Below, piece by piece: positions 1 through 46,740 of a stretch of DNA of 46,740 nt (the first letter of the stretch is position 1; the number at the start of each line of letters is the position of its first letter). Source of the DNA: a virus. The position numbers and the translations under genes were made by a program. The DNA lies in IMG/VR virus record IMGVR_UViG_3300023116_004895, positions 1 through 46,740 of that record, one strand, 5' to 3'. The notes under the pieces were generated by a model, which was given only the letters and a program-made list of their open reading frames with translations, had not been told where the DNA came from and did not search any database.

Positions 1-1
1 C

Positions 2-604
2 CCTGCTATTAGTGTGTCTGCATCTGGTGTATCTATTACTAATAATTCTTTCATCGCTGGAGGCGGTGGCGGAGGTGGCGGTGGCAAAAAATGGCCAAGT
101 CCAGGAGCCGGCGGTGGCGGAGGCGGCGGCGCAGGCGGCGGTAATGGCGGCAGTTCTGCAAATGGAACCGCAGGCGGCACAGGCGGTGGTATAAATCAAT
201 CAGGTGGAAACGGTACACTTGGCCCAGGTAATCCAGCTTGGAACGATCCAGATGGTGGCCAAGGCGGCGGAGCCGGAGGTGGCGGTGGCCAAGGTTGGGG
301 TTCTGATCAGTCTGGTTCCGGCGGCGGCGGAGGACGTATACTTCCTGGCACTGGTGGTGCACCTGGTTTGCGAGATGTTGGTACCGCTGGCGGTGGTGCA
401 GGCGGATCAGGCGGTTCTGTGGGCGGCGAAGGTGTGCTTGATATTCACCATAGTAGTATATCAGGCGGCGGTGGAGGCGGAGGCGGCTGGGGTGCTGCTG
501 GAGGCGGCGCAGATGGGGGTTCAACTGGCGGTGCTGGTGGTGCTGCTATAACTGGCTCATCTGTTTCATTAACAAATAACGGTACAATTTACGGATCAAC
601 ATAA
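2..604 (+). CDS. Polyglycine tail-fibre/adhesin-like protein, 5' truncated
   Basis: The frame is open to the left edge, so only about 200 C-terminal residues are visible; the in-frame GTG at 14 need not be the start. Roughly half the residues are Gly, in runs of five to nine broken by short polar or aromatic stretches, and the protein ends SLTNNGTIYGST. Repeated Gly runs of this kind are known from the polyglycine-II sandwich of T4-like gp38 adhesins (phage S16 type) and from fibre proteins of marine myoviruses. I infer a distal fibre or receptor-binding protein on the virion. It is on the plus strand, against most of the window. It could instead be another virion surface protein; family assignment is by composition only. 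Confidence 0.6.
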   Translation, partial: PAISVSASGVSITNNSFIAGGGGGGGGGKKWPSPGAGGGGGGGAGGGNGGSSANGTAGGTGGGINQSGGNGTLGPGNPAWNDPDGGQGGGAGGGGGQGWGSDQSGSGGGGGRILPGTGGAPGLRDVGTAGGGAGGSGGSVGGEGVLDIHHSSISGGGGGGGGWGAAGGGADGGSTGGAGGAAITGSSVSLTNNGTIYGST

Positions 605-629
605 TTTAACCTTTTCAAGATATCTTACC

Positions 630-648
630 CTGCGTTAATTTAACGCAG
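630..648 (+). terminator. Perfect inverted repeat after the polyglycine gene
   Basis: A 9-base perfect inverted repeat (CTGCGTTAA / TTAACGCAG, one base between) lies 26 bases after the stop codon of the polyglycine gene. It can form a strong RNA hairpin but is followed by ATTTAGAT rather than a T run, so it may be an mRNA 3'-end stabiliser or a weak terminator. Confidence 0.45.
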
Positions 649-653
649 ATTTA

Positions 654-661
654 GATAAGTA
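654..661 (+). promoter_or_regulatory. Possible late promoter variant GATAAGTA
   Basis: GATAAGTA differs by one base from the GATAAATA late motif used repeatedly on the minus strand. It lies about 53 bases before the start of the small membrane protein gene. The only other plus-strand gene with a visible upstream region (30601) carries the same octamer. Inference from position and repetition only. Confidence 0.35.
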
Positions 662-713
662 CTATTACGGGTAAAATAAAATCCGTAGCCAACAAAAGGA
701 AGGGAGATATATC

Positions 714-944
714 ATGGATATGTTGAACAAAGTAAAAGCATGGGCAGCAGGACTTGCAGATGTAGGTCTTTCAATTGCAGCACTTATGATCGTAGTAGAA
801 GTACTAGGCATGGGCGCAATTCCATTCTTTCCAGAGACTAGTGTAGTTGCTAACGTAGCAGGTATGCTGTCAACACTTGGCGCAGAAGGCCTAATGGGCT
901 TGATTGCGATCTGGGTACTTTGGGGTATCTGGAACCGTAAGTAA
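714..944 (+). CDS. Small membrane protein, two predicted transmembrane helices
   Basis: A 76-residue protein with an amphipathic N-terminus (MDMLNKVKAWAAGLADVG), a first hydrophobic helix at about residues 15-38, a second at about 46-72 and a basic end (WNRK). The start has a good ribosome site (GGGAG, 7-8 bases upstream). The size and two-helix layout suit a holin or another small phage membrane protein, and similar two-helix proteins occur in marine T4-like phages. It follows the fibre gene on the plus strand and converges with the minus-strand gene at 981. Exact role unknown. Confidence 0.7.
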   Translation: MDMLNKVKAWAAGLADVGLSIAALMIVVEVLGMGAIPFFPETSVVANVAGMLSTLGAEGLMGLIAIWVLWGIWNRK

Positions 945-980
945 CGGCCTTGAAGGCTGAAAGATCATAACAATGAAAAT

Positions 981-1349
981 TCAGCCTCCCTCTTCTTTCA
1001 TATTTTCTTCCATATGTTCAACCCATGCAGTTAAGTCATGTCCGTACAATTTGTATAACATACGATCTTCACTTCCATACAATACTAACTCACGTCTACT
1101 AATGTAATAAGGATATTTGTTGTATCTATCCAACAATATACGCAGATGTGCATTGAACTTAGGCTCTACATTAAGCATAAAGTGTTCACTTTCAAAGCCC
1201 ATGTCATTCAAAACAGCGACCCCAAACTTTGTTAAGTTGAGGCCTTTGCCATTTCTATAATTTTTAAAGATATTTCTCAGAGACATTCGGTCACCGTATT
1301 CCATTGTTTTAGCATGTGCTAATACACTGTTATAAAAGTCCGGTGTCAT
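981..1349 (-). CDS. Conserved T4-like phage protein of unknown function
   Basis: A 122-residue soluble protein. Its middle (LNLTKFGVAVL) and the later segments (LLDRYNKYPYYIS, YKLYGHDLTAWVEHM) follow a pattern I associate with small conserved genes of marine T4-like phages: a short regulatory-looking N-terminus, then a compact alpha/beta part. It overlaps the upstream gene by 20 bases and so is translated with it from the late promoter at 1663-1670. No catalytic motif is visible and I do not assign a function. Confidence 0.75.
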   Translation of the reverse strand: MTPDFYNSVLAHAKTMEYGDRMSLRNIFKNYRNGKGLNLTKFGVAVLNDMGFESEHFMLNVEPKFNAHLRILLDRYNKYPYYISRRELVLYGSEDRMLYKLYGHDLTAWVEHMEENMKEEGG

Positions 1350-1635
1350 CTTCTTTTATTACCTCACCTTGTGTGAGTTTAATTACTTCAAACTTATCAG
1401 TTTTATATAATTTGTTTAATCGTTCTGCTAAGTTAAATGCATGTCCGCTATTACTAAACGATACTTTTTTATACTTAGGGCCTGGATAATTTGATAAACT
1501 ATTTAAACTACGTAAGTTAATAGGTTTACCGTCGTGAAATACTGCATATATTGCATCTGCATCTAATAACTGTTCACTACGGAATGTCTTGGGGTCTGTC
1601 CACTCCATTAAAATTTTTGGTTTAGGTCTAGCCAT
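1330..1635 (-). CDS. Conserved phage protein of unknown function
   Basis: A 101-residue basic protein starting MARPKPKIL. I chose the ATG at 1635 rather than the in-frame GTG at 1641 because AAAGAG lies five bases before it. It has no signal peptide, membrane segment or known catalytic motif; the middle holds a Ser/Asn-rich patch (NLRSLNSLSNYPGPKYKK). It is the first gene after a late promoter (1663-1670), so its product is probably made late and could be a virion or morphogenesis factor. Confidence 0.7.
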   Translation of the reverse strand: MARPKPKILMEWTDPKTFRSEQLLDADAIYAVFHDGKPINLRSLNSLSNYPGPKYKKVSFSNSGHAFNLAERLNKLYKTDKFEVIKLTQGEVIKEDDTGLL

Positions 1636-1662
1636 TTTCACTCTTTCTATACTGCTTTAATA

Positions 1663-1670
1663 TATTTATT
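1663..1670 (-). promoter_or_regulatory. T4-type late promoter AATAAATA
   Basis: On the minus strand this reads AATAAATA, a match to the T4 late consensus TATAAATA apart from the first base, about 28 bases upstream of the ATG at 1635. Seven other minus-strand genes in the window have the same element at a similar place. Confidence 0.7.
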
Positions 1671-1684
1671 AAAGTAGTACAGAA

Positions 1685-1945
1685 TTAAGTCGCTTTACCT
1701 TGTTTTACTGGTGCATTTGGATGCTTTTCAAGTATTTCTTTTATTGTATCTTCTTGTAGACAGTTTACACCCGCTATTGGCATCACTTCGCCATATTCTC
1801 TCATAAGTTGGCGTATATAACCTTGTTGATCTTCTGTGCTTCTAACACTATCTACACATTGCTGTCTTGTTTCAAATGTTGGATCTGTGAAAATATACAC
1901 ATCTCCTGTGACTGTGGCAAATATTACCACGATTAACCAATTCAT
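1685..1945 (-). CDS. Small exported or membrane-anchored protein
   Basis: An 86-residue protein with a hydrophobic N-terminus (MNWLIVVIFATVTG) followed by a soluble part with two Cys (QQCVDS and NCLQ), which could form a disulphide in the periplasm. The layout matches the 57-residue product encoded at 9968-10141 (hydrophobic start, aromatic-rich strand, Cys, Cys), so the two may be distant paralogues. The start overlaps the end of the upstream exported protein gene by four bases. Function unknown. Confidence 0.65.
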   Translation of the reverse strand: MNWLIVVIFATVTGDVYIFTDPTFETRQQCVDSVRSTEDQQGYIRQLMREYGEVMPIAGVNCLQEDTIKEILEKHPNAPVKQGKAT

Positions 1946-2286
1946 CCTTTTTCTCCCTTGGGTTTTGTTATACTAAAAGGAGAAAAATCAGTACCTGCGT
2001 TTTGTATACAAATTGTACCGTCTGGGTATAGATTTGCTAATGTCCATGTGCCACTATCTTGATTTACAAAAAACATCATTCCGCCTGGGAATGATCTGCC
2101 ATCTTGACTAAACGTCATACTAGTTCCGGTAAACAGTGCTTCTTCGTTCCATCTGGTCATTACCATTGACATAAATTTTTCACTTGGCCAACACTCGGCT
2201 CTAGTAAAAAAATATGTTCTATCAGTCTCTTGTGCAAACACACTAGTAGAAAGTAATACAACAAAACTAGTTATTAGATATTTCAT
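1942..2286 (-). CDS. Secreted/periplasmic protein with signal peptide
   Basis: A 114-residue protein with a classical signal peptide: MKYLITSFVVLLSTSVFA followed by QE, giving a signal peptidase I site after residue 18. The mature part has two Cys (AECWP and TICIQ) that could pair in the periplasm and several aromatic beta-like segments. It overlaps its neighbours by a few bases on both sides. I do not recognise the family. A phage-made periplasmic protein might act in superinfection exclusion or envelope remodelling, but nothing here proves that. Confidence 0.7.
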   Translation of the reverse strand: MKYLITSFVVLLSTSVFAQETDRTYFFTRAECWPSEKFMSMVMTRWNEEALFTGTSMTFSQDGRSFPGGMMFFVNQDSGTWTLANLYPDGTICIQNAGTDFSPFSITKPKGEKG

Positions 2287-2731
2287 TTTCTTGCCCTTTA
2301 CGCTTCATAGCCAAATTCATATCCGACTCGTTCTTAAACGGTCCGGAATATGTATACTTTTGTAGCGTATCTGCTCTAGGACAAAAACTTGGTCTCCAAC
2401 CCATCGGAAATAGCAAACAATAGTAGCCGGCCGCAAAATATACGCTAGAACTGGCTGTTTTCTTATAGATAGGCACATTATCTAGTAGGTCGATATCGTG
2501 CGCTTGCTCAGTGTTAGCGGGATAGCCGTAAACAGTTTCGTTTATAAAAGTCTTTGACTTTTTAGTTTCGATTTTAAAATCGTCTAAATTCTCATATGTT
2601 GTTTCTGAGTTATTATAGCTATTATATAATATATATTTATCGTTTACAGCTTTAAGTGTACCAATCTTGCTACCGTTGGCTTCAACTATCCAAAACTTAT
2701 CTTCTAATACTGGTTTTGCTTTATATTTCAT
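2267..2731 (-). CDS. Conserved phage protein of unknown function
   Basis: A 154-residue protein. The first ~75 residues look beta-rich (WIVEANGSKIGTLKAVNDKY, then LDDFKIETKK). The second half has a hydrophobic/aromatic stretch (SVYFAAGYYCLLFPMGW) with two Cys close together. It lies between RNase H-side genes and an exported-protein gene and overlaps both neighbours, so it is part of the long early operon. No known motif; function not assigned. Confidence 0.65.
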   Translation of the reverse strand: MKYKAKPVLEDKFWIVEANGSKIGTLKAVNDKYILYNSYNNSETTYENLDDFKIETKKSKTFINETVYGYPANTEQAHDIDLLDNVPIYKKTASSSVYFAAGYYCLLFPMGWRPSFCPRADTLQKYTYSGPFKNESDMNLAMKRKGQENEISNN

Positions 2732-2969
2732 GTAACCACATAAGTTTATAGGTTATGTGCTGTTCTCTTGTAAAGTCTGCTATTATAGTAACTGCCAATG
2801 AACCATCTGCCCAACTATCATTAACTTCAGTTGTTAATGCTTTACAATTTTCACTAACCCACTTTCCTTTGCCTGATTTAATCCAAGTGTCAACTACGTC
2901 TTCTACTTCAAAGTTTGTCGTTAATATGCCATGCGGTATTGTTGCACGGCATACTTTAATAAGCGGCAT
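2721..2969 (-). CDS. Small conserved phage protein of unknown function
   Basis: An 82-residue protein (MPLIKVCRATIPHG...) with a hydrophilic middle (VVDTWIKSGKGKWVSEN) and beta-like C-terminal part. It overlaps the end of the RNase H gene by 14 bases and the next gene by 11, showing translational coupling. No catalytic or binding motif recognised. Confidence 0.65.
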   Translation of the reverse strand: MPLIKVCRATIPHGILTTNFEVEDVVDTWIKSGKGKWVSENCKALTTEVNDSWADGSLAVTIIADFTREQHITYKLMWLHEI

Positions 2970-3936
2970 TCAAATACTCTGCATGAGCTTCTGCTTGTGC
3001 ACTTACACGTTGTAAATCGTGTTTACCACAAAACTTCATAAAATGAATACCAACGCCACTTACAGGAACTCGCTGTACTTGATTAACAATAGTTTCATCT
3101 AGTACTGTTTTAATCTCTGCAGGTTGTGCTGTAAGATCGATTAGTTCACGATTACGTTGATAATCATCTAGTACACGGTGCTCAACACCTTCGTGATCTA
3201 CCCATTTTTGCAACATAAAGTTATTCCAATTAAAGCCTTTATCATTTTTGTCTTCAAATGCTTCTAGTAGTCCAACTTTATTTTTAGTACCTTTCTTACG
3301 TGCACCAGGATATGCACTAAAGATATTATCACTTGTATCGCCACGTATACACTTTTCAAATAGTAACCATTCAGGATCGCCTACAACTTTGTGTTCTTTA
3401 GTTTTCTTATCTACAACAGGCTTGCCTTTATCATCGTATACACCATCTAAACGAATATGTTGATTAGTAATACCGTTATACTGACTTACATTGTTAGCAA
3501 GCAACTGATAAAAGTCACTGTCGCTGCTGATAATAACGTGTTCATCATTGGGATGATTCTGTATAAAACGTGCAATAAAGTCGTCTGCTTCACACGCAGG
3601 ATGCTGCAGCACAGTACAATTAGTACGTTTTTCCATAAACGATTTTAGTTCATCAAATGCTTCAAAGTACTTTTGATCTTCTTCTTGTTCACGTGGACTT
3701 AGTGCGTCACGTGCTTCTTTACGATTACGCTTGTAAGGCTCGTAGTGATCTTTACGCCAGCTACGTCCTTCAAAACAAAACACAACATGACTGCCGTTAA
3801 AGTCTCTCCATGCTTTATTAATAGCACTAAACATAATATGATATGCCATACCGATTTTAGTTTCAATGTCATCGCCTCGTACTACGTGACGTGCACGATA
3901 AAACATATTAAGACTATCTACTAAGATATAAGTCAT
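2956..3936 (-). CDS. rnh: 5'-3' exonuclease / RNase H (FEN-like)
   Basis: A 326-residue flap-endonuclease-like nuclease, close to the T4 RNase H length (305). Visible metal-binding motifs are the N-terminal DSLNMFYRAR, the helical-arch region FEGRSWRKDHYEPYKRNR, CEADDF (about 115-120), SSDSDFYQL (about 137-145) and CIRGDTSDNI (about 196-205), the usual acidic clusters of the family. It should remove RNA primers from lagging-strand fragments during phage replication, working with the gp43 polymerase and gp45 clamp encoded further upstream. It starts within an ATGA-type overlap with the 75-residue coiled-coil gene. Confidence 0.93.
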   Translation of the reverse strand: MTYILVDSLNMFYRARHVVRGDDIETKIGMAYHIMFSAINKAWRDFNGSHVVFCFEGRSWRKDHYEPYKRNRKEARDALSPREQEEDQKYFEAFDELKSFMEKRTNCTVLQHPACEADDFIARFIQNHPNDEHVIISSDSDFYQLLANNVSQYNGITNQHIRLDGVYDDKGKPVVDKKTKEHKVVGDPEWLLFEKCIRGDTSDNIFSAYPGARKKGTKNKVGLLEAFEDKNDKGFNWNNFMLQKWVDHEGVEHRVLDDYQRNRELIDLTAQPAEIKTVLDETIVNQVQRVPVSGVGIHFMKFCGKHDLQRVSAQAEAHAEYLNAAY

Positions 3937-4160
3937 TTGTCATCCTTGAGTAATTTTGTTTCCATGTTCTCTTTTACATCTAGTATACTATCTGATTTAA
4001 TCATGTCAATGATTATATTGTTGACATCAATATCACGTTGAAGCCAATACATTTTTTCTTTGAGTTTTTCTAATTCTGCTTGATAGAACTCTAGCTCTTT
4101 TTCTTTACGAACTTTTTGTTCTATAATGTCTGACAGTAATATTAACTTAGGTTGTTCCAT
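3933..4160 (-). CDS. Small coiled-coil protein
   Basis: A 75-residue, highly charged protein. Residues 15-50 (KVRKEKELEFYQAELEKLKEKM and on) form a clear heptad-type coiled coil. It overlaps the RNase H start by four bases. No enzyme motif; possibly a small oligomeric or adaptor protein. Confidence 0.65.
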   Translation of the reverse strand: MEQPKLILLSDIIEQKVRKEKELEFYQAELEKLKEKMYWLQRDIDVNNIIIDMIKSDSILDVKENMETKLLKDDK

Positions 4161-4264
4161 TTGCTATTTCCATCTATTGCTAGTTGCATTAGTTTTGCTG
4201 GTAAACTGCATACCCATACATAAGGTACCCAAAATAGTATATTATAAATCACGATTTCTGTCAT
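4142..4264 (-). CDS. Possible 40-residue membrane peptide
   Basis: A short frame between two accepted genes codes for MTEIVIYNILFWVPYVWVCS followed by about 20 polar residues. The hydrophobic helix at residues 4-25 suggests a membrane peptide. It overlaps the upstream gene by 23 bases and the downstream gene by 19. The ribosome site (GAGAAAG, 6 bases further) is weak, so it is only a candidate, but it fills an otherwise empty 80-base gap. Confidence 0.4.
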   Translation of the reverse strand: MTEIVIYNILFWVPYVWVCSLPAKLMQLAIDGNSKWNNLS

Positions 4265-4436
4265 TGTGTACTTTCTCCCAATACTGTTCTGTATCTAACT
4301 GAGGCATGGTCTTTTGTTTTTCTTCCCATGCTATTCTACGTTTACGTGCTTGGCGTATACCCCACCAGAACCATATTTTCCAAAATATTGGTGCAAGTGT
4401 ATCACTGTGTAGAATGTAGTTACGTATTTTATCCAT
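4242..4436 (-). CDS. Small Trp-rich membrane-associated protein
   Basis: A 64-residue protein with a short hydrophobic aromatic segment (APIFWKIWFWWGI, about 15-27) followed by an Arg/Lys cluster (RQARKRR), as in a single inner-membrane anchor with positive cytoplasmic flank. Eight bases separate it from the oxygenase gene upstream. Function unknown. Confidence 0.6.
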   Translation of the reverse strand: MDKIRNYILHSDTLAPIFWKIWFWWGIRQARKRRIAWEEKQKTMPQLDTEQYWEKVHNDRNRDL

Positions 4437-4444
4437 ATTCTATA

Positions 4445-5023
4445 TTATCTCACTGGCCAACCATTAAACCATGTAATTAATGCATAGCGAGTGCCTTTAG
4501 TAACAGGATGCACTTTGTGTAGATACCAACTTGGAAAAAATATTACAGTTCCTTTTGTTGGCTTTATGAGCCCTCTCTCAGCAGGAACAGTGCTCGGATG
4601 AAATTCAAATTCTCCACCTTCAAAATCTTCATTGAGCCATGCAACAAATGAAATTTTTCTAGTTTTTCCGTGTAAAAATTCATTTCCGGGATAGTTCAAA
4701 GGCTGAACACCATTTCCATCCATATGGAATTTATAATGGCCACCATCTTCGTATTTGCCAAGAGTAAATGATTCTGCAGCCGATATTTCAAAATTCCATC
4801 CTGCATTTTGATTTGCCATTTCCATCAATGACCAAAATGTATCGTATAGCCATTGCTCGTTACTCCATGCCAACTCTGTCTTTCTAATTTCATGATTTGA
4901 CTCTACTGCAACTGCAGCATCTAGCCATTCAGCATTATCTCCTATACCCATAATACGTTCGATTGTATTGTCATCTAGTATGTTTGGGTATATCCAATAA
5001 TCGGCTCTTCTTAAATCTTCCAT
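4445..5023 (-). CDS. 2-oxoglutarate/Fe(II) oxygenase, prolyl-4-hydroxylase-like
   Basis: A 192-residue double-stranded beta-helix dioxygenase. The iron triad is visible: HMD in YKFHMDGNG (about 99-101) and a distal His in SWYLHKVHPV, followed by the 2-oxoglutarate-binding Arg in KGTRYALITW. The strand EDFEGGEFEF is also typical. It would couple 2OG decarboxylation to hydroxylation of a protein, nucleic acid or small-molecule substrate. Such oxygenases are common in marine T4-like phages with mostly unknown targets. It lies in the operon that holds queE and metK, so a role in nucleobase modification is conceivable but unproven. Confidence 0.85.
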   Translation of the reverse strand: MEDLRRADYWIYPNILDDNTIERIMGIGDNAEWLDAAVAVESNHEIRKTELAWSNEQWLYDTFWSLMEMANQNAGWNFEISAAESFTLGKYEDGGHYKFHMDGNGVQPLNYPGNEFLHGKTRKISFVAWLNEDFEGGEFEFHPSTVPAERGLIKPTKGTVIFFPSWYLHKVHPVTKGTRYALITWFNGWPVR

Positions 5024-5034
5024 TTTTTTATCCT

Positions 5035-5301
5035 TTAAAACGGTAAATCAATTTCTGCATTTACCACGTTGTCCCATCTAAAACTACGCCATCCTTTTGC
5101 GTTGACATCCCATACAACACAAACATCTTCATTTATAGCACGAACCTTTTTTTGTGTCAATGGATCCTCTTTAGTTGCTTTTGGTACAACACTTTCATTA
5201 AGAGTACAAATCATTTTGCGATAGTCGCCGTTTACTTTTGTAAACTCTACAATAACATCGCCGTTGCGAAGTGCATTTAAAATTTCATTACGGTCTTTCA
5301 T
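5035..5301 (-). CDS. SH3-fold (DUF2693-like) phage protein
   Basis: An 88-residue protein with the pattern of the small SH3-barrel DUF2693-type family: GDVIVEFTKVNGDYRKMICTL in the N-terminal half and a VVWDVNAKGWRSFRW motif near residues 61-75. These proteins are frequent in phages and are made of a single small beta-barrel; the function is unclear, possibly nucleic-acid or protein binding. It overlaps the upstream gene by four bases. Confidence 0.7.
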   Translation of the reverse strand: MKDRNEILNALRNGDVIVEFTKVNGDYRKMICTLNESVVPKATKEDPLTQKKVRAINEDVCVVWDVNAKGWRSFRWDNVVNAEIDLPF

Positions 5302-5528
5302 TGGTCTGCATACTCTCCCATTGCTATCTTAAATTGTAATGCTTCGCCACTACATTCAAAGTGAAACGTATGTTCGTATTGTCCGGTCCAAGTTGTTACA
5401 CTCCACTGGTGTTGTTTTAATCTTTTCCTACAATAAACTTTTCCACGATCAACTACATCGCTATGCAGTCGTACAGTATAACCAGGCTTCCAACGTTGCT
5501 TGTATTCAAATATTTCTGCTGGTGTCAT
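5298..5528 (-). CDS. Small conserved marine T4-like phage protein
   Basis: A 76-residue protein starting MTPAEIFEYKQRWKPGY, with a basic middle (CRKRLKQHQWSVTTW) and an aromatic C-terminal strand (YEHTFHFE). The N-terminal pattern (MTPAEI.EYK..WKPGY.V.LHSD) is one I associate with a short conserved gene of cyanophages. It overlaps the neighbours on both sides by four bases. Function unknown. Confidence 0.7.
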   Translation of the reverse strand: MTPAEIFEYKQRWKPGYTVRLHSDVVDRGKVYCRKRLKQHQWSVTTWTGQYEHTFHFECSGEALQFKIAMGEYADQ

Positions 5529-5680
5529 TTTACGTGCTTTATGTTTGAAGTTGCTTTTTGACTACCACAAGTTTTACAATATGAAATAGTAATTCTATAT
5601 TCATGTCCTTCTGGTGTAGTTGCTTCTGTTAAAAAATATGCAGGACGAGGATCACCGCAGCATCCACTAATCGTTGTCAA
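5525..5680 (-). CDS. 51-residue zinc-ribbon-like protein with a TTG start
   Basis: A frame too short for usual cut-offs encodes (M)TTISGCCGDPRPAYFL ... ISYCKTCGSQKATS. The CC pair and the CxxC near the C-terminus could bind one zinc. No ATG is available. The TTG at 5680 has a strong GGAGG ribosome site five bases upstream, and the stop overlaps the next gene's ATG (ATGA), so the gene closes the gap between two coupled genes. Function unknown. Confidence 0.6.
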   Translation of the reverse strand: MTTISGCCGDPRPAYFLTEATTPEGHEYRITISYCKTCGSQKATSNIKHVK

Positions 5681-6155
5681 ACCATACCTCCAGTCTGCCT
5701 TTGTGAACTGTTAATCTTACTAAACGATCTACGCTTACCAATGGTCGTCTTGTATAATCACGACCGCCATCAATCCAAACAGACTCGTCATCACTAACCC
5801 GATAATCATGTCTGCTCCTACTAAAGATAATATCTCCATTGTCTGCAATGATACCTGCAAATTCTTGATCCTCTATAAAACTTCCATCTGTTACTAATAA
5901 TTGTTGTGTTTCATAATCCAAGTACATAGCAAAATATCTACTATTACTGTCGGGATGTGGTTTAGAACTATAAAATACTGCACACGAATGATTATCGAAT
6001 TCGCTATCAACTACATACTGTGCATCGTAGTGCTTGCAAATTTTTTCTAGATGTTCATAGCAGAACAATGTTGGATCGTTACATAGTCTCATAGCAGTCC
6101 AGTCTGGTGCTCCTAATTTTTGTATAGTGTACACATTTGGATTATATGTCGTCAT
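5667..6155 (-). CDS. Conserved phage protein of unknown function
   Basis: A 162-residue protein beginning MTTYNPNVYTIQKLGAP. I use the ATG at 6155; an in-frame TTG lies 15 bases further up. It looks alpha/beta with several strands (YFAMYLDYETQQLLVTDGSF, DIIFSRSRHDYRVS) and ends LTVHKGRLEVWFDND. Two Cys-containing segments are in the first half. It overlaps the upstream 97-residue gene by 14 bases. No family recognised. Confidence 0.65.
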   Translation of the reverse strand: MTTYNPNVYTIQKLGAPDWTAMRLCNDPTLFCYEHLEKICKHYDAQYVVDSEFDNHSCAVFYSSKPHPDSNSRYFAMYLDYETQQLLVTDGSFIEDQEFAGIIADNGDIIFSRSRHDYRVSDDESVWIDGGRDYTRRPLVSVDRLVRLTVHKGRLEVWFDND

Positions 6156-6435
6156 CGCCTTGTGCTTCAAGTGCTACACTGCGACATAAGTCGTTAAACC
6201 ATAAGTCTACAATTGCTTCTGGTGTTTCACCTGCATAGCCTGCTTCACCTAATAGTCCAACAAAGTCGTCGTTCCAATCTAATTCAAAGTATCCACGTTG
6301 TGGGTTGTCTTTGTCAAAATGTACTTCAATTACTTTGACCCATGGACCTAGTGCATTTTCTTTTGTTTCTTCTTCTTTAGCATACACATCTTTTCCTGTA
6401 TGCTTAAAGATAAGTCGTCTAAACCATTCGCTCAT
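6142..6435 (-). CDS. Conserved T4-like marine phage protein
   Basis: A 97-residue acidic protein. The C-terminal part (GYFELDWNDDFVGLL ... VDLWFNDLCRSVALE) follows a pattern I know from small conserved genes of marine T4-like phages (ELDWN..F, WFNDLCR). The start ATG directly abuts the end of the upstream 56-residue gene. Function unknown. Confidence 0.7.
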   Translation of the reverse strand: MSEWFRRLIFKHTGKDVYAKEEETKENALGPWVKVIEVHFDKDNPQRGYFELDWNDDFVGLLGEAGYAGETPEAIVDLWFNDLCRSVALEAQGDDDI

Positions 6436-6605
6436 TAGTACTCTACCGTTTGTACAACATTTTTTAATGTGTATTCTTCATCTCGTCTGTTGCGTCCTAA
6501 ATCATAACTAACATTGGATCGTTGCAATAGTTTATCTAATCTATTTAAGCGATCGATTGTTTCTTTAAGTTCTTCAACTAATTTTTCTGTACGTGGTTCT
6601 TTCAT
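6435..6605 (-). CDS. Small helical protein coupled to metK
   Basis: A 56-residue protein (MKEPRTEKLVEELKET...) with a predicted amphipathic helix over residues 8-32 and a polar tail. The start ATG at 6605 overlaps the metK stop codon (TAATG), which indicates translational coupling and is why I prefer it to an earlier in-frame start inside metK. Function unknown. Confidence 0.65.
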   Translation of the reverse strand: MKEPRTEKLVEELKETIDRLNRLDKLLQRSNVSYDLGRNRRDEEYTLKNVVQTVEY

Positions 6606-7693
6606 TACCAACCAATCCTTTCCCAAGGAACATCTTTGTTTCCAAAGTGCCCATATGTACAGTTACTACTATACTGTGTAAAGTTAAATAAGTCAAATCT
6701 ATCAATAATACCTTTTGGTGTTAAGTTAATATTGTTCTCGATAAACTTTTGAATACTGCGATTATGTCCATTTGAATCAACATATATACTTGTCGGCTCT
6801 TTAACACCTATAGCATATGATAACTGAATCTGACACCAATCTGCCATATCGTCTGCTACTACGTTTTTAGCAAGCCACCTAGCCATATAGGCAGCACTGC
6901 GATCTACCTTTGTTGGATCTTTACCACTAAAAGCACCGCCACCATGAGGAGCAAATCCGCCGTAAGTATCCACGATAATTTTACGTCCAGTAACGCCAGC
7001 ATCACCGTCAGGCCCACCAATAACAAAGTTACCGGTAGGATTAATATGCCATACAGTTTTATCATCTATTAAATCTCCTAGTACATCTCCTACAGCACTG
7101 CGGATAGGCATCTTTACACTTTCACCAAAACCTTCACGATGCTGTTGGCTTACAACTACTTGATCAATGCGCTTTACACGCCCGCCTTCGTATTCAACAC
7201 TTACTTGTGATTTAGCGTCTGGACCTAAGTATTCGTAACCGTCCTTACGCATATCACGCAAACGTTTTAGTATTTCATGCGAGTAGTAAATTGGTGCTGG
7301 CATATATGCTTCGTTGTCATTACATGCATAGCCAAACATAATACCTTGATCGCCTGCTCCAAAATCATCTGTACCTAGTGCAATGTCTCCGCTTTGAGCA
7401 TGAATTTCATTATAGATATTTAAATTATCCCAATGAAATCCTTCTTGCTCGTAGCCAATTTCTTTGACTTTATTGCGTACAATTTCTTTAACTTCGTCTT
7501 TGCTTACATTAAAGTTTTTTACTTCGCCTGCCAATGTTACATGATTGGTAGTTACAAGTGTTTCAACAGCAACACGAGTTGTTTCATCTCCTGCTGCTAA
7601 ACCAGCATCGACAAGTGCATCTGAGATTTGGTCTGCTACTTTGTCTGGGTGTCCATCGCTAACACTTTCGCTAGTAAAAATATAGTTGTTCAT
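6605..7693 (-). CDS. metK: S-adenosylmethionine synthetase
   Basis: A 362-residue methionine adenosyltransferase, slightly shorter than the bacterial enzymes (about 384). Diagnostic blocks are intact: SESVSDGHPDK (about 8-18), GAGDQGIMFGYA, the phosphate-binding GGGAFSGKDPTKVDRSAAY and the C-terminal YGHFGNKDVPWER. It makes SAM from methionine and ATP in the cytoplasm. The gene follows queE, whose product is a radical-SAM enzyme, with a 66-base gap, so the pairing suggests extra SAM supply for QueE or for methylation. No frameshift or missing catalytic block is seen, so it is probably active. Confidence 0.95.
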   Translation of the reverse strand: MNNYIFTSESVSDGHPDKVADQISDALVDAGLAAGDETTRVAVETLVTTNHVTLAGEVKNFNVSKDEVKEIVRNKVKEIGYEQEGFHWDNLNIYNEIHAQSGDIALGTDDFGAGDQGIMFGYACNDNEAYMPAPIYYSHEILKRLRDMRKDGYEYLGPDAKSQVSVEYEGGRVKRIDQVVVSQQHREGFGESVKMPIRSAVGDVLGDLIDDKTVWHINPTGNFVIGGPDGDAGVTGRKIIVDTYGGFAPHGGGAFSGKDPTKVDRSAAYMARWLAKNVVADDMADWCQIQLSYAIGVKEPTSIYVDSNGHNRSIQKFIENNINLTPKGIIDRFDLFNFTQYSSNCTYGHFGNKDVPWERIGW

Positions 7694-7759
7694 AAATGTT
7701 TCCTTATCTTTTCGTATTGCTCTTCGGTGTGTATTCCTTTACTATATTTGGCAACCTCT

Positions 7760-8656
7760 TTAAGTTCCCCAGGCATTTCCGAATAAGCTGATGTGGAGTC
7801 TAGGCGAGAACCTCCACCCTCGTTCCATACAGAGGTTCGCCACCTCTTGTACGTTGAGTGTGTATTCTTCACTACGCCCTCCAAGCGGCATGAGGTATAC
7901 AGGTACGTCCACGCCTGCTTCACGATAGGTATCGACAGCTCTACTAACTTCGTCAACATCGTCTTGATCAGCAACAACAAACTTAAAGTACATATCAGCG
8001 CCATCCACAAGGGAATACTCACGAGCAACATCAGACTTGATAGCATCACTCCAAGACTCGCCTGAAACTGAGAGTTTTGGGGAACACGAAAAAGTAACTT
8101 TAATTCTGTCATTGTTGTTGAGATAATTGTAGAAGTCGTTGTGTAACTGTTGTGTAGTGTTTGTTTCAATTGTGACATTTTTTAAATCCTGCATACCTGG
8201 GTGTTCAAATAACTCGACATATAAACGCTGCCAAGCAAGTAATGGCTCGCCGCCTGTAAGAATTAAGTGTACGTCCTGGCCGTTATCCATAGTCCATTTG
8301 CCTTCCGGCAACAAACTAAGCAAGTGTTCTACAACTTCGTCGACTGTTGCAAGTCGATTAAAGTCTTTAAACTCTGGATAAATGCTTGCATATGTATCAC
8401 AACCAGTGTGTACAATAGGCAAGTCTTCAAACTTTTCTGTTTTTTCTACAATACCATCATCTAGCAATGCTTTTACTTCTGCATTGTAACGATTGCCTTC
8501 TGCATGTTGTTTCCAGCGATCACCTACACTTTTATCAACACCAAAGTTCATACAACGAAAGTTACAACCAAAAGTACGTAGAAATACACTTGGTACTCCT
8601 ACGTATTTACCCTCGCCTTGTACACTATAAAATGCTTCGCTATATCTAAGTTTCAT
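7760..8656 (-). CDS. queE: 7-carboxy-7-deazaguanine synthase (radical SAM) with an insertion
   Basis: A 298-residue QueE. It has the N-terminal SVQGEGKYVGVPSVFLR, the cluster Cys 31 and 35 (GCNFRC), the SAM-binding ILTGGEPLL and the family ending SPRLHISLFGNAWGT. QueE converts 6-carboxytetrahydropterin to 7-carboxy-7-deazaguanine. The third cluster Cys is not in the usual CX3CX2C place: residue 38 is Phe, and the canonical CDTYA block appears at Cys86 after a 50-residue insertion, giving CX3CX50C. The start overlaps the upstream gene's stop. Expected partners in this window are folE, the queD-like gene and dpdA. Confidence 0.93.
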   Translation of the reverse strand: MKLRYSEAFYSVQGEGKYVGVPSVFLRTFGCNFRCMNFGVDKSVGDRWKQHAEGNRYNAEVKALLDDGIVEKTEKFEDLPIVHTGCDTYASIYPEFKDFNRLATVDEVVEHLLSLLPEGKWTMDNGQDVHLILTGGEPLLAWQRLYVELFEHPGMQDLKNVTIETNTTQQLHNDFYNYLNNNDRIKVTFSCSPKLSVSGESWSDAIKSDVAREYSLVDGADMYFKFVVADQDDVDEVSRAVDTYREAGVDVPVYLMPLGGRSEEYTLNVQEVANLCMERGWRFSPRLHISLFGNAWGT

Positions 8657-8852
8657 CTTCTTCTTTCTTTGTTATTTGCCATGCACCAGGAGTTATTTCT
8701 TCCCAGAGCAGTGTGTCTCCATCATCCCAACCAACTTGGTTGAGCATTTCTGGAGGCAGTTCAACATACAATTCTTTGTCTTTACCGTTTTCTTGTACAG
8801 TAACGACCCAGTTATTATCTCTTAGTTTACGATATGGTTCTTTAGTTGTCAA
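8646..8852 (-). CDS. AbrB/SpoVT-like small protein, probable TTG start
   Basis: A 68-residue protein whose C-terminal half (ELYVELPPEMLNQVGWDDGD) resembles the swapped-hairpin AbrB/MazE DNA-binding domain (LP...L...GW..GD.L). The TTG at 8852 is preceded by AGAGGAAG at good spacing and overlaps the upstream stop codon; the alternative is a GTG at 8876 further inside the upstream gene. It directly precedes queE and overlaps it by 11 bases. It might be a small regulator, but DNA binding is inferred only from the motif. Confidence 0.6.
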   Translation of the reverse strand: MTTKEPYRKLRDNNWVVTVQENGKDKELYVELPPEMLNQVGWDDGDTLLWEEITPGAWQITKKEEDET

Positions 8853-9588
8853 CTGTTTCTTCCTCTGCACGTGCACGTTTTTCTGCTAATTCGTCTTCGT
8901 AGTATTCCCATGCTTCGTCCCAATAATCATCACCTTCGTGCATATGACTATCTTCCCAACGTTTATTAAACCATGCTACTTGTGCATAATAACCCTTTCC
9001 ACGACTATCAACAAAATCATAATCTTGTTCGATTTCTTCTTTGTTATACCATAAACGTTCAATCATTTCGCCGTGATCTGTTTCTACACCAGACACCGCA
9101 ACCAAGTTAGGATCAAATTCTTCTCCGTCTTTGAGTTCTACAATCCAGCCGCCGAACTCTCCTTTTTCTGCACTATAAAACATTAGCACAGGAACACTAT
9201 TATCCTCTTCTTCTTCATCTTGTGGCTCTTCTTGTGTATAGCATTCACGACTGTATAATTGATGTGGATCGAAATCAATACGTTTGTCCCAATCAATTTC
9301 GTTATCTTCGTCTAGTTCGAACGCCATTAATTCAAGTCCGTTACTAGCTGTTTGGTGATGAATGTCGTCAATCTCGTACCAACTGTTATAGTACTCCATA
9401 TCCTCTAAAATGTCAGGACTGTCTGGATCGATGTCTTCGCCGTCTTGCCAATCTTCTAGTGCTTGCAAATGATTAATAAGTTCATCTTCGTCACGTCCTT
9501 GCCAGTATGTAACAAACTCTGGTGTTACTGTACCAATAGTCATTTCGCCGCCGTAGTTGCTACCACGAATATAAATTTTCTTACCCAT
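8842..9588 (-). CDS. Very acidic phage protein
   Basis: A 248-residue protein with a beta-like N-terminus (MGKKIYIRGSNYGGEMTIGT) and a strikingly acidic body: Asp/Glu dominate the segments around residues 45-80, 93-106, 119-130 and 215-245 (for example EEPQDEEEEDNS). It has no Cys-rich motif, signal peptide or membrane segment. Such charge could mimic DNA or bind basic proteins, which is an inference only. It overlaps the genes on both sides by a few bases within the early operon. Family not recognised. Confidence 0.7.
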   Translation of the reverse strand: MGKKIYIRGSNYGGEMTIGTVTPEFVTYWQGRDEDELINHLQALEDWQDGEDIDPDSPDILEDMEYYNSWYEIDDIHHQTASNGLELMAFELDEDNEIDWDKRIDFDPHQLYSRECYTQEEPQDEEEEDNSVPVLMFYSAEKGEFGGWIVELKDGEEFDPNLVAVSGVETDHGEMIERLWYNKEEIEQDYDFVDSRGKGYYAQVAWFNKRWEDSHMHEGDDYWDEAWEYYEDELAEKRARAEEETVDN

Positions 9589-9826
9589 TTTCTTTCTCCC
9601 ATAGTACTGTGTCCATGTGACTAATTAAGTTACTGAATCCGATTTGCATTACACTATAATCGTGTAGTTCTTCTCTGTATGCTTCAATTTCTGCTAGTTG
9701 GTCACCATCTAGTTCTTCTACATTATCGATACCGTAGTGTTCACACACATATTCATAAACATCGTCTGTAATATTACGTTCGTGGTTTTCTTCCCACTTG
9801 TGTATTCTATTCCATTCAAAACTCAT
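9581..9826 (-). CDS. Small acidic protein of unknown function
   Basis: An 81-residue acidic, mostly helical protein (MSFEWNRIHKWEENHERNIT..., ELDGDQLAEIEAYREEL). It overlaps the next gene's start by eight bases and the upstream gene by four. No known motif. Confidence 0.65.
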   Translation of the reverse strand: MSFEWNRIHKWEENHERNITDDVYEYVCEHYGIDNVEELDGDQLAEIEAYREELHDYSVMQIGFSNLISHMDTVLWEKENG

Positions 9827-9975
9827 TTTGACTTTCCTCTTTTGCCAACTTTAAATGTATATTCAATATCTTCAGGATCGGTTTTTTCGCCTGCTTCGCA
9901 TACAGTTACTTTATTCTTTTTTAACCATTCATCTATAGCTTTGTTTTCTTGATCTGATAGTTGTGGTCTACTCAT
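9823..9975 (-). CDS. Small conserved phage protein
   Basis: A 50-residue protein (MSRPQLSDQENKAIDEWLKK...) ending in a basic tail (KVGKRGKSK). The ATG at 9975 was chosen because AGGA lies about six bases upstream and the codon overlaps the end of the previous gene. The pattern of a helical start, VTxCExGExTDPxDIEY and basic end is one I associate with small cyanophage genes. Function unknown. Confidence 0.65.
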   Translation of the reverse strand: MSRPQLSDQENKAIDEWLKKNKVTVCEAGEKTDPEDIEYTFKVGKRGKSK

Positions 9976-10141
9976 CGCTATTCCTATGTTGTATGCAAAT
10001 TGCTTTTTCGTTATTTTCAAATGTTGCTTCTAAAACTGCACGTTCGATTGAACAACGGTTACCGTCTTGATATAACTCGTAGTGTGTAAGACGGACTTCA
10101 TCACTACCATAAACTGTGCTTAGTACTACTAGTATCCACAT
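9968..10141 (-). CDS. Small exported-type protein, 57 residues
   Basis: A short frame encodes MWILVVLSTVYGSDEVRLTH..., with a hydrophobic N-terminal segment, an aromatic strand and two Cys (NRCSIE and AICIQ). It resembles the 86-residue product at 1685-1945 in layout. The gene is coupled to the next by an eight-base overlap. Function unknown; possibly periplasmic. Confidence 0.6.
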   Translation of the reverse strand: MWILVVLSTVYGSDEVRLTHYELYQDGNRCSIERAVLEATFENNEKAICIQHRNSDE

Positions 10142-10145
10142 TGTG

Positions 10146-10307
10146 CTATCCTTGTACTGCTATATGCTGTGCTTCACGTTCGGCTGTTTCAACAATTTTA
10201 GCAAGTTCGTTTAGACGATCTGCTACTTCTCTAAAGTAACTGTTTCCGGTTGCACGAGCTTTATCATGTAACCACATTACCATTTGACTGTCTTTTTCAT
10301 TTATCAT
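10146..10307 (-). CDS. Small helical protein, 53 residues
   Basis: A short frame encodes MINEKDSQMVMWLHDKARAT... with a helical body (FREVADRLNELAKIVETAER). Its ATG overlaps the stop codon of the phosphoribosyltransferase gene (ATGA), a coupling typical of this operon. Function unknown. Confidence 0.6.
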   Translation of the reverse strand: MINEKDSQMVMWLHDKARATGNSYFREVADRLNELAKIVETAEREAQHIAVQG

Positions 10308-10858
10308 TTATCATACTCCCAAGGAAAAACAATCCAAGGATCGCCTTCGCTAGTATCCACTGTTTTCCAATTATAATTTACACCGTCAAAAATTGTATGT
10401 GTTTTTTCACACATTGTAGCAAAGCGAACGTTTTGTCCCCATACAGTGTCCCAATTTGGATGAGCAGGTAAGCAGTTCTTTTGCCAATCATCTTTAATCC
10501 AGTTAAAGGTAGCACCAGTATCGTTGATATCATCTACAATGAGTATATTCTTTTTCTTAGCAGGATCGCTTGTAGCTTTACTCCAAACATCATCTCTACC
10601 AATCTCGGATACATAACCAAATGCATCTTCTGCCATCCAACAATTTGATTCAGGACCATTGCCGCTACCGTCACGTAATCTAACATCTAGTGTATACATG
10701 TTAGCATCTATCAAATGACTAATACGCAGTGCTAATGGCAAGCCACCTCTGTTAAGTCCTACAATATAATCTGGACGCCACGCATCATTATACATTTGTA
10801 ACACAATGTCTGTGGCAGCATCATGCAAATCATTGTATGTGTAATATTGTTTGTTCAT
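10304..10858 (-). CDS. Phosphoribosyltransferase
   Basis: A 184-residue type I PRTase. The PRPP loop ILIVDDINDTGATF (about residues 104-117) and the N-terminal VGLNRGGLPLALRISHLID (about 33-51) are clear and resemble xanthine/hypoxanthine-type enzymes. It would join a base to PRPP in nucleotide salvage. The substrate cannot be read from sequence. Its place one gene below a queuosine-precursor transporter and folE raises the possibility of a purine or deazapurine substrate, but ordinary purine salvage is the simpler view. It overlaps neighbours by four bases on both sides. Confidence 0.85.
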   Translation of the reverse strand: MNKQYYTYNDLHDAATDIVLQMYNDAWRPDYIVGLNRGGLPLALRISHLIDANMYTLDVRLRDGSGNGPESNCWMAEDAFGYVSEIGRDDVWSKATSDPAKKKNILIVDDINDTGATFNWIKDDWQKNCLPAHPNWDTVWGQNVRFATMCEKTHTIFDGVNYNWKTVDTSEGDPWIVFPWEYDK

Positions 10859-11145
10859 TTCATACTTTCTATTGCTAGTTTTGCAGTTAGCATAACATTT
10901 TTATTTTTGAAAGTCAACACCAAATACTGCTCAAATGAACTAGAAGCGGTTTCTCCTGTTCCATACTCAAAACTTTTCCAAGTAAAATCTTTTCCATATT
11001 CTAGTCCGAGTTGTCCTAGTATATTGCTTACACGTGCAAGTGCATCGACAGGTGTATATCCTGCATTAAGAGCACCGCCCCCACCAGATAAATGATTGGG
11101 GCGGTTACTCAATTTGTTAACTGAAATTTCCAGTTTATTGTTCAC
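10855..11145 (-). CDS. Conserved protein of unknown function, start uncertain
   Basis: A protein of about 96 residues with a Gly run (SGGGGALNAGY) and an alpha/beta C-terminal half ending in AKLAIESMK. No ATG is available. I use the GTG at 11145, eight bases before the transporter's stop; a TTG at 11199 with a partial AGG site is the alternative and would overlap the transporter gene by 65 bases. It is coupled to the phosphoribosyltransferase gene. Function unknown. Confidence 0.6.
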   Translation of the reverse strand: MNNKLEISVNKLSNRPNHLSGGGGALNAGYTPVDALARVSNILGQLGLEYGKDFTWKSFEYGTGETASSSFEQYLVLTFKNKNVMLTAKLAIESMK

Positions 11146-11725
11146 GCAGTTTACCACTAATTGCTTTGAGTAATAAACCGTATGCTGGAAGGAATACAAT
11201 TAGACCTACTACAATTTTTAGTACTGTTTGTGATCCTGCAATCTCCATCCAATGTGCAGCCATATATTCATCTGCGCTGTTGTGGAAAGCAACTGCAAAG
11301 AATGTGTAACTGTCAATTACGTTTGCAACAACAGTTGATAGTGCAGGTGCAGCCCACCATGCTTTGTAGTTTTCACGTATCCATTGGAACACGTAAACAT
11401 CAAGCATTGCTCCAACTGCGTATGCAGTAGCACTTGCAAAACCAATACGTAGTGCAACACTCATTGGTGCGCCTTCTAGCATTACTACTAAAATGCTACC
11501 AATAATTGCTAGTGGATATGCATATGCAATTGTTGATCTTGCAGTTTCTTTACCAAGAAGTCTTACTGTAAGATCAGTAGCAACAATAACAATTGGGAAC
11601 GTAAACGCTGCCCATGTTAATTTAACACCAAAGATTTCTACTGGAATCCCTACTAGTGCGTTTGAAATAGTAATAACAATAACATGCAATAATGCAAGTT
11701 TCATTACTAAACTTTTATTTGTCAT
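11135..11725 (-). CDS. yhhQ: YhhQ-family queuosine-precursor transporter
   Basis: A 196-residue integral membrane protein with about six hydrophobic helices. The family block TFPIVIVATDLTVRLLGKET (about 42-61) and later segments (DVYVFQWIRENYK, NVIDSYTFFAVAF) are typical of the YhhQ/DUF165 family, which imports preQ0/preQ1-type queuosine precursors. The ATG at 11725 has AAGGAG seven bases upstream and is preferred to the TTG at 11740. It sits directly after folE. In a phage it would feed imported 7-deazaguanine bases to DpdA or bypass a missing synthesis step. Confidence 0.9.
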   Translation of the reverse strand: MTNKSLVMKLALLHVIVITISNALVGIPVEIFGVKLTWAAFTFPIVIVATDLTVRLLGKETARSTIAYAYPLAIIGSILVVMLEGAPMSVALRIGFASATAYAVGAMLDVYVFQWIRENYKAWWAAPALSTVVANVIDSYTFFAVAFHNSADEYMAAHWMEIAGSQTVLKIVVGLIVFLPAYGLLLKAISGKLREQ

Positions 11726-11736
11726 AATTTTCTCCT

Positions 11737-12423
11737 TCAACGTGGCGCAAATTCTTGTTGTAGTTTAATGTTGTCAAAGAATTCTTTCTTTGTTCCCATG
11801 TCTTTATTAAATGCGCCGTGCAGCACACTAGTTTGTGTTAAACTAGAATGTGCCATAATGCCTCTGTTTTCACAACAGCCGTGTGTAGCTTGTACGTATA
11901 CGCCTACGTCTCCGCTACCTGTAGCTTTCATGATTTCTTTAGCAATATCGTTAGCAAGTTCTTCTTGTAGTGTTCCACGTCTAGCACACCATTGTGCCAA
12001 ACGAGTGTACTTGCTAAGTCCAATCAGTTTTTGTGCAGCAATAATACCGATGTATGCTACACCAGTTACTGGTTGGTGATGATGCGAACACATACTACGT
12101 AGTTCGCTTCTAACAACTAGCATGCCTTCATAACGATCATTGCTGTCATTAGGGAAACTAGTTGCACTAGGGCGAGGATCATATCGTCCGCCCATAATCT
12201 CATTAATATACATTTTAGCAAGTCTGCGTCCGGTATCCATACTGTTTGGATCGTTGTGTCTATCGATTACCAAACTGTCTAGTACACTTTCGAACTTGCC
12301 TGTAAGTTCTTCGATAAGTTCTTCCTTATCACCATTTTGCATAACTTCGCTAATGTTATCACCTGCCCAATAGCGGATGCCTGCATCATCGAGTCGTGCT
12401 TTTAATTGTTCGCTTTTTGCCAT
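11737..12423 (-). CDS. folE: GTP cyclohydrolase I
   Basis: A 228-residue FolE, matching the bacterial length. The zinc ligands are C112, H115 and C183, with exactly the E. coli spacing (C110, H113, C181): SMCSHHHQPVTG and THGCCENRG. The GLSKYTRLAQWCARR block and QEELAN are also intact. It turns GTP into 7,8-dihydroneopterin triphosphate, the first step of 7-deazaguanine (and folate) synthesis. It opens an early operon from the promoter at 12464-12492 and is followed by the YhhQ transporter. With QueD and QueE it completes the route to 7-carboxy-7-deazaguanine. Confidence 0.96.
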   Translation of the reverse strand: MAKSEQLKARLDDAGIRYWAGDNISEVMQNGDKEELIEELTGKFESVLDSLVIDRHNDPNSMDTGRRLAKMYINEIMGGRYDPRPSATSFPNDSNDRYEGMLVVRSELRSMCSHHHQPVTGVAYIGIIAAQKLIGLSKYTRLAQWCARRGTLQEELANDIAKEIMKATGSGDVGVYVQATHGCCENRGIMAHSSLTQTSVLHGAFNKDMGTKKEFFDNIKLQQEFAPR

Positions 12424-12440
12424 TATATTCTCCTAGTTAT

Positions 12441-12456
12441 ACACGGCGAGACGTGT
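12441..12456 (-). promoter_or_regulatory. 5'-UTR hairpin of the folE operon
   Basis: On the minus strand ACACG-TCTCGC-CGTGT forms a 5-bp stem and 6-base loop between the early promoter and the folE ribosome site (AGGAGA). It would sit at the very 5' end of the mRNA and may stabilise it or affect translation. No riboswitch family is recognised. Confidence 0.45.
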
Positions 12457-12463
12457 TATATTC

Positions 12464-12492
12464 AATATACTTTTATGCAAAGTATTTGTCAA
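12464..12492 (-). promoter_or_regulatory. Sigma70-like early promoter of the folE operon
   Basis: Minus strand TTGACA (12492-12487), 17 bases, TATATT (12469-12464). Three other promoters in the window share the 17-base spacing and near-identical boxes. The -35 box lies in the last codons of the 66-residue gene upstream, so this is an internal promoter that restarts transcription for folE-yhhQ-queE-metK. Confidence 0.85.
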
Positions 12493-12673
12493 GCATTTCA
12501 AGGACATCGTCATACTTTGCAATTTCCATAATTTCCATTTCCATTGCTTCAATAATGTCCGGGTGTTCACCAATTCCTGTAGTATTATTTAGGTAAACTT
12601 CTACATTTGCCTTATGTTTATCTACGTGTCCTTTAGCATGACTACGTAGTGCTTCTAATAGAATCTCACGCAT
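12473..12673 (-). CDS. Small conserved T4-like marine phage protein
   Basis: A 66-residue helical protein (MREILLEALRSHAKGHVDKH...) with the conserved-looking centre NVEVYLNNTTGIGEHPDIIE. This pattern is familiar from cyanophage genomes; the function is unknown. It overlaps the glycosyltransferase stop by eight bases and closes the replication/modification operon. Confidence 0.75.
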   Translation of the reverse strand: MREILLEALRSHAKGHVDKHKANVEVYLNNTTGIGEHPDIIEAMEMEIMEIAKYDDVLEMLDKYFA

Positions 12674-13766
12674 TTACTATTTCCTTTCCTTCAATTTTAT
12701 CATATAATTTACTGCCACTAAAAAATTTGTTATGCAATTCTGCTGCATTACTATTTAGGTAATTACTATAGTTTTTATGATTTTGCATATACTTACGAAT
12801 ACGCTCTATAACTTTACCTTTATGTTTTTGATAACTATCCCATGACTCTGTCCATTCACTTGGATATCTAAATTCCTCATCATACATTTCTGTATAACTT
12901 AAACGATCTGGAACCATCGGAATAGCACCTACTAACATACCTTCAAATGCACTAATACCTAGTGTTTCTTGCAGGTTAGCACTAAACACAATCTTAGCTT
13001 CTCCTAGTATATTATGATATTCATTTTTAGTTAGTTGTTTTTCCTGACAAACAATAAACTCGTATTCAGTAAGTTCTTTTTTTAGATCATTAAAAATTTC
13101 TAACTGTTTCTCAGGAGCAAGCCTGTGTGGAAATACAATAGTGTCACGTTTTTCCATATTTTTATATGGAAGCATTGTATCACGTAAGTATTCCATTGGC
13201 CATCCTACAATACTAACGTTGTCTTGTTCCATAAACCATTCTGCAGGTTCGAGACCAAACATTGTTTTAAACTCTAGCAAATTCTCTGCAAATATTTTAG
13301 CATGAAACTCTGTAGCAAAGAAGTTGTCATCAAATACATGAAACATACTTTTCTCTGCATAACGTACCCAAGGTTTATTACCTATAAGTCTTCCTAAAAA
13401 ATCTTGAGGATCATAGCTACCAGCATGCCACATACCACCAATAGTGATTTGAACACCTAATAGCTCTGCCATATACTTGAGTTGGATAACTGTAGGATTC
13501 CAAGCATCTGTGTATAAGAAATAGTCTCCGTCTTTAATTTCTCCGTTGCAAAACATTTCGCCTATTGTTTCAAGTTGTTTAGACTTGTAAACATTAGTAC
13601 CGCCGAAATTAAGAAAAGCGCCAGGTGTAGTAGCTTGCGGAGTTTCACCTCCGCTAATAACTACTACATTATCTGTACGCTTTTGTAGTTGCTTAGGTAG
13701 ATAATCTTTCCACTGTTTAGTATATCGAGTATCTACTGCTTCGATGTCAACTATATATACAGTCAT
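12666..13766 (-). CDS. GT-B glycosyltransferase (GT4-like)
   Basis: A 366-residue glycosyltransferase. The C-terminal half shows VFPHRLAPEKQLEIF (about 212-226) and the nucleotide-sugar site QETLGISAFEGMLVGAIPMV with the EX7E arrangement. The N-terminal half is a less conserved acceptor domain. It moves a sugar from an activated donor to an unknown acceptor. Its stop and start codons are fused to neighbours (TAATG), inside the operon with dpdA, the oxidoreductases, the cytidylyltransferase and the QueD-like gene. The acceptor may therefore be modified DNA, as with T4 glucosyltransferases; modifying host surface sugars is the alternative. Confidence 0.85.
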   Translation of the reverse strand: MTVYIVDIEAVDTRYTKQWKDYLPKQLQKRTDNVVVISGGETPQATTPGAFLNFGGTNVYKSKQLETIGEMFCNGEIKDGDYFLYTDAWNPTVIQLKYMAELLGVQITIGGMWHAGSYDPQDFLGRLIGNKPWVRYAEKSMFHVFDDNFFATEFHAKIFAENLLEFKTMFGLEPAEWFMEQDNVSIVGWPMEYLRDTMLPYKNMEKRDTIVFPHRLAPEKQLEIFNDLKKELTEYEFIVCQEKQLTKNEYHNILGEAKIVFSANLQETLGISAFEGMLVGAIPMVPDRLSYTEMYDEEFRYPSEWTESWDSYQKHKGKVIERIRKYMQNHKNYSNYLNSNAAELHNKFFSGSKLYDKIEGKEIVNA

Positions 13767-14110
13767 TAAGCTGCCTTAGGTTGATACACACCTACGTGAA
13801 TTTTAAGTTTCTTAGGGCTACGTTCAGCACTAAGTTTTACACTTACATCGTAAGTAATTGCAGTGTCACGAATCATTCCTTGAATGTCGTAACTTTGAAT
13901 TAAATTAGCATATTTAAGATCACTTAAATATAAGTTAAACAAACGACGAACAGTTTCTTCACTGCCTCGATTTGTCGCTAGTACACCGTCATATGGTTCG
14001 ATAATCTTAATAAGATCCCACTTAACGTCATTTACACTTACACGCCCTTGACGAACGTCACGAATATCAGTTGCTACATTATTCATAGCTGCATGTTGCT
14101 CCGTTTTCAT
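13766..14110 (-). CDS. Conserved phage protein of unknown function
   Basis: A 114-residue protein; an internal ATG at 14086 (MNNVATDIRDVRQGRVSVND...) is an alternative start. It has a helical centre (EETVRRLFNLYLSDLKYANL) and a beta C-terminus (DVSVKLSAERSPKKLKIHVGVY). It overlaps the QueD-like gene by 32 bases (or 8 from the second ATG) and the glycosyltransferase gene through TAATG. I do not recognise a family. Confidence 0.65.
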   Translation of the reverse strand: MKTEQHAAMNNVATDIRDVRQGRVSVNDVKWDLIKIIEPYDGVLATNRGSEETVRRLFNLYLSDLKYANLIQSYDIQGMIRDTAITYDVSVKLSAERSPKKLKIHVGVYQPKAA

Positions 14111-14513
14111 TATCCTCGCTTACAGTAATTGTCATTTTGCGATTAGGATATTTGTTGTTAATTGCTTCTGCAAGATCATCACAAATCATCTCACAGGATT
14201 TAAAGTCAAGTTGCAGAGTATTTTCTGCATAAAGTTTTTCTAACCAGCGTTTAAACTGGATAAATTCAATGTCTCGATCGTCGTGGAATACTTCAATCTC
14301 AACTTTAAAATGAAACATATGACGATGAACATAACCTAAGAAACTTACGTCATACTCGTCACCAGTTGCAAGATTGGGATCATCTATTGCTGCAGGATAC
14401 TTGTGTAACCCTTCTTTTTGAAAGGTGACCCAAATATTTGTTTTTGTTTTATTCATTTTGTTATCTTCCTCACGCATACGCCGAAGCATATATTCGTAAT
14501 AACGTTCTTGCAT
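14079..14513 (-). CDS. queD: QueD-like 6-carboxytetrahydropterin synthase (T-fold)
   Basis: A 144-residue protein of QueD/PTPS size. The block YVHRHMFHFKVEIEVF matches the HxH zinc site and following strand of the family, DRDIEFIQFKRWLEKLY matches the GMVIDFxxLK region, and the end VSEDNENGATCSY sits where the substrate-binding Glu is found. QueD makes 6-carboxy-5,6,7,8-tetrahydropterin from dihydroneopterin triphosphate, between FolE and QueE. Similarity is diverged, so a related T-fold role is possible. Its ATG overlaps the upstream stop (TAATG), which fixes the start. Confidence 0.65.
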   Translation of the reverse strand: MQERYYEYMLRRMREEDNKMNKTKTNIWVTFQKEGLHKYPAAIDDPNLATGDEYDVSFLGYVHRHMFHFKVEIEVFHDDRDIEFIQFKRWLEKLYAENTLQLDFKSCEMICDDLAEAINNKYPNRKMTITVSEDNENGATCSYE

Positions 14514-14692
14514 TATTTGTCTTCAGTATCAGTATCAATAACTGATAGTTTTTTCTCAACTCTCTGCATGATTTGCATCATTTCCCATAACTTCCAATCC
14601 ATTGTTTTTGCAAGTTCATAAAACGATTCCATAGATGCTTCTTCAGTTTTTTCTTCTACAGGTTCGTCAATAACACGAATTTTCTTAACCAT
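14513..14692 (-). CDS. Small conserved marine phage protein, 59 residues
   Basis: A short frame encodes MVKKIRVIDEPVEEK... then a helix FYELAKTMDWKLWEMMQIMQ. The FYELAK..DWKLWEM pattern is one I know from tiny cyanophage genes. It is coupled to the genes on both sides (overlaps of eight bases and TAATG). Function unknown. Confidence 0.7.
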   Translation of the reverse strand: MVKKIRVIDEPVEEKTEEASMESFYELAKTMDWKLWEMMQIMQRVEKKLSVIDTDTEDK

Positions 14693-14867
14693 TTTTTATT
14701 TCCTTTTTAACGGTTTCAATTTGTTCTTTTAGTTTAAGTTTTTGCTTCTTAAGACTTTTTATACTTAATTCAGCATTAGTATGTTTATACAACTGTTCTA
14801 TTTCTTTGTCAAGTGTTCTGTGTTTCTTTTCCAAACTTTTTAACAGTTGTGTTTTTTCTCGGGGCAT
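14685..14867 (-). CDS. YdcH/DUF465-like coiled-coil protein
   Basis: A 60-residue protein with the DUF465 (YdcH) pattern: LEKKHRTLDKEIEQLYKH, then LKKQKLKLKEQI. These are short bacterial helical proteins of unknown function. It starts inside the 3' end of the cytidylyltransferase gene (59-base overlap) and its stop overlaps the next start. Confidence 0.65.
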   Translation of the reverse strand: MPREKTQLLKSLEKKHRTLDKEIEQLYKHTNAELSIKSLKKQKLKLKEQIETVKKEIKNG

Positions 14868-15273
14868 TTTCTACTCTTTCCCTTAGATCACTTGTACTGA
14901 ATCTGTGATCTCTTTTATTAAAGTACAGTTCAATACCACGCTTACGACAAATTTCTTTGCCAGTAAAATCTTTTTCACGATATTCTTCGCCTAGTATACG
15001 CATATCGATGTGATACATTGTTAAAATATCAATCAGATCTTGTTCAGTTTCATATGGGACAATTTCATCTACATATTCTACTGCGCTCAGTTGTGCATAA
15101 CGCTCAACTAAACTTTGCACAGGCTTATTTTTTTCACCTGGTCTATCAATAGTCGGATCGGTTTGGAGACCGACTATCAAATAATCGCAATGTTCTTTTG
15201 CTTCACGTAACATAATAATATGTCCTGCATGAAGCAAGTCAAATGTACTACATGTAAAGCCTACTTTAGTCAA
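14809..15273 (-). CDS. Cytidylyltransferase-like nucleotidyltransferase (TagD type)
   Basis: A 154-residue nucleotidyltransferase with the HxGH signature in CSTFDLLHAGHIIMLREAK (HAGH at about 16-19) and RFSTSDLRER, equivalent to the ISSTxI motif. The closest pattern is glycerol-3-phosphate/ADP-heptose-type cytidylyltransferases. It would make a CDP- or ADP-activated small polyol or sugar, perhaps the donor used by the neighbouring glycosyltransferase. It starts at the stop of the 169-residue gene (four-base overlap). The substrate is not determinable from sequence. Confidence 0.85.
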   Translation of the reverse strand: MTKVGFTCSTFDLLHAGHIIMLREAKEHCDYLIVGLQTDPTIDRPGEKNKPVQSLVERYAQLSAVEYVDEIVPYETEQDLIDILTMYHIDMRILGEEYREKDFTGKEICRKRGIELYFNKRDHRFSTSDLRERVENAPRKNTTVKKFGKETQNT

Positions 15274-15779
15274 ACTACTGTATCTCCTACATATTCACGC
15301 CAGTCTGTGTAGACTTTGCGTTTTTGTAATTCATGTAAATTATGACACCAAACACCTGGATTACTATGTCCCCATGTTGTATCATCTAGTTTAAGTGTTG
15401 CATTATAATTGAACTGTTTAATGTATGGAAGTTTAACACTTATCATACTAATATAGTTATCATATTCGTCAAACCCACATTCAAGTACATTAGATGCATG
15501 TTCTACACCAAAGTCCAATGTACACCAGTAACCTTCTTTAAGTAAAGGTGTAATCATATTTACCCAAAGTTCATATTCTTCCCAATTGTTAGGATTAAAA
15601 CTTTGACTTGTACCAAAGTACAAGTGTTTAATTTTATGTTCATCTGCTTTTTGTGCAATTTCTTTAGAATCTCGAACACCAACTACGAACAGTGTTTTTT
15701 CACCTTTCATGCAAGTGTTTTCAATTTCAGTACCAATAAAGTAAACTACGTCTTGGCGTTCGTCTGTATTTAATCCCAT
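15270..15779 (-). CDS. Conserved phage protein, possible small TIM-barrel-like enzyme
   Basis: A 169-residue protein. The segments TLFVVGVRDSKEIAQKADEH, IKHLYFGTSQSFNP, LKEGYWCTLDFGVEHA and NYISMISVKLPYI alternate strands and helices in a barrel- or flavodoxin-like way. Trp- and Cys-containing NPGVWCHNLHELQ lies near the end. I have seen similar genes in marine T4-like phages without a function. It lies between the cytidylyltransferase and the dehydrogenase, overlapping both, so it probably belongs to the same pathway. Confidence 0.65.
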   Translation of the reverse strand: MGLNTDERQDVVYFIGTEIENTCMKGEKTLFVVGVRDSKEIAQKADEHKIKHLYFGTSQSFNPNNWEEYELWVNMITPLLKEGYWCTLDFGVEHASNVLECGFDEYDNYISMISVKLPYIKQFNYNATLKLDDTTWGHSNPGVWCHNLHELQKRKVYTDWREYVGDTVV

Positions 15780-16663
15780 TTGATATAACCTCTGCTATAG
15801 CCTTCAGGTCGATTAACTGCATCTTCAAAGGCTTGTTTCCATTCATTATCACGATTATAACCTTTAGTCCAAATATTGTCAAGGTTTAATTTATTTGTTT
15901 CTTGCCATGTTACTGCTACATTCAATGCTTGTATAAAACTAACAGCACGTGGACTTGGAAAATGCATTGTTACATTATTCCATAACCAACTACTAAAATT
16001 TGTCATAACCATATCGGCTTTTTCGGCTGCCATAATTACAAGTCCGTTTGGTGCAACTTCTACTCTCATAAGTCTACTAGTATCACTTAAATCAATTACA
16101 ACATCGTATTCAGTTGTATCAACGTCAGACATAAGCAAATCGCCCCAATAGTCTGCATTACTATGTCCTACTACAGTAATATCGTCGTACTCTAGTTTGA
16201 CAATTTTCATTGTTTGATGTACAACACGAGCTAAAAACCCTGTACCTAATATAAGAACTTTGCCGCCTTCACGTCTGCGTAAGTCTTCTAAACTATTTAG
16301 AATTACATTAATACCACATGCAACAGGTTCTGCAATGTATTTAGGATCTAATTCAGGAACATTTACATAAGTGCCTTCTCGAGCAACATAGTAGTCTGCA
16401 TATGCAGGCTCTCCACGTGTTGCAACATACTCTCCTGTTGCTGTGTTGATACCTAATCCTTCGTGTCCGTGCATATGTGCAGGTAACAGCTGGAAGTCAC
16501 CTTGCATCATTGCAACATCACTGCGACACACTCCAGTCATAACTGCTTTGACTAGTATGTCGCCTTTATTTAATTCTGGGATTACGTAAGTAGTTTCATA
16601 AAATGCACCTTGCCCATCTGTAGCAAGAGCTCTTACAGTGTCGCCACATGTCGGTGTATCCAT
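15770..16663 (-). CDS. Zinc-type alcohol dehydrogenase-like (MDR) oxidoreductase
   Basis: A 297-residue medium-chain dehydrogenase, shorter than the usual 340-350. Visible are the catalytic-zinc Cys46 in TGVCRSDV, HGHEGLG (His67, Glu68), the EPVACGIN segment and the Rossmann motif LILGTGFLAR. The four-Cys structural zinc lobe is absent. I use the ATG at 16663, which has AAGGAG eight bases upstream, rather than the ATG at 16690. It overlaps the Gfo/Idh gene by 31 bases. It likely oxidises or reduces a sugar or polyol; the substrate is unknown. Confidence 0.85.
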   Translation of the reverse strand: MDTPTCGDTVRALATDGQGAFYETTYVIPELNKGDILVKAVMTGVCRSDVAMMQGDFQLLPAHMHGHEGLGINTATGEYVATRGEPAYADYYVAREGTYVNVPELDPKYIAEPVACGINVILNSLEDLRRREGGKVLILGTGFLARVVHQTMKIVKLEYDDITVVGHSNADYWGDLLMSDVDTTEYDVVIDLSDTSRLMRVEVAPNGLVIMAAEKADMVMTNFSSWLWNNVTMHFPSPRAVSFIQALNVAVTWQETNKLNLDNIWTKGYNRDNEWKQAFEDAVNRPEGYSRGYIKWD

Positions 16664-17493
16664 AGATCCATCTCCTTTTGATGTTTCCAAAAATTATCGT
16701 TTTTCCAATTATCAATTGCAGCGTTAATCATATTTTCATATGCACTTTCTGGACACAACGGACCTAGTTCAATCCGTTCGTCGTCAAAATAAATTGCAAA
16801 ATCATCTGTTGTTTTACTTCTCCAATTAGAGTATATCTCAAAATTTTGATATGTCAATAAACAATAGTCATCTACATCATATACACCATTTTCAATTACA
16901 TCACCATAGTCACTATCTGTTAGGTCATCTAATGTCCAGTTCTGTTTTAGAGATGTTTGTGTTCTAACTGAATGTTTCCAAGTTGGATATAGTAACTGAT
17001 AGATGCTCAGTAAGTGTGGAGTTAAGTCTCTACTGACACCGCCATATGCTAGTTTTTTATTAGTAAACCAGCTACCCGGACGTGGTACTCTGTTACTGTT
17101 AACCCAACAAATTTTTATATTTTCTGCGGAACTTGCACGTTGTTTTAGTTCTTCTATCTCTGCGTCTGACCATCTGTGTTGATTATTTTTGGTCATCATA
17201 AATCTTGTTGTAGGATTATATGTGCAAAGTTTATTCCATTGATCTACATTCTTAACACCGGGCTTTTCTACAAACACAATGTCACTAACTTTAGCTGCAG
17301 CATTTGCTAAATCATAATGTGTTGTATTAGGAGTACAAATGTGTGCAGTAGCAAATGACTGATCTTCTGGAATTTCAATATAGTCGGCATCTTTGTTGTA
17401 AGGATCTACGTATACAATATCCCAACCTAAGCGTTCGTATATGCTACCATATACTGCTTTACCAAATCCCATGCCGACTATAAGTGTTTTCAT
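16633..17493 (-). CDS. Gfo/Idh/MocA-family oxidoreductase
   Basis: A 286-residue NAD(P)-dependent dehydrogenase. The N-terminal Rossmann motif MKTLIVGMGFGKAVYGSIY, the ICTPNTTHYDLA segment and the VEKPG motif (Lys as catalytic residue) define the family; the C-terminal domain is beta-sheet-like and ends RHVATL. Such enzymes oxidise or epimerise sugars or cyclitols. The start overlaps the dpdA stop. Together with the MDR dehydrogenase, cytidylyltransferase and glycosyltransferase it looks like a small sugar-making set attached to the DNA-modification genes. Confidence 0.88.
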   Translation of the reverse strand: MKTLIVGMGFGKAVYGSIYERLGWDIVYVDPYNKDADYIEIPEDQSFATAHICTPNTTHYDLANAAAKVSDIVFVEKPGVKNVDQWNKLCTYNPTTRFMMTKNNQHRWSDAEIEELKQRASSAENIKICWVNSNRVPRPGSWFTNKKLAYGGVSRDLTPHLLSIYQLLYPTWKHSVRTQTSLKQNWTLDDLTDSDYGDVIENGVYDVDDYCLLTYQNFEIYSNWRSKTTDDFAIYFDDERIELGPLCPESAYENMINAAIDNWKNDNFWKHQKEMDLWIHRHVATL

Positions 17494-19007
17494 TATACTG
17501 CCTCAAATAAACTGTTAAATTGTGCACTAGTATTAACAGTTTTCTTTCCTACTGCACCACGTGTACCAACAACCATCATCCAAAGTTTTTCATGGTCATC
17601 AATCATTTTAAGTGCTTTTTCTTTATCGTCAAGTTCAAAGATACGTGCAATTACGTCTTTAACTTCTGTACGATCAAAACGGTTATCAACTAACATACTA
17701 GGATAATCTCCTGCATCATATGCTCTGTTTGCAGCTTGTACGCTATTGATATGTGTATAAGTGTTATGATTCATCATAAGCATATAAGCAAAACTATCCC
17801 AAGATGTTTTAGTTTCTGTGCCCATTCTATTTGTATCGCCTGGCGCATAACAACAAATATCATTTACTTTTAGACCTTCACTTAGTGGTGTAGGCATCCA
17901 CGTATGTCCGTACTGTGCACAATGTTGTGTTGCATAGTCATCATACGATGTAGTATTTGTTGCAAGTTGACGATCATCAAATGCATCTCCCATCATATAA
18001 CTCCACTTGCCATTATGATCTAGTCTATGTCCTGTGTAGAACTGTCCATTTGCAGTACATAAAAACGGACTTGCACAGTCAAATGTGATAGTAAAGTTTT
18101 CGTTATGATTCTTACGTACACCACGTTGTATTGCTGTAAGCACAAGTGCCCATTCTAGTTTACTTGTGCCCAAGAAGTGCATTACATCATGATAACCTTT
18201 TTCTAGCAATCCATCAAAACGTAGTTCAACTACACGTTTTAGTGCTAAATGAATATCACACATGTTTTGTCCACCCATTGCCCAGCCGTTAAAGTGTGCA
18301 TCTGGATATTTTTTAGGATCACAATAGTGTTTCATTTGCGAATACCAATCGTCTGCTTGTGCAAAGTTTTCACCTTGTAGTACGTTTAAGAACTTACAGT
18401 CACCGCTACGATTGTTAATAAAGTATTCGTTGTTTTCTTGTGTGCCTTCTACTGCTTCTTGATAGCTACCAATTTTACTTGCTGCAGCGCCATCTGGCGA
18501 ACGACTTACCCATGCTGGAATATCAAGTATCATTCCATAGTCCATAAAGGCATCCATCCAACGTAGTACGCCTTCACGTTTCTTTTGTGCTTGTGGACAG
18601 CCACTACCTTTGCGCCAGTCGCCTTCCCATTTGCCTTTACCAATTTGGAAGCCACCTGAGTCTCCTAGCAACCAACTAGCTGAACGATCTCTTACACGAT
18701 ATTGATCTTCACGGTACATATCTTTGTTTAAGTCTAGACTAGCGTGTCCTGCAGAGTGCAAACTCCATTTGTATTGCCATAGTCCTTGATTGTCTAACCA
18801 ATTGAGACTTTCAACACCGTTAGTTAAATGACTTGGGATACGATTTAAGTCAATGTAAGGAGTACCAGAGCCTTTTTTGTTTTCGTCAAATGGCTCTAGT
18901 CCTCGTCGCTGTCTACCCACAAACAGTGCATAGAATGTACTAAGTGCAGGCAAGAAAATAGCAAAGTCGTCTTGTCTGTCTGTTAAGTTTGTTGGTAGTT
19001 GTGTCAT
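17493..19007 (-). CDS. dpdA: DpdA-like DNA 7-deazaguanine transglycosylase (TGT family)
   Basis: A 504-residue TGT-superfamily protein. Visible motifs are LLGDSGGFQIG (Asp116, like the DSGGFQ of tRNA-guanine transglycosylase), LDIPAW (161-166), NVLQGE (208-213), GWAMGGQN (241-248), HFLGTSK (277-283) and FDCASPF with Asp310 in the position of the catalytic nucleophile. The usual CxCxxC zinc site of bacterial TGT is not obvious. Length and phage context fit the DpdA group, which swaps guanine in DNA for a 7-deazaguanine base. Its ATG directly follows the clamp stop codon (TAA-ATG), putting it in the replication operon. Confidence 0.88.
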   Translation of the reverse strand: MTQLPTNLTDRQDDFAIFLPALSTFYALFVGRQRRGLEPFDENKKGSGTPYIDLNRIPSHLTNGVESLNWLDNQGLWQYKWSLHSAGHASLDLNKDMYREDQYRVRDRSASWLLGDSGGFQIGKGKWEGDWRKGSGCPQAQKKREGVLRWMDAFMDYGMILDIPAWVSRSPDGAAASKIGSYQEAVEGTQENNEYFINNRSGDCKFLNVLQGENFAQADDWYSQMKHYCDPKKYPDAHFNGWAMGGQNMCDIHLALKRVVELRFDGLLEKGYHDVMHFLGTSKLEWALVLTAIQRGVRKNHNENFTITFDCASPFLCTANGQFYTGHRLDHNGKWSYMMGDAFDDRQLATNTTSYDDYATQHCAQYGHTWMPTPLSEGLKVNDICCYAPGDTNRMGTETKTSWDSFAYMLMMNHNTYTHINSVQAANRAYDAGDYPSMLVDNRFDRTEVKDVIARIFELDDKEKALKMIDDHEKLWMMVVGTRGAVGKKTVNTSAQFNSLFEAV

Positions 19008-19739
19008 TTACTTACTTTGTGCTGGAAGGATATATTCGTATACCGCTAGTCCATTGTCTACTTCAATCATTGCTGCGCCCATATCACTAAACTTCATAGT
19101 AATATCGCCTGTTAAGTTAAGAATATTCATAACTTCACTTACAGGATATTTCCAACTTTGATTTAAATTACCGCCAACGCCTGGCTGGAATACAAAGTTA
19201 CCTGTGTGACCACTGTCATCACCGAAGAAGAATTTTAGATCACCATCTTCTACTTTAGCAACAAACAAACTTTCTTCGCTATTAGCTTGTGCTTGCATTT
19301 TAAAGCGAGCAACACTTGCACTGTGTGGCTGTACTTCTACATCCCAATTAGCACCTTTAAAACGTACACTTGCTAGTTTTTCTTCCATTAGTTCTTTTTG
19401 CATAAAGCGGAAGTCGTTTTTAAAGTCGCCTGTTGCGTTTTCAAACTTCATACTAAACGGTTCTTGTTCACCGTTACGTTCACGTGTGTTAACAGTGATG
19501 TTTGCATTTTCCTTGTATTCAGGAATGTTAAGTAGAATGTTTAGTTTGCTCAAGTTAGGCATACCAAATGTGCCATCTAATCCTGGAATAGCACTCTTAT
19601 ACTTTGCTTTAACAACAACAAAGTTATTGTCGTCTTTAGCTTCGATTTCTGTTGCAGCACTGTCGCTAACAACTTTAACTGCTTCGATGTTTCCTACACC
19701 GTGTGTATGTTTTACAATATCGAGTAGATAATCTCTCAT
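19008..19739 (-). CDS. gp45: DNA polymerase sliding clamp
   Basis: A 243-residue T4-type clamp, against 228 in T4. Features are the N-terminal helix (MRDYLLDIVKHTHG), PGLDGTFGMPNLSKLNILLN, the central SMKFENATGDFKNDFRFM and the C-terminal DITMKFSDMGAAMIEVDNG. Three such subunits form the ring that tethers gp43 to DNA and, in T4, also activates late transcription. It follows the smr gene with a four-base overlap and touches dpdA. Late promoters in the window fit a clamp-dependent late system. Confidence 0.93.
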   Translation of the reverse strand: MRDYLLDIVKHTHGVGNIEAVKVVSDSAATEIEAKDDNNFVVVKAKYKSAIPGLDGTFGMPNLSKLNILLNIPEYKENANITVNTRERNGEQEPFSMKFENATGDFKNDFRFMQKELMEEKLASVRFKGANWDVEVQPHSASVARFKMQAQANSEESLFVAKVEDGDLKFFFGDDSGHTGNFVFQPGVGGNLNQSWKYPVSEVMNILNLTGDITMKFSDMGAAMIEVDNGLAVYEYILPAQSK

Positions 19740-19978
19740 ATGTTTTTCCTTTTTATTAACTGTACGTTATAACTGCCTTGTGTGCGAGTATTAAATTTGT
19801 AGTTTCTTACAAATCTATTTAGGTGGAGCCATGTTTCAATTTCGTTACGTATCATTCCTTGTCCACAAATAATTTCACAAGATTTATAGTTATCATAATA
19901 ACACTCTTGCAAGAACCTGTCAACCATTTTCCATGCAACATGTATATGATAACCATGTAAATCTAAACTTCGCTTCAT
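19736..19978 (-). CDS. Smr-domain protein
   Basis: An 80-residue stand-alone Smr domain: SLDLHGYHIHVAWKMVDRFL has the LDLHG motif, and CEIICGQGMIRNEIETWL has the IICGQG version of the IxHGxG motif. Smr domains bind or nick nucleic acids, as in the MutS2 C-terminus and in RNA-directed endonucleases. It sits between the polymerase and clamp genes, overlapping both, so it probably handles replication or repair structures. Activity is inferred from family only. Confidence 0.82.
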   Translation of the reverse strand: MKRSLDLHGYHIHVAWKMVDRFLQECYYDNYKSCEIICGQGMIRNEIETWLHLNRFVRNYKFNTRTQGSYNVQLIKRKNI

Positions 19979-22668
19979 CCAAAATCAAACAAACTTTCAA
20001 ATGTAGTTTTGTCCTCTGCTTTAGTTAAGTCGATATCCAAAACTCCTAGCAAGTTTTCAATCTTCTTTGTGATAATTGTTTCTTCCATTTCATCTGTATC
20101 AAACGGAAGTTCTTTAAACCAGTCTGGGATACGAGTTTCGTCTGTCGGATATCCGATACTAGTAAATCCCATTGGATTACTTTTTAGTTTACAGACAATA
20201 GTTTTCATACCATCCATAATTTCCATACTATACTTGTCGCCGTTTAGTCTACGCATTCTGTTATAGTTAATTGCTGCACGAACATGTCCAGGCATGTTTG
20301 CTTTGCCTTTGTACATTTCCTGTCCGTCACGAGTCTTTTCCCATTCTAGTCCTGTGTAATATGTTAGTTTGTTAACACGTTTAGGTGTTCCGATTTCCCA
20401 CGGCTCTTTGTTTCTAAACTCTTGTCTAAATTCAATAATACGATCGATTAGTTCTTCGTTGCTTGTGCCTGTTAGCGTTTTTAACAATAGTTCATTCAAG
20501 AAGTCTTGCATAAATGCTGGAGTGTCACTACGTTTCAAGTCTAAGCCCATTGCTTTAATTTTGCCTGGCTTGCCTCCTTGATCTTCTCTGAATCCTTCGT
20601 TGTCATAAACAAGAATTGCATAGCGTTTCTTCTTAATAAAGATGCCAGCACGTGCGCAAACTTCACGACCCGCTGCAATAATTTCGCCTTGTTCTGCATT
20701 TAATACATTATGTGCACGAGCCATATAATCAGGGAAAGTTACATTTGCTTGTTCACAAACTTCATCATAAATTGCAGTAACAGTATCCTTATCCCATGTG
20801 ATTTCGCCAGCTTCGATTTGTTCTTTAAATATAGGATAAGCACTAAAGTATACAGAGTCTGTATCACCATATATGATTGCAGGTCCTACATGATTGTATT
20901 CGCCTGTAAACAGTTCGTTTACTTTAGCACCCATGTGTCTAGCAATAGTGCGTCCTGTTAGTGTTGTACTTTGACCCATACGTGGATCGTTGAATCTACT
21001 GCCAGGATTTAGTAGCGCACCATATAGTGAGTTCAAGTTAATCTTTTTAACAAGTTGTCGCTTATCCCAATACGCAAACTTTTCATCGTCTACGCCTTTT
21101 TGCTCTTTAGCATTTTTTTGCAGAACTTTACGTTCACTATACCAACGTTCTAGCAAGCCTGGAATGATACCTTTTTTAGTTTGATCAACAATAGTACCAT
21201 TACTTGTTAGTACCCACGGCTGCCCACTTTCAAATATAATGTTGTATATTTCTGCACCTGTTGCAGACAGTTCTTCGCCATTTTCAAAGTCAATATACAG
21301 CAAGACTTCTTGGTCTTTGTCCATAACAAGTTCATATTCAGGACAAGCAAACTTGCCTTCCCATGCACGTGCAGGCTCCCATTTAAAATCATCTAACATT
21401 GGTACAGTTAGTGTGTGACGTATTTGTCCTACAATAGTTTCTGTACTTAAATTAGTACTACGCAAGATACTAGGATACAGACTGTTCAAGTCCATACTAC
21501 CAATCCATTCGTGATAGCCGGATTTAGGAGTAGCAACATATGCGCCTGCGGCAGCAACTTGTTTAGGATAATGTTCTTGAATACGGTCATGTTCTTTGTC
21601 TGGAACAATCATGCCACGCCTGTGTGCTTCGTTTACAATAGCCTGGTCTGTAACAGCAACCGCACCCATTGTTGTTTGTATAAGCACTGTGTTGTCGTGT
21701 GCAATAACGTTTGCAAGGTCAATGAACTGTAGCTTGTTGTCTAGTTTGACTAGTAGTTCGACGTCTTGTCTGTTATAGTCAATAAACGTATAAAAGTCAT
21801 TGTTGTATAACTGATCTAGTGTACCTTGATATGCAATTTTACGTTCGTCAAGTTCGTATTCGCCAATAGCATCCAAACTATAAGAATGCATTTCGTGATA
21901 TGTATACTTGCGATATAGTTCCATATAGTCTAAGTGCAAACGACCGATTGTATCAAACGTTTCTTGTGTTTTGCCAAACTTTTCATACTCTCTGCGTTTT
22001 GGATATTTGTTCCACAAACAAAAACGTTTAGTATGTTCCTTGCCAAGAACTCTTGCTATACGATTAACCATATATGGAATATCAAAGCCTTCGCTGTTCC
22101 ATCCGCTTAATACATCTGCATCTTCAATAAGATCTAAGAACGTTTGTAGTAGTTCACGTTCATTGTCCATTAACAGTGTATCTTCAAACTTATCGCAAAT
22201 TTCTTTTGCAGTTTCACGAGTAAGTGTATCAGGTTTGATAACCAAACATATAGTTCTGCCAATCCAATTTAAGTGTACACCGATTGCTGTAACAGGATTA
22301 AACGGATCTTCAGGCGGCGCAAAGCCTACGTCTTTATCAAAGTCAACCTCAATATCGAAAAATGCAGTTTGTAGTTTAGGAGGATCAATATTTAAATAAT
22401 TATCTGCTAAACATCTAAATACAGGATTAATATCACTTTCAAAAAGTCGTTGCCCACTGTATAGTTTCTTTTCTTTTTTGAATGCTTTACCGTTTGTAGT
22501 TGTAAAACGTTCTAACTTGTCGCCGAAAATACTTTCGTATTTGCCACGTTGATCTTTGTAGTAAAACGTGTAACGTGCAGGATACTCTCTGTATTCTCTG
22601 CGCCCGTTTACACGCTCTGCTACGTATATAATATCTTTATCTCTATCGAAATGTGCGTCTACATACAT
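19975..22668 (-). CDS. gp43: DNA polymerase, family B (T4 gp43 type)
   Basis: An 897-residue polymerase, nearly identical in length to T4 gp43 (898). The proofreading exonuclease motif is AFFDIEVDFD (D105, E107). Polymerase motif A is DLNSLYPSIL, motif B is KINLNSLYGALLNPGSRF and motif C is YGDTDSVYF. All catalytic acids are present and the gene is uninterrupted. It replicates phage DNA with the gp45 clamp encoded two genes below. The C-terminus (DKTTFESLFDFG) looks like a clamp-binding tail. The start overlaps the stop of the dsbA-like gene. Confidence 0.98.
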   Translation of the reverse strand: MYVDAHFDRDKDIIYVAERVNGRREYREYPARYTFYYKDQRGKYESIFGDKLERFTTTNGKAFKKEKKLYSGQRLFESDINPVFRCLADNYLNIDPPKLQTAFFDIEVDFDKDVGFAPPEDPFNPVTAIGVHLNWIGRTICLVIKPDTLTRETAKEICDKFEDTLLMDNERELLQTFLDLIEDADVLSGWNSEGFDIPYMVNRIARVLGKEHTKRFCLWNKYPKRREYEKFGKTQETFDTIGRLHLDYMELYRKYTYHEMHSYSLDAIGEYELDERKIAYQGTLDQLYNNDFYTFIDYNRQDVELLVKLDNKLQFIDLANVIAHDNTVLIQTTMGAVAVTDQAIVNEAHRRGMIVPDKEHDRIQEHYPKQVAAAGAYVATPKSGYHEWIGSMDLNSLYPSILRSTNLSTETIVGQIRHTLTVPMLDDFKWEPARAWEGKFACPEYELVMDKDQEVLLYIDFENGEELSATGAEIYNIIFESGQPWVLTSNGTIVDQTKKGIIPGLLERWYSERKVLQKNAKEQKGVDDEKFAYWDKRQLVKKINLNSLYGALLNPGSRFNDPRMGQSTTLTGRTIARHMGAKVNELFTGEYNHVGPAIIYGDTDSVYFSAYPIFKEQIEAGEITWDKDTVTAIYDEVCEQANVTFPDYMARAHNVLNAEQGEIIAAGREVCARAGIFIKKKRYAILVYDNEGFREDQGGKPGKIKAMGLDLKRSDTPAFMQDFLNELLLKTLTGTSNEELIDRIIEFRQEFRNKEPWEIGTPKRVNKLTYYTGLEWEKTRDGQEMYKGKANMPGHVRAAINYNRMRRLNGDKYSMEIMDGMKTIVCKLKSNPMGFTSIGYPTDETRIPDWFKELPFDTDEMEETIITKKIENLLGVLDIDLTKAEDKTTFESLFDFG

Positions 22669-22928
22669 TAAACGTCTTTACCAACTGCCGCTAATACTTC
22701 TTCTAGTTCGTTAAATCCTTCTGCTACTTTAGCAAACTCTTGCTTGTATGCAATACGGATAGCTTTGTTAATTGTTGCAGGTTTCATGTCTAGTTCTTCT
22801 GCAATTGCTCGTACAGTATCAGTTAGTCCGCCTTTGAGCGTTTCTACTTCTGCTGTTACTTGAATACCTTCGTTGATAATTTGTTTAAGTTTCGTGATCT
22901 CGCTGTCACTGAAAGAACGTGTAGGCAT
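22668..22928 (-). CDS. dsbA: DsbA-like double-stranded DNA-binding protein
   Basis: An 86-residue helical protein. The layout of a small helical domain followed by a helix-turn-helix-like stretch (VRAIAEELDMKPATINKAIRIAYKQ) fits the T4 DsbA dsDNA-binding protein (89 residues), which binds near late promoters. It is the first gene of the replication operon, right after the early promoter at 22963-22991. It could instead be another small DNA-binding regulator. Confidence 0.65.
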   Translation of the reverse strand: MPTRSFSDSEITKLKQIINEGIQVTAEVETLKGGLTDTVRAIAEELDMKPATINKAIRIAYKQEFAKVAEGFNELEEVLAAVGKDV

Positions 22929-22962
22929 ATGCTACTCCTTTTAATTTAGTTATATTGTTATG

Positions 22963-22991
22963 AATATAAGATAAAAAAAGCGTTTTGTCAA
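22963..22991 (-). promoter_or_regulatory. Sigma70-like early promoter of the replication operon
   Basis: Minus strand TTGACA (22991-22986), 17 bases, TATATT (22968-22963), about 35 bases before dsbA. The -35 box overlaps the loop of the terminator hairpin at 22976-22998, so the end of the lysis operon and the start of the replication operon share sequence. Confidence 0.9.
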
Positions 22992-22998
22992 CGCTTTT
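22976..22998 (-). terminator. Intrinsic terminator of the lysis operon
   Basis: On the minus strand AAAAGCGTT-GACAA-AACGCTTTT makes a 9-bp stem with a 5-base loop followed by further Ts. It begins within the last codons of the 92-residue gene (its TGA stop is in the loop) and ends late transcription from the lysis genes. Confidence 0.8.
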
Positions 22999-23266
22999 CT
23001 AATTCTTCTAGACGCTTTTCTATGCTGTCTATTTTTGCTGTAATTTTCGGATACTTCTTTCTCCAAGCATCCTCTGGCTGTTCTAGCCATGTTAAGCCCC
23101 ATCGTTCTACCAAGTAATCTACCATACGGTCAAACTTAGCATAACCCCAAAGACCTAATCTTGTAGTGCTCAAGTATGCTAGTACCATTGCACCTGCAAT
23201 ACTACCAGCAATACTTGTGTAAATCCATGTACGATCGCTCGCCATGTTTTGTATCATATCCCACAT
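22988..23266 (-). CDS. Membrane protein with C-terminal coiled coil
   Basis: A 92-residue protein with one hydrophobic helix (IYTSIAGSIAGAMVLAYLS, about 15-33) and a charged C-terminal coiled coil (KITAKIDSIEKRLEELEKR). It is the last gene of the late lysis operon. The layout suits a holin partner, antiholin or membrane anchor. It shares one base with the upstream 50-residue gene. Confidence 0.65.
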   Translation of the reverse strand: MWDMIQNMASDRTWIYTSIAGSIAGAMVLAYLSTTRLGLWGYAKFDRMVDYLVERWGLTWLEQPEDAWRKKYPKITAKIDSIEKRLEELEKR

Positions 23267-23418
23267 TATTCAGACTTCCAAATAGTCCATGCGCCATATG
23301 CAATTGCGGCATAGCCAACCAAGTTAACCGGTGCCATTACCATTACCAAACCAGCCGCTACTAGCATCACTCCATCCAGTGTGGTTCTTTCTTTTAGTCT
23401 GTTTTTTAACCAATTCAT
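23266..23418 (-). CDS. Small two-helix membrane protein, holin candidate
   Basis: A 50-residue protein (MNWLKNRLKERTTLDG...) with two short hydrophobic helices (about 15-28 and 31-46) split by a Pro (MAPVNLVGYAA). The ATG at 23418 has GGAGAG four bases upstream and is preferred to an in-frame start at 23448. Small two-helix proteins next to an endolysin are typical holins or pinholins. It starts inside the 61-residue frame, overlapping it by 95 bases in another frame. Confidence 0.65.
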   Translation of the reverse strand: MNWLKNRLKERTTLDGVMLVAAGLVMVMAPVNLVGYAAIAYGAWTIWKSE

Positions 23419-23509
23419 TGTACTCTCTCCAATATTTGTTTCGATCATTAGTTGATGTTTTATTAGCTTCGTGCTCTTTTAGTTTCATTACATAATGATC
23501 TGTATCCAT
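23324..23509 (-). CDS. Small charged protein overlapping the holin candidate
   Basis: A 61-residue hydrophilic, Lys/Asn-rich protein (MDTDHYVMKLKEHEANKTST...) ending GWFGNGNGTG. The ATG at 23509 has GGAG six bases upstream. Without it the stretch 23419-23510 would be empty. It overlaps the next gene by 95 bases in a different frame, so it is either a true overlapping gene or shorter in reality. Function unknown. Confidence 0.5.
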   Translation of the reverse strand: MDTDHYVMKLKEHEANKTSTNDRNKYWREYNELVKKQTKRKNHTGWSDASSGWFGNGNGTG

Positions 23510-23510
23510 A

Positions 23511-23702
23511 TTATTCTCCAAACATGCTGATTAGTTCTGGACCAAAACTTCCTGCTGCCCAACCTAGTGCAACAATAGCAATTACTCCCATTACTAACCA
23601 TTTCATTTTAAAGTCATCTACATCCATACGTAGTGCAACTAGTTCATTTCCTAGTATGCGAACACTAACTTCTAATTTACCTTTATCATCTTTTTCGGTC
23701 AT
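23511..23702 (-). CDS. Single-pass membrane protein next to the endolysin
   Basis: A 63-residue protein with a charged N-terminal half (MTEKDDKGKLEVSVRILGNE) and one C-terminal hydrophobic helix (WLVMGVIAIVALGWAAGSFG, about 35-54). It starts at the endolysin stop (ATGA). It is a plausible part of the holin/antiholin set of this lysis operon. Confidence 0.65.
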   Translation of the reverse strand: MTEKDDKGKLEVSVRILGNELVALRMDVDDFKMKWLVMGVIAIVALGWAAGSFGPELISMFGE

Positions 23703-24553
23703 TCGTCTTCTCCAAATAGCATTGCTAAACTAATTGGACCCATAACACCATCTGGAGTTAGTCCATTTTCTTCTTGCCATGCTTTTACGTGTGCTTCAGT
23801 GCCACGGCCAAAAATTCCGTCTGCACCAATTTCCAATTCTTCTTGTACTGCACGTACTGTTGGACCACGTGAACCTAAACGTACTGTTTCGTATACAATT
23901 TTACTTGGCTCCCAATGTCCGCCTAGAACTTCCATAGCGTGTTCGTAATGCTTCTTACGATCTTCTAATCCAATGTAGCCACCGTTGATACGTTTTGTTG
24001 CACCTTTAACATCACGAGCATCTGCATACTTGTTGATGTCATTTGTATCCCAGAACCAGCAAGCACTGTCTAGCGCACCTTTTTTAGTACGCACGTACTC
24101 CACTGCTTCTTCAGGTGACATATCTACTTCTATTCCGAATTGAGTATAGTTATAGCGTCCTGTAAGTTGTAGTATTCCACCACCACGGTACCGCCAACCA
24201 TCACCGCTATCAGTATCCCCATTATCCATTCTATTGGCATAAATGACGTTAGCAATCTTACGAGGTTGTCTGTGATATTCTTGAGCATCTCTGCCTGCCC
24301 TTTCAAAATATTTTGGAAAAATTGCGTTAAGTGCTTTTGCACTATAGTTTAAGTTTTCGCTTAGTACTTTAAAGTTGTTAGATTCGTGTCCGCACTGTGC
24401 AATAAACATTGCTACACGCTCTGGTGTATCCATTTCCCATAATGGAAGAACTTCACACATTGCATCATACCAATCTTCTGCTTCTTCGTTTCCACGTAGT
24501 AATTCGATTGCCATTTCTTCGGTAAAATCGAATTCAAAATCTTCTACTGCCAT
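23699..24553 (-). CDS. Endolysin: GH19 chitinase-like domain plus peptidoglycan-binding domain
   Basis: A 284-residue endolysin. The catalytic GH19 domain (about 40-205) shows MFIAQCGHESNNFKVLSENL with the acid Glu, and GWRYRGGGILQLTGRYNY. The C-terminal PG-binding_1 domain (about 220-280) has LGSRGPTVRAVQEEL, GADGIFGRGTEAHVKAWQ and NGLTPDGVMGP. It cleaves the glycan strand of peptidoglycan for host lysis. No signal peptide, so a holin is needed. It is the first gene after a late promoter (24581-24588) and is followed by small membrane proteins. Confidence 0.92.
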   Translation of the reverse strand: MAVEDFEFDFTEEMAIELLRGNEEAEDWYDAMCEVLPLWEMDTPERVAMFIAQCGHESNNFKVLSENLNYSAKALNAIFPKYFERAGRDAQEYHRQPRKIANVIYANRMDNGDTDSGDGWRYRGGGILQLTGRYNYTQFGIEVDMSPEEAVEYVRTKKGALDSACWFWDTNDINKYADARDVKGATKRINGGYIGLEDRKKHYEHAMEVLGGHWEPSKIVYETVRLGSRGPTVRAVQEELEIGADGIFGRGTEAHVKAWQEENGLTPDGVMGPISLAMLFGEDE

Positions 24554-24580
24554 TTTACAATTCCTTGTTTTATGTATTGC

Positions 24581-24588
24581 TATTTATT
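24581..24588 (-). promoter_or_regulatory. T4-type late promoter AATAAATA (lysis operon)
   Basis: Minus-strand AATAAATA about 28 bases upstream of the endolysin ATG, overlapping the stop codon of the 198-residue gene. It makes the endolysin and membrane proteins late genes, ended by the hairpin at 22976-22998. Confidence 0.7.
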
Positions 24589-25180
24589 TTACAAATGCAC
24601 CAATTCTGCCGTGTACATCTGGGTACTCTCTATATGTATATCCTTCTGGCGGTACAGTGCTTTCACCTTTCCACACAGGAATAAAATGATCTGCATCACC
24701 GTCAAAGTCTACATTATGTCTTAAATGTACTTCTATTAGGTTGCCGTCTATGTATTCGCAGTTTACCCATTCATACTTTTGTAAAAATGGCATAATTAAA
24801 CTTGGTCTATTTACATAGTCTTTTGTACGTTTCCATTCTTTCCAACGTACAAAATCGTCGTCTTTGTGTTTGAAACCTTCTACACACAATACTTGCAAAC
24901 CATAATGATAATCTACACTTAAATGTCTGCCTACAAATATTTCGCACCAAAAGTGTCCAGGTGTTAAATGATCTGTTGTATTTTCAATATACTCAATACT
25001 AGCACCTAAGCCTAGTCCTATTGCATTTACTGCAGGACGTACAATATAGTAGCCTGGTTCGTCTACTCTAACACCTACAGGTCCGCAGTTGTATCCCATT
25101 TGTTTGCTGAGTATAAGTTTATCCATGATCCACATATCTGCCGGATCAATTGTTTTCCAAACTTCTTCTTCTGGGTGCAT
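24584..25180 (-). CDS. Conserved phage protein of unknown function
   Basis: A 198-residue protein. The block MGYNCGPVGVRVDEPGYYIV with RPAVNAIGLGLGA looks like a nucleotide- or substrate-binding Gly-rich region and recurs in marine T4-like phages, possibly of ATP-grasp type. His-rich later parts (VHLRHNVDFDGDADHF) are also distinctive. It is coupled (TAATG) to the Cys-rich mini-protein upstream. I do not assign an activity. Confidence 0.7.
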   Translation of the reverse strand: MHPEEEVWKTIDPADMWIMDKLILSKQMGYNCGPVGVRVDEPGYYIVRPAVNAIGLGLGASIEYIENTTDHLTPGHFWCEIFVGRHLSVDYHYGLQVLCVEGFKHKDDDFVRWKEWKRTKDYVNRPSLIMPFLQKYEWVNCEYIDGNLIEVHLRHNVDFDGDADHFIPVWKGESTVPPEGYTYREYPDVHGRIGAFVK

Positions 25181-25350
25181 TAGAATCCTAGTTCTATTCC
25201 GCTATCAACGCCTGTCCATTCGTCTCTTGTTCGAATTGGGCGTTCTGAACAATGTTCACATTCGCATTGTTGACAAACATCATTTGCACAATCTTGGCAC
25301 TCAGTGCCACAGTGATGATCACAATGACAGTTTTGACATTTACAAGACAT
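25180..25350 (-). CDS. Metallothionein-like Cys-rich mini-protein
   Basis: A 56-residue frame has 11 Cys and 3 His in its first 34 residues: MSCKCQNCHCDHHCGTECQD and then CANDVCQQCECEHC. The rest is an ordinary acidic tail (RPIRTRDEWTGVDSGIELGF). CxC and CxxC repeats at this density are the hallmark of metallothionein-like metal-binding peptides. The stop overlaps the next gene's ATG (TAATG), which supports translation. The role may be zinc or copper buffering or a multi-zinc ribbon; nothing more specific can be said. Confidence 0.7.
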   Translation of the reverse strand: MSCKCQNCHCDHHCGTECQDCANDVCQQCECEHCSERPIRTRDEWTGVDSGIELGF

Positions 25351-25360
25351 TGATTACTCC

Positions 25361-28300
25361 TTAGTCTTTTTTACGGCAAGAACCTGGCTCGCCACGTTTC
25401 TTCCCTGGAACTTTTTCATACCCATCCCAGCATTTATCATATTCTTTACTGTTAGGATGTGCTTCTGTTGTCTTTTTACGGCGTTGCATTTTACCCATTG
25501 GCTGTGCAACACTAGCAATTCCACCTGCGCTAGTCATTTCGTTGAACATTTCTTTACGTTTCTTTTCAACATACTTGCTAGCACGAGCATACATACCGTC
25601 GTATCTGTCATTCATTTGGTCATCTAAGTCCATGTTATACAACCAGTCTTCAATTTCTTCTAATTCATCTTGTTCGTATGCTTCCCAATCAAGTCTTGAA
25701 ATATTACTAAAGTCCCAATCCAGGTCATCCATAAATTCTAATCCTGCTGATTCTTTAACTTCTTTTTCATCGTCATCTTCAATGCCACGCTTCTTTTTAC
25801 TGTCTTTGATTGCTTGTTGCATAATTTTTTGCAATCTCATTTGTGCTTGCATGTTGTGGTCTGGACGTCTTTTTTGACCTTCTGGTATCTCTCCAGTTGG
25901 ATCCATTTTATTAATGGCATCAATGATTAATTTGTCCAATTGCTGATGCAATGACTTACCGCCATCGGGTAATTTTTTCATTACGCTCGACATACCAATA
26001 TCAAATGCTAGCTCTTCATGTGCTCGCATTCTCATTTCGTGTTGGTTTACACCTTTTTTTAGCCCTGCTTTAAACTCATGAAATGCTGCTTCTACGGCTT
26101 GATCTGGATCGTTAAGATCTATATCGAGATCTTCGTTATCTTCCATTGCTTGTTTGCGAATAGTTGCAAAGTATACACTTTCCCAATCATCGCCGTACTG
26201 CTTTTTCATTGACGCTTTCATGTCACTGTCATCGTACTTTTTCTTTAAACGCTTTTCTTTTGACTTTTCTGCTTTAGTCATTTTACGTTCGTCAACTTCA
26301 TCTGAACTATGTCCTAAATGCTTGTGTACAAGTGCATCAAGTGCACGGTGAAAAGCATCAATTTCATCATCTGACATTTCTTCATTAACACGAGGACCAT
26401 TAATTAAGTTCGGTGCTTTTGGTTTGGGTGCAGTACGAGCACGTTGCGCCGCTGCCATTTCTTGATCATAAGTTGACTGACTTACAGGACCACTTGCAAG
26501 TCCACCACGGCGAAAACCTGGATTCAATCTTGATGTGCCTGCTGGTAAAGCTGCTGACTCAGTTTGTAGACCATACTGTGCAAACATATCAATGATCATG
26601 TCTTTGTTTGCTTCCATCCAATCACGTTCACGTGTCATACTGTATACATGTCCATAAGCATCATAGGCGTGCATGTTATGGCGAATTGCATTTTCTGCGT
26701 GTTGCGCCATTGCTGAATCGCCATCTTCATCTGTGTCTGGCCAGTCAATACTGCCAAGCCCACGAGCAGATTCTTTCATGCCACGTCTGTCGTTGTCTAG
26801 TTCTTTAAACTCATCATATGAAAGATACATGTCAGTATCTGGATCGTAGTACGCACCTTCTTTTGGATCGTAGTAAACTACTTTACCACTTAGTGTACTA
26901 AATGGTCCTTCTAAACCTGGACGTTCTTGATAACGATCTCTGTCAATTGGTGGAAGTTCTTTGTAGCCTTCGCTATATTTTTTCTTTTTATTTTTGTTAT
27001 ATTTTCCTTCACCGAGTGCACCTTTATTGTAACGTTGTGCAATTTGGCTTAGTGTGTCTCCACTTTTTACTGTGTACGAACCACCGTTTGGCAAAGTAAT
27101 TGTGTCACCTGGATAAATTTTATTTGCATCTTTAATACCACTTGCACGTGCCAAATCTTGATATGTAACTTTTGATTGTGTTGACTGTTTTTTAGCAGGC
27201 TCGTTAAATTTAAGTGCTTGTTTTACTGCATTGTCAATACTTGGTTTGTCTGGGCCAGTTGTGGTTGGACGCAATTTAGGACGAGGGCTTGTTGCTCTGC
27301 TTGGTTCTTTTGTTTGTGGTTGAGCTGCTGTACCTGGTGCGGTGATTTGATAATTAGAAGATTTTTTAATTACTTTGTCCGCATGTGTAGTAGCCATTGC
27401 TTGCGCTTTCGGGCCACGACTTAAAATACCAGGGCCGCCATTATACATCATAACTGCTACTCTGTCATCTTCTGCACCATATGTATTTTTCATAGCAGAA
27501 TAATATCTCATAGCAACATCTGTGTTAACAAACGGATCTTCAACATCAGCTAAACTAAAGTTTGTACCGTAAATTCTGTTAACGTCATCGATTGCAGGTT
27601 GACGAAGTTGGAAAATACCAATAGCACTACCACCGTCTCCACGTGCAGAATTATCAAATCCACTTTCTTGATCTGCCATACCCATAGCAATATGATACGG
27701 AACATTGTATTTTTCTGCTGTGGTACGAATCATTTCAGCTGTTGCATCACCTACTTTTTCGCTCACTGGACGTAACTTAGGGCGTGGACTTGTTGATCTG
27801 TCTGATCCAGGACGTAACTTAGGACGTGGGCTTGTACTTCTAGGATCTGTTAATCCTTTGTTTTGAGGATGTGATGGTTGATCCATGTGTCCTGCATTTG
27901 GATTAAAATAATCATGGTCTGTATCAAATCCACGTGTACTTCCTGTCATCTGACCATTTGGTGCACGTTCACGACGACCGATATTATCGTTAGGTCCTTC
28001 TTTCATTACAGTTGTAATCATTTGTGTTGTATCAACTGTAGGTCCTTCAAAAATAGTAAGCATACGTACACGGTCTTCGTCTTTTGTAGTAAGATTCGGA
28101 TACGCTTCCATTACACGTTCCCATGAAAGAGATGCAGTATCTTTTAGTTCTGATTCTGTTAGTGCACGTTCATTATAGTATTTTTTACTTTGTGCTTGTG
28201 CAGCACTTTCACCGATAAAACCTACATGCTTTAATAGTTTATTAGATAGTTTTTGTTCGTTAACTTTTTTGTATTCATCTAGTGCAATTTTATATTCTAC

Positions 28301-28561
28301 TACTACACGTTTATATTCTTGTTTCATCGAAGCACGTTCTTCTTTAAGCATATTGTCTTTGTGTAATGACAAGTATTTTTTAATGCTTTCTTGGAAATAT
28401 TTTTTAGTTGTGTCCCAACTGATAACTCCATGTGCATAACATTCAAATACACTATACATATTTGCCTGAACTTTATCAAACTCTCTACCTGTGACTGCAA
28501 ATTTGTTTCTTGATTCTTTTGCAATGTCTAGTATGTTTTTTGCTGCTTTAATAGGTTTCAT
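25361..28561 (-). CDS. Large virion-associated lytic transglycosylase with LysM and repeat linkers
   Basis: A 1066-residue protein. In order it has a helical N-terminal part (1-190), two copies of an STSPRPKLRP linker (about 242-265), an SLT-type lytic transglycosylase domain (about 275-395; catalytic Glu in MADQESGFD, then GGSAIGIFQLRQPA), a third linker copy (about 425), a LysM domain (SYTVKSGDTLSQIAQRYNKG), charged helical regions and a basic two-Cys tail (KCWDGYEKVPGKK...GSCRKKD). The ATG at 28561 is preferred to a TTG 12 bases upstream. It is in a late operon behind the Pro-rich protein, so it is probably a virion or ejected protein that opens peptidoglycan at infection. Confidence 0.8.
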   Translation of the reverse strand: MKPIKAAKNILDIAKESRNKFAVTGREFDKVQANMYSVFECYAHGVISWDTTKKYFQESIKKYLSLHKDNMLKEERASMKQEYKRVVVEYKIALDEYKKVNEQKLSNKLLKHVGFIGESAAQAQSKKYYNERALTESELKDTASLSWERVMEAYPNLTTKDEDRVRMLTIFEGPTVDTTQMITTVMKEGPNDNIGRRERAPNGQMTGSTRGFDTDHDYFNPNAGHMDQPSHPQNKGLTDPRSTSPRPKLRPGSDRSTSPRPKLRPVSEKVGDATAEMIRTTAEKYNVPYHIAMGMADQESGFDNSARGDGGSAIGIFQLRQPAIDDVNRIYGTNFSLADVEDPFVNTDVAMRYYSAMKNTYGAEDDRVAVMMYNGGPGILSRGPKAQAMATTHADKVIKKSSNYQITAPGTAAQPQTKEPSRATSPRPKLRPTTTGPDKPSIDNAVKQALKFNEPAKKQSTQSKVTYQDLARASGIKDANKIYPGDTITLPNGGSYTVKSGDTLSQIAQRYNKGALGEGKYNKNKKKKYSEGYKELPPIDRDRYQERPGLEGPFSTLSGKVVYYDPKEGAYYDPDTDMYLSYDEFKELDNDRRGMKESARGLGSIDWPDTDEDGDSAMAQHAENAIRHNMHAYDAYGHVYSMTRERDWMEANKDMIIDMFAQYGLQTESAALPAGTSRLNPGFRRGGLASGPVSQSTYDQEMAAAQRARTAPKPKAPNLINGPRVNEEMSDDEIDAFHRALDALVHKHLGHSSDEVDERKMTKAEKSKEKRLKKKYDDSDMKASMKKQYGDDWESVYFATIRKQAMEDNEDLDIDLNDPDQAVEAAFHEFKAGLKKGVNQHEMRMRAHEELAFDIGMSSVMKKLPDGGKSLHQQLDKLIIDAINKMDPTGEIPEGQKRRPDHNMQAQMRLQKIMQQAIKDSKKKRGIEDDDEKEVKESAGLEFMDDLDWDFSNISRLDWEAYEQDELEEIEDWLYNMDLDDQMNDRYDGMYARASKYVEKKRKEMFNEMTSAGGIASVAQPMGKMQRRKKTTEAHPNSKEYDKCWDGYEKVPGKKRGEPGSCRKKD

Positions 28562-28575
28562 TTTGTTTTCCAATA

Positions 28576-30096
28576 TTATCTATCTAATTTTAATGGGCTT
28601 GTTAATTTTATAGGTGAAAATTTCATTGCAGTTGCGTCTACCGGTCCGATACCAGGTAAACCAAATCCTGGTAATCCGAATCTACGTCTTGTTCTTTTTT
28701 TACCATTGCCTTTACCGCCTTTAGGTTTTAATCTAGGTTGTGGCAGTGGCCTTGGGCCTGGAACAGGAACAATCTCCGGTGCCTTTATAGTTTTAGGAGT
28801 AGTTTTAGGCTTACTTGGTGTAGTATCTGGCGTTGGCTTAGTATCGGGTTTTGGCTCAGCTGGCTTATCGGATGGCTTAGTATCCGGTCTACTATCGGGT
28901 TTTGGCTTAGTATCTGGCCTACTATCGGGTTTTGGCTCAGCTGGTTTAGCTGGCGGTTTAGTATCTGGTTTTGGTGTAGGCGTTGGCCTATCAGCTGGCT
29001 TAGTATCTGGCTTTGGCTTAGTATCGGGTTTTGGCTCAGCTGGCTTATCGGATGGCTTAGTATCCGGTCTACTATCGGGTTTTGGCCTGGTATCTGGTTT
29101 AGAATCTGGCTTCGGTTGTGCCGGTTTAACTGGCGGTTTAGTATCTGGTTTTGGTGTAGGCGTTGGCCTATCAGCTGGCTTAGTATCTGGCTTTGGCTTA
29201 GTATCTGGCTTTGGCTTAGTTGGTTTTTTTGGTTGACCGGGAACAGGTTTTGTGTCTGGACGGGTACGTGGCTTACTACCCGGCTTATCAGATGGCTTTG
29301 GCTCAGCTGGTTTAGCTGGCGGTTTAGTATCTGGTTTTGGTGTAGGTGTTGGCCTATCAGCTGGCTTAGTATCTGGCTTTGGCGTTGTTTCTGGCTCCGG
29401 CACTACACGAATAGGAGGCCCTGGTTTGTTTGCGGGCTTCGGATCTGTTTTAGGTGTAGTACGATCTGGAGCGGGATCACTAGTTGCTGGTTCTCCCAAC
29501 TCTGGTGCAGGAAGACTTGCTGCAGCTTTTGTTAACGCATCTTTTGCAGCTACATATCTAGGATGAGTACGTGGGTCGCCACTTGCTATGTCATCTGCTG
29601 ACATAGCATTTGCTTCTGCATCTATTAAGTCAACGAAAGCCTGAGGATCATTGGTCGAAAGATGATCTAAAAACTTTTCTGCTTCGTTCCAAGCTGCCGA
29701 CTGATCATCTGATATAGTGCCATCGGCTGCAGTAGATGGAGTTAGTGCAAATCCTATAGCACCGAATAATCTTCCCAATACACCTTTTGCTAAAGATCCT
29801 GCTTTTGATCCCGTAGATTTCGGAATACTGGGAATATTGCCCGCTTTAAAATTATTGTTTGCTGCTTGTAATGCTTTTGGATTATCTAATAAGTAATTTG
29901 TTATTGCATTTTTAAATTGTGGTGTTTTAAACTGCGGATTTAAATTCACAATATTATTTACAGTTCTCGCTGCTTGACTTGGACTTACTTTGTATTGATT
30001 CTGAAATTGAACCGGATCAAGTCCTCTTAAATTAAACGCAGGCACTGCTTCGTCTAATGATTCTTTGTTGCCTTCAGTGAACTCTGTAAATTTCAT
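28576..30096 (-). CDS. Capsid-targeted Pro-rich repeat protein
   Basis: A 506-residue protein. The N-terminus MKFTEFTEGNKESLDE fits a T4 capsid-targeting peptide with an L-x-E cleavage site (LDE16 before Ala17). Residues 20-200 are ordinary, with a Gly/Ala-rich hydrophobic patch (GVLGRLFGAIGFALTP). Residues about 205-455 are repeats of PKPDTKP / PADRPTPTPKPDTKP / AEPKPD type. The C-terminus is basic and Pro/Gly-rich (GKGNGKKRTRRRFGLPGFGL). The ATG at 30096 has GAGGA eight bases upstream, and it sits just behind the previous stop. It is probably an internal or tether-like virion protein. Confidence 0.75.
   Translation of the reverse strand: MKFTEFTEGNKESLDEAVPAFNLRGLDPVQFQNQYKVSPSQAARTVNNIVNLNPQFKTPQFKNAITNYLLDNPKALQAANNNFKAGNIPSIPKSTGSKAGSLAKGVLGRLFGAIGFALTPSTAADGTISDDQSAAWNEAEKFLDHLSTNDPQAFVDLIDAEANAMSADDIASGDPRTHPRYVAAKDALTKAAASLPAPELGEPATSDPAPDRTTPKTDPKPANKPGPPIRVVPEPETTPKPDTKPADRPTPTPKPDTKPPAKPAEPKPSDKPGSKPRTRPDTKPVPGQPKKPTKPKPDTKPKPDTKPADRPTPTPKPDTKPPVKPAQPKPDSKPDTRPKPDSRPDTKPSDKPAEPKPDTKPKPDTKPADRPTPTPKPDTKPPAKPAEPKPDSRPDTKPKPDSRPDTKPSDKPAEPKPDTKPTPDTTPSKPKTTPKTIKAPEIVPVPGPRPLPQPRLKPKGGKGNGKKRTRRRFGLPGFGLPGIGPVDATAMKFSPIKLTSPLKLDR
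28850..29400 (-). repeat. Tandem imperfect repeats encoding the PKPDTKP stalk
   Basis: Blocks of about 60-180 bases recur almost exactly, for example around 28970-29030, 29147-29210 and 29335-29385, and 28845-28905 against 29022-29085. All are in frame and encode Pro/Lys/Asp/Thr repeats, so this is a coding repeat and not a CRISPR or attachment site. Such repeats are prone to length change by recombination. Confidence 0.85.
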
Positions 30097-30097
30097 A

Positions 30098-30544
30098 TTA
30101 GATTTCCTCGATAGGAAGGTCATCTACTATTTCTGGTTGACCTTCTGTAGCTTCTATATATTCCATATAGTGCTTTACAGTAGCAATGTAATCTGCTGCT
30201 TTAGTGATTTTACTTTGCACCCAAGGTTCTAAATTTTCGTTGTCTTGAATCATGCCATGCAATTGAATAGCATACTTTGAAAGTTTATATAGTTCACTTT
30301 TTGCCATCCATCCATCATCGTCGGTGTCATCTAATACACCTTCCATAATTTCGCTCATGTAAACTGTAGGCTCTGTGCCTTCTTTTAATTCTGTACTGTG
30401 TCTTTTCATCCACGCACGTGCAACATCGATGTCTTCGAACACTTTGCGTTCTACTCCGTTAACATCTAGTACTTTATATTCGCTGCCTTCTTTCACAAGT
30501 TGTGGTTTGGCAGCTGGGTTTGATTGTAATTTTTCTAATCTCAT
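30098..30544 (-). CDS. Conserved T4-like marine phage protein (late)
   Basis: A 148-residue acidic protein starting MRLEKLQSNPAAKPQLVKEG. The C-terminal half (DTDDDGWMAKSELYKLSKYA, then NLEPWVQSKITKAADYIATVKHYMEY) is a helical module I know from several marine T4-like phage proteins. It is the first gene after the late promoter at 30583-30590. The start at 30544 avoids an unlikely N-terminal extension across the promoter. The function is unknown; it is probably a virion or morphogenesis protein, as its operon partners are. Confidence 0.7.
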   Translation of the reverse strand: MRLEKLQSNPAAKPQLVKEGSEYKVLDVNGVERKVFEDIDVARAWMKRHSTELKEGTEPTVYMSEIMEGVLDDTDDDGWMAKSELYKLSKYAIQLHGMIQDNENLEPWVQSKITKAADYIATVKHYMEYIEATEGQPEIVDDLPIEEI

Positions 30545-30564
30545 TGAGACGCTCCAAGTATCAT

Positions 30565-30572
30565 GATAAGTA
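30565..30572 (+). promoter_or_regulatory. Possible late promoter variant GATAAGTA for the plus-strand gene
   Basis: GATAAGTA lies 29 bases before the ATG at 30601. The same octamer precedes the plus-strand gene at 714. It faces the minus-strand late promoter 11 bases away, giving two crossing divergent promoters. Confidence 0.4.
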
Positions 30573-30582
30573 ATTATACACT

Positions 30583-30590
30583 TATTTATC
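30583..30590 (-). promoter_or_regulatory. T4-type late promoter GATAAATA
   Basis: Minus-strand GATAAATA, about 39 bases before the ATG at 30544. It would drive the 148-residue gene, the Pro-rich capsid-targeted gene and the large transglycosylase gene. Confidence 0.75.
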
Positions 30591-30600
30591 AGAGTACAGC

Positions 30601-31662
30601 ATGAAGATAGCAATTTTCCTTACCGGTCTAATAATAGACAAAACTCCAACATTAGAATATATTAAACACATGTTTGATGATTTTGCAAGAAGAAATAGCT
30701 TGCAAATTGATTATTATTGTCACTTTTGGGATAGTACAGGTTTATATCCTTATGATATAGATTATCAAATTACAAAGATAACTGTACCTTGGGAAAATCG
30801 TGGCAGTGTAGATCGTGCAATTAATACTTTTAAACCAAGAGAATACAAAGTAAGTAAATTTTCAGATATACATGATCATTTTTTAATTTATTACAAAAAC
30901 AAATTTAAAGACAATGAATGGGTACAAGACACAATTTCAATGATCGAAGATCAGCAATTTAACAAAAACTTACATCCAAACTTTTTTATAGACAACTTTA
31001 AAAATCCACATCATGTATTTGATAAATGGTGGCACTATCATGTATTTTACTGCAGATATGTTCATGTTGTTTCACAAGCATTTAGTGCTTCGCAATCTAA
31101 AAATCTTATTAAGAATTCAAACGAAGAATATGCGGCTGTTATTAAATGGAGATACGATGTACTAGCTGATTTAATTTCTAATAATGACAAAATGATAGAT
31201 GCAATTAAACATTGCTCAGATGATTCTGTTTTTTATACAGAATTAGCATGGGAAGGAAACGAATGGAAAGAAGACTTACCATATGATATTAACAGTGCGC
31301 CTGTGAACAAAACTATAAGTTTACACGACGGTTGGTGGATGACTAGTAATTCTGTTAATAATACATTAGCAGAAACCTTACTAACTAAATATTCCGAAGT
31401 CGATGACGGTCAACACATTAGATTTTATAAGTCGATTAAGTCCGACGAGTATCAGATTAAATTAACTAATAGAATACAACATAATATTATACGCTTTCCC
31501 GAATCAATACCAAAAGATTACAACTCAAAACCTTGGGAGTATTTTCATACATTGTATCAGAAAAACTTTAACACAAAAAAACAAAGCGATTTCAGAGGTC
31601 CTATAGATCACTGCGATGAAAGAGCAAAATACTATACTATCAAATATTTTAATTTTTATTAG
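30601..31662 (+). CDS. Putative glycosyltransferase-like protein (moron pair, plus strand)
   Basis: A 353-residue protein. Its start MKIAIFLTGL, the segment QIDYYCHFWDS and YAAVIKWRYDVLADL line up with MRIAVLVTG, VDYYGYFWDD and YDIVIRTRSDVAFKD of the 290-residue product on the opposite strand, so the two are related. The R-x-R/Y-x-D-V motif resembles the metal-binding DxD-type site of GT-A-like enzymes, but activity is inferred. It is one of few plus-strand genes, is more AT-rich than its flanks by eye, and its stop overlaps its partner's stop (TTA/TAG). It looks like a recent insertion between two operons. Confidence 0.7.
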   Translation: MKIAIFLTGLIIDKTPTLEYIKHMFDDFARRNSLQIDYYCHFWDSTGLYPYDIDYQITKITVPWENRGSVDRAINTFKPREYKVSKFSDIHDHFLIYYKNKFKDNEWVQDTISMIEDQQFNKNLHPNFFIDNFKNPHHVFDKWWHYHVFYCRYVHVVSQAFSASQSKNLIKNSNEEYAAVIKWRYDVLADLISNNDKMIDAIKHCSDDSVFYTELAWEGNEWKEDLPYDINSAPVNKTISLHDGWWMTSNSVNNTLAETLLTKYSEVDDGQHIRFYKSIKSDEYQIKLTNRIQHNIIRFPESIPKDYNSKPWEYFHTLYQKNFNTKKQSDFRGPIDHCDERAKYYTIKYFNFY

Positions 31663-32531
31663 GCTTTGTCAGGATTCTCAAATTGATATTGATTAAACTG
31701 TTGCTCGATATATTGGAAATTTAGTTGATGTAATTCTTCATCATACCGTATTAGTTTACAATCAAATGGCATCGGCCACACTACGCTAAAACTTAACATA
31801 TTTGTCTTAGAGTACATTGCTAACTTATTCCATATCCAATGCGGCGGCTCTGGAAAATCACTTACTTGTAGTTCATACCATAATTGTTTGTGTTCGGTTG
31901 CTAATTTTAAACAATGATCTTCGATATTATTATTAAATTTGTACCAGACATCTGGTTTGCTTATGAATGCAAAATCTGCAAATAACGGAATACCACTGTC
32001 TATATAGAGCCAAGGCGAAAACATTTTATCATTGAATATTGGATTTCGATATATGTTTTCAAATGCTTCTGTCCAGTACTTTACATCCATATCTTTAAAA
32101 GCAACGTCACTGCGAGTCCGTATTACAATGTCATAATCAGATAGTGTTCCTAACATTTTAGTTATTTTGCCACTACAAATATACTGTCCCCAGAAGTTTT
32201 TAGCATAGTTGCTGATATATTGTTTTTCTACACCGAATAAATGTGCATGTTTGAATTTATCTGATACAAAGGACCAATCTAAATGTTGATTTATATTTTG
32301 TACACTATCTATAAATTTATCTATTACATTGTCATAATTTTGTATATGATACCGTATAGGTGCATATGTATTTTCTATTCTACTACGCAAATCAGGATCA
32401 CCGTCGTCCCAAAAATATCCGTAGTAATCTACGTCAATTCCACAACCGTCGGGAAAAACTCGATTTTTAAACCACCAGGCACCCTGCTCAAGATGTCTTG
32501 GCTGCCCGGTTACTAATACTGCTATTCTCAT
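31659..32531 (-). CDS. Putative glycosyltransferase-like protein (moron pair, minus strand)
   Basis: A 290-residue protein starting MRIAVLVTGQPRHLEQGAWW, with VDYYGYFWDDGDPDLRSRIE and YDIVIRTRSDVAFKDMDV. The RTRSDV motif after a strand is like that in families of nucleotide-sugar transferases acting on cell-surface glycans. It is related to the convergent plus-strand gene. It lies nine bases after the capsid-targeted 212-residue gene, so it can be read by the same late operon. The likely role is sugar transfer to a virion or surface component; not proven. Confidence 0.7.
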   Translation of the reverse strand: MRIAVLVTGQPRHLEQGAWWFKNRVFPDGCGIDVDYYGYFWDDGDPDLRSRIENTYAPIRYHIQNYDNVIDKFIDSVQNINQHLDWSFVSDKFKHAHLFGVEKQYISNYAKNFWGQYICSGKITKMLGTLSDYDIVIRTRSDVAFKDMDVKYWTEAFENIYRNPIFNDKMFSPWLYIDSGIPLFADFAFISKPDVWYKFNNNIEDHCLKLATEHKQLWYELQVSDFPEPPHWIWNKLAMYSKTNMLSFSVVWPMPFDCKLIRYDEELHQLNFQYIEQQFNQYQFENPDKA

Positions 32532-32540
32532 ATAAAACTC

Positions 32541-33179
32541 TTAGTTTAGCGGAAGTTCTGGGTTAGATGTTCTGAAGTCTTTTTTACGCATAACTGTTTT
32601 AGCAATCAAATCTAGTTCTTGCTTGTTGCTATCCCAGTCTAATGCAAACGGTACGTTTACATCACTACGCATGTCTTTAATAACTGCTTCAGCGTCTGGA
32701 CCCATTTGTGCAATTCGCTTACCATACTTATTATAAGCATCTTTAAACAAAATTGCAAGCTCTTTTAGTGTAATTGGCTGTTTATTTCTTCTATCATTTA
32801 CACGATCCAAAAAGTGCTTTGTAAATTCTACATCAATTCCAACTGCAGCAAATAGTCTATCCAAATGTTTTTCTAATGTATCTAACATCGGCTGTGTAAT
32901 CTCTGTTGGATAACCTTCGCTTTCAGCCATGTACTTGTCACGATACATCTGTTCAATTTCTCTGTGATCAAAACCGCCAAACGTTCTACCAATGTCAAAT
33001 GCATAACTGCTGATACTGCGTCGATTACCTTTACTCATTACAAGACGGTGCATTGCTGCTAACATAGCTTCAATGAACGCTTCTTTTTGTCGTCGTTTTA
33101 TTTCTGCTTGTACTTCATCTTTGCTCATCGCTTCCTCCATATTAGGGAAGTCGATGTTTAAAAGTTCTGATAATTTCAT
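32541..33179 (-). CDS. Capsid-targeted protein with H-x-x-x-R nuclease-like domain
   Basis: A 212-residue protein. Its start MKLSELLNIDFPNMEEAMSK resembles the capsid-targeting leaders of its neighbours, although the cleavage site is less clear (LSE or MEE). The C-terminal part FTKHFLDRVNDRRNKQPITL, followed by KELAILFKDAYNKYG and KTVMRKKDF, has the H...R...R then helix pattern seen in BECR-fold RNase/toxin domains (RelE/DUF4258-like). If so it could be an injected nuclease, but only the pattern supports this. It is coupled to neighbours by a four-base overlap and a nine-base gap. Confidence 0.7.
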   Translation of the reverse strand: MKLSELLNIDFPNMEEAMSKDEVQAEIKRRQKEAFIEAMLAAMHRLVMSKGNRRSISSYAFDIGRTFGGFDHREIEQMYRDKYMAESEGYPTEITQPMLDTLEKHLDRLFAAVGIDVEFTKHFLDRVNDRRNKQPITLKELAILFKDAYNKYGKRIAQMGPDAEAVIKDMRSDVNVPFALDWDSNKQELDLIAKTVMRKKDFRTSNPELPLN

Positions 33180-33394
33180 CTTAAATCATCCCTGTACTCT
33201 TTCACGTAGTAATTCATTGGTTCGGTGTTTACTATTTCGAAGGTCTCGCCGTCGATATTCACGCCTGCCAACTTTTTTGGTTTTTTGCTTGTGAATTTTA
33301 CTACGTGTATTCTGCGCTCAATACCACGGTGGTTTACCTCAAGTATATACTGAGGAAACATATTACGCCACCATCTTTTGAGCAACTTCTTCAT
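33176..33394 (-). CDS. Small conserved T4-like phage protein
   Basis: A 72-residue basic protein (MKKLLKRWWRNMFPQYILEV...) with the end NYYVKEYRDDLR. The pattern of a basic amphipathic start, a middle strand KFTSKKPKKL and an ending in YRDDLR is one I know from small genes of marine T4-like phages. It overlaps the next gene by four bases. Function unknown. Confidence 0.7.
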   Translation of the reverse strand: MKKLLKRWWRNMFPQYILEVNHRGIERRIHVVKFTSKKPKKLAGVNIDGETFEIVNTEPMNYYVKEYRDDLR

Positions 33395-33407
33395 TTCTTT
33401 TTATTCC

Positions 33408-33701
33408 TTACTGCGAATTTAATTCTAGTTCGTATCTTACTGCTTCTAACTCGTCTATATAAGTTTGTAATTCTTGTTGACTTGCGTTTTTAGCCATAGC
33501 ATCAAAGTCACCATCATACTTGTCCATTGCTGCATCAAATGTTGGAGCATGAGTATAAAGATATTCTAATGCACTGTCACCTATGGTGCCAACATAATCA
33601 TACACTTTGTTGTATGCTGTTTGCAAATCTTTTACACCCAAGCCTTCGTTTAAATTTAGTCCTGCTAGTTGTACAATTCTATCTAAGTCTGACATTTTCA
33701 T
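33408..33701 (-). CDS. Small capsid-targeted-type protein
   Basis: A 97-residue protein. The start MKMSDLDRIVQLAGLNLNEG holds an L-x-E site (LNE19 before Gly20) like the other leaders here. The rest is acidic and helical (YDYVGTIGDSALEYLYTHAP). It is coupled by ATGA overlap to the 241-residue gene. Probably an internal capsid protein; its action is unknown. Confidence 0.65.
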   Translation of the reverse strand: MKMSDLDRIVQLAGLNLNEGLGVKDLQTAYNKVYDYVGTIGDSALEYLYTHAPTFDAAMDKYDGDFDAMAKNASQQELQTYIDELEAVRYELELNSQ

Positions 33702-34423
33702 TTCTTTTTGCCTGCTTTCATATTAGCACACCAGTGATACATTTTTTGTTTTTCACCGCTGCTATTTTTTGCTTTACGTCTTAGTTCAGTAACGCTACCG
33801 TCACAACTAGCACCTGCTGCTTTTACACGCCCAGGTCTACTTTTGCCTTTTACTTTACCATCAGCAAAGTTTTCTCCCATTACACGTTGTTTAAGAGATT
33901 GCCACCAACTTTGATTTTGTTGATTTGTTTTTGTCTGTTGTTTAGGTTGTTTGTTTTGTCCACCCCAGTTAATTTTATGTGCTAGGCTACCTGGTTCATT
34001 TTCGTTAAATGCTGTATCAGCATGTTTCTTAGCACTAGCACCATCTGGGTGTTTTGGATTAATACCAACAACTTCACCGTTTATTAGTTCGCTTATATTA
34101 CTTGCTTTGCCAATTTTGTCAAGCAATTGATGCAGTGGATCTTCAGGATCATAGTTACCACTTTCGTATCCACTTTTACCTCTTACTTCAGTGCGTTTAC
34201 CTGTTTCACTATCTGTAATATGTAGTACATACATATCATCATCACGTTCTAATTGTAGTTTATAACCTTCTAGTACTACTTCGGAACTTTCTTTAAGATA
34301 TGGCAAACTAAACCACAGTTTAAACCATTCTTGTGTGCCAGGCTTAACTTTATTCTTACGCTCGATGTCGTGAATACGTTTAGCAGTATGGCTCATGTTC
34401 TCTGTGATTTCATTCAACTTCAT
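33698..34423 (-). CDS. Capsid-targeted protein with basic two-Cys C-terminal module
   Basis: A 241-residue protein. The leader MKLNEITE is followed by Asn (I-T-E cleavage site). A middle part (VVLEGYKLQLERDDDMYVLH) is beta-like, then a Gln/Asn-rich stretch (KQPKQQTKTNQQNQSWWQ). The end carries a strongly basic module with two Cys: AGASCDGSVTELRRKAKN and YHWCANMKAGKKK. Similar C-terminal modules occur in marine T4-like phage proteins. I infer a packaged protein that may bind DNA, RNA or zinc. Confidence 0.7.
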   Translation of the reverse strand: MKLNEITENMSHTAKRIHDIERKNKVKPGTQEWFKLWFSLPYLKESSEVVLEGYKLQLERDDDMYVLHITDSETGKRTEVRGKSGYESGNYDPEDPLHQLLDKIGKASNISELINGEVVGINPKHPDGASAKKHADTAFNENEPGSLAHKINWGGQNKQPKQQTKTNQQNQSWWQSLKQRVMGENFADGKVKGKSRPGRVKAAGASCDGSVTELRRKAKNSSGEKQKMYHWCANMKAGKKK

Positions 34424-35631
34424 TTTACTAACCCTAAGTTAAATGCTTGGTTAGGTGTTGCACCTGGTACACCAAGAGGTTTTGGTTTACCATCGCCGCC
34501 AAAAAACTTTTTAGCCTGACGTTCTGTTTCGCCTGGTTTAACATCTACTGTAGTGTTAACACCTGGAACAATTTTACCATCTTCTTTTATTGCTATTCTT
34601 TGATTCTTAACATCATCAAACATTTTGTTAAATTTATTTAATGTTTTATCTAGACTTGCATTTACTTTTTTCTTTTTGTTATCAGTGTTAGATACCGGTA
34701 CATTGTTAGTATTTGGTGTGACTACCTTAGGTGATGATGTTTTTTGATTTGGTTCCATTTTGTTCCATGGCTTAGATGTATCCCAATCTTTATTCGGAAT
34801 CATTTCGGTAGGAACTTCAAAATCAAAAATACCAGGATCATAATATGGATTTGGTTGAGGATCACTGATACTGTTAGATCCAGGTTCTCTTACAGTGTAA
34901 TCTGGTAAGTCATGTCCTATTGACGGAAATACTCTTGCTCGTTCAGCAGGATCAAGTGTTCTGCGTAATTCTCCGTAATCACGTGCACCTATTTCGCCAG
35001 ATATTCTTCTGTAATCATCGTAATCTCCTCCTGTCATATCCAAGTTTCCACCGCTGCCCCAGCCTTCCTCGTCTTGTATAAGATGTTGAATTTCGTGTAT
35101 AATTGTGTTGAGAATTTCATCGTCGGAGTTAAGGTCGCCCCAAGGATTGAGTGTACCGATACCAATTTGACCACCTCCGGCCCAACCTTGTTCTTCTGGA
35201 TTACTAGAATTATCAAAAAATTCTATTTCTACATTTTTTAAAAATGGATATGACTTGAATATTTCGTCGTGGTTAAGAAATTTATTTAATTTTATTGGAT
35301 TCATTGGCCTTTGATTTGATATAGTTGCGTTATGATCCGACACTTCTTGACGCCAACGTCCTTCTAAACCTCTAACAGTGCCTGTTGCAGCCCATATTTC
35401 TTCCGGAGAATATCCTTGTGACTCCATTCGTTCCGCTTTACGAGCACGATCCGGATCCCACAATTTAGCCTGTTGTCCTATCATTGTTGTCTTGGTAGGT
35501 TTGATGTTTTTATCTGCTGTAGTAGCCGGTTGTCTAACAACTGGTGTGTTGTTAATTTCAGGATTAAGTTTTCCTAAGCCAACTGATGCTCTAGAACCCG
35601 GACCTTCGGATATAAATTCATTTAGTTTCAT
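34420..35631 (-). CDS. Capsid-targeted polyvalent-protein-like metallopeptidase
   Basis: A 403-residue protein with three recognisable parts. The leader MKLNEFISE before Gly10 closely resembles the T4 internal-protein leader MKTYQEFIAE and has an I-x-E site. Residues 68-97 (MESQGYSPEEIWAATG ... GLEGRWRQEV) match a short domain found in phage polyvalent proteins. Residues 175-235 hold the zinc motif HEIQH (179-183) followed by SGEIGARDYG, whose Glu213 is the likely third ligand, as in the gluzincin-like domain of polyvalent proteins. It would be packaged, injected and cleave a host protein early in infection. The C-terminus is Lys/Asn/Pro-rich. Confidence 0.8.
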   Translation of the reverse strand: MKLNEFISEGPGSRASVGLGKLNPEINNTPVVRQPATTADKNIKPTKTTMIGQQAKLWDPDRARKAERMESQGYSPEEIWAATGTVRGLEGRWRQEVSDHNATISNQRPMNPIKLNKFLNHDEIFKSYPFLKNVEIEFFDNSSNPEEQGWAGGGQIGIGTLNPWGDLNSDDEILNTIIHEIQHLIQDEEGWGSGGNLDMTGGDYDDYRRISGEIGARDYGELRRTLDPAERARVFPSIGHDLPDYTVREPGSNSISDPQPNPYYDPGIFDFEVPTEMIPNKDWDTSKPWNKMEPNQKTSSPKVVTPNTNNVPVSNTDNKKKKVNASLDKTLNKFNKMFDDVKNQRIAIKEDGKIVPGVNTTVDVKPGETERQAKKFFGGDGKPKPLGVPGATPNQAFNLGLVK

Positions 35632-35936
35632 GATACTAACGCCGTTAATAATTGTAATATCTCTATTGGATATATTGTTTGTCTATCGCTTGAAAGAGAT
35701 TGAATTCCTCTGCGCATTTTGTCAGCAGATTCTGGTGAAATATTTCCAGTACTTTCGAATCTATCAATTATAATGTTTATTCTAGAAATATCAATTGGAA
35801 GTTCTTGCTGTACTGCTTCGTTCTTTTTACGACCGTCACAATGAGCACGTTGAGAGAATCCTTTTGGATTATTACAATCAATTGAACGCTTGTACTTTGC
35901 GCTCCACTTCTCTCCTAGTATCTCATTAGTTTTCAT
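35628..35936 (-). CDS. Small capsid-targeted protein with two-Cys module
   Basis: A 102-residue protein starting MKTNEILGE before Lys10 (L-x-E site). The basic two-Cys module YKRSIDCNNPKGFSQRAHCD follows directly. The C-terminal half is helical (NIIIDRFESTGNISPESADK). I chose the ATG at 35936, one base after the previous stop codon; longer frames run back into the upstream gene. Predicted internal capsid protein. Confidence 0.72.
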   Translation of the reverse strand: MKTNEILGEKWSAKYKRSIDCNNPKGFSQRAHCDGRKKNEAVQQELPIDISRINIIIDRFESTGNISPESADKMRRGIQSLSSDRQTIYPIEILQLLTALVS

Positions 35937-35937
35937 A

Positions 35938-36288
35938 TTACCACTTTCTACATGACCAATAACGAGCTTTCCACTTTGGACCTGGATTGTCGCAATTATG
36001 TCTAGCACGGAAACTTTTACGTCTTTTCGGATTAGACTTCTTAATACGCATATTAGGATCACCAAAGTTTACTTTTACAACATTGCCTTTATCGTTTTTA
36101 ACGTAAACTTTAAATTTCTTCACGTCACCACGCATTGGCTTGTTTAGTTTAACTTTACGTCCTTGATACTCTGCTTCGAATACACCTTCTTCTTCTGCAT
36201 ATCCTAGTTCGCCAAACTCTTCGTGAAAGTCTTGTGTATCTTCTAACGTAATTTCTTCGTTAAGTTGTGTAAATTCATAAATCTTCAT
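35938..36288 (-). CDS. Capsid-targeted protein with two-Cys C-terminal module
   Basis: A 116-residue protein. The leader MKIYEFTQLNE before Glu12 has an L-x-E site. An acidic part (FHEEFGELGYAEEEGVFEAE) is followed by basic beta-like segments and a final module RKSFRARHNCDNPGPKWKAR ending in WSCRKW, again two Cys in a strongly basic context. It is the first gene after the late promoter at 36319-36326 and heads the operon of packaged-type proteins. Confidence 0.75.
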   Translation of the reverse strand: MKIYEFTQLNEEITLEDTQDFHEEFGELGYAEEEGVFEAEYQGRKVKLNKPMRGDVKKFKVYVKNDKGNVVKVNFGDPNMRIKKSNPKRRKSFRARHNCDNPGPKWKARYWSCRKW

Positions 36289-36292
36289 AAAA

Positions 36293-36335
36293 ACACCCTT
36301 GGTAATAGTCGTTAGTACTATTTATCCAAGGGTGT
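36293..36335 (-). terminator. Terminator hairpin that encloses a late promoter
   Basis: On the minus strand ACACCCTTGG and CCAAGGGTGT form a perfect 10-bp stem, followed by TTTTT. An inner ATAGT/ACTAT stem extends it. It ends the transcript of the 136-residue gene. The loop contains the late promoter of the next gene (36319-36326). Confidence 0.85.
36319..36326 (-). promoter_or_regulatory. T4-type late promoter GATAAATA in a terminator loop
   Basis: Minus-strand GATAAATA about 31 bases before the ATG at 36288, with its first base being part of the terminator stem. It should start the operon from the 116-residue gene through the 290-residue gene. Confidence 0.75.
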
Positions 36336-36352
36336 AAAGTTTTTAGTAAAAC

Positions 36353-36763
36353 TTATGGTGTTTCGTCACCTTCGAGATCATCTGCATTAGTTAATGATGA
36401 ATCGTCGCCTGCTTCTTCAATTTGTGCGCCGCCATCTGTCAGATCTGCGTCGAAGTTCCATGGATATGTGTTGCCATCATTTCCTGTAACTTTTCTACCA
36501 GAAATTTTAGTAACTTGTAACTGGTCACCTGAATCATTCAATACTGTAATTGACATTTGACCTGCTGTAAGTGCTGCACTTGCTGCATCTGTTAGTGTGC
36601 AAACTGCAGTGTTAGTGCCGTCTGAACATAAAAAACGCTTTGACGCTTTTTGTTTTACAATCCATCCTGCTACACTAGCTGTACCATTATGGAATTGTAC
36701 TTTGATTTCGTTTCCGCCTGCTGTTGGTGTTCCGAAAAATCTTTTGTTTAGTGGTCTTCCCAT
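36353..36763 (-). CDS. Late, probably structural protein
   Basis: A 136-residue protein (MGRPLNKRFFGTPTAGGNEI...) rich in Ala/Thr/Gly/Asp, with beta-like segments (GQMSITVLNDSGDQLQVTKI) and an acidic tail (GDDSSLTNADDLEGDETP). It is a single-gene transcript between its own late promoter and the hairpin at 36293-36335. MGRPLNKR-type starts occur in small structural genes of marine phages. Probably a virion surface or decoration protein; not proven. Confidence 0.7.
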   Translation of the reverse strand: MGRPLNKRFFGTPTAGGNEIKVQFHNGTASVAGWIVKQKASKRFLCSDGTNTAVCTLTDAASAALTAGQMSITVLNDSGDQLQVTKISGRKVTGNDGNTYPWNFDADLTDGGAQIEEAGDDSSLTNADDLEGDETP

Positions 36764-36815
36764 TTGTTTTCTCCTTTGACGTTCTAGGTCTACGGGGTGG
36801 TGTCCCCATAAGCTC

Positions 36816-37313
36816 TTATTGAGCAGTAGTATTTATCGGATATCTTCGAATACCTATAGCTTTATTAGGTTTATAATAGTCATACCGAACTTCATTGTTT
36901 TGATTACCGCCAAGTATTACCCAATATTCGGTGTTGTCTACTAGTCTTGTTTCTACGTAAAAGCCAACGTGTCCTTGCCAACCTTGATTACCTCTTGGAA
37001 ACACAACAACATCTCCACGTTGTATATTAGCACGTTCAACACGTTCTCCCCATTGTAAAAAACTTCTGGCCATTAACGGACTATCGCTGACACTTGAACT
37101 ACCAGGTATATTATCTATCTCTAGTACACTGTTAACAAACGCTGCACACCATTCTGTTCGCACAGGATCTACACCGACTAGTTCTTTCAACTCTGAACGA
37201 TTTTGTCTTTCTTGCAAACCAATATATGGTTGTGCAGTAATAACACTATCGTTGGTACTAACAGTATTACAGCCGCTGACAGCGGCTGCTAATAAAAAAA
37301 TAATCACTCTCAT
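36816..37313 (-). CDS. Lipoprotein peptidoglycan hydrolase (NlpC/P60- or CHAP-like)
   Basis: A 165-residue predicted lipoprotein: MRVIIFLLAAAVSGC has a lipobox with Cys15. The catalytic pattern is Cys56 in EWCAAFVNSVL, then GDVVVFPRG and His115 in GHVGFYV, followed by ILGGNQNN; this matches the Cys-His hydrolases of the TIGR02594/NlpC-P60 type. It would sit on the membrane and cut peptide bonds in peptidoglycan, either helping lysis or blocking superinfection. It is the last gene of the uvsE operon. Confidence 0.85.
   Translation of the reverse strand: MRVIIFLLAAAVSGCNTVSTNDSVITAQPYIGLQERQNRSELKELVGVDPVRTEWCAAFVNSVLEIDNIPGSSSVSDSPLMARSFLQWGERVERANIQRGDVVVFPRGNQGWQGHVGFYVETRLVDNTEYWVILGGNQNNEVRYDYYKPNKAIGIRRYPINTTAQ
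36830..36837 (-). promoter_or_regulatory. T4-type late promoter GATAAATA
   Basis: Minus-strand GATAAATA inside the last codons of the lipoprotein gene, about 67 bases before the ATG at 36763. Two short hairpins (GCTC-AATAA-GAGC and GGGG-ACACCA-CCCC) lie between it and the ribosome site and would be in the 5' leader. Confidence 0.65.
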
Positions 37314-37328
37314 AAAGATATTTAGTGA

Positions 37329-38096
37329 TTATTCCTCTAAGAAAAAGTTCTCAATTTTAATGTAAGGAGTGCTATTATCAATATTGTGCAATATTTTGCT
37401 GGTTACTACATTAATAGTAGTGCCATTTTTAATACGTTTTTCAAACATAGGCAAAAATGCATTGTGTTTAGTATGTACCCATACCTTAACTGCACCATAT
37501 TCACTTGCACAAATATACCATCTAATTTCTTTATGTGTATATTCATATACACTACGTACAAATAGTTTTCTATTATCGTAGTCTGCAGGGTTTTTTAGTT
37601 TTTTGTGTACATCATTTGTAAAGTAACTGATGTAATTGTTAAATGGAACAGTACCTAGTATACGACTTGCATCTTCTTCTAGTGTTTTAATGTTTGTATT
37701 TTCATTTAACTGTTGAACTGTTGTGTCTACATTAAATTGTAGTTCTAGCCAACGTGCAAGTCCTATATAACTGTTAATGTCGTCTTGTCTAGTGCGATGC
37801 CCCCAGGAGTTTCTGTCATTGTATGATTTATTTTCGATAAAACGTTGTAGTGTACTTCTAAAACTTGTTAAGGATTCTCCTGTAAGTTTAGCACTAATAA
37901 ACATTGTACGATAGTAGTCCCAAATAGCAGTAGCCTTTTCCATACTAATTTGAGGATTGGCTAACATAAAAATATCAAAGTTTGTAGTTTTATTTGGAAT
38001 ACACTGAAATTTATGTTCTTCTCCATTTAGATAGAATGTTTGAATTTTATCGTCTTCTTGTTCACGAACTAAATTATAATCGCTTTCGTAATCCAT
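37329..38096 (-). CDS. Conserved phage protein of unknown function
   Basis: A 255-residue soluble protein (MDYESDYNLVREQEDDKIQT...). It has a helical middle (SYIGLARWLELQFNVDTTVQ) and an alpha/beta C-terminal part (EIRWYICASEYGAVKVWVHT). It overlaps the uvsE stop by one base and is 15 bases before the lipoprotein gene. I do not recognise a family; position suggests an early gene with uvsE. Confidence 0.65.
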   Translation of the reverse strand: MDYESDYNLVREQEDDKIQTFYLNGEEHKFQCIPNKTTNFDIFMLANPQISMEKATAIWDYYRTMFISAKLTGESLTSFRSTLQRFIENKSYNDRNSWGHRTRQDDINSYIGLARWLELQFNVDTTVQQLNENTNIKTLEEDASRILGTVPFNNYISYFTNDVHKKLKNPADYDNRKLFVRSVYEYTHKEIRWYICASEYGAVKVWVHTKHNAFLPMFEKRIKNGTTINVVTSKILHNIDNSTPYIKIENFFLEE

Positions 38097-39142
38097 TATG
38101 CTGCCTTACTTGTAAATGGGTCTTTTTGCATTAAGTAGTGCTGATACAATTGTGCACTAGCTAAGTTTTTATTTTTTGCTTCTACCATGATATCAAAGTC
38201 TTCCCAAAAGCTCAACGCCCAGTCGTTGCAGGCGCTGTTCCAACACATATCACTGTGTGCTCTTAGTTTGGCTTTTTTGTATCCTTGTTCAAGTAGTGAG
38301 TCCATGTCTGGTCGTACACTCGGTCTAGCAGTTTCCAATAAAGATTCACGGCTAAGACTGTAATGCATAGTAGGACGGACACCCCGCCAACTATCGATAA
38401 TACGGTTAATGCGAACATCATCTCGTGCAATATATTCTCCTGTACGCACCCAATGGTGATGTATATCTATCACTAGTGCTACATGTTTACTTAGCTCGAG
38501 TATAGATTCGAGTCCCCACGCATTTTCTTCGTTTTCAATGGTAATTGTGTTTCGTGCTTCTGTAGAGAGTCTTGGAAGGATGTCTTTGATACCTTCTGGA
38601 CCTTTTCTGCCGGCGATGTGGACGTTACATTTGAAGTCTTGCCATGTCTGACCATAGCCCATCCACCTGATGATATCCGCATGATATTCAAACTCCTCTA
38701 AACTACGTTCTACAACATCCGGATTATCGGAAGCAAGAACGGTAAACTGACCAGGGTGCATAGACAAGCGTACATCAAACTCACGTGCAATGTCGCCAAT
38801 TGCTTTGTACGCTCGCTCGAGCCTTGTTCTGAGATCTGGTTGCCGATAGAAATAAGACCAATCACTGTGAGTATAAGCAGGAAGAAGACCGCTTCCAATA
38901 CGAACCATACGTAACTGGGGTGGTAAAGATCCAACATATCTAATTAGCCTTTCCAGTGCACTGATGTTGTGCTCTATAATCTCGTATAAACGTTGTTCTG
39001 CTACATCACGTGTTTGATTGTTAAGCCATGTAATAGTAGTAGCACGTTCATTAAAAGGACGTTGTATGTCCTCTAGTAATTTCTTTTTAATGCTTTGATC
39101 ATGATGCAAATACTTACATGCAAAGCCGATACGTTTGATCAT
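38096..39142 (-). CDS. uvsE: UV damage endonuclease (UvdE/UvsE)
   Basis: A 348-residue TIM-barrel endonuclease of the UVDE family. Motifs are IGFACKYL at the N-terminus, MVRIGSGLLPAYTH, RLSMHPGQFTVLASDNP with a metal-binding His, ITIENEENAWG and LVIDIHHHWV. It nicks DNA 5' to UV photoproducts, starting alternative excision repair of phage DNA, useful in sunlit water. It is the first gene after a sigma70-like promoter (39174-39202), so it is probably expressed early. Confidence 0.95.
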   Translation of the reverse strand: MIKRIGFACKYLHHDQSIKKKLLEDIQRPFNERATTITWLNNQTRDVAEQRLYEIIEHNISALERLIRYVGSLPPQLRMVRIGSGLLPAYTHSDWSYFYRQPDLRTRLERAYKAIGDIAREFDVRLSMHPGQFTVLASDNPDVVERSLEEFEYHADIIRWMGYGQTWQDFKCNVHIAGRKGPEGIKDILPRLSTEARNTITIENEENAWGLESILELSKHVALVIDIHHHWVRTGEYIARDDVRINRIIDSWRGVRPTMHYSLSRESLLETARPSVRPDMDSLLEQGYKKAKLRAHSDMCWNSACNDWALSFWEDFDIMVEAKNKNLASAQLYQHYLMQKDPFTSKAA

Positions 39143-39173
39143 AATGTTATCTCACTGTTACGTTATCGTATAT

Positions 39174-39202
39174 AATGTAACACGTATATCACATAAAGTC
39201 AA
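39174..39202 (-). promoter_or_regulatory. Sigma70-like early promoter of uvsE
   Basis: Minus strand TTGACT (39202-39197), 17 bases, TACATT (39179-39174), about 32 bases before the uvsE ATG. The boxes are slightly weaker than in the other three early promoters. Confidence 0.75.
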
Positions 39203-39756
39203 ACAAATTTGTCTTTATTTTTAATATAATAATCTAATAATTCTTTATCTTCAGTCATTCTTCTGCGTCTATATGATTCTGGTAAATCATCCCACGGACG
39301 CATAGCAGGATGTGTTTTGTTAACTTGGTCAAAGTTTAATCCAAACCTCCAACCTTTATCTTGTTGTTCTGTAATCCATTTGTTATGATTTTGACGTTCC
39401 ATAGTTAGCATAATTATTTCACGAGCACCATCATCCATTTGTACATCATACTCAAACGGATGACCGAAGTTTGCCTTAGAGCGATATACATTACTACTTT
39501 CAATTTGGAAGTCGTGTTCAGTAACACGCATATATCCTTCAACAATACGTTCTGCTTCATCTGCAGTAAGATGTCTTACTAACGGAATGATATACAAATA
39601 GTCTGTATCTTGCATACCTAACATCAAATTATTAGTATCGTCGTCTCCTGCCATTATAGCATCAGGGCCGAGCATATCAACAGTATAATACCATTTTTGT
39701 ATTTGATCTGCAGTTAGTGCGTATGAACTACGTTGAAGGATATAAAAATCTTGCAT
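39199..39756 (-). CDS. RyR-domain protein
   Basis: A 185-residue protein. The C-terminal part (about 122-180) has NKWITEQQDKGWRFGL, then KTHPAMRPWDDLPESYR, matching the RyR domain pattern (W...K..GW.YG......K.HP.L.P...L). RyR domains in prokaryotes and phages are thought to sense ligands or act in conflict systems. The N-terminal 120 residues are an unrecognised alpha/beta part. It follows the EF-hand membrane protein gene after eight bases. Role unknown. Confidence 0.75.
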   Translation of the reverse strand: MQDFYILQRSSYALTADQIQKWYYTVDMLGPDAIMAGDDDTNNLMLGMQDTDYLYIIPLVRHLTADEAERIVEGYMRVTEHDFQIESSNVYRSKANFGHPFEYDVQMDDGAREIIMLTMERQNHNKWITEQQDKGWRFGLNFDQVNKTHPAMRPWDDLPESYRRRRMTEDKELLDYYIKNKDKFV

Positions 39757-39764
39757 GTGTTACC

Positions 39765-40232
39765 TTATTTTTTTGTTTTACTTTTACTTTGAGTAAATGC
39801 TTGTCCACCAAAGAATGCAGCAACAATAGCAGCAACTGACACAAAGTATGTAGCAGCCATATCGCCTAAAATTTTGCCTGCTTGATCTAAACTAAACGCT
39901 ACTGCTAGTACTACTGCAAAAGGATATAATAACATACCTCCTAGTGCAAACCAAGCCATTTTTCTTTGTGCATCACGCATTGCATCTGCATCTTCAAATT
40001 CTTTACGTCTGAATTCGAGATACATTGCATGTTCTTCTGCATCTACTATTCCGTCACCATTTGTATCAGCTTCGTGGAATCCAGTTGGCGCTGTTGATAC
40101 AGGTGCTGGCGCTCCTACTGGAGCTGGTGCGGCTGCTGGAGCCGGCTTTGGTGCGGCGGTCGGTGTAGTTGCAGTTGCAGCTTTTCCAGGCCCTCCAGCA
40201 CTTTTTAATTCTTCGGGTTTTTTTCTTGGCAT
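39765..40232 (-). CDS. EF-hand membrane protein
   Basis: A 155-residue protein. The N-terminal 50 residues are Ala/Pro-rich (TAAPKPAPAAAPAPVGAPAP). A single EF-hand loop, DTNGDGIVDAEE, follows at about 55-66, then a charged helix and two hydrophobic helices (WFALGGMLLYPFAVVLAVAF and YFVSVAAIVAAFFGG), ending in a Lys-rich tail. It is probably a calcium-binding membrane or virion-membrane protein; similar genes occur in marine T4-like phages. No late promoter of its own is visible. Confidence 0.75.
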   Translation of the reverse strand: MPRKKPEELKSAGGPGKAATATTPTAAPKPAPAAAPAPVGAPAPVSTAPTGFHEADTNGDGIVDAEEHAMYLEFRRKEFEDADAMRDAQRKMAWFALGGMLLYPFAVVLAVAFSLDQAGKILGDMAATYFVSVAAIVAAFFGGQAFTQSKSKTKK

Positions 40233-40260
40233 TAAAATTTCCTCTGTCTATGTCACTCTC

Positions 40261-40587
40261 TTAAAAGTCGAAATCTGCTACTGTAGTAGTACTACAATCG
40301 TAATCGTTATCTCCGACTGTTGCACCTAAACTTTGCATTGCATTTTCTAATGTTGCTGCAGTCCATGTACTATTTTCAACTGCAATTCTAAATGCACCAT
40401 TGTTTTCTGCACCTACTGCAAGAAGTGTTCCTTCTCTGCCGATAAGTTCTACAATTGCTTCGACTGCTTCTCCTGGATTTAATTCGTTTGCCAGTGAGCT
40501 GCCAGTATTAATACTGTAAAAACTCACAGGAGCACCAAAGTTTTGTACATCAAACTCTAACACATTTGTTGAATTTCTGGTTACCAT
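40261..40587 (-). CDS. Small late protein, probably structural
   Basis: A 108-residue acidic protein (MVTRNSTNVLEFDVQNFGAP...) with beta-like segments and NPGEAVEAIVELIGREGTLL in the middle. It has its own late promoter (40612-40619). Similar in style to the 78- and 136-residue late genes nearby. Function unknown; a virion component is the simplest guess. Confidence 0.7.
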   Translation of the reverse strand: MVTRNSTNVLEFDVQNFGAPVSFYSINTGSSLANELNPGEAVEAIVELIGREGTLLAVGAENNGAFRIAVENSTWTAATLENAMQSLGATVGDNDYDCSTTTVADFDF

Positions 40588-40611
40588 TTCTATAACTCCT
40601 TAATATAAGTG

Positions 40612-40619
40612 TATTTATC
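40612..40619 (-). promoter_or_regulatory. T4-type late promoter GATAAATA
   Basis: Minus-strand GATAAATA about 25 bases before the ATG at 40587, just after the terminator of the upstream gene. Confidence 0.75.
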
Positions 40620-40629
40620 TAGCCAACAA

Positions 40630-40654
40630 AAAAGCCCCGACTAGCGAGGCTTTT
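40630..40654 (-). terminator. Intrinsic terminator of the 78-residue late gene
   Basis: On the minus strand AAAAGCCTCG and CGGGGCTTTT form a hairpin (one G-T pair, small loop) followed by a T run. It separates two single-gene late transcripts. Confidence 0.85.
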
Positions 40655-40677
40655 AAGTTTAAACGTTTTGTTTAATA

Positions 40678-40914
40678 TTAGTCTACGAATGTTACAACTA
40701 GTGTTGAGTCAGTAAGTGTTGGTGCAGCACCTGTACCTTGGATTGCGATATGATCGCCGTTTGCTGTACCTTCAACTGCTGCTACTGTGAAACCTGCTTC
40801 TGCTGCTTCTGTGCAAGCTACTGCTACGTTTGTTCCTGTTGCAACTACAAAAATATGTGTTTGTCCGCCTAGTCCGTTACCTGCACGAACTGCTGCTGTT
40901 GATGTTAAAGCCAT
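40678..40914 (-). CDS. Small late Ala/Thr-rich protein, probably structural
   Basis: A 78-residue protein of beta-like Ala/Thr/Val/Gly-rich composition (MALTSTAAVRAGNGLGGQTH, then VEGTANGDHIAIQGTGAAPT). It is a single transcript between the late promoter at 40962-40969 and the terminator at 40630-40654. The size and strong isolated expression signals suit an abundant virion decoration protein, which is inference only. Confidence 0.7.
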   Translation of the reverse strand: MALTSTAAVRAGNGLGGQTHIFVVATGTNVAVACTEAAEAGFTVAAVEGTANGDHIAIQGTGAAPTLTDSTLVVTFVD

Positions 40915-40961
40915 TTGCTTATCTCCTTGTTTGTGTTAGCATTCTATTCTGCTTATACATT

Positions 40962-40969
40962 TATTTATC
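40962..40969 (-). promoter_or_regulatory. T4-type late promoter GATAAATA
   Basis: Minus-strand GATAAATA about 48 bases before the ATG at 40914. Confidence 0.75.
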
Positions 40970-40987
40970 AAATTAATTTCAAAAATA

Positions 40988-41155
40988 CTAGTTTTCGGCA
41001 ATAATTTCTACTAATTTTCCAGGTCCTGCTAGTTCTTGTACAACTGCTTCTAACTGTGCAAGTGTACTTGAATCAAAAATTTCGCTAGGTTCCTGTGAAT
41101 CTTTTAGTAGTTCGCTTACTTTAATAACAAACATTGATTCATTAAGTTTAGCCAT
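40988..41155 (-). CDS. Small conserved marine T4-like phage protein, 55 residues
   Basis: A short frame encodes MAKLNESMFVIKVSELLKDS followed by a helical acidic part ending GKLVEIIAEN. The N-terminal pattern (MAKLNES...VKVSELLKDS) is one I know from small cyanophage genes. It has its own late promoter (41181-41188) and a good ribosome site (AGGAG). Function unknown; likely a late morphogenesis or virion protein. Confidence 0.75.
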   Translation of the reverse strand: MAKLNESMFVIKVSELLKDSQEPSEIFDSSTLAQLEAVVQELAGPGKLVEIIAEN

Positions 41156-41180
41156 AATACTACTCCTATCATTATAGTAG

Positions 41181-41188
41181 TATTTATT
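41181..41188 (-). promoter_or_regulatory. T4-type late promoter AATAAATA
   Basis: Minus-strand AATAAATA about 26 bases before the ATG at 41155. It contains the stop codon of the gene upstream. Confidence 0.7.
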
Positions 41189-41891
41189 CTAAATCTTCTA
41201 TTAGAACTACTTTTGTTGTACTAGTAATAATGTTTTTAAACATCAAATGCATTGTGCATACATCGCTATAATCTATAAAGTATACAGATCCTGTAGAACT
41301 ATACGGAATAAAAGTAGACCAACGTGGTCTTCTAAATGCACTACCCGAGCCTACATTTTTATACTGATCTTCTAATGCTTTTAGTCTTGGATACTGTCGT
41401 ATAGTGCTGTTTATATAATAAGTGTCTGGTTCAAAACTGCTGGTTACAAAGTCTGCTATGTCAATAAATTGATCCATTTCATCACGAAACTTATACATAT
41501 GACAACTTACTTTATATCTGTATTTGTTATAAAATAACTTTTTGCGTACACTTTGTGTTAGGTCTTGTACCATTAGATCTTTATGATCTCGACTTAACGG
41601 TCCTTGTATTTCGATAATATCATCGTTGTAATACTTAATAACATCCGACAAGGCTTGTTCTTCTTTAAGATATAAATTAAAACAATGATCATTACGTGAC
41701 TTGTATTCGTGTTCAAGTCTACTCATTTGTCTTTTAATATTACTATTACGATGAAATAAATTTAAAAATCCTCCATCGAACATGTCCCATCCCTTGAAAC
41801 TAACACGGAATGGGAACTCTTTGTACCAGACTTTACTAGCTATTGTAAATCTAGAATCTGCTTTAAGCTGTTCGTATATGGATTTTGTCAT
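41184..41891 (-). CDS. Conserved phage protein of unknown function, coupled to clpA
   Basis: A 235-residue protein (MTKSIYEQLKADSRFTIASK...) rich in Tyr, Phe and Arg. A basic helix (RNSNIKRQMSRLEHEYKSRN) is followed by mixed alpha/beta segments. The ATG at 41891 has GGAAG about seven bases upstream and lies inside the 3' end of clpA (29-base overlap), so it is co-expressed with ClpA. It might be a ClpA adaptor or an unrelated early protein; no family recognised. Confidence 0.65.
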   Translation of the reverse strand: MTKSIYEQLKADSRFTIASKVWYKEFPFRVSFKGWDMFDGGFLNLFHRNSNIKRQMSRLEHEYKSRNDHCFNLYLKEEQALSDVIKYYNDDIIEIQGPLSRDHKDLMVQDLTQSVRKKLFYNKYRYKVSCHMYKFRDEMDQFIDIADFVTSSFEPDTYYINSTIRQYPRLKALEDQYKNVGSGSAFRRPRWSTFIPYSSTGSVYFIDYSDVCTMHLMFKNIITSTTKVVLIEDLE

Positions 41892-44094
41892 CAACTACTT
41901 CCAACCTAACAGCCGTAATGTTATCACCGAACAATAGGATTTTTGCTAGTGGCTTTTTAATTTGTTCGTTAATCAATCTACCCATAGGTCTTGCACCCAT
42001 TGTTTCAGTAAATCCATTATTTGTTAGCCAAGTAAGAACAGTGTTATTCCAATGTATTGATATATTTCTATCAGTTAACATTGTTCTTAGTTCGTTTAAG
42101 AACTTAACAGTAATGTCTCTCATCAGAGTTTTGTCTAGTTTTGTAAACTGTACAATAGCATCTAGTCTATTGCGGAACTCTGGAGAGAAGAAACGTTTAA
42201 CTGCTTCTTCACTGGCTGCACTATTGTCATTATCGCCAAAACCAATTGTATTACGTTCAGCATCACGTGCACCTAAGTTACTAGTCATAATAACAATAGC
42301 ATTACGAGCACTTACACTTTTGCCTTCACTGTTAGTAATCATACCATTGTCCATAAGTTGTAACATTACGTTACTAACATCAGGGTGTGCTTTTTCAATT
42401 TCGTCCAGTAGTAGGATACAGTTAGGATTTTCTTCAAGTTTGTTGACTAGTAAGCCACCTCCTTGACCACCTTCACCGTATCCTACATACCCTGGGGGAG
42501 CACCGATAAGTTTAGCAACTGTGTGACGTTCTTGGTATTCACTCATATCAAAACGTACAAGCGGCATACTCATTGCATCACTTAATTGTTTTGCTGTTTC
42601 AGTTTTACCAACACCTGTAGGGCCTGTAAACAAATAACAGCCGATTGGTTTACTAGGATCTTTCAGTCCAGCTTTAGCAATATAAATGCTATCTGCAAGT
42701 CTAGTAATAGCTTCGTCTTGACCAAATACTTTCTTTTTAACAACTGCCTCAATGTCTACAGGCTTCTCCTGTTTGTACTCACTGTCTTTTGTAAGTACTA
42801 GCTGGTCTACAGGAATACGTGTCATCTTAGCAACTTCATAACGAATATCATCTAAGTCTAGTACACTTTTACGCATCTCTGCTGGCTGTAACCGCTGACG
42901 TGCAGCCGCTGCATCCAATACATCAAATGCCTTGTCTGGCAAGTGTTTGTTGTGCCAGTATTGATGTGTCAAGTCTACTGCACCATGTAGTGCTTCTTTT
43001 GTATATGCTAGTTCGTGGAATAGTTCATACACTGGAATACTTGCTTCGATAATTCTCTTAGCATCAGCAGGGCTTGGTTCTGGAACATCGACTTTATAAA
43101 AGCGACGATTAAGTGCTTTATCTTTTTCAAAGTGTTCTCTGTATTCTTCGTATGTTGTCGAACCAATACAACGTAAGTTACCTTTTTGCAGTGCTGGCTT
43201 CAACAAGTTAGCAACATCCATTGCACCTTGTCCTGCGCTACCTGCACCCATAATCATGTGAATTTCGTCGATAAACAAGATAGCATCATCACGCTTTTCT
43301 AAAATGTTTAATACATCTTTAAGACGTTCTTCAAAGTCACCTCTAAACTTAGTGCCTGCAAGTAGTGCACCAATATCTAAACTATAAATTGTATTGTCTT
43401 TAATAACTTCTGGAACTCTGTCTTCGTTAATTAAATGTGCTAAACCTTCTGCAATAGCAGTTTTACCAACGCCTGATTCACCTACAAGTATAACATTGTT
43501 CTTTTTACGACGAGCAATAGTTTGTACTAGTTTTTCTAGTTCATCTTCACGTCCGATCATAGGATCAATAATGCCATCTGCCGCTTGTTCGTTTAAATTG
43601 TCGCAGAACTTACGCAGCATACGTTCTGCTTTGGCAGGTTTTGTTTTTGACTCATCCATATCTTGTTCTTGCACTGCAGGGTTCTGAATAAATTGTACTA
43701 ATTGTTCTCTGCTAATATCAAACTGTTTTAACAAATGCACGGCTGCACTTGTATCTTCTGTTAATATACTAATTAACAAATCTTTAGCATTGATATTTTG
43801 TCTGCCGTTGAACAATGCTTGTGTGAATGCACGATTAAACACACGCTCTAACATTTGCGTCTTTTTAGGATCTTGTACTTCTGGTAATGGTGTTACTTCT
43901 TTTTCTAAGTACTGATAAATTAATGCTTTTAACTGTGCAGGCTCTTTGCCCAAGTCATATAATATATCTTCAATTTCTTCTTGTTCTAGCAAAATTGCAA
44001 GTAGATGTTCTAGTGTAACATATTCGTGTTTATACTCACGAGTAAGTTGATATACACGCTCTACTATGTGTTCTATTCTATCATTTTGCGACAT
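41863..44094 (-). CDS. clpA: ClpA-type AAA+ unfoldase
   Basis: A 743-residue protein, close to E. coli ClpA (758). It has the N-terminal Clp-N repeats (about 1-140), a first AAA+ domain (GESGVGKTAIAEGLAH, then ILFIDEIHMIMGAG) and a second (FTGPTGVGKTETAKQL, then CILLLDEIEKAHPDV). The ClpP-docking tripeptide is present as IGF at residues 617-619, the same position as IGL in E. coli ClpA. It could therefore feed substrates to host ClpP. No phage ClpP is seen here. It is first in an early operon from the promoter at 44117-44145. Confidence 0.95.
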   Translation of the reverse strand: MSQNDRIEHIVERVYQLTREYKHEYVTLEHLLAILLEQEEIEDILYDLGKEPAQLKALIYQYLEKEVTPLPEVQDPKKTQMLERVFNRAFTQALFNGRQNINAKDLLISILTEDTSAAVHLLKQFDISREQLVQFIQNPAVQEQDMDESKTKPAKAERMLRKFCDNLNEQAADGIIDPMIGREDELEKLVQTIARRKKNNVILVGESGVGKTAIAEGLAHLINEDRVPEVIKDNTIYSLDIGALLAGTKFRGDFEERLKDVLNILEKRDDAILFIDEIHMIMGAGSAGQGAMDVANLLKPALQKGNLRCIGSTTYEEYREHFEKDKALNRRFYKVDVPEPSPADAKRIIEASIPVYELFHELAYTKEALHGAVDLTHQYWHNKHLPDKAFDVLDAAAARQRLQPAEMRKSVLDLDDIRYEVAKMTRIPVDQLVLTKDSEYKQEKPVDIEAVVKKKVFGQDEAITRLADSIYIAKAGLKDPSKPIGCYLFTGPTGVGKTETAKQLSDAMSMPLVRFDMSEYQERHTVAKLIGAPPGYVGYGEGGQGGGLLVNKLEENPNCILLLDEIEKAHPDVSNVMLQLMDNGMITNSEGKSVSARNAIVIMTSNLGARDAERNTIGFGDNDNSAASEEAVKRFFSPEFRNRLDAIVQFTKLDKTLMRDITVKFLNELRTMLTDRNISIHWNNTVLTWLTNNGFTETMGARPMGRLINEQIKKPLAKILLFGDNITAVRLEVVDDKIHIRTA

Positions 44095-44116
44095 TTAAGT
44101 TCCTCTGTTTTTTAAT

Positions 44117-44145
44117 AATATAGTAATTTATTATACTAATGTCAA
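44117..44145 (-). promoter_or_regulatory. Sigma70-like early promoter of clpA
   Basis: Minus strand TTGACA (44145-44140), 17 bases, TATATT (44122-44117), about 23 bases before the clpA ATG. A near-consensus early promoter. Confidence 0.9.
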
Positions 44146-44151
44146 GGTAAA

Positions 44152-44949
44152 CTACGGTAAATCCTGTAATTTTGTTTGTAAATCTGTCTCTGTAAGTGCT
44201 GGTATGTGTACGTTAATTTCTACGAAAAGGTCACCGTTTGGTTTTTTATTTCTAGGCAAGCCGCCTTCTGGTATACGCAGCCTCGTCTTTGATTGCGTTC
44301 CTGGCCTAATATTTAATTTTAGATTACGTCCGTCTAAAGTGTCTATTATCTTTTCCGTTCCTATCATTGCTTCTCGTATACTAATATTTAACCTTTTTAC
44401 TAGGTTATGTTCTTCAACTGTAAACTGTGGATGTGGTTTTACTTGAAATGTAACAAACAAAGATCCAGCAGGCACATCTGGTATAGTATTTTCACCATAC
44501 TGCGCATACCTAACTTCTGCACCATCTGTTACGCCTGGAGGCAGTGTAATAGTAACTTGTCTGCCGTGTCCATTGCGAAACTTTAAGTCTAGTATTTTTT
44601 TAGATTGATGTATAATATCTTCTAGTGATACTGGTACTGTGATTCTAGTATCTGCATTTCGTCTGGGTCGTTGTCTAAACTGTGATCCAAACTGTTGTGC
44701 AAAAATATCTTCGAAACCTTCAAATGGATTTCTGCTATTAAAATTAAAACCATTCGGTGCCTGTTGCTGTTGTTGATCAGGACCACCGTTTTTTATAATA
44801 TCATATGCTTCGTTTACCTGCTTGAATTTAGTTTCATCTCCGCCTGGTCTATCGGGATGATGTTGTTTTGCTAAACGTCTATATGCTTGTTTGATTTCAT
44901 CGTCGCTTGATGCTCTAGTAACACCAAGGACTGCCCAAGGATCATTCAT
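44152..44949 (-). CDS. DnaJ-family co-chaperone (CbpA type)
   Basis: A 265-residue type II J-protein. The J domain is at 1-70 with HPD at residues 31-33 (QHHPDRPGG). A Gln/Gly/Phe-rich linker follows, then two beta C-terminal substrate-binding domains (TITLPPGVTDGAEVRYAQYG, GRNLKLNIRPGTQSK). The cysteine zinc-finger of DnaJ is absent. It stimulates host DnaK, perhaps for folding or assembly of virion proteins, or to redirect host DnaK. It overlaps the o-spanin gene end by eight bases. Confidence 0.92.
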   Translation of the reverse strand: MNDPWAVLGVTRASSDDEIKQAYRRLAKQHHPDRPGGDETKFKQVNEAYDIIKNGGPDQQQQQAPNGFNFNSRNPFEGFEDIFAQQFGSQFRQRPRRNADTRITVPVSLEDIIHQSKKILDLKFRNGHGRQVTITLPPGVTDGAEVRYAQYGENTIPDVPAGSLFVTFQVKPHPQFTVEEHNLVKRLNISIREAMIGTEKIIDTLDGRNLKLNIRPGTQSKTRLRIPEGGLPRNKKPNGDLFVEINVHIPALTETDLQTKLQDLP

Positions 44950-45361
44950 TTACTGATTTGTTATGTTCGTCGATTGCACGTTCTGCAGACTTGTAGTAGT
45001 TTTCATATGCTGCAATGATTGCTTGTTGTTGCTGTACCATAGCACGTATGTCACTAAAATTTAACCCCAAGTTACCGTAGCCTTCACCTGTTAGTGCATA
45101 TACTGCAAATGCACCATCGCTGGCTTTTAGTCTAGCAATTACTGCTTCTACGTTACCTTCGTTAATTACGACCCATTCTACATCACGCATACGCAGTTGA
45201 TCTACTGGCGGTAGTGTTAAGTTAGGTTTTTGAATTGGTTCTGCTTTAATAATTACAGGCGGTTCGACAACAGGCTGACTATTGCCCAGACACCCGCTCA
45301 GGGTCATTACCAGGCCAAAGCCAAGGGCACTCTTTATTAAAAGCGATTTCGTTTTCTGCAT
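44942..45361 (-). CDS. o-spanin-like outer-membrane lipoprotein
   Basis: A 139-residue predicted lipoprotein with the lipobox MTLSGC (Cys24), a Pro-rich linker (VVEPPVIIKAEPIQKP) and a helical C-terminal part. The gene begins inside the 3' end of the i-spanin gene in another frame (83-base overlap), as in Rz/Rz1-type spanin pairs. The product should sit in the outer membrane and complete the spanin bridge for outer-membrane disruption at lysis. Confidence 0.8.
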   Translation of the reverse strand: MQKTKSLLIKSALGFGLVMTLSGCLGNSQPVVEPPVIIKAEPIQKPNLTLPPVDQLRMRDVEWVVINEGNVEAVIARLKASDGAFAVYALTGEGYGNLGLNFSDIRAMVQQQQAIIAAYENYYKSAERAIDEHNKSVNE

Positions 45362-45764
45362 TTAATTCTTCCTCAGTTAACGGGCTTCCACTTAGAATCT
45401 CAAAACATCTGCCAGCATTTTCTGTACCTCTGTTTACTGCACGTTCAATACCTTCTGCATTTGCAATAGCGGCTGCTTCTAAATCAATCTTTTCTAGTTT
45501 ATCTGCTAGTCTACGATTCTGATTTCTAATAGCAGTATATGCTTCTTGTAATGCTGCATTTTCTGCTGCGGCTGCTTCAAAGTCTTTTTGTAATTGCTCC
45601 ATTGTTTCTTGTTGTGTAGCAATTGCTTGTTCTAGGTTTGCTTGATTTGCTTTTAGTGTAGCATTGTTTTCTTGTAGTATTTTCATACGTTCTTGGCTGT
45701 CATTGTAATACCAATATCCAATGCCGCCCATCATAAGAATAACAACTAATAATACTTTGCTCAT
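45279..45764 (-). CDS. i-spanin-like inner-membrane coiled-coil protein
   Basis: A 161-residue protein with one N-terminal membrane helix (VLLVVILMMGGIGYWYY) and a long periplasmic coiled coil (about 27-100; LQENNATLKANQANLEQAIA). The C-terminus has two Cys (GRCFEIL and KECPWLW), as in Rz-type i-spanins of tailed phages. Together with the overlapping lipoprotein gene it forms a spanin pair that fuses or breaks the outer membrane at lysis. It abuts infA. Confidence 0.82.
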   Translation of the reverse strand: MSKVLLVVILMMGGIGYWYYNDSQERMKILQENNATLKANQANLEQAIATQQETMEQLQKDFEAAAAENAALQEAYTAIRNQNRRLADKLEKIDLEAAAIANAEGIERAVNRGTENAGRCFEILSGSPLTEEELNAENEIAFNKECPWLWPGNDPERVSGQ

Positions 45765-45982
45765 TACTTGTGCCTAAAAACTATACGACCTTTATCTAAA
45801 TCGTACGGAGTCATCTCCACATCTACACGATCGTCTTGCAATATATTAATGTTAAATCTTCTTATCTTACCACTAATAGTCGCAATTATTTGATGACCGT
45901 TTTCTAGTTCAACTTTGAATAGTGCATTAGGAAGGCAATTAATTACTTTGCCTTGAAATACTAATACGTCTTCTTTTGCCAT
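45764..45982 (-). CDS. infA: Translation initiation factor IF-1
   Basis: A 72-residue S1-like OB-fold protein, exactly the length of bacterial IF-1. Near-canonical blocks are [38 protein letters not shown] and [17 protein letters not shown]-1 binds the ribosomal A site on the 30S subunit and supports IF-2/IF-3 in start-codon selection. The start ATG overlaps the upstream stop (TAATG) and the gene lies in a phage operon with spanins and DnaJ, so it is a phage gene and not host contamination. The conserved sequence looks closer to gamma/betaproteobacterial IF-1. Confidence 0.95.
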
Positions 45983-46455
45983 TACAGCCCCGCTAGTTCC
46001 TTTACTCTTGATAGCGATTCGTTTGTTTCTTCGTTATTTGTATAACGTAACACATACTCTTCCGAATTGTCAAGAACTGTTTCAGCTAAATTTTCGGCTG
46101 TAAGATCCGCACTGTCTGTACCTTTATAGTAACTGTATTTCCATTCTGTAATTGAAGTTGCTTGACTTGCAACTTTTACAATATTCATAATGTTTTCATA
46201 TAAGTTTCCGTCACGCTCAAACTCAACAAATACCATATACTTGCCATCACCGTTTGGACCGTCTGATACATCTACGTCTAAACTTTCAGTAACATCTGTT
46301 TCAATCAAGTTACTTAAATCTTTTGCTGGCTGTTCGAACGCAACTTCAAATGCTACAACTACAGTTTCGTTTGCTTCACCAATTTTAGGTTTGTATTGGT
46401 CAATACTAATTGTAGGAGTCACTAAGTTTGTCATTTCGCCGTATTTTACTGTCAT
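45982..46455 (-). CDS. Conserved marine T4-like phage protein
   Basis: A 157-residue acidic protein. The start [20 protein letters not shown] and following [19 protein letters not shown] form a pattern I associate with a conserved small gene of T4-like cyanophages. The rest is beta/alpha ([20 protein letters not shown]). It overlaps infA by TAATG and touches the upstream gene. Function unknown. Confidence 0.75.
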
Positions 46456-46740
46456 TTACTTGTCCTCTGGAGCCATTTGCTTAATTTGTTGATAGGCTTT
46501 CTTAACTGTGCTCAGTCCTGATACGTTTCCGTAAGCTGATACTGATTTCCACAATTCATTTAATGCACTGTATTTTTCTGGTTCAATACCTGCATTATCC
46601 ATGTCTTGCATAAGACCACCTAAGATTTCAATTTGTTCGTCTGTAACTTCGCCTTCGTATTCTTTGGCAGTGTTAAACATATCCATGAGTGCTTCTAGTG
46701 CATTTTTTCTAACCGTACCTTGATCATACATGTCATCTGG
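46456..46740 (-). CDS. Small helical protein, reaching the window edge
   Basis: A frame encoding 91 residues from the ATG at 46731 (MYDQGTVRKNALEALMDMFN...) to GAPEDK-like end (KQMAPEDK). The frame stays open to the right edge, so the true start may lie outside. Acidic, all-helical; no family recognised. It is directly followed by the 157-residue gene (one-base spacing). Confidence 0.65.
   Translation of the reverse strand, partial: PDDMYDQGTVRKNALEALMDMFNTAKEYEGEVTDEQIEILGGLMQDMDNAGIEPEKYSALNELWKSVSAYGNVSGLSTVKKAYQQIKQMAPEDK

Follow-up and report, generated by a model that had tools for sequence, protein, structure and literature searches.

What is made, and where is it put, when a virus carries genes for 7-deazaguanine synthesis beside a gene of the TGT superfamily? 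The question is raised by the - strand of positions 7760-19007 of the record IMGVR_UViG_3300023116_004895, the whole of which (46,740 nucleotides) is called the window here. The initial annotation had placed genes there for FolE and QueE, for a transporter of the YhhQ type and for proteins with a T-fold and of the TGT superfamily, and all five are found at its coordinates on the - strand (Table 1). Its proposal that the phage carries a system for putting a 7-deazaguanine into DNA, the target being deduced, is well supported by the TGT motifs, by a placement that, among the references compared, is nearest to a phage DpdA2 and by the constant linkage to FolE and QueE, whilst the pathway that it gave is partly off in its detail. 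The reading favoured here, with moderate confidence, is a modification of DNA that starts from 7-carboxy-7-deazaguanine (CDG), does without QueC and probably ends with the addition of a sugar, the identity of the final base being a deduction. Gene identities, active-site motifs, linkage and the absence of QueC from what was searched are read from the sequence itself.

Table 1. Genes of the locus, their positions in the window and the basis of each name.
Product	Position	Strand	Basis
DpdA-like DNA-guanine transglycosylase, 504 aa	17493..19007	-	TGT motifs; TGT hits in homologues; hhalign
Gfo/Idh/MocA-type NAD(P) oxidoreductase (Gfo), 286 aa	16633..17493	-	PF01408 E 2.6e-7; EKP + D-x3-H motifs
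MDR/alcohol-dehydrogenase-type oxidoreductase (MDR), 306 aa	15770..16690	-	PF08240 E 8.9e-6; NCBIfam alcohol/polyol dehydrogenases all below cut-off
169-aa family, fold unmatched	15270..15779	-	alignment A3; linkage to DpdA + GT
Nucleotidylyltransferase, nearest heptose-1-P adenylyltransferase / G3P cytidylyltransferase	14809..15273	-	PF01467 E 3.5e-16
T-fold protein, phrog_17812	14079..14513	-	QueD-like fold, catalytic Cys absent
GT-B (GT4-like) glycosyltransferase (GT), 366 aa	12666..13766	-	Glycos_transf_1 in homologues; E-x7-E; linkage
FolE, GTP cyclohydrolase I	11737..12423	-	PF01227 E 1.1e-37
YhhQ/Vut_1-type transporter, accessory	11135..11740	-	PF02592 E 2.6e-24, over cut-off
Purine-type phosphoribosyltransferase (PRT)	10304..10858	-	PF00156 E 6.3e-14; PRPP motif ILIVDDINDTG
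QueE, 7-carboxy-7-deazaguanine synthase	7760..8656	-	phrog_2076 E 5.3e-52
MetK-like S-adenosylmethionine synthetase	6605..7693	-	named from its translation, no family search

From DpdA through to QueE, most neighbouring genes overlap, with gaps of 49 and 125 nt, and this overlap is the sole support for the timing of the two early operons that had been suggested, which are not established, promoter-like sites numbering 59 in a scan of the sequence against 59.2 in shuffles and so being at chance level overall. Five promoter-like sites match at 11-12 of 12 positions, every one of them on the coding strand. The MetK-like gene, 66 nt from QueE, is found in 3 of 27 DpdA loci (1 of 19 after dereplication) and it is possible that its product supplies the pathway with SAM. 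The GT, PRT, nucleotidylyltransferase, 169-aa family and two dehydrogenase genes had been overlooked in the initial annotation, as had the absence of QueC.

The protein encoded at 17493-19007 has the motifs DSGGFQ (D116), LDIPA (D162), VLQG, GG and FDCASP (D310), which are those of the TGT active site and include the substrate Asp and the Asp of FDC. Among the 24 DpdA homologues of alignment A1, DSGG[FY]Q and D[CST][AS]SP are kept in all and LQG in 20. The cysteines of the zinc site of tRNA-type Tgt (C-x-C-x2-C...H) are missing and His414 is retained, with a CxxC still present in the homologues L144 and L146. As a single sequence the protein has no match in Pfam, PHROG, PADLOC or NCBIfam, a PDB sequence search with it and with alignments A1-A4 gave nothing meaningful, and all 13 records checked annotate DpdA as 'hypothetical protein'. 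With E values up to 0.1 admitted, the Pfam TGT model matches four of the 24 homologues (best E 2.2e-4), with five other Pfam families matching 1-3 homologues each at the level of noise (best E 0.016). The same TGT model matched none of 16 phage records, 9g, nt-1 and CAjan, which served as positive controls, among them, so that its silence is not taken as evidence.

It is the profile comparison that places the protein. A profile of the window DpdA extended with phage relatives aligns to nt-1 DpdA2 with an hhalign probability of 98.0 (E 1.9e-13) and to E. coli Tgt with 94.4 (E 9.5e-8), or 95.9 (E 5.5e-9) once nt-1 and BUCT are added, a modest difference obtained with single-sequence targets and few references. 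The relation to phiST (probability 21-31), RHph_I1_18 (0.3-15), D479 (6-10) and 9g (0.3-0.5) is weak, and these are therefore not counted in the subfamily. The PHROG of nt-1 DpdA2, phrog_10773, is matched by the DpdA of nt-1, ACP17, X1 and BUCT and not by that of the window, PA5oct or Vibrio phage 2.275.O. By its sequence the product is thus DpdA-like, of a subfamily that lies outside phrog_10773 and is nearest to DpdA2 among the references compared, above the tRNA-type enzyme, which agrees with the name first given to it.

The company that this gene keeps is constant. Once 11 of the 38 DpdA loci had been dropped for being shorter than 8 kb, GT, T-fold, 169-aa family and FolE genes are present in all 27 that remain, as they are in the 19 loci left after dereplication; PRT is found in 16 of the 27 by tblastn and QueE in nine, many loci ending before QueE. 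Seen from the GT, the 34 of 80 loci that extend 5 kb to either side (the other 46 were dropped, the loci being uneven in length) all have DpdA, T-fold, 169-aa family and, by profile, PRT genes, with FolE in 33 and QueE in 32. DpdA, GT and T-fold genes occur together at 22 of 26 polymerase loci, and the other four lack all three. The presence of PRT in all 34 GT loci could also speak for a free 7-deazapurine nucleotide, made by a PRT acting on CDG and serving as an effector or as a substrate for a polymerase; alternatively, the TGT-like enzyme might have tRNA as its target. In PMC6112128, TubE is indeed a phosphoribosyltransferase that joins CDG and PRPP. However, the DpdA-like gene is present in those same 34 loci and its profile scores nt-1 DpdA2 above Tgt, and such a role is considered very improbable.

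The model of the T-fold protein (pLDDT 87.9) has E. coli QueD as its best PDB matches (E 2.8e-4), so that the fold behind the earlier description as QueD-like stands. As a canonical QueD it fails, as it has no PTPS match, nor has anything else in the 46.7 kb record a match to PTPS/QueD, and whilst a Cys precedes HG[HY] in 13 of 13 canonical QueDs compared, all 18 T-fold proteins have FL-x3-HRH and none has Cys at the QueD position. In QueD the Cys shortly before HxH is catalytic. Canonical QueD is located elsewhere in 7 of 12 related records with the T-fold protein, and for both reasons the FolE-QueD-QueE set that had been described is incomplete in the window. QueE matches the NCBIfam QueE models without reaching their equivalog cut-offs and has the radical-SAM cysteines C31, C35 and C86, the third shifted by an insertion, which are kept in 11 of 11 aligned homologues.

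QueC has no match in the window, nor does it exceed the cut-off in any of ten further GT-carrying records, all of which are possible fragments. It does so in one of ten named phages with the T-fold gene, all ten of which have FolE, against five of five chosen 7-deazaguanine-type phages without that gene. Weak matches to the QueC family occur in four related records, of which G001 has a partial match above the cut-off (E 2.4e-7) and G002, G004 and G016 have matches below it, and in phages D479 and X1. QueC and the T-fold protein are almost mutually exclusive in the named phages examined, and it is proposed that the T-fold protein may take the place of QueC and work on CDG. This near-exclusivity weighs against a standard preQ0/preQ1 system, in which the precursor would come from host QueC or by YhhQ import before insertion by DpdA. 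This is suggested by the YhhQ gene in the window and by phage 2.275.O, in which QueC, YhhQ and a gene annotated as QueF accompany the same DpdA subfamily, but 2.275.O has no GT or T-fold relative (tblastn 1e-5; locus by profile) and YhhQ is found in only 3 of 19 dereplicated DpdA loci and 1 of 34 GT loci. A preQ0/preQ1 system is hence regarded as improbable, and the transporter, which had been listed as a precursor transporter within the set, is kept as a gene and demoted to a minor accessory.

If the modification is built on CDG, the GT remains to be explained. The window GT alone has no match to the Pfam Glycos_transf_1 model, which, with E allowed up to 0.1, matches 13 of 21 GT homologues (best 4.1e-6); the E-x7-E motif is found in 20 of the 21, the remaining one having eight residues between, and is absent from relatives in L043 and L045 at ~20% identity. 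Kinship with T4 beta-glucosyltransferase was considered and rejected (hhalign probability 0.34). It is conceivable that the DNA holds a plain small base of known chemistry, either dCDG or, if the T-fold protein decarboxylates it, dDG, with the GT doing something else. FolE and QueE without QueC would fit this, the T-fold carriers phiST, RHph_I1_18, Ahp1, D479 and Bakedbeans have no detected GT, and Cui et al. 2023 are said to have found dCDG and dDG in phages along with a CDG decarboxylase, DpdL. Yet all 34 GT loci retain DpdA, T-fold and PRT, and the DpdA partnered with the GT is of three kinds (window type, phrog_10773 and 9g type), for which reasons a plain base is considered unlikely.

Further genes may serve the GT. 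Gfo and MDR occur together in 22 of 27 DpdA loci, neither occurring singly, and in 7 of 34 GT loci; in PA5oct, Gfo, MDR and the 169-aa gene are in the same order as in the window, 27 kb from DpdA and GT, and within the phage collection Gfo is confined to 11 records, all of the PA5oct group. The nucleotidylyltransferase (NCBIfam rfaE_dom_II E 4.5e-23, below cut-off) is present in 21 of 34 GT loci. As it and the dehydrogenases are of types that belong to the metabolism of sugars or polyols, they and the GT might be surface-sugar genes that neighbour the DpdA operon by chance, which is judged extremely improbable, given that the association of the GT is repeated across unrelated phages with differently arranged genomes, that of Gfo and MDR being repeated, among named phages, in the PA5oct group only. 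The 169-aa family has a model of pLDDT 89 and no confident PDB match (best E 0.064), is unrelated to the QueE, DpdA or GT profiles and is found in just two of ten named T-fold carriers.

DpdA, GT, T-fold, FolE and QueE genes are common to the unrelated named phages PA5oct, ACP17, X1, BUCT-ZZ01 and Phosso and thereby to phages of Pseudomonas (PA5oct/Paride), Acidovorax, Xanthomonas, Synechococcus and Sinorhizobium, the other parts being less widespread. At least 588 stretches of public viral contigs encode a relative of the GT, which Paride and other cultured phages also have. The loci L286, L290 and L294, from cells or MAGs, were considered as T-fold clusters without DpdA and rejected, DpdA-like genes of other subfamilies adjoining their T-fold gene, and the argument for a pure small-molecule role that they had offered was dropped for that reason. 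There is perhaps an even chance that phages widely replace guanine with a glycosylated 7-deazaguanine by means of a T-fold protein in place of QueC, a new DpdA subfamily, a dedicated GT-B enzyme and sometimes donor-making genes.

The glycosylated CDG-based modification might proceed as follows, the DNA target, the reaction of the T-fold protein, the sequence of steps, the identity of the sugar, the way it is attached and the benefit all being conjectural. FolE, QueD (from the host or a gene outside the window) and QueE would convert GTP to CDG, which the T-fold protein would process instead of QueC, with loss of the carboxylate as the most likely reaction. The DpdA-like enzyme could then swap DNA guanines for the processed base, to which the GT-B enzyme would add a sugar or polyol, assisted by the nucleotidylyltransferase and dehydrogenases where present. 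PRT most likely recycles the guanine released by DpdA, or alternatively may act on CDG, and the outcome would be DNA hidden from restriction enzymes. As C7 of decarboxylated CDG offers no hydroxyl or amine to an ordinary O- or N-glycosyltransferase, either the T-fold step or the site of the sugar would have to differ.

T-even phages are protected by sugar-decorated pyrimidines; a sugar-decorated purine in phage DNA would, to our knowledge, be new and, if true, would bear on restriction, CRISPR and modification-dependent nucleases. No GT linked with phage 7-deazaguanine was found in those portions of the literature surveyed, which take in neither the MMBR review of 2024 nor Cui et al. 2023. The MIJ3 and Callisto papers make no mention of 'deaza', 'queuosine' or 'glycosyl', nor does the Paride paper of 'deaza' or 'DNA modification', and a 2026 jumbo-phage review has, in its searched text, predicted deazaguanine incorporation in some jumbo phages and no GT. 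Environmental viral contigs commonly carry the gene set, which also occurs in isolated phages, and as the Paride/PA5oct group grows on P. aeruginosa PAO1 the set is directly testable. Families so far without function (phrog_17812, the 169-aa family and the GT) now have functional hypotheses.

Amongst known systems, the glucosylation of hydroxymethylcytosine in T4 also has a GT-B enzyme decorating a modified base, but the analogy to the window GT is functional only, the base being different and sequence similarity to beta-GT being absent. The DpdA2 system of phage nt-1 (FolE, QueD-like, QueC and DpdA2), whose DNA carries dPreQ0 according to Hutinet 2019 (PMC6884629), has FolE and a TGT-like DpdA in common with the window. 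A further link is that ACP17, X1 and BUCT, which have the T-fold protein and GT, have a DpdA of nt-1 DpdA2's own family, phrog_10773; nt-1 differs in having QueC and no detected T-fold or GT relative, and the window DpdA falls outside that family. The tubercidin pathway combines CDG with a purine-type phosphoribosyltransferase, as here, although, as set out in PMC6112128, it makes an antibiotic and its proposed decarboxylase TubF is UbiD-type and not a T-fold protein. Cellulophaga phage phiST shares with the window the T-fold protein phrog_17812. The QueC-less dCDG/dDG pathways reported by Cui 2023 are alike in having CDG as the last common intermediate and no QueC; to these the window adds the GT, PRT, 169-aa family and dehydrogenases, and its GT, PRT and dehydrogenase genes make the locus a distinct variant.

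All genes of the cluster lie on the minus strand of the 46,740-base virus record, and from the DpdA-like gene (19007) to QueE (7760) neighbours mostly overlap by 1-65 nt, the gaps measuring 49 and 125 nt. The FolE, QueE and YhhQ/Vut_1 transporter genes, from which together with others the initial annotation had proposed a DNA 7-deazaguanine system, are borne out by matches to family models. All 11 aligned homologues of QueE keep its three radical-SAM cysteines, an insertion separating the second from the third. Between 12464 and 22991 lie five promoter-like sites that agree with the consensus at 11-12 of 12 positions, all on the coding (minus) strand, the total number of such sites in the window being at chance level.

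Genes of the cluster overlooked by the initial annotation
Product	Position	Strand	Features
GT-B glycosyltransferase (GT)	12666-13766	-	Glycos_transf_1 in relatives; E-x7-E
Purine-type phosphoribosyltransferase (PRT)	10304-10858	-	PRPP motif
169-aa family, fold not assigned	15270-15779	-	
MDR dehydrogenase and Gfo/Idh/MocA dehydrogenase (Gfo)	15770-17493	-	
Nucleotidylyltransferase	14809-15273	-	nearest HldE-C

The 504-aa product of 17493-19007 gave no match when searched alone against family models, and Pfam TGT was matched in 4 of 24 of its aligned relatives (E up to 0.1, best 2.2e-4). When the profile of this alignment was compared with all ORFs of 220 aa or more from the fetched loci, the known DpdA2 gene of Vibrio phage nt-1 headed the ranking of its locus (probability 88) and E. 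coli Tgt was the better of two in its own (probability 36), with the DpdA of phage 9g outside the top three ORFs of its locus. With five more phage relatives added nt-1 DpdA2 reached 98.0 versus 94.4 for Tgt, further extension with nt-1 and BUCT-ZZ01 gave Tgt 95.9, and 9g DpdA scored only 0.3-0.5 against the extended profiles. DSGGFQ, LDIPA, VLQG, GG and FDCASP align in the profile alignment with the Tgt motifs that bear the catalytic aspartates; the Tgt zinc cysteines are missing, a CxxC being retained in distant homologues (loci L144 and L146). Because of the profile ranks and the aligned motifs, the product is by its sequence a TGT-superfamily enzyme, nearest to phage DpdA2 among the references compared. 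The DpdA-like claim is upheld in that nt-1 DpdA2 ranks above Tgt, but the protein does not match phrog_10773, the family that includes the DpdA of nt-1, ACP17, X1 and BUCT-ZZ01. The same subfamily as in the window occurs in the Pseudomonas PA5oct group, Sinorhizobium phage Phosso and Vibrio phage 2.275.O.

The 14079-14513 protein had been called QueD-like, which is right for its fold, the predicted structure being a T-fold with high confidence and the best PDB matches of the model E. coli QueD (E 2.8e-4). Its residues H37, H63 and H65 are retained, and an SCE motif is present in 18 of 18 aligned sequences. Identity with QueD was rejected, as the catalytic Cys position is Leu (Cys in 0 of 18 vs 13 of 13 canonical QueDs compared) and the PTPS/QueD model does not match the protein. 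A separate PTPS/QueD is encoded in 9 of 14 records searched, in 7 of 12 T-fold carriers (2.275.O and the record of locus L102 are left out, being QueD-positive with the T-fold gene absent from the stretch seen) and in 3 of 10 further GT-carrying records, many of these 14 and 10 records being fragments.

A search of the window record for QueC found none. It was over cut-off in two of the same 14 records (2.275.O, E 1.7e-51; G001, partial, E 2.4e-7) and below it in G002 and G004, while the 10 further GT-carrying records gave none over cut-off and one below. Among 15 named records, QueC passed the cut-off in one of the ten T-fold carriers (a partial match in D479, with X1 falling below) vs all five comparison phages lacking the T-fold gene (9g, nt-1, CAjan, 2.275.O and CP220, the last counted without a demonstrated DpdA), giving a Fisher p of 0.002 for five hand-chosen rather than random phages and for phages that are not independent. 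In the genome of the relative G001, distant from the cluster, L151 (1138-1698) encodes a short PP-loop protein whose C-terminus has a QueC-like Cys motif.

Of 21 GT relatives, 13 match Glycos_transf_1 (E up to 0.1, best 4.1e-6) and 20 retain E-x7-E, the remaining sequence having an extra residue there; judged on these motifs, the window protein is a GT-B glycosyltransferase. The relatives in loci L043 and L045 are ~20% identical and without the motif, thus GT is not constant. In BUCT-ZZ01 a second GT-B-like protein (L164, 5001-6344; Glyco_trans_1_4 E 3.4e-5, below cut-off) stands directly before DpdA2. Xanthomonas phage PhiXhv-12 has a GT relative beside a Gfo/Idh/MocA gene (PF01408; L175, 4669-8755), in a neighbourhood with a glutamine-fructose-6-P aminotransferase and a deacetylase by annotation, and has a distant DpdA relative elsewhere in its genome.

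Of 38 DpdA loci found, 27 extend 8 kb beyond the start of DpdA. By tblastn, all 27 have GT, T-fold, 169-aa family and FolE, 22 have Gfo with MDR, 16 have PRT, 16 have nucleotidylyltransferase, and 9 have QueE, many loci stopping short of QueE. Dereplication left the first four at 19/19 and Gfo with MDR at 17/19. A GT-first search of viral contigs gave at least 588 stretches encoding a relative, and the best 80 loci contained DpdA in 71, T-fold in 77, 169-aa in 74 and PRT in 72. Flanks of 5 kb on each side are available for 34 of these best 80, and all 34 have DpdA, T-fold, the 169-aa family and PRT; FolE is in 33 of them, QueE in 32, nucleotidylyltransferase in 21, Gfo with MDR in 7 and YhhQ in one. 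Among the 26 polymerase loci that continue for 6 kb or more downstream, 22 had DpdA, GT and T-fold and four had none of the three. A MetK-like SAM synthetase gene adjoins QueE, a SAM-using enzyme, in the window (6605-7693) and is in 3 of the 27 DpdA loci.

In PA5oct DpdA-GT-T-fold and then PRT-QueE are grouped together, with Gfo-MDR-169aa in the window's order 27 kb away; FolE adjoins two PTPS-family genes (NC_071039.1, 169215-171944) that are separate from the T-fold protein, this group lying at 168.6-171.9 kb. The order in ACP17 is QueD-FolE-169aa-DpdA2-GT-T-fold-QueE; X1 and BUCT-ZZ01 both have FolE, DpdA2, GT, T-fold and QueE, BUCT-ZZ01 with PRT additionally, and Phosso has GT-T-fold-FolE-QueE distant from its DpdA. 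FolE is in all 10 named T-fold carriers, the 169-aa family in only two (PA5oct, ACP17), and Gfo only in 11 PA5oct-group records among 50,697. In two MAG contigs (L289, L290) GT and T-fold genes adjoin a 9g-type DpdA (30-33% identity). From this distribution across named phages and MAG contigs, the constant core is FolE, QueE, DpdA and T-fold, plus GT in most carriers examined, the rest being variable.

The isolate genome of Aurantimonas sp. VKM B-3413 (L284, about 6000-9420) has DpdA, T-fold and GT together with a gene resembling Vut_1 (below cut-off), while FolE and QueE gave no match in the 16 kb covered; the stretch is perhaps a prophage or island importing its precursor. The actinomycete Paractinoplanes ferrugineus (L286, 7204-14480) has T-fold, FolE, QueD, QueE and PRT, a DpdA-like gene that belongs to a different subfamily, and genes reading like sugar-nucleotide enzymes. 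In L275-L283 the same gene cluster is carried by several contigs from MAGs classified as archaea and as various bacteria, and for this reason these look like phage contigs binned with cells.

FolE, QueD and QueE would produce 7-carboxy-7-deazaguanine (CDG), and with QueC absent no preQ0 would be made. The T-fold protein, which has a pterin/deazaguanine-binding fold, probably stands in for QueC, the likeliest reaction being decarboxylation of CDG to 7-deazaguanine. In 2023 Cui et al. reportedly named a phage CDG decarboxylase DpdL. DpdA would put the resulting base into DNA and GT would probably decorate it, the activated sugar being supplied by the host or made by the nucleotidylyltransferase and dehydrogenases. 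PRT could salvage the guanine that DpdA sets free or, like the CDG phosphoribosyltransferase TubE (PMC6112128), use CDG. The chemistry is the weak point of this model, as the decarboxylated base leaves only C7 itself for a sugar; thus GT would form a C-glycoside, or the T-fold reaction is another, or the sugar is elsewhere.

A link of 7-deazaguanine with a dedicated glycosyltransferase, PRT and 169-aa family was not found in the literature searched, which did not include Cui et al. 2023 and the 2024 MMBR review. According to PMC6884629, the occurrence of 7-deazaguanines in phage DNA and the protection they give are already known, and CDG was suggested as a possible base in the QueC-less phage Bipper; deazaguanine incorporation is predicted for some jumbo phages in a 2026 review (PMC13282480). 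The system is real, and a glycosylated base is the testable prediction of this cluster.
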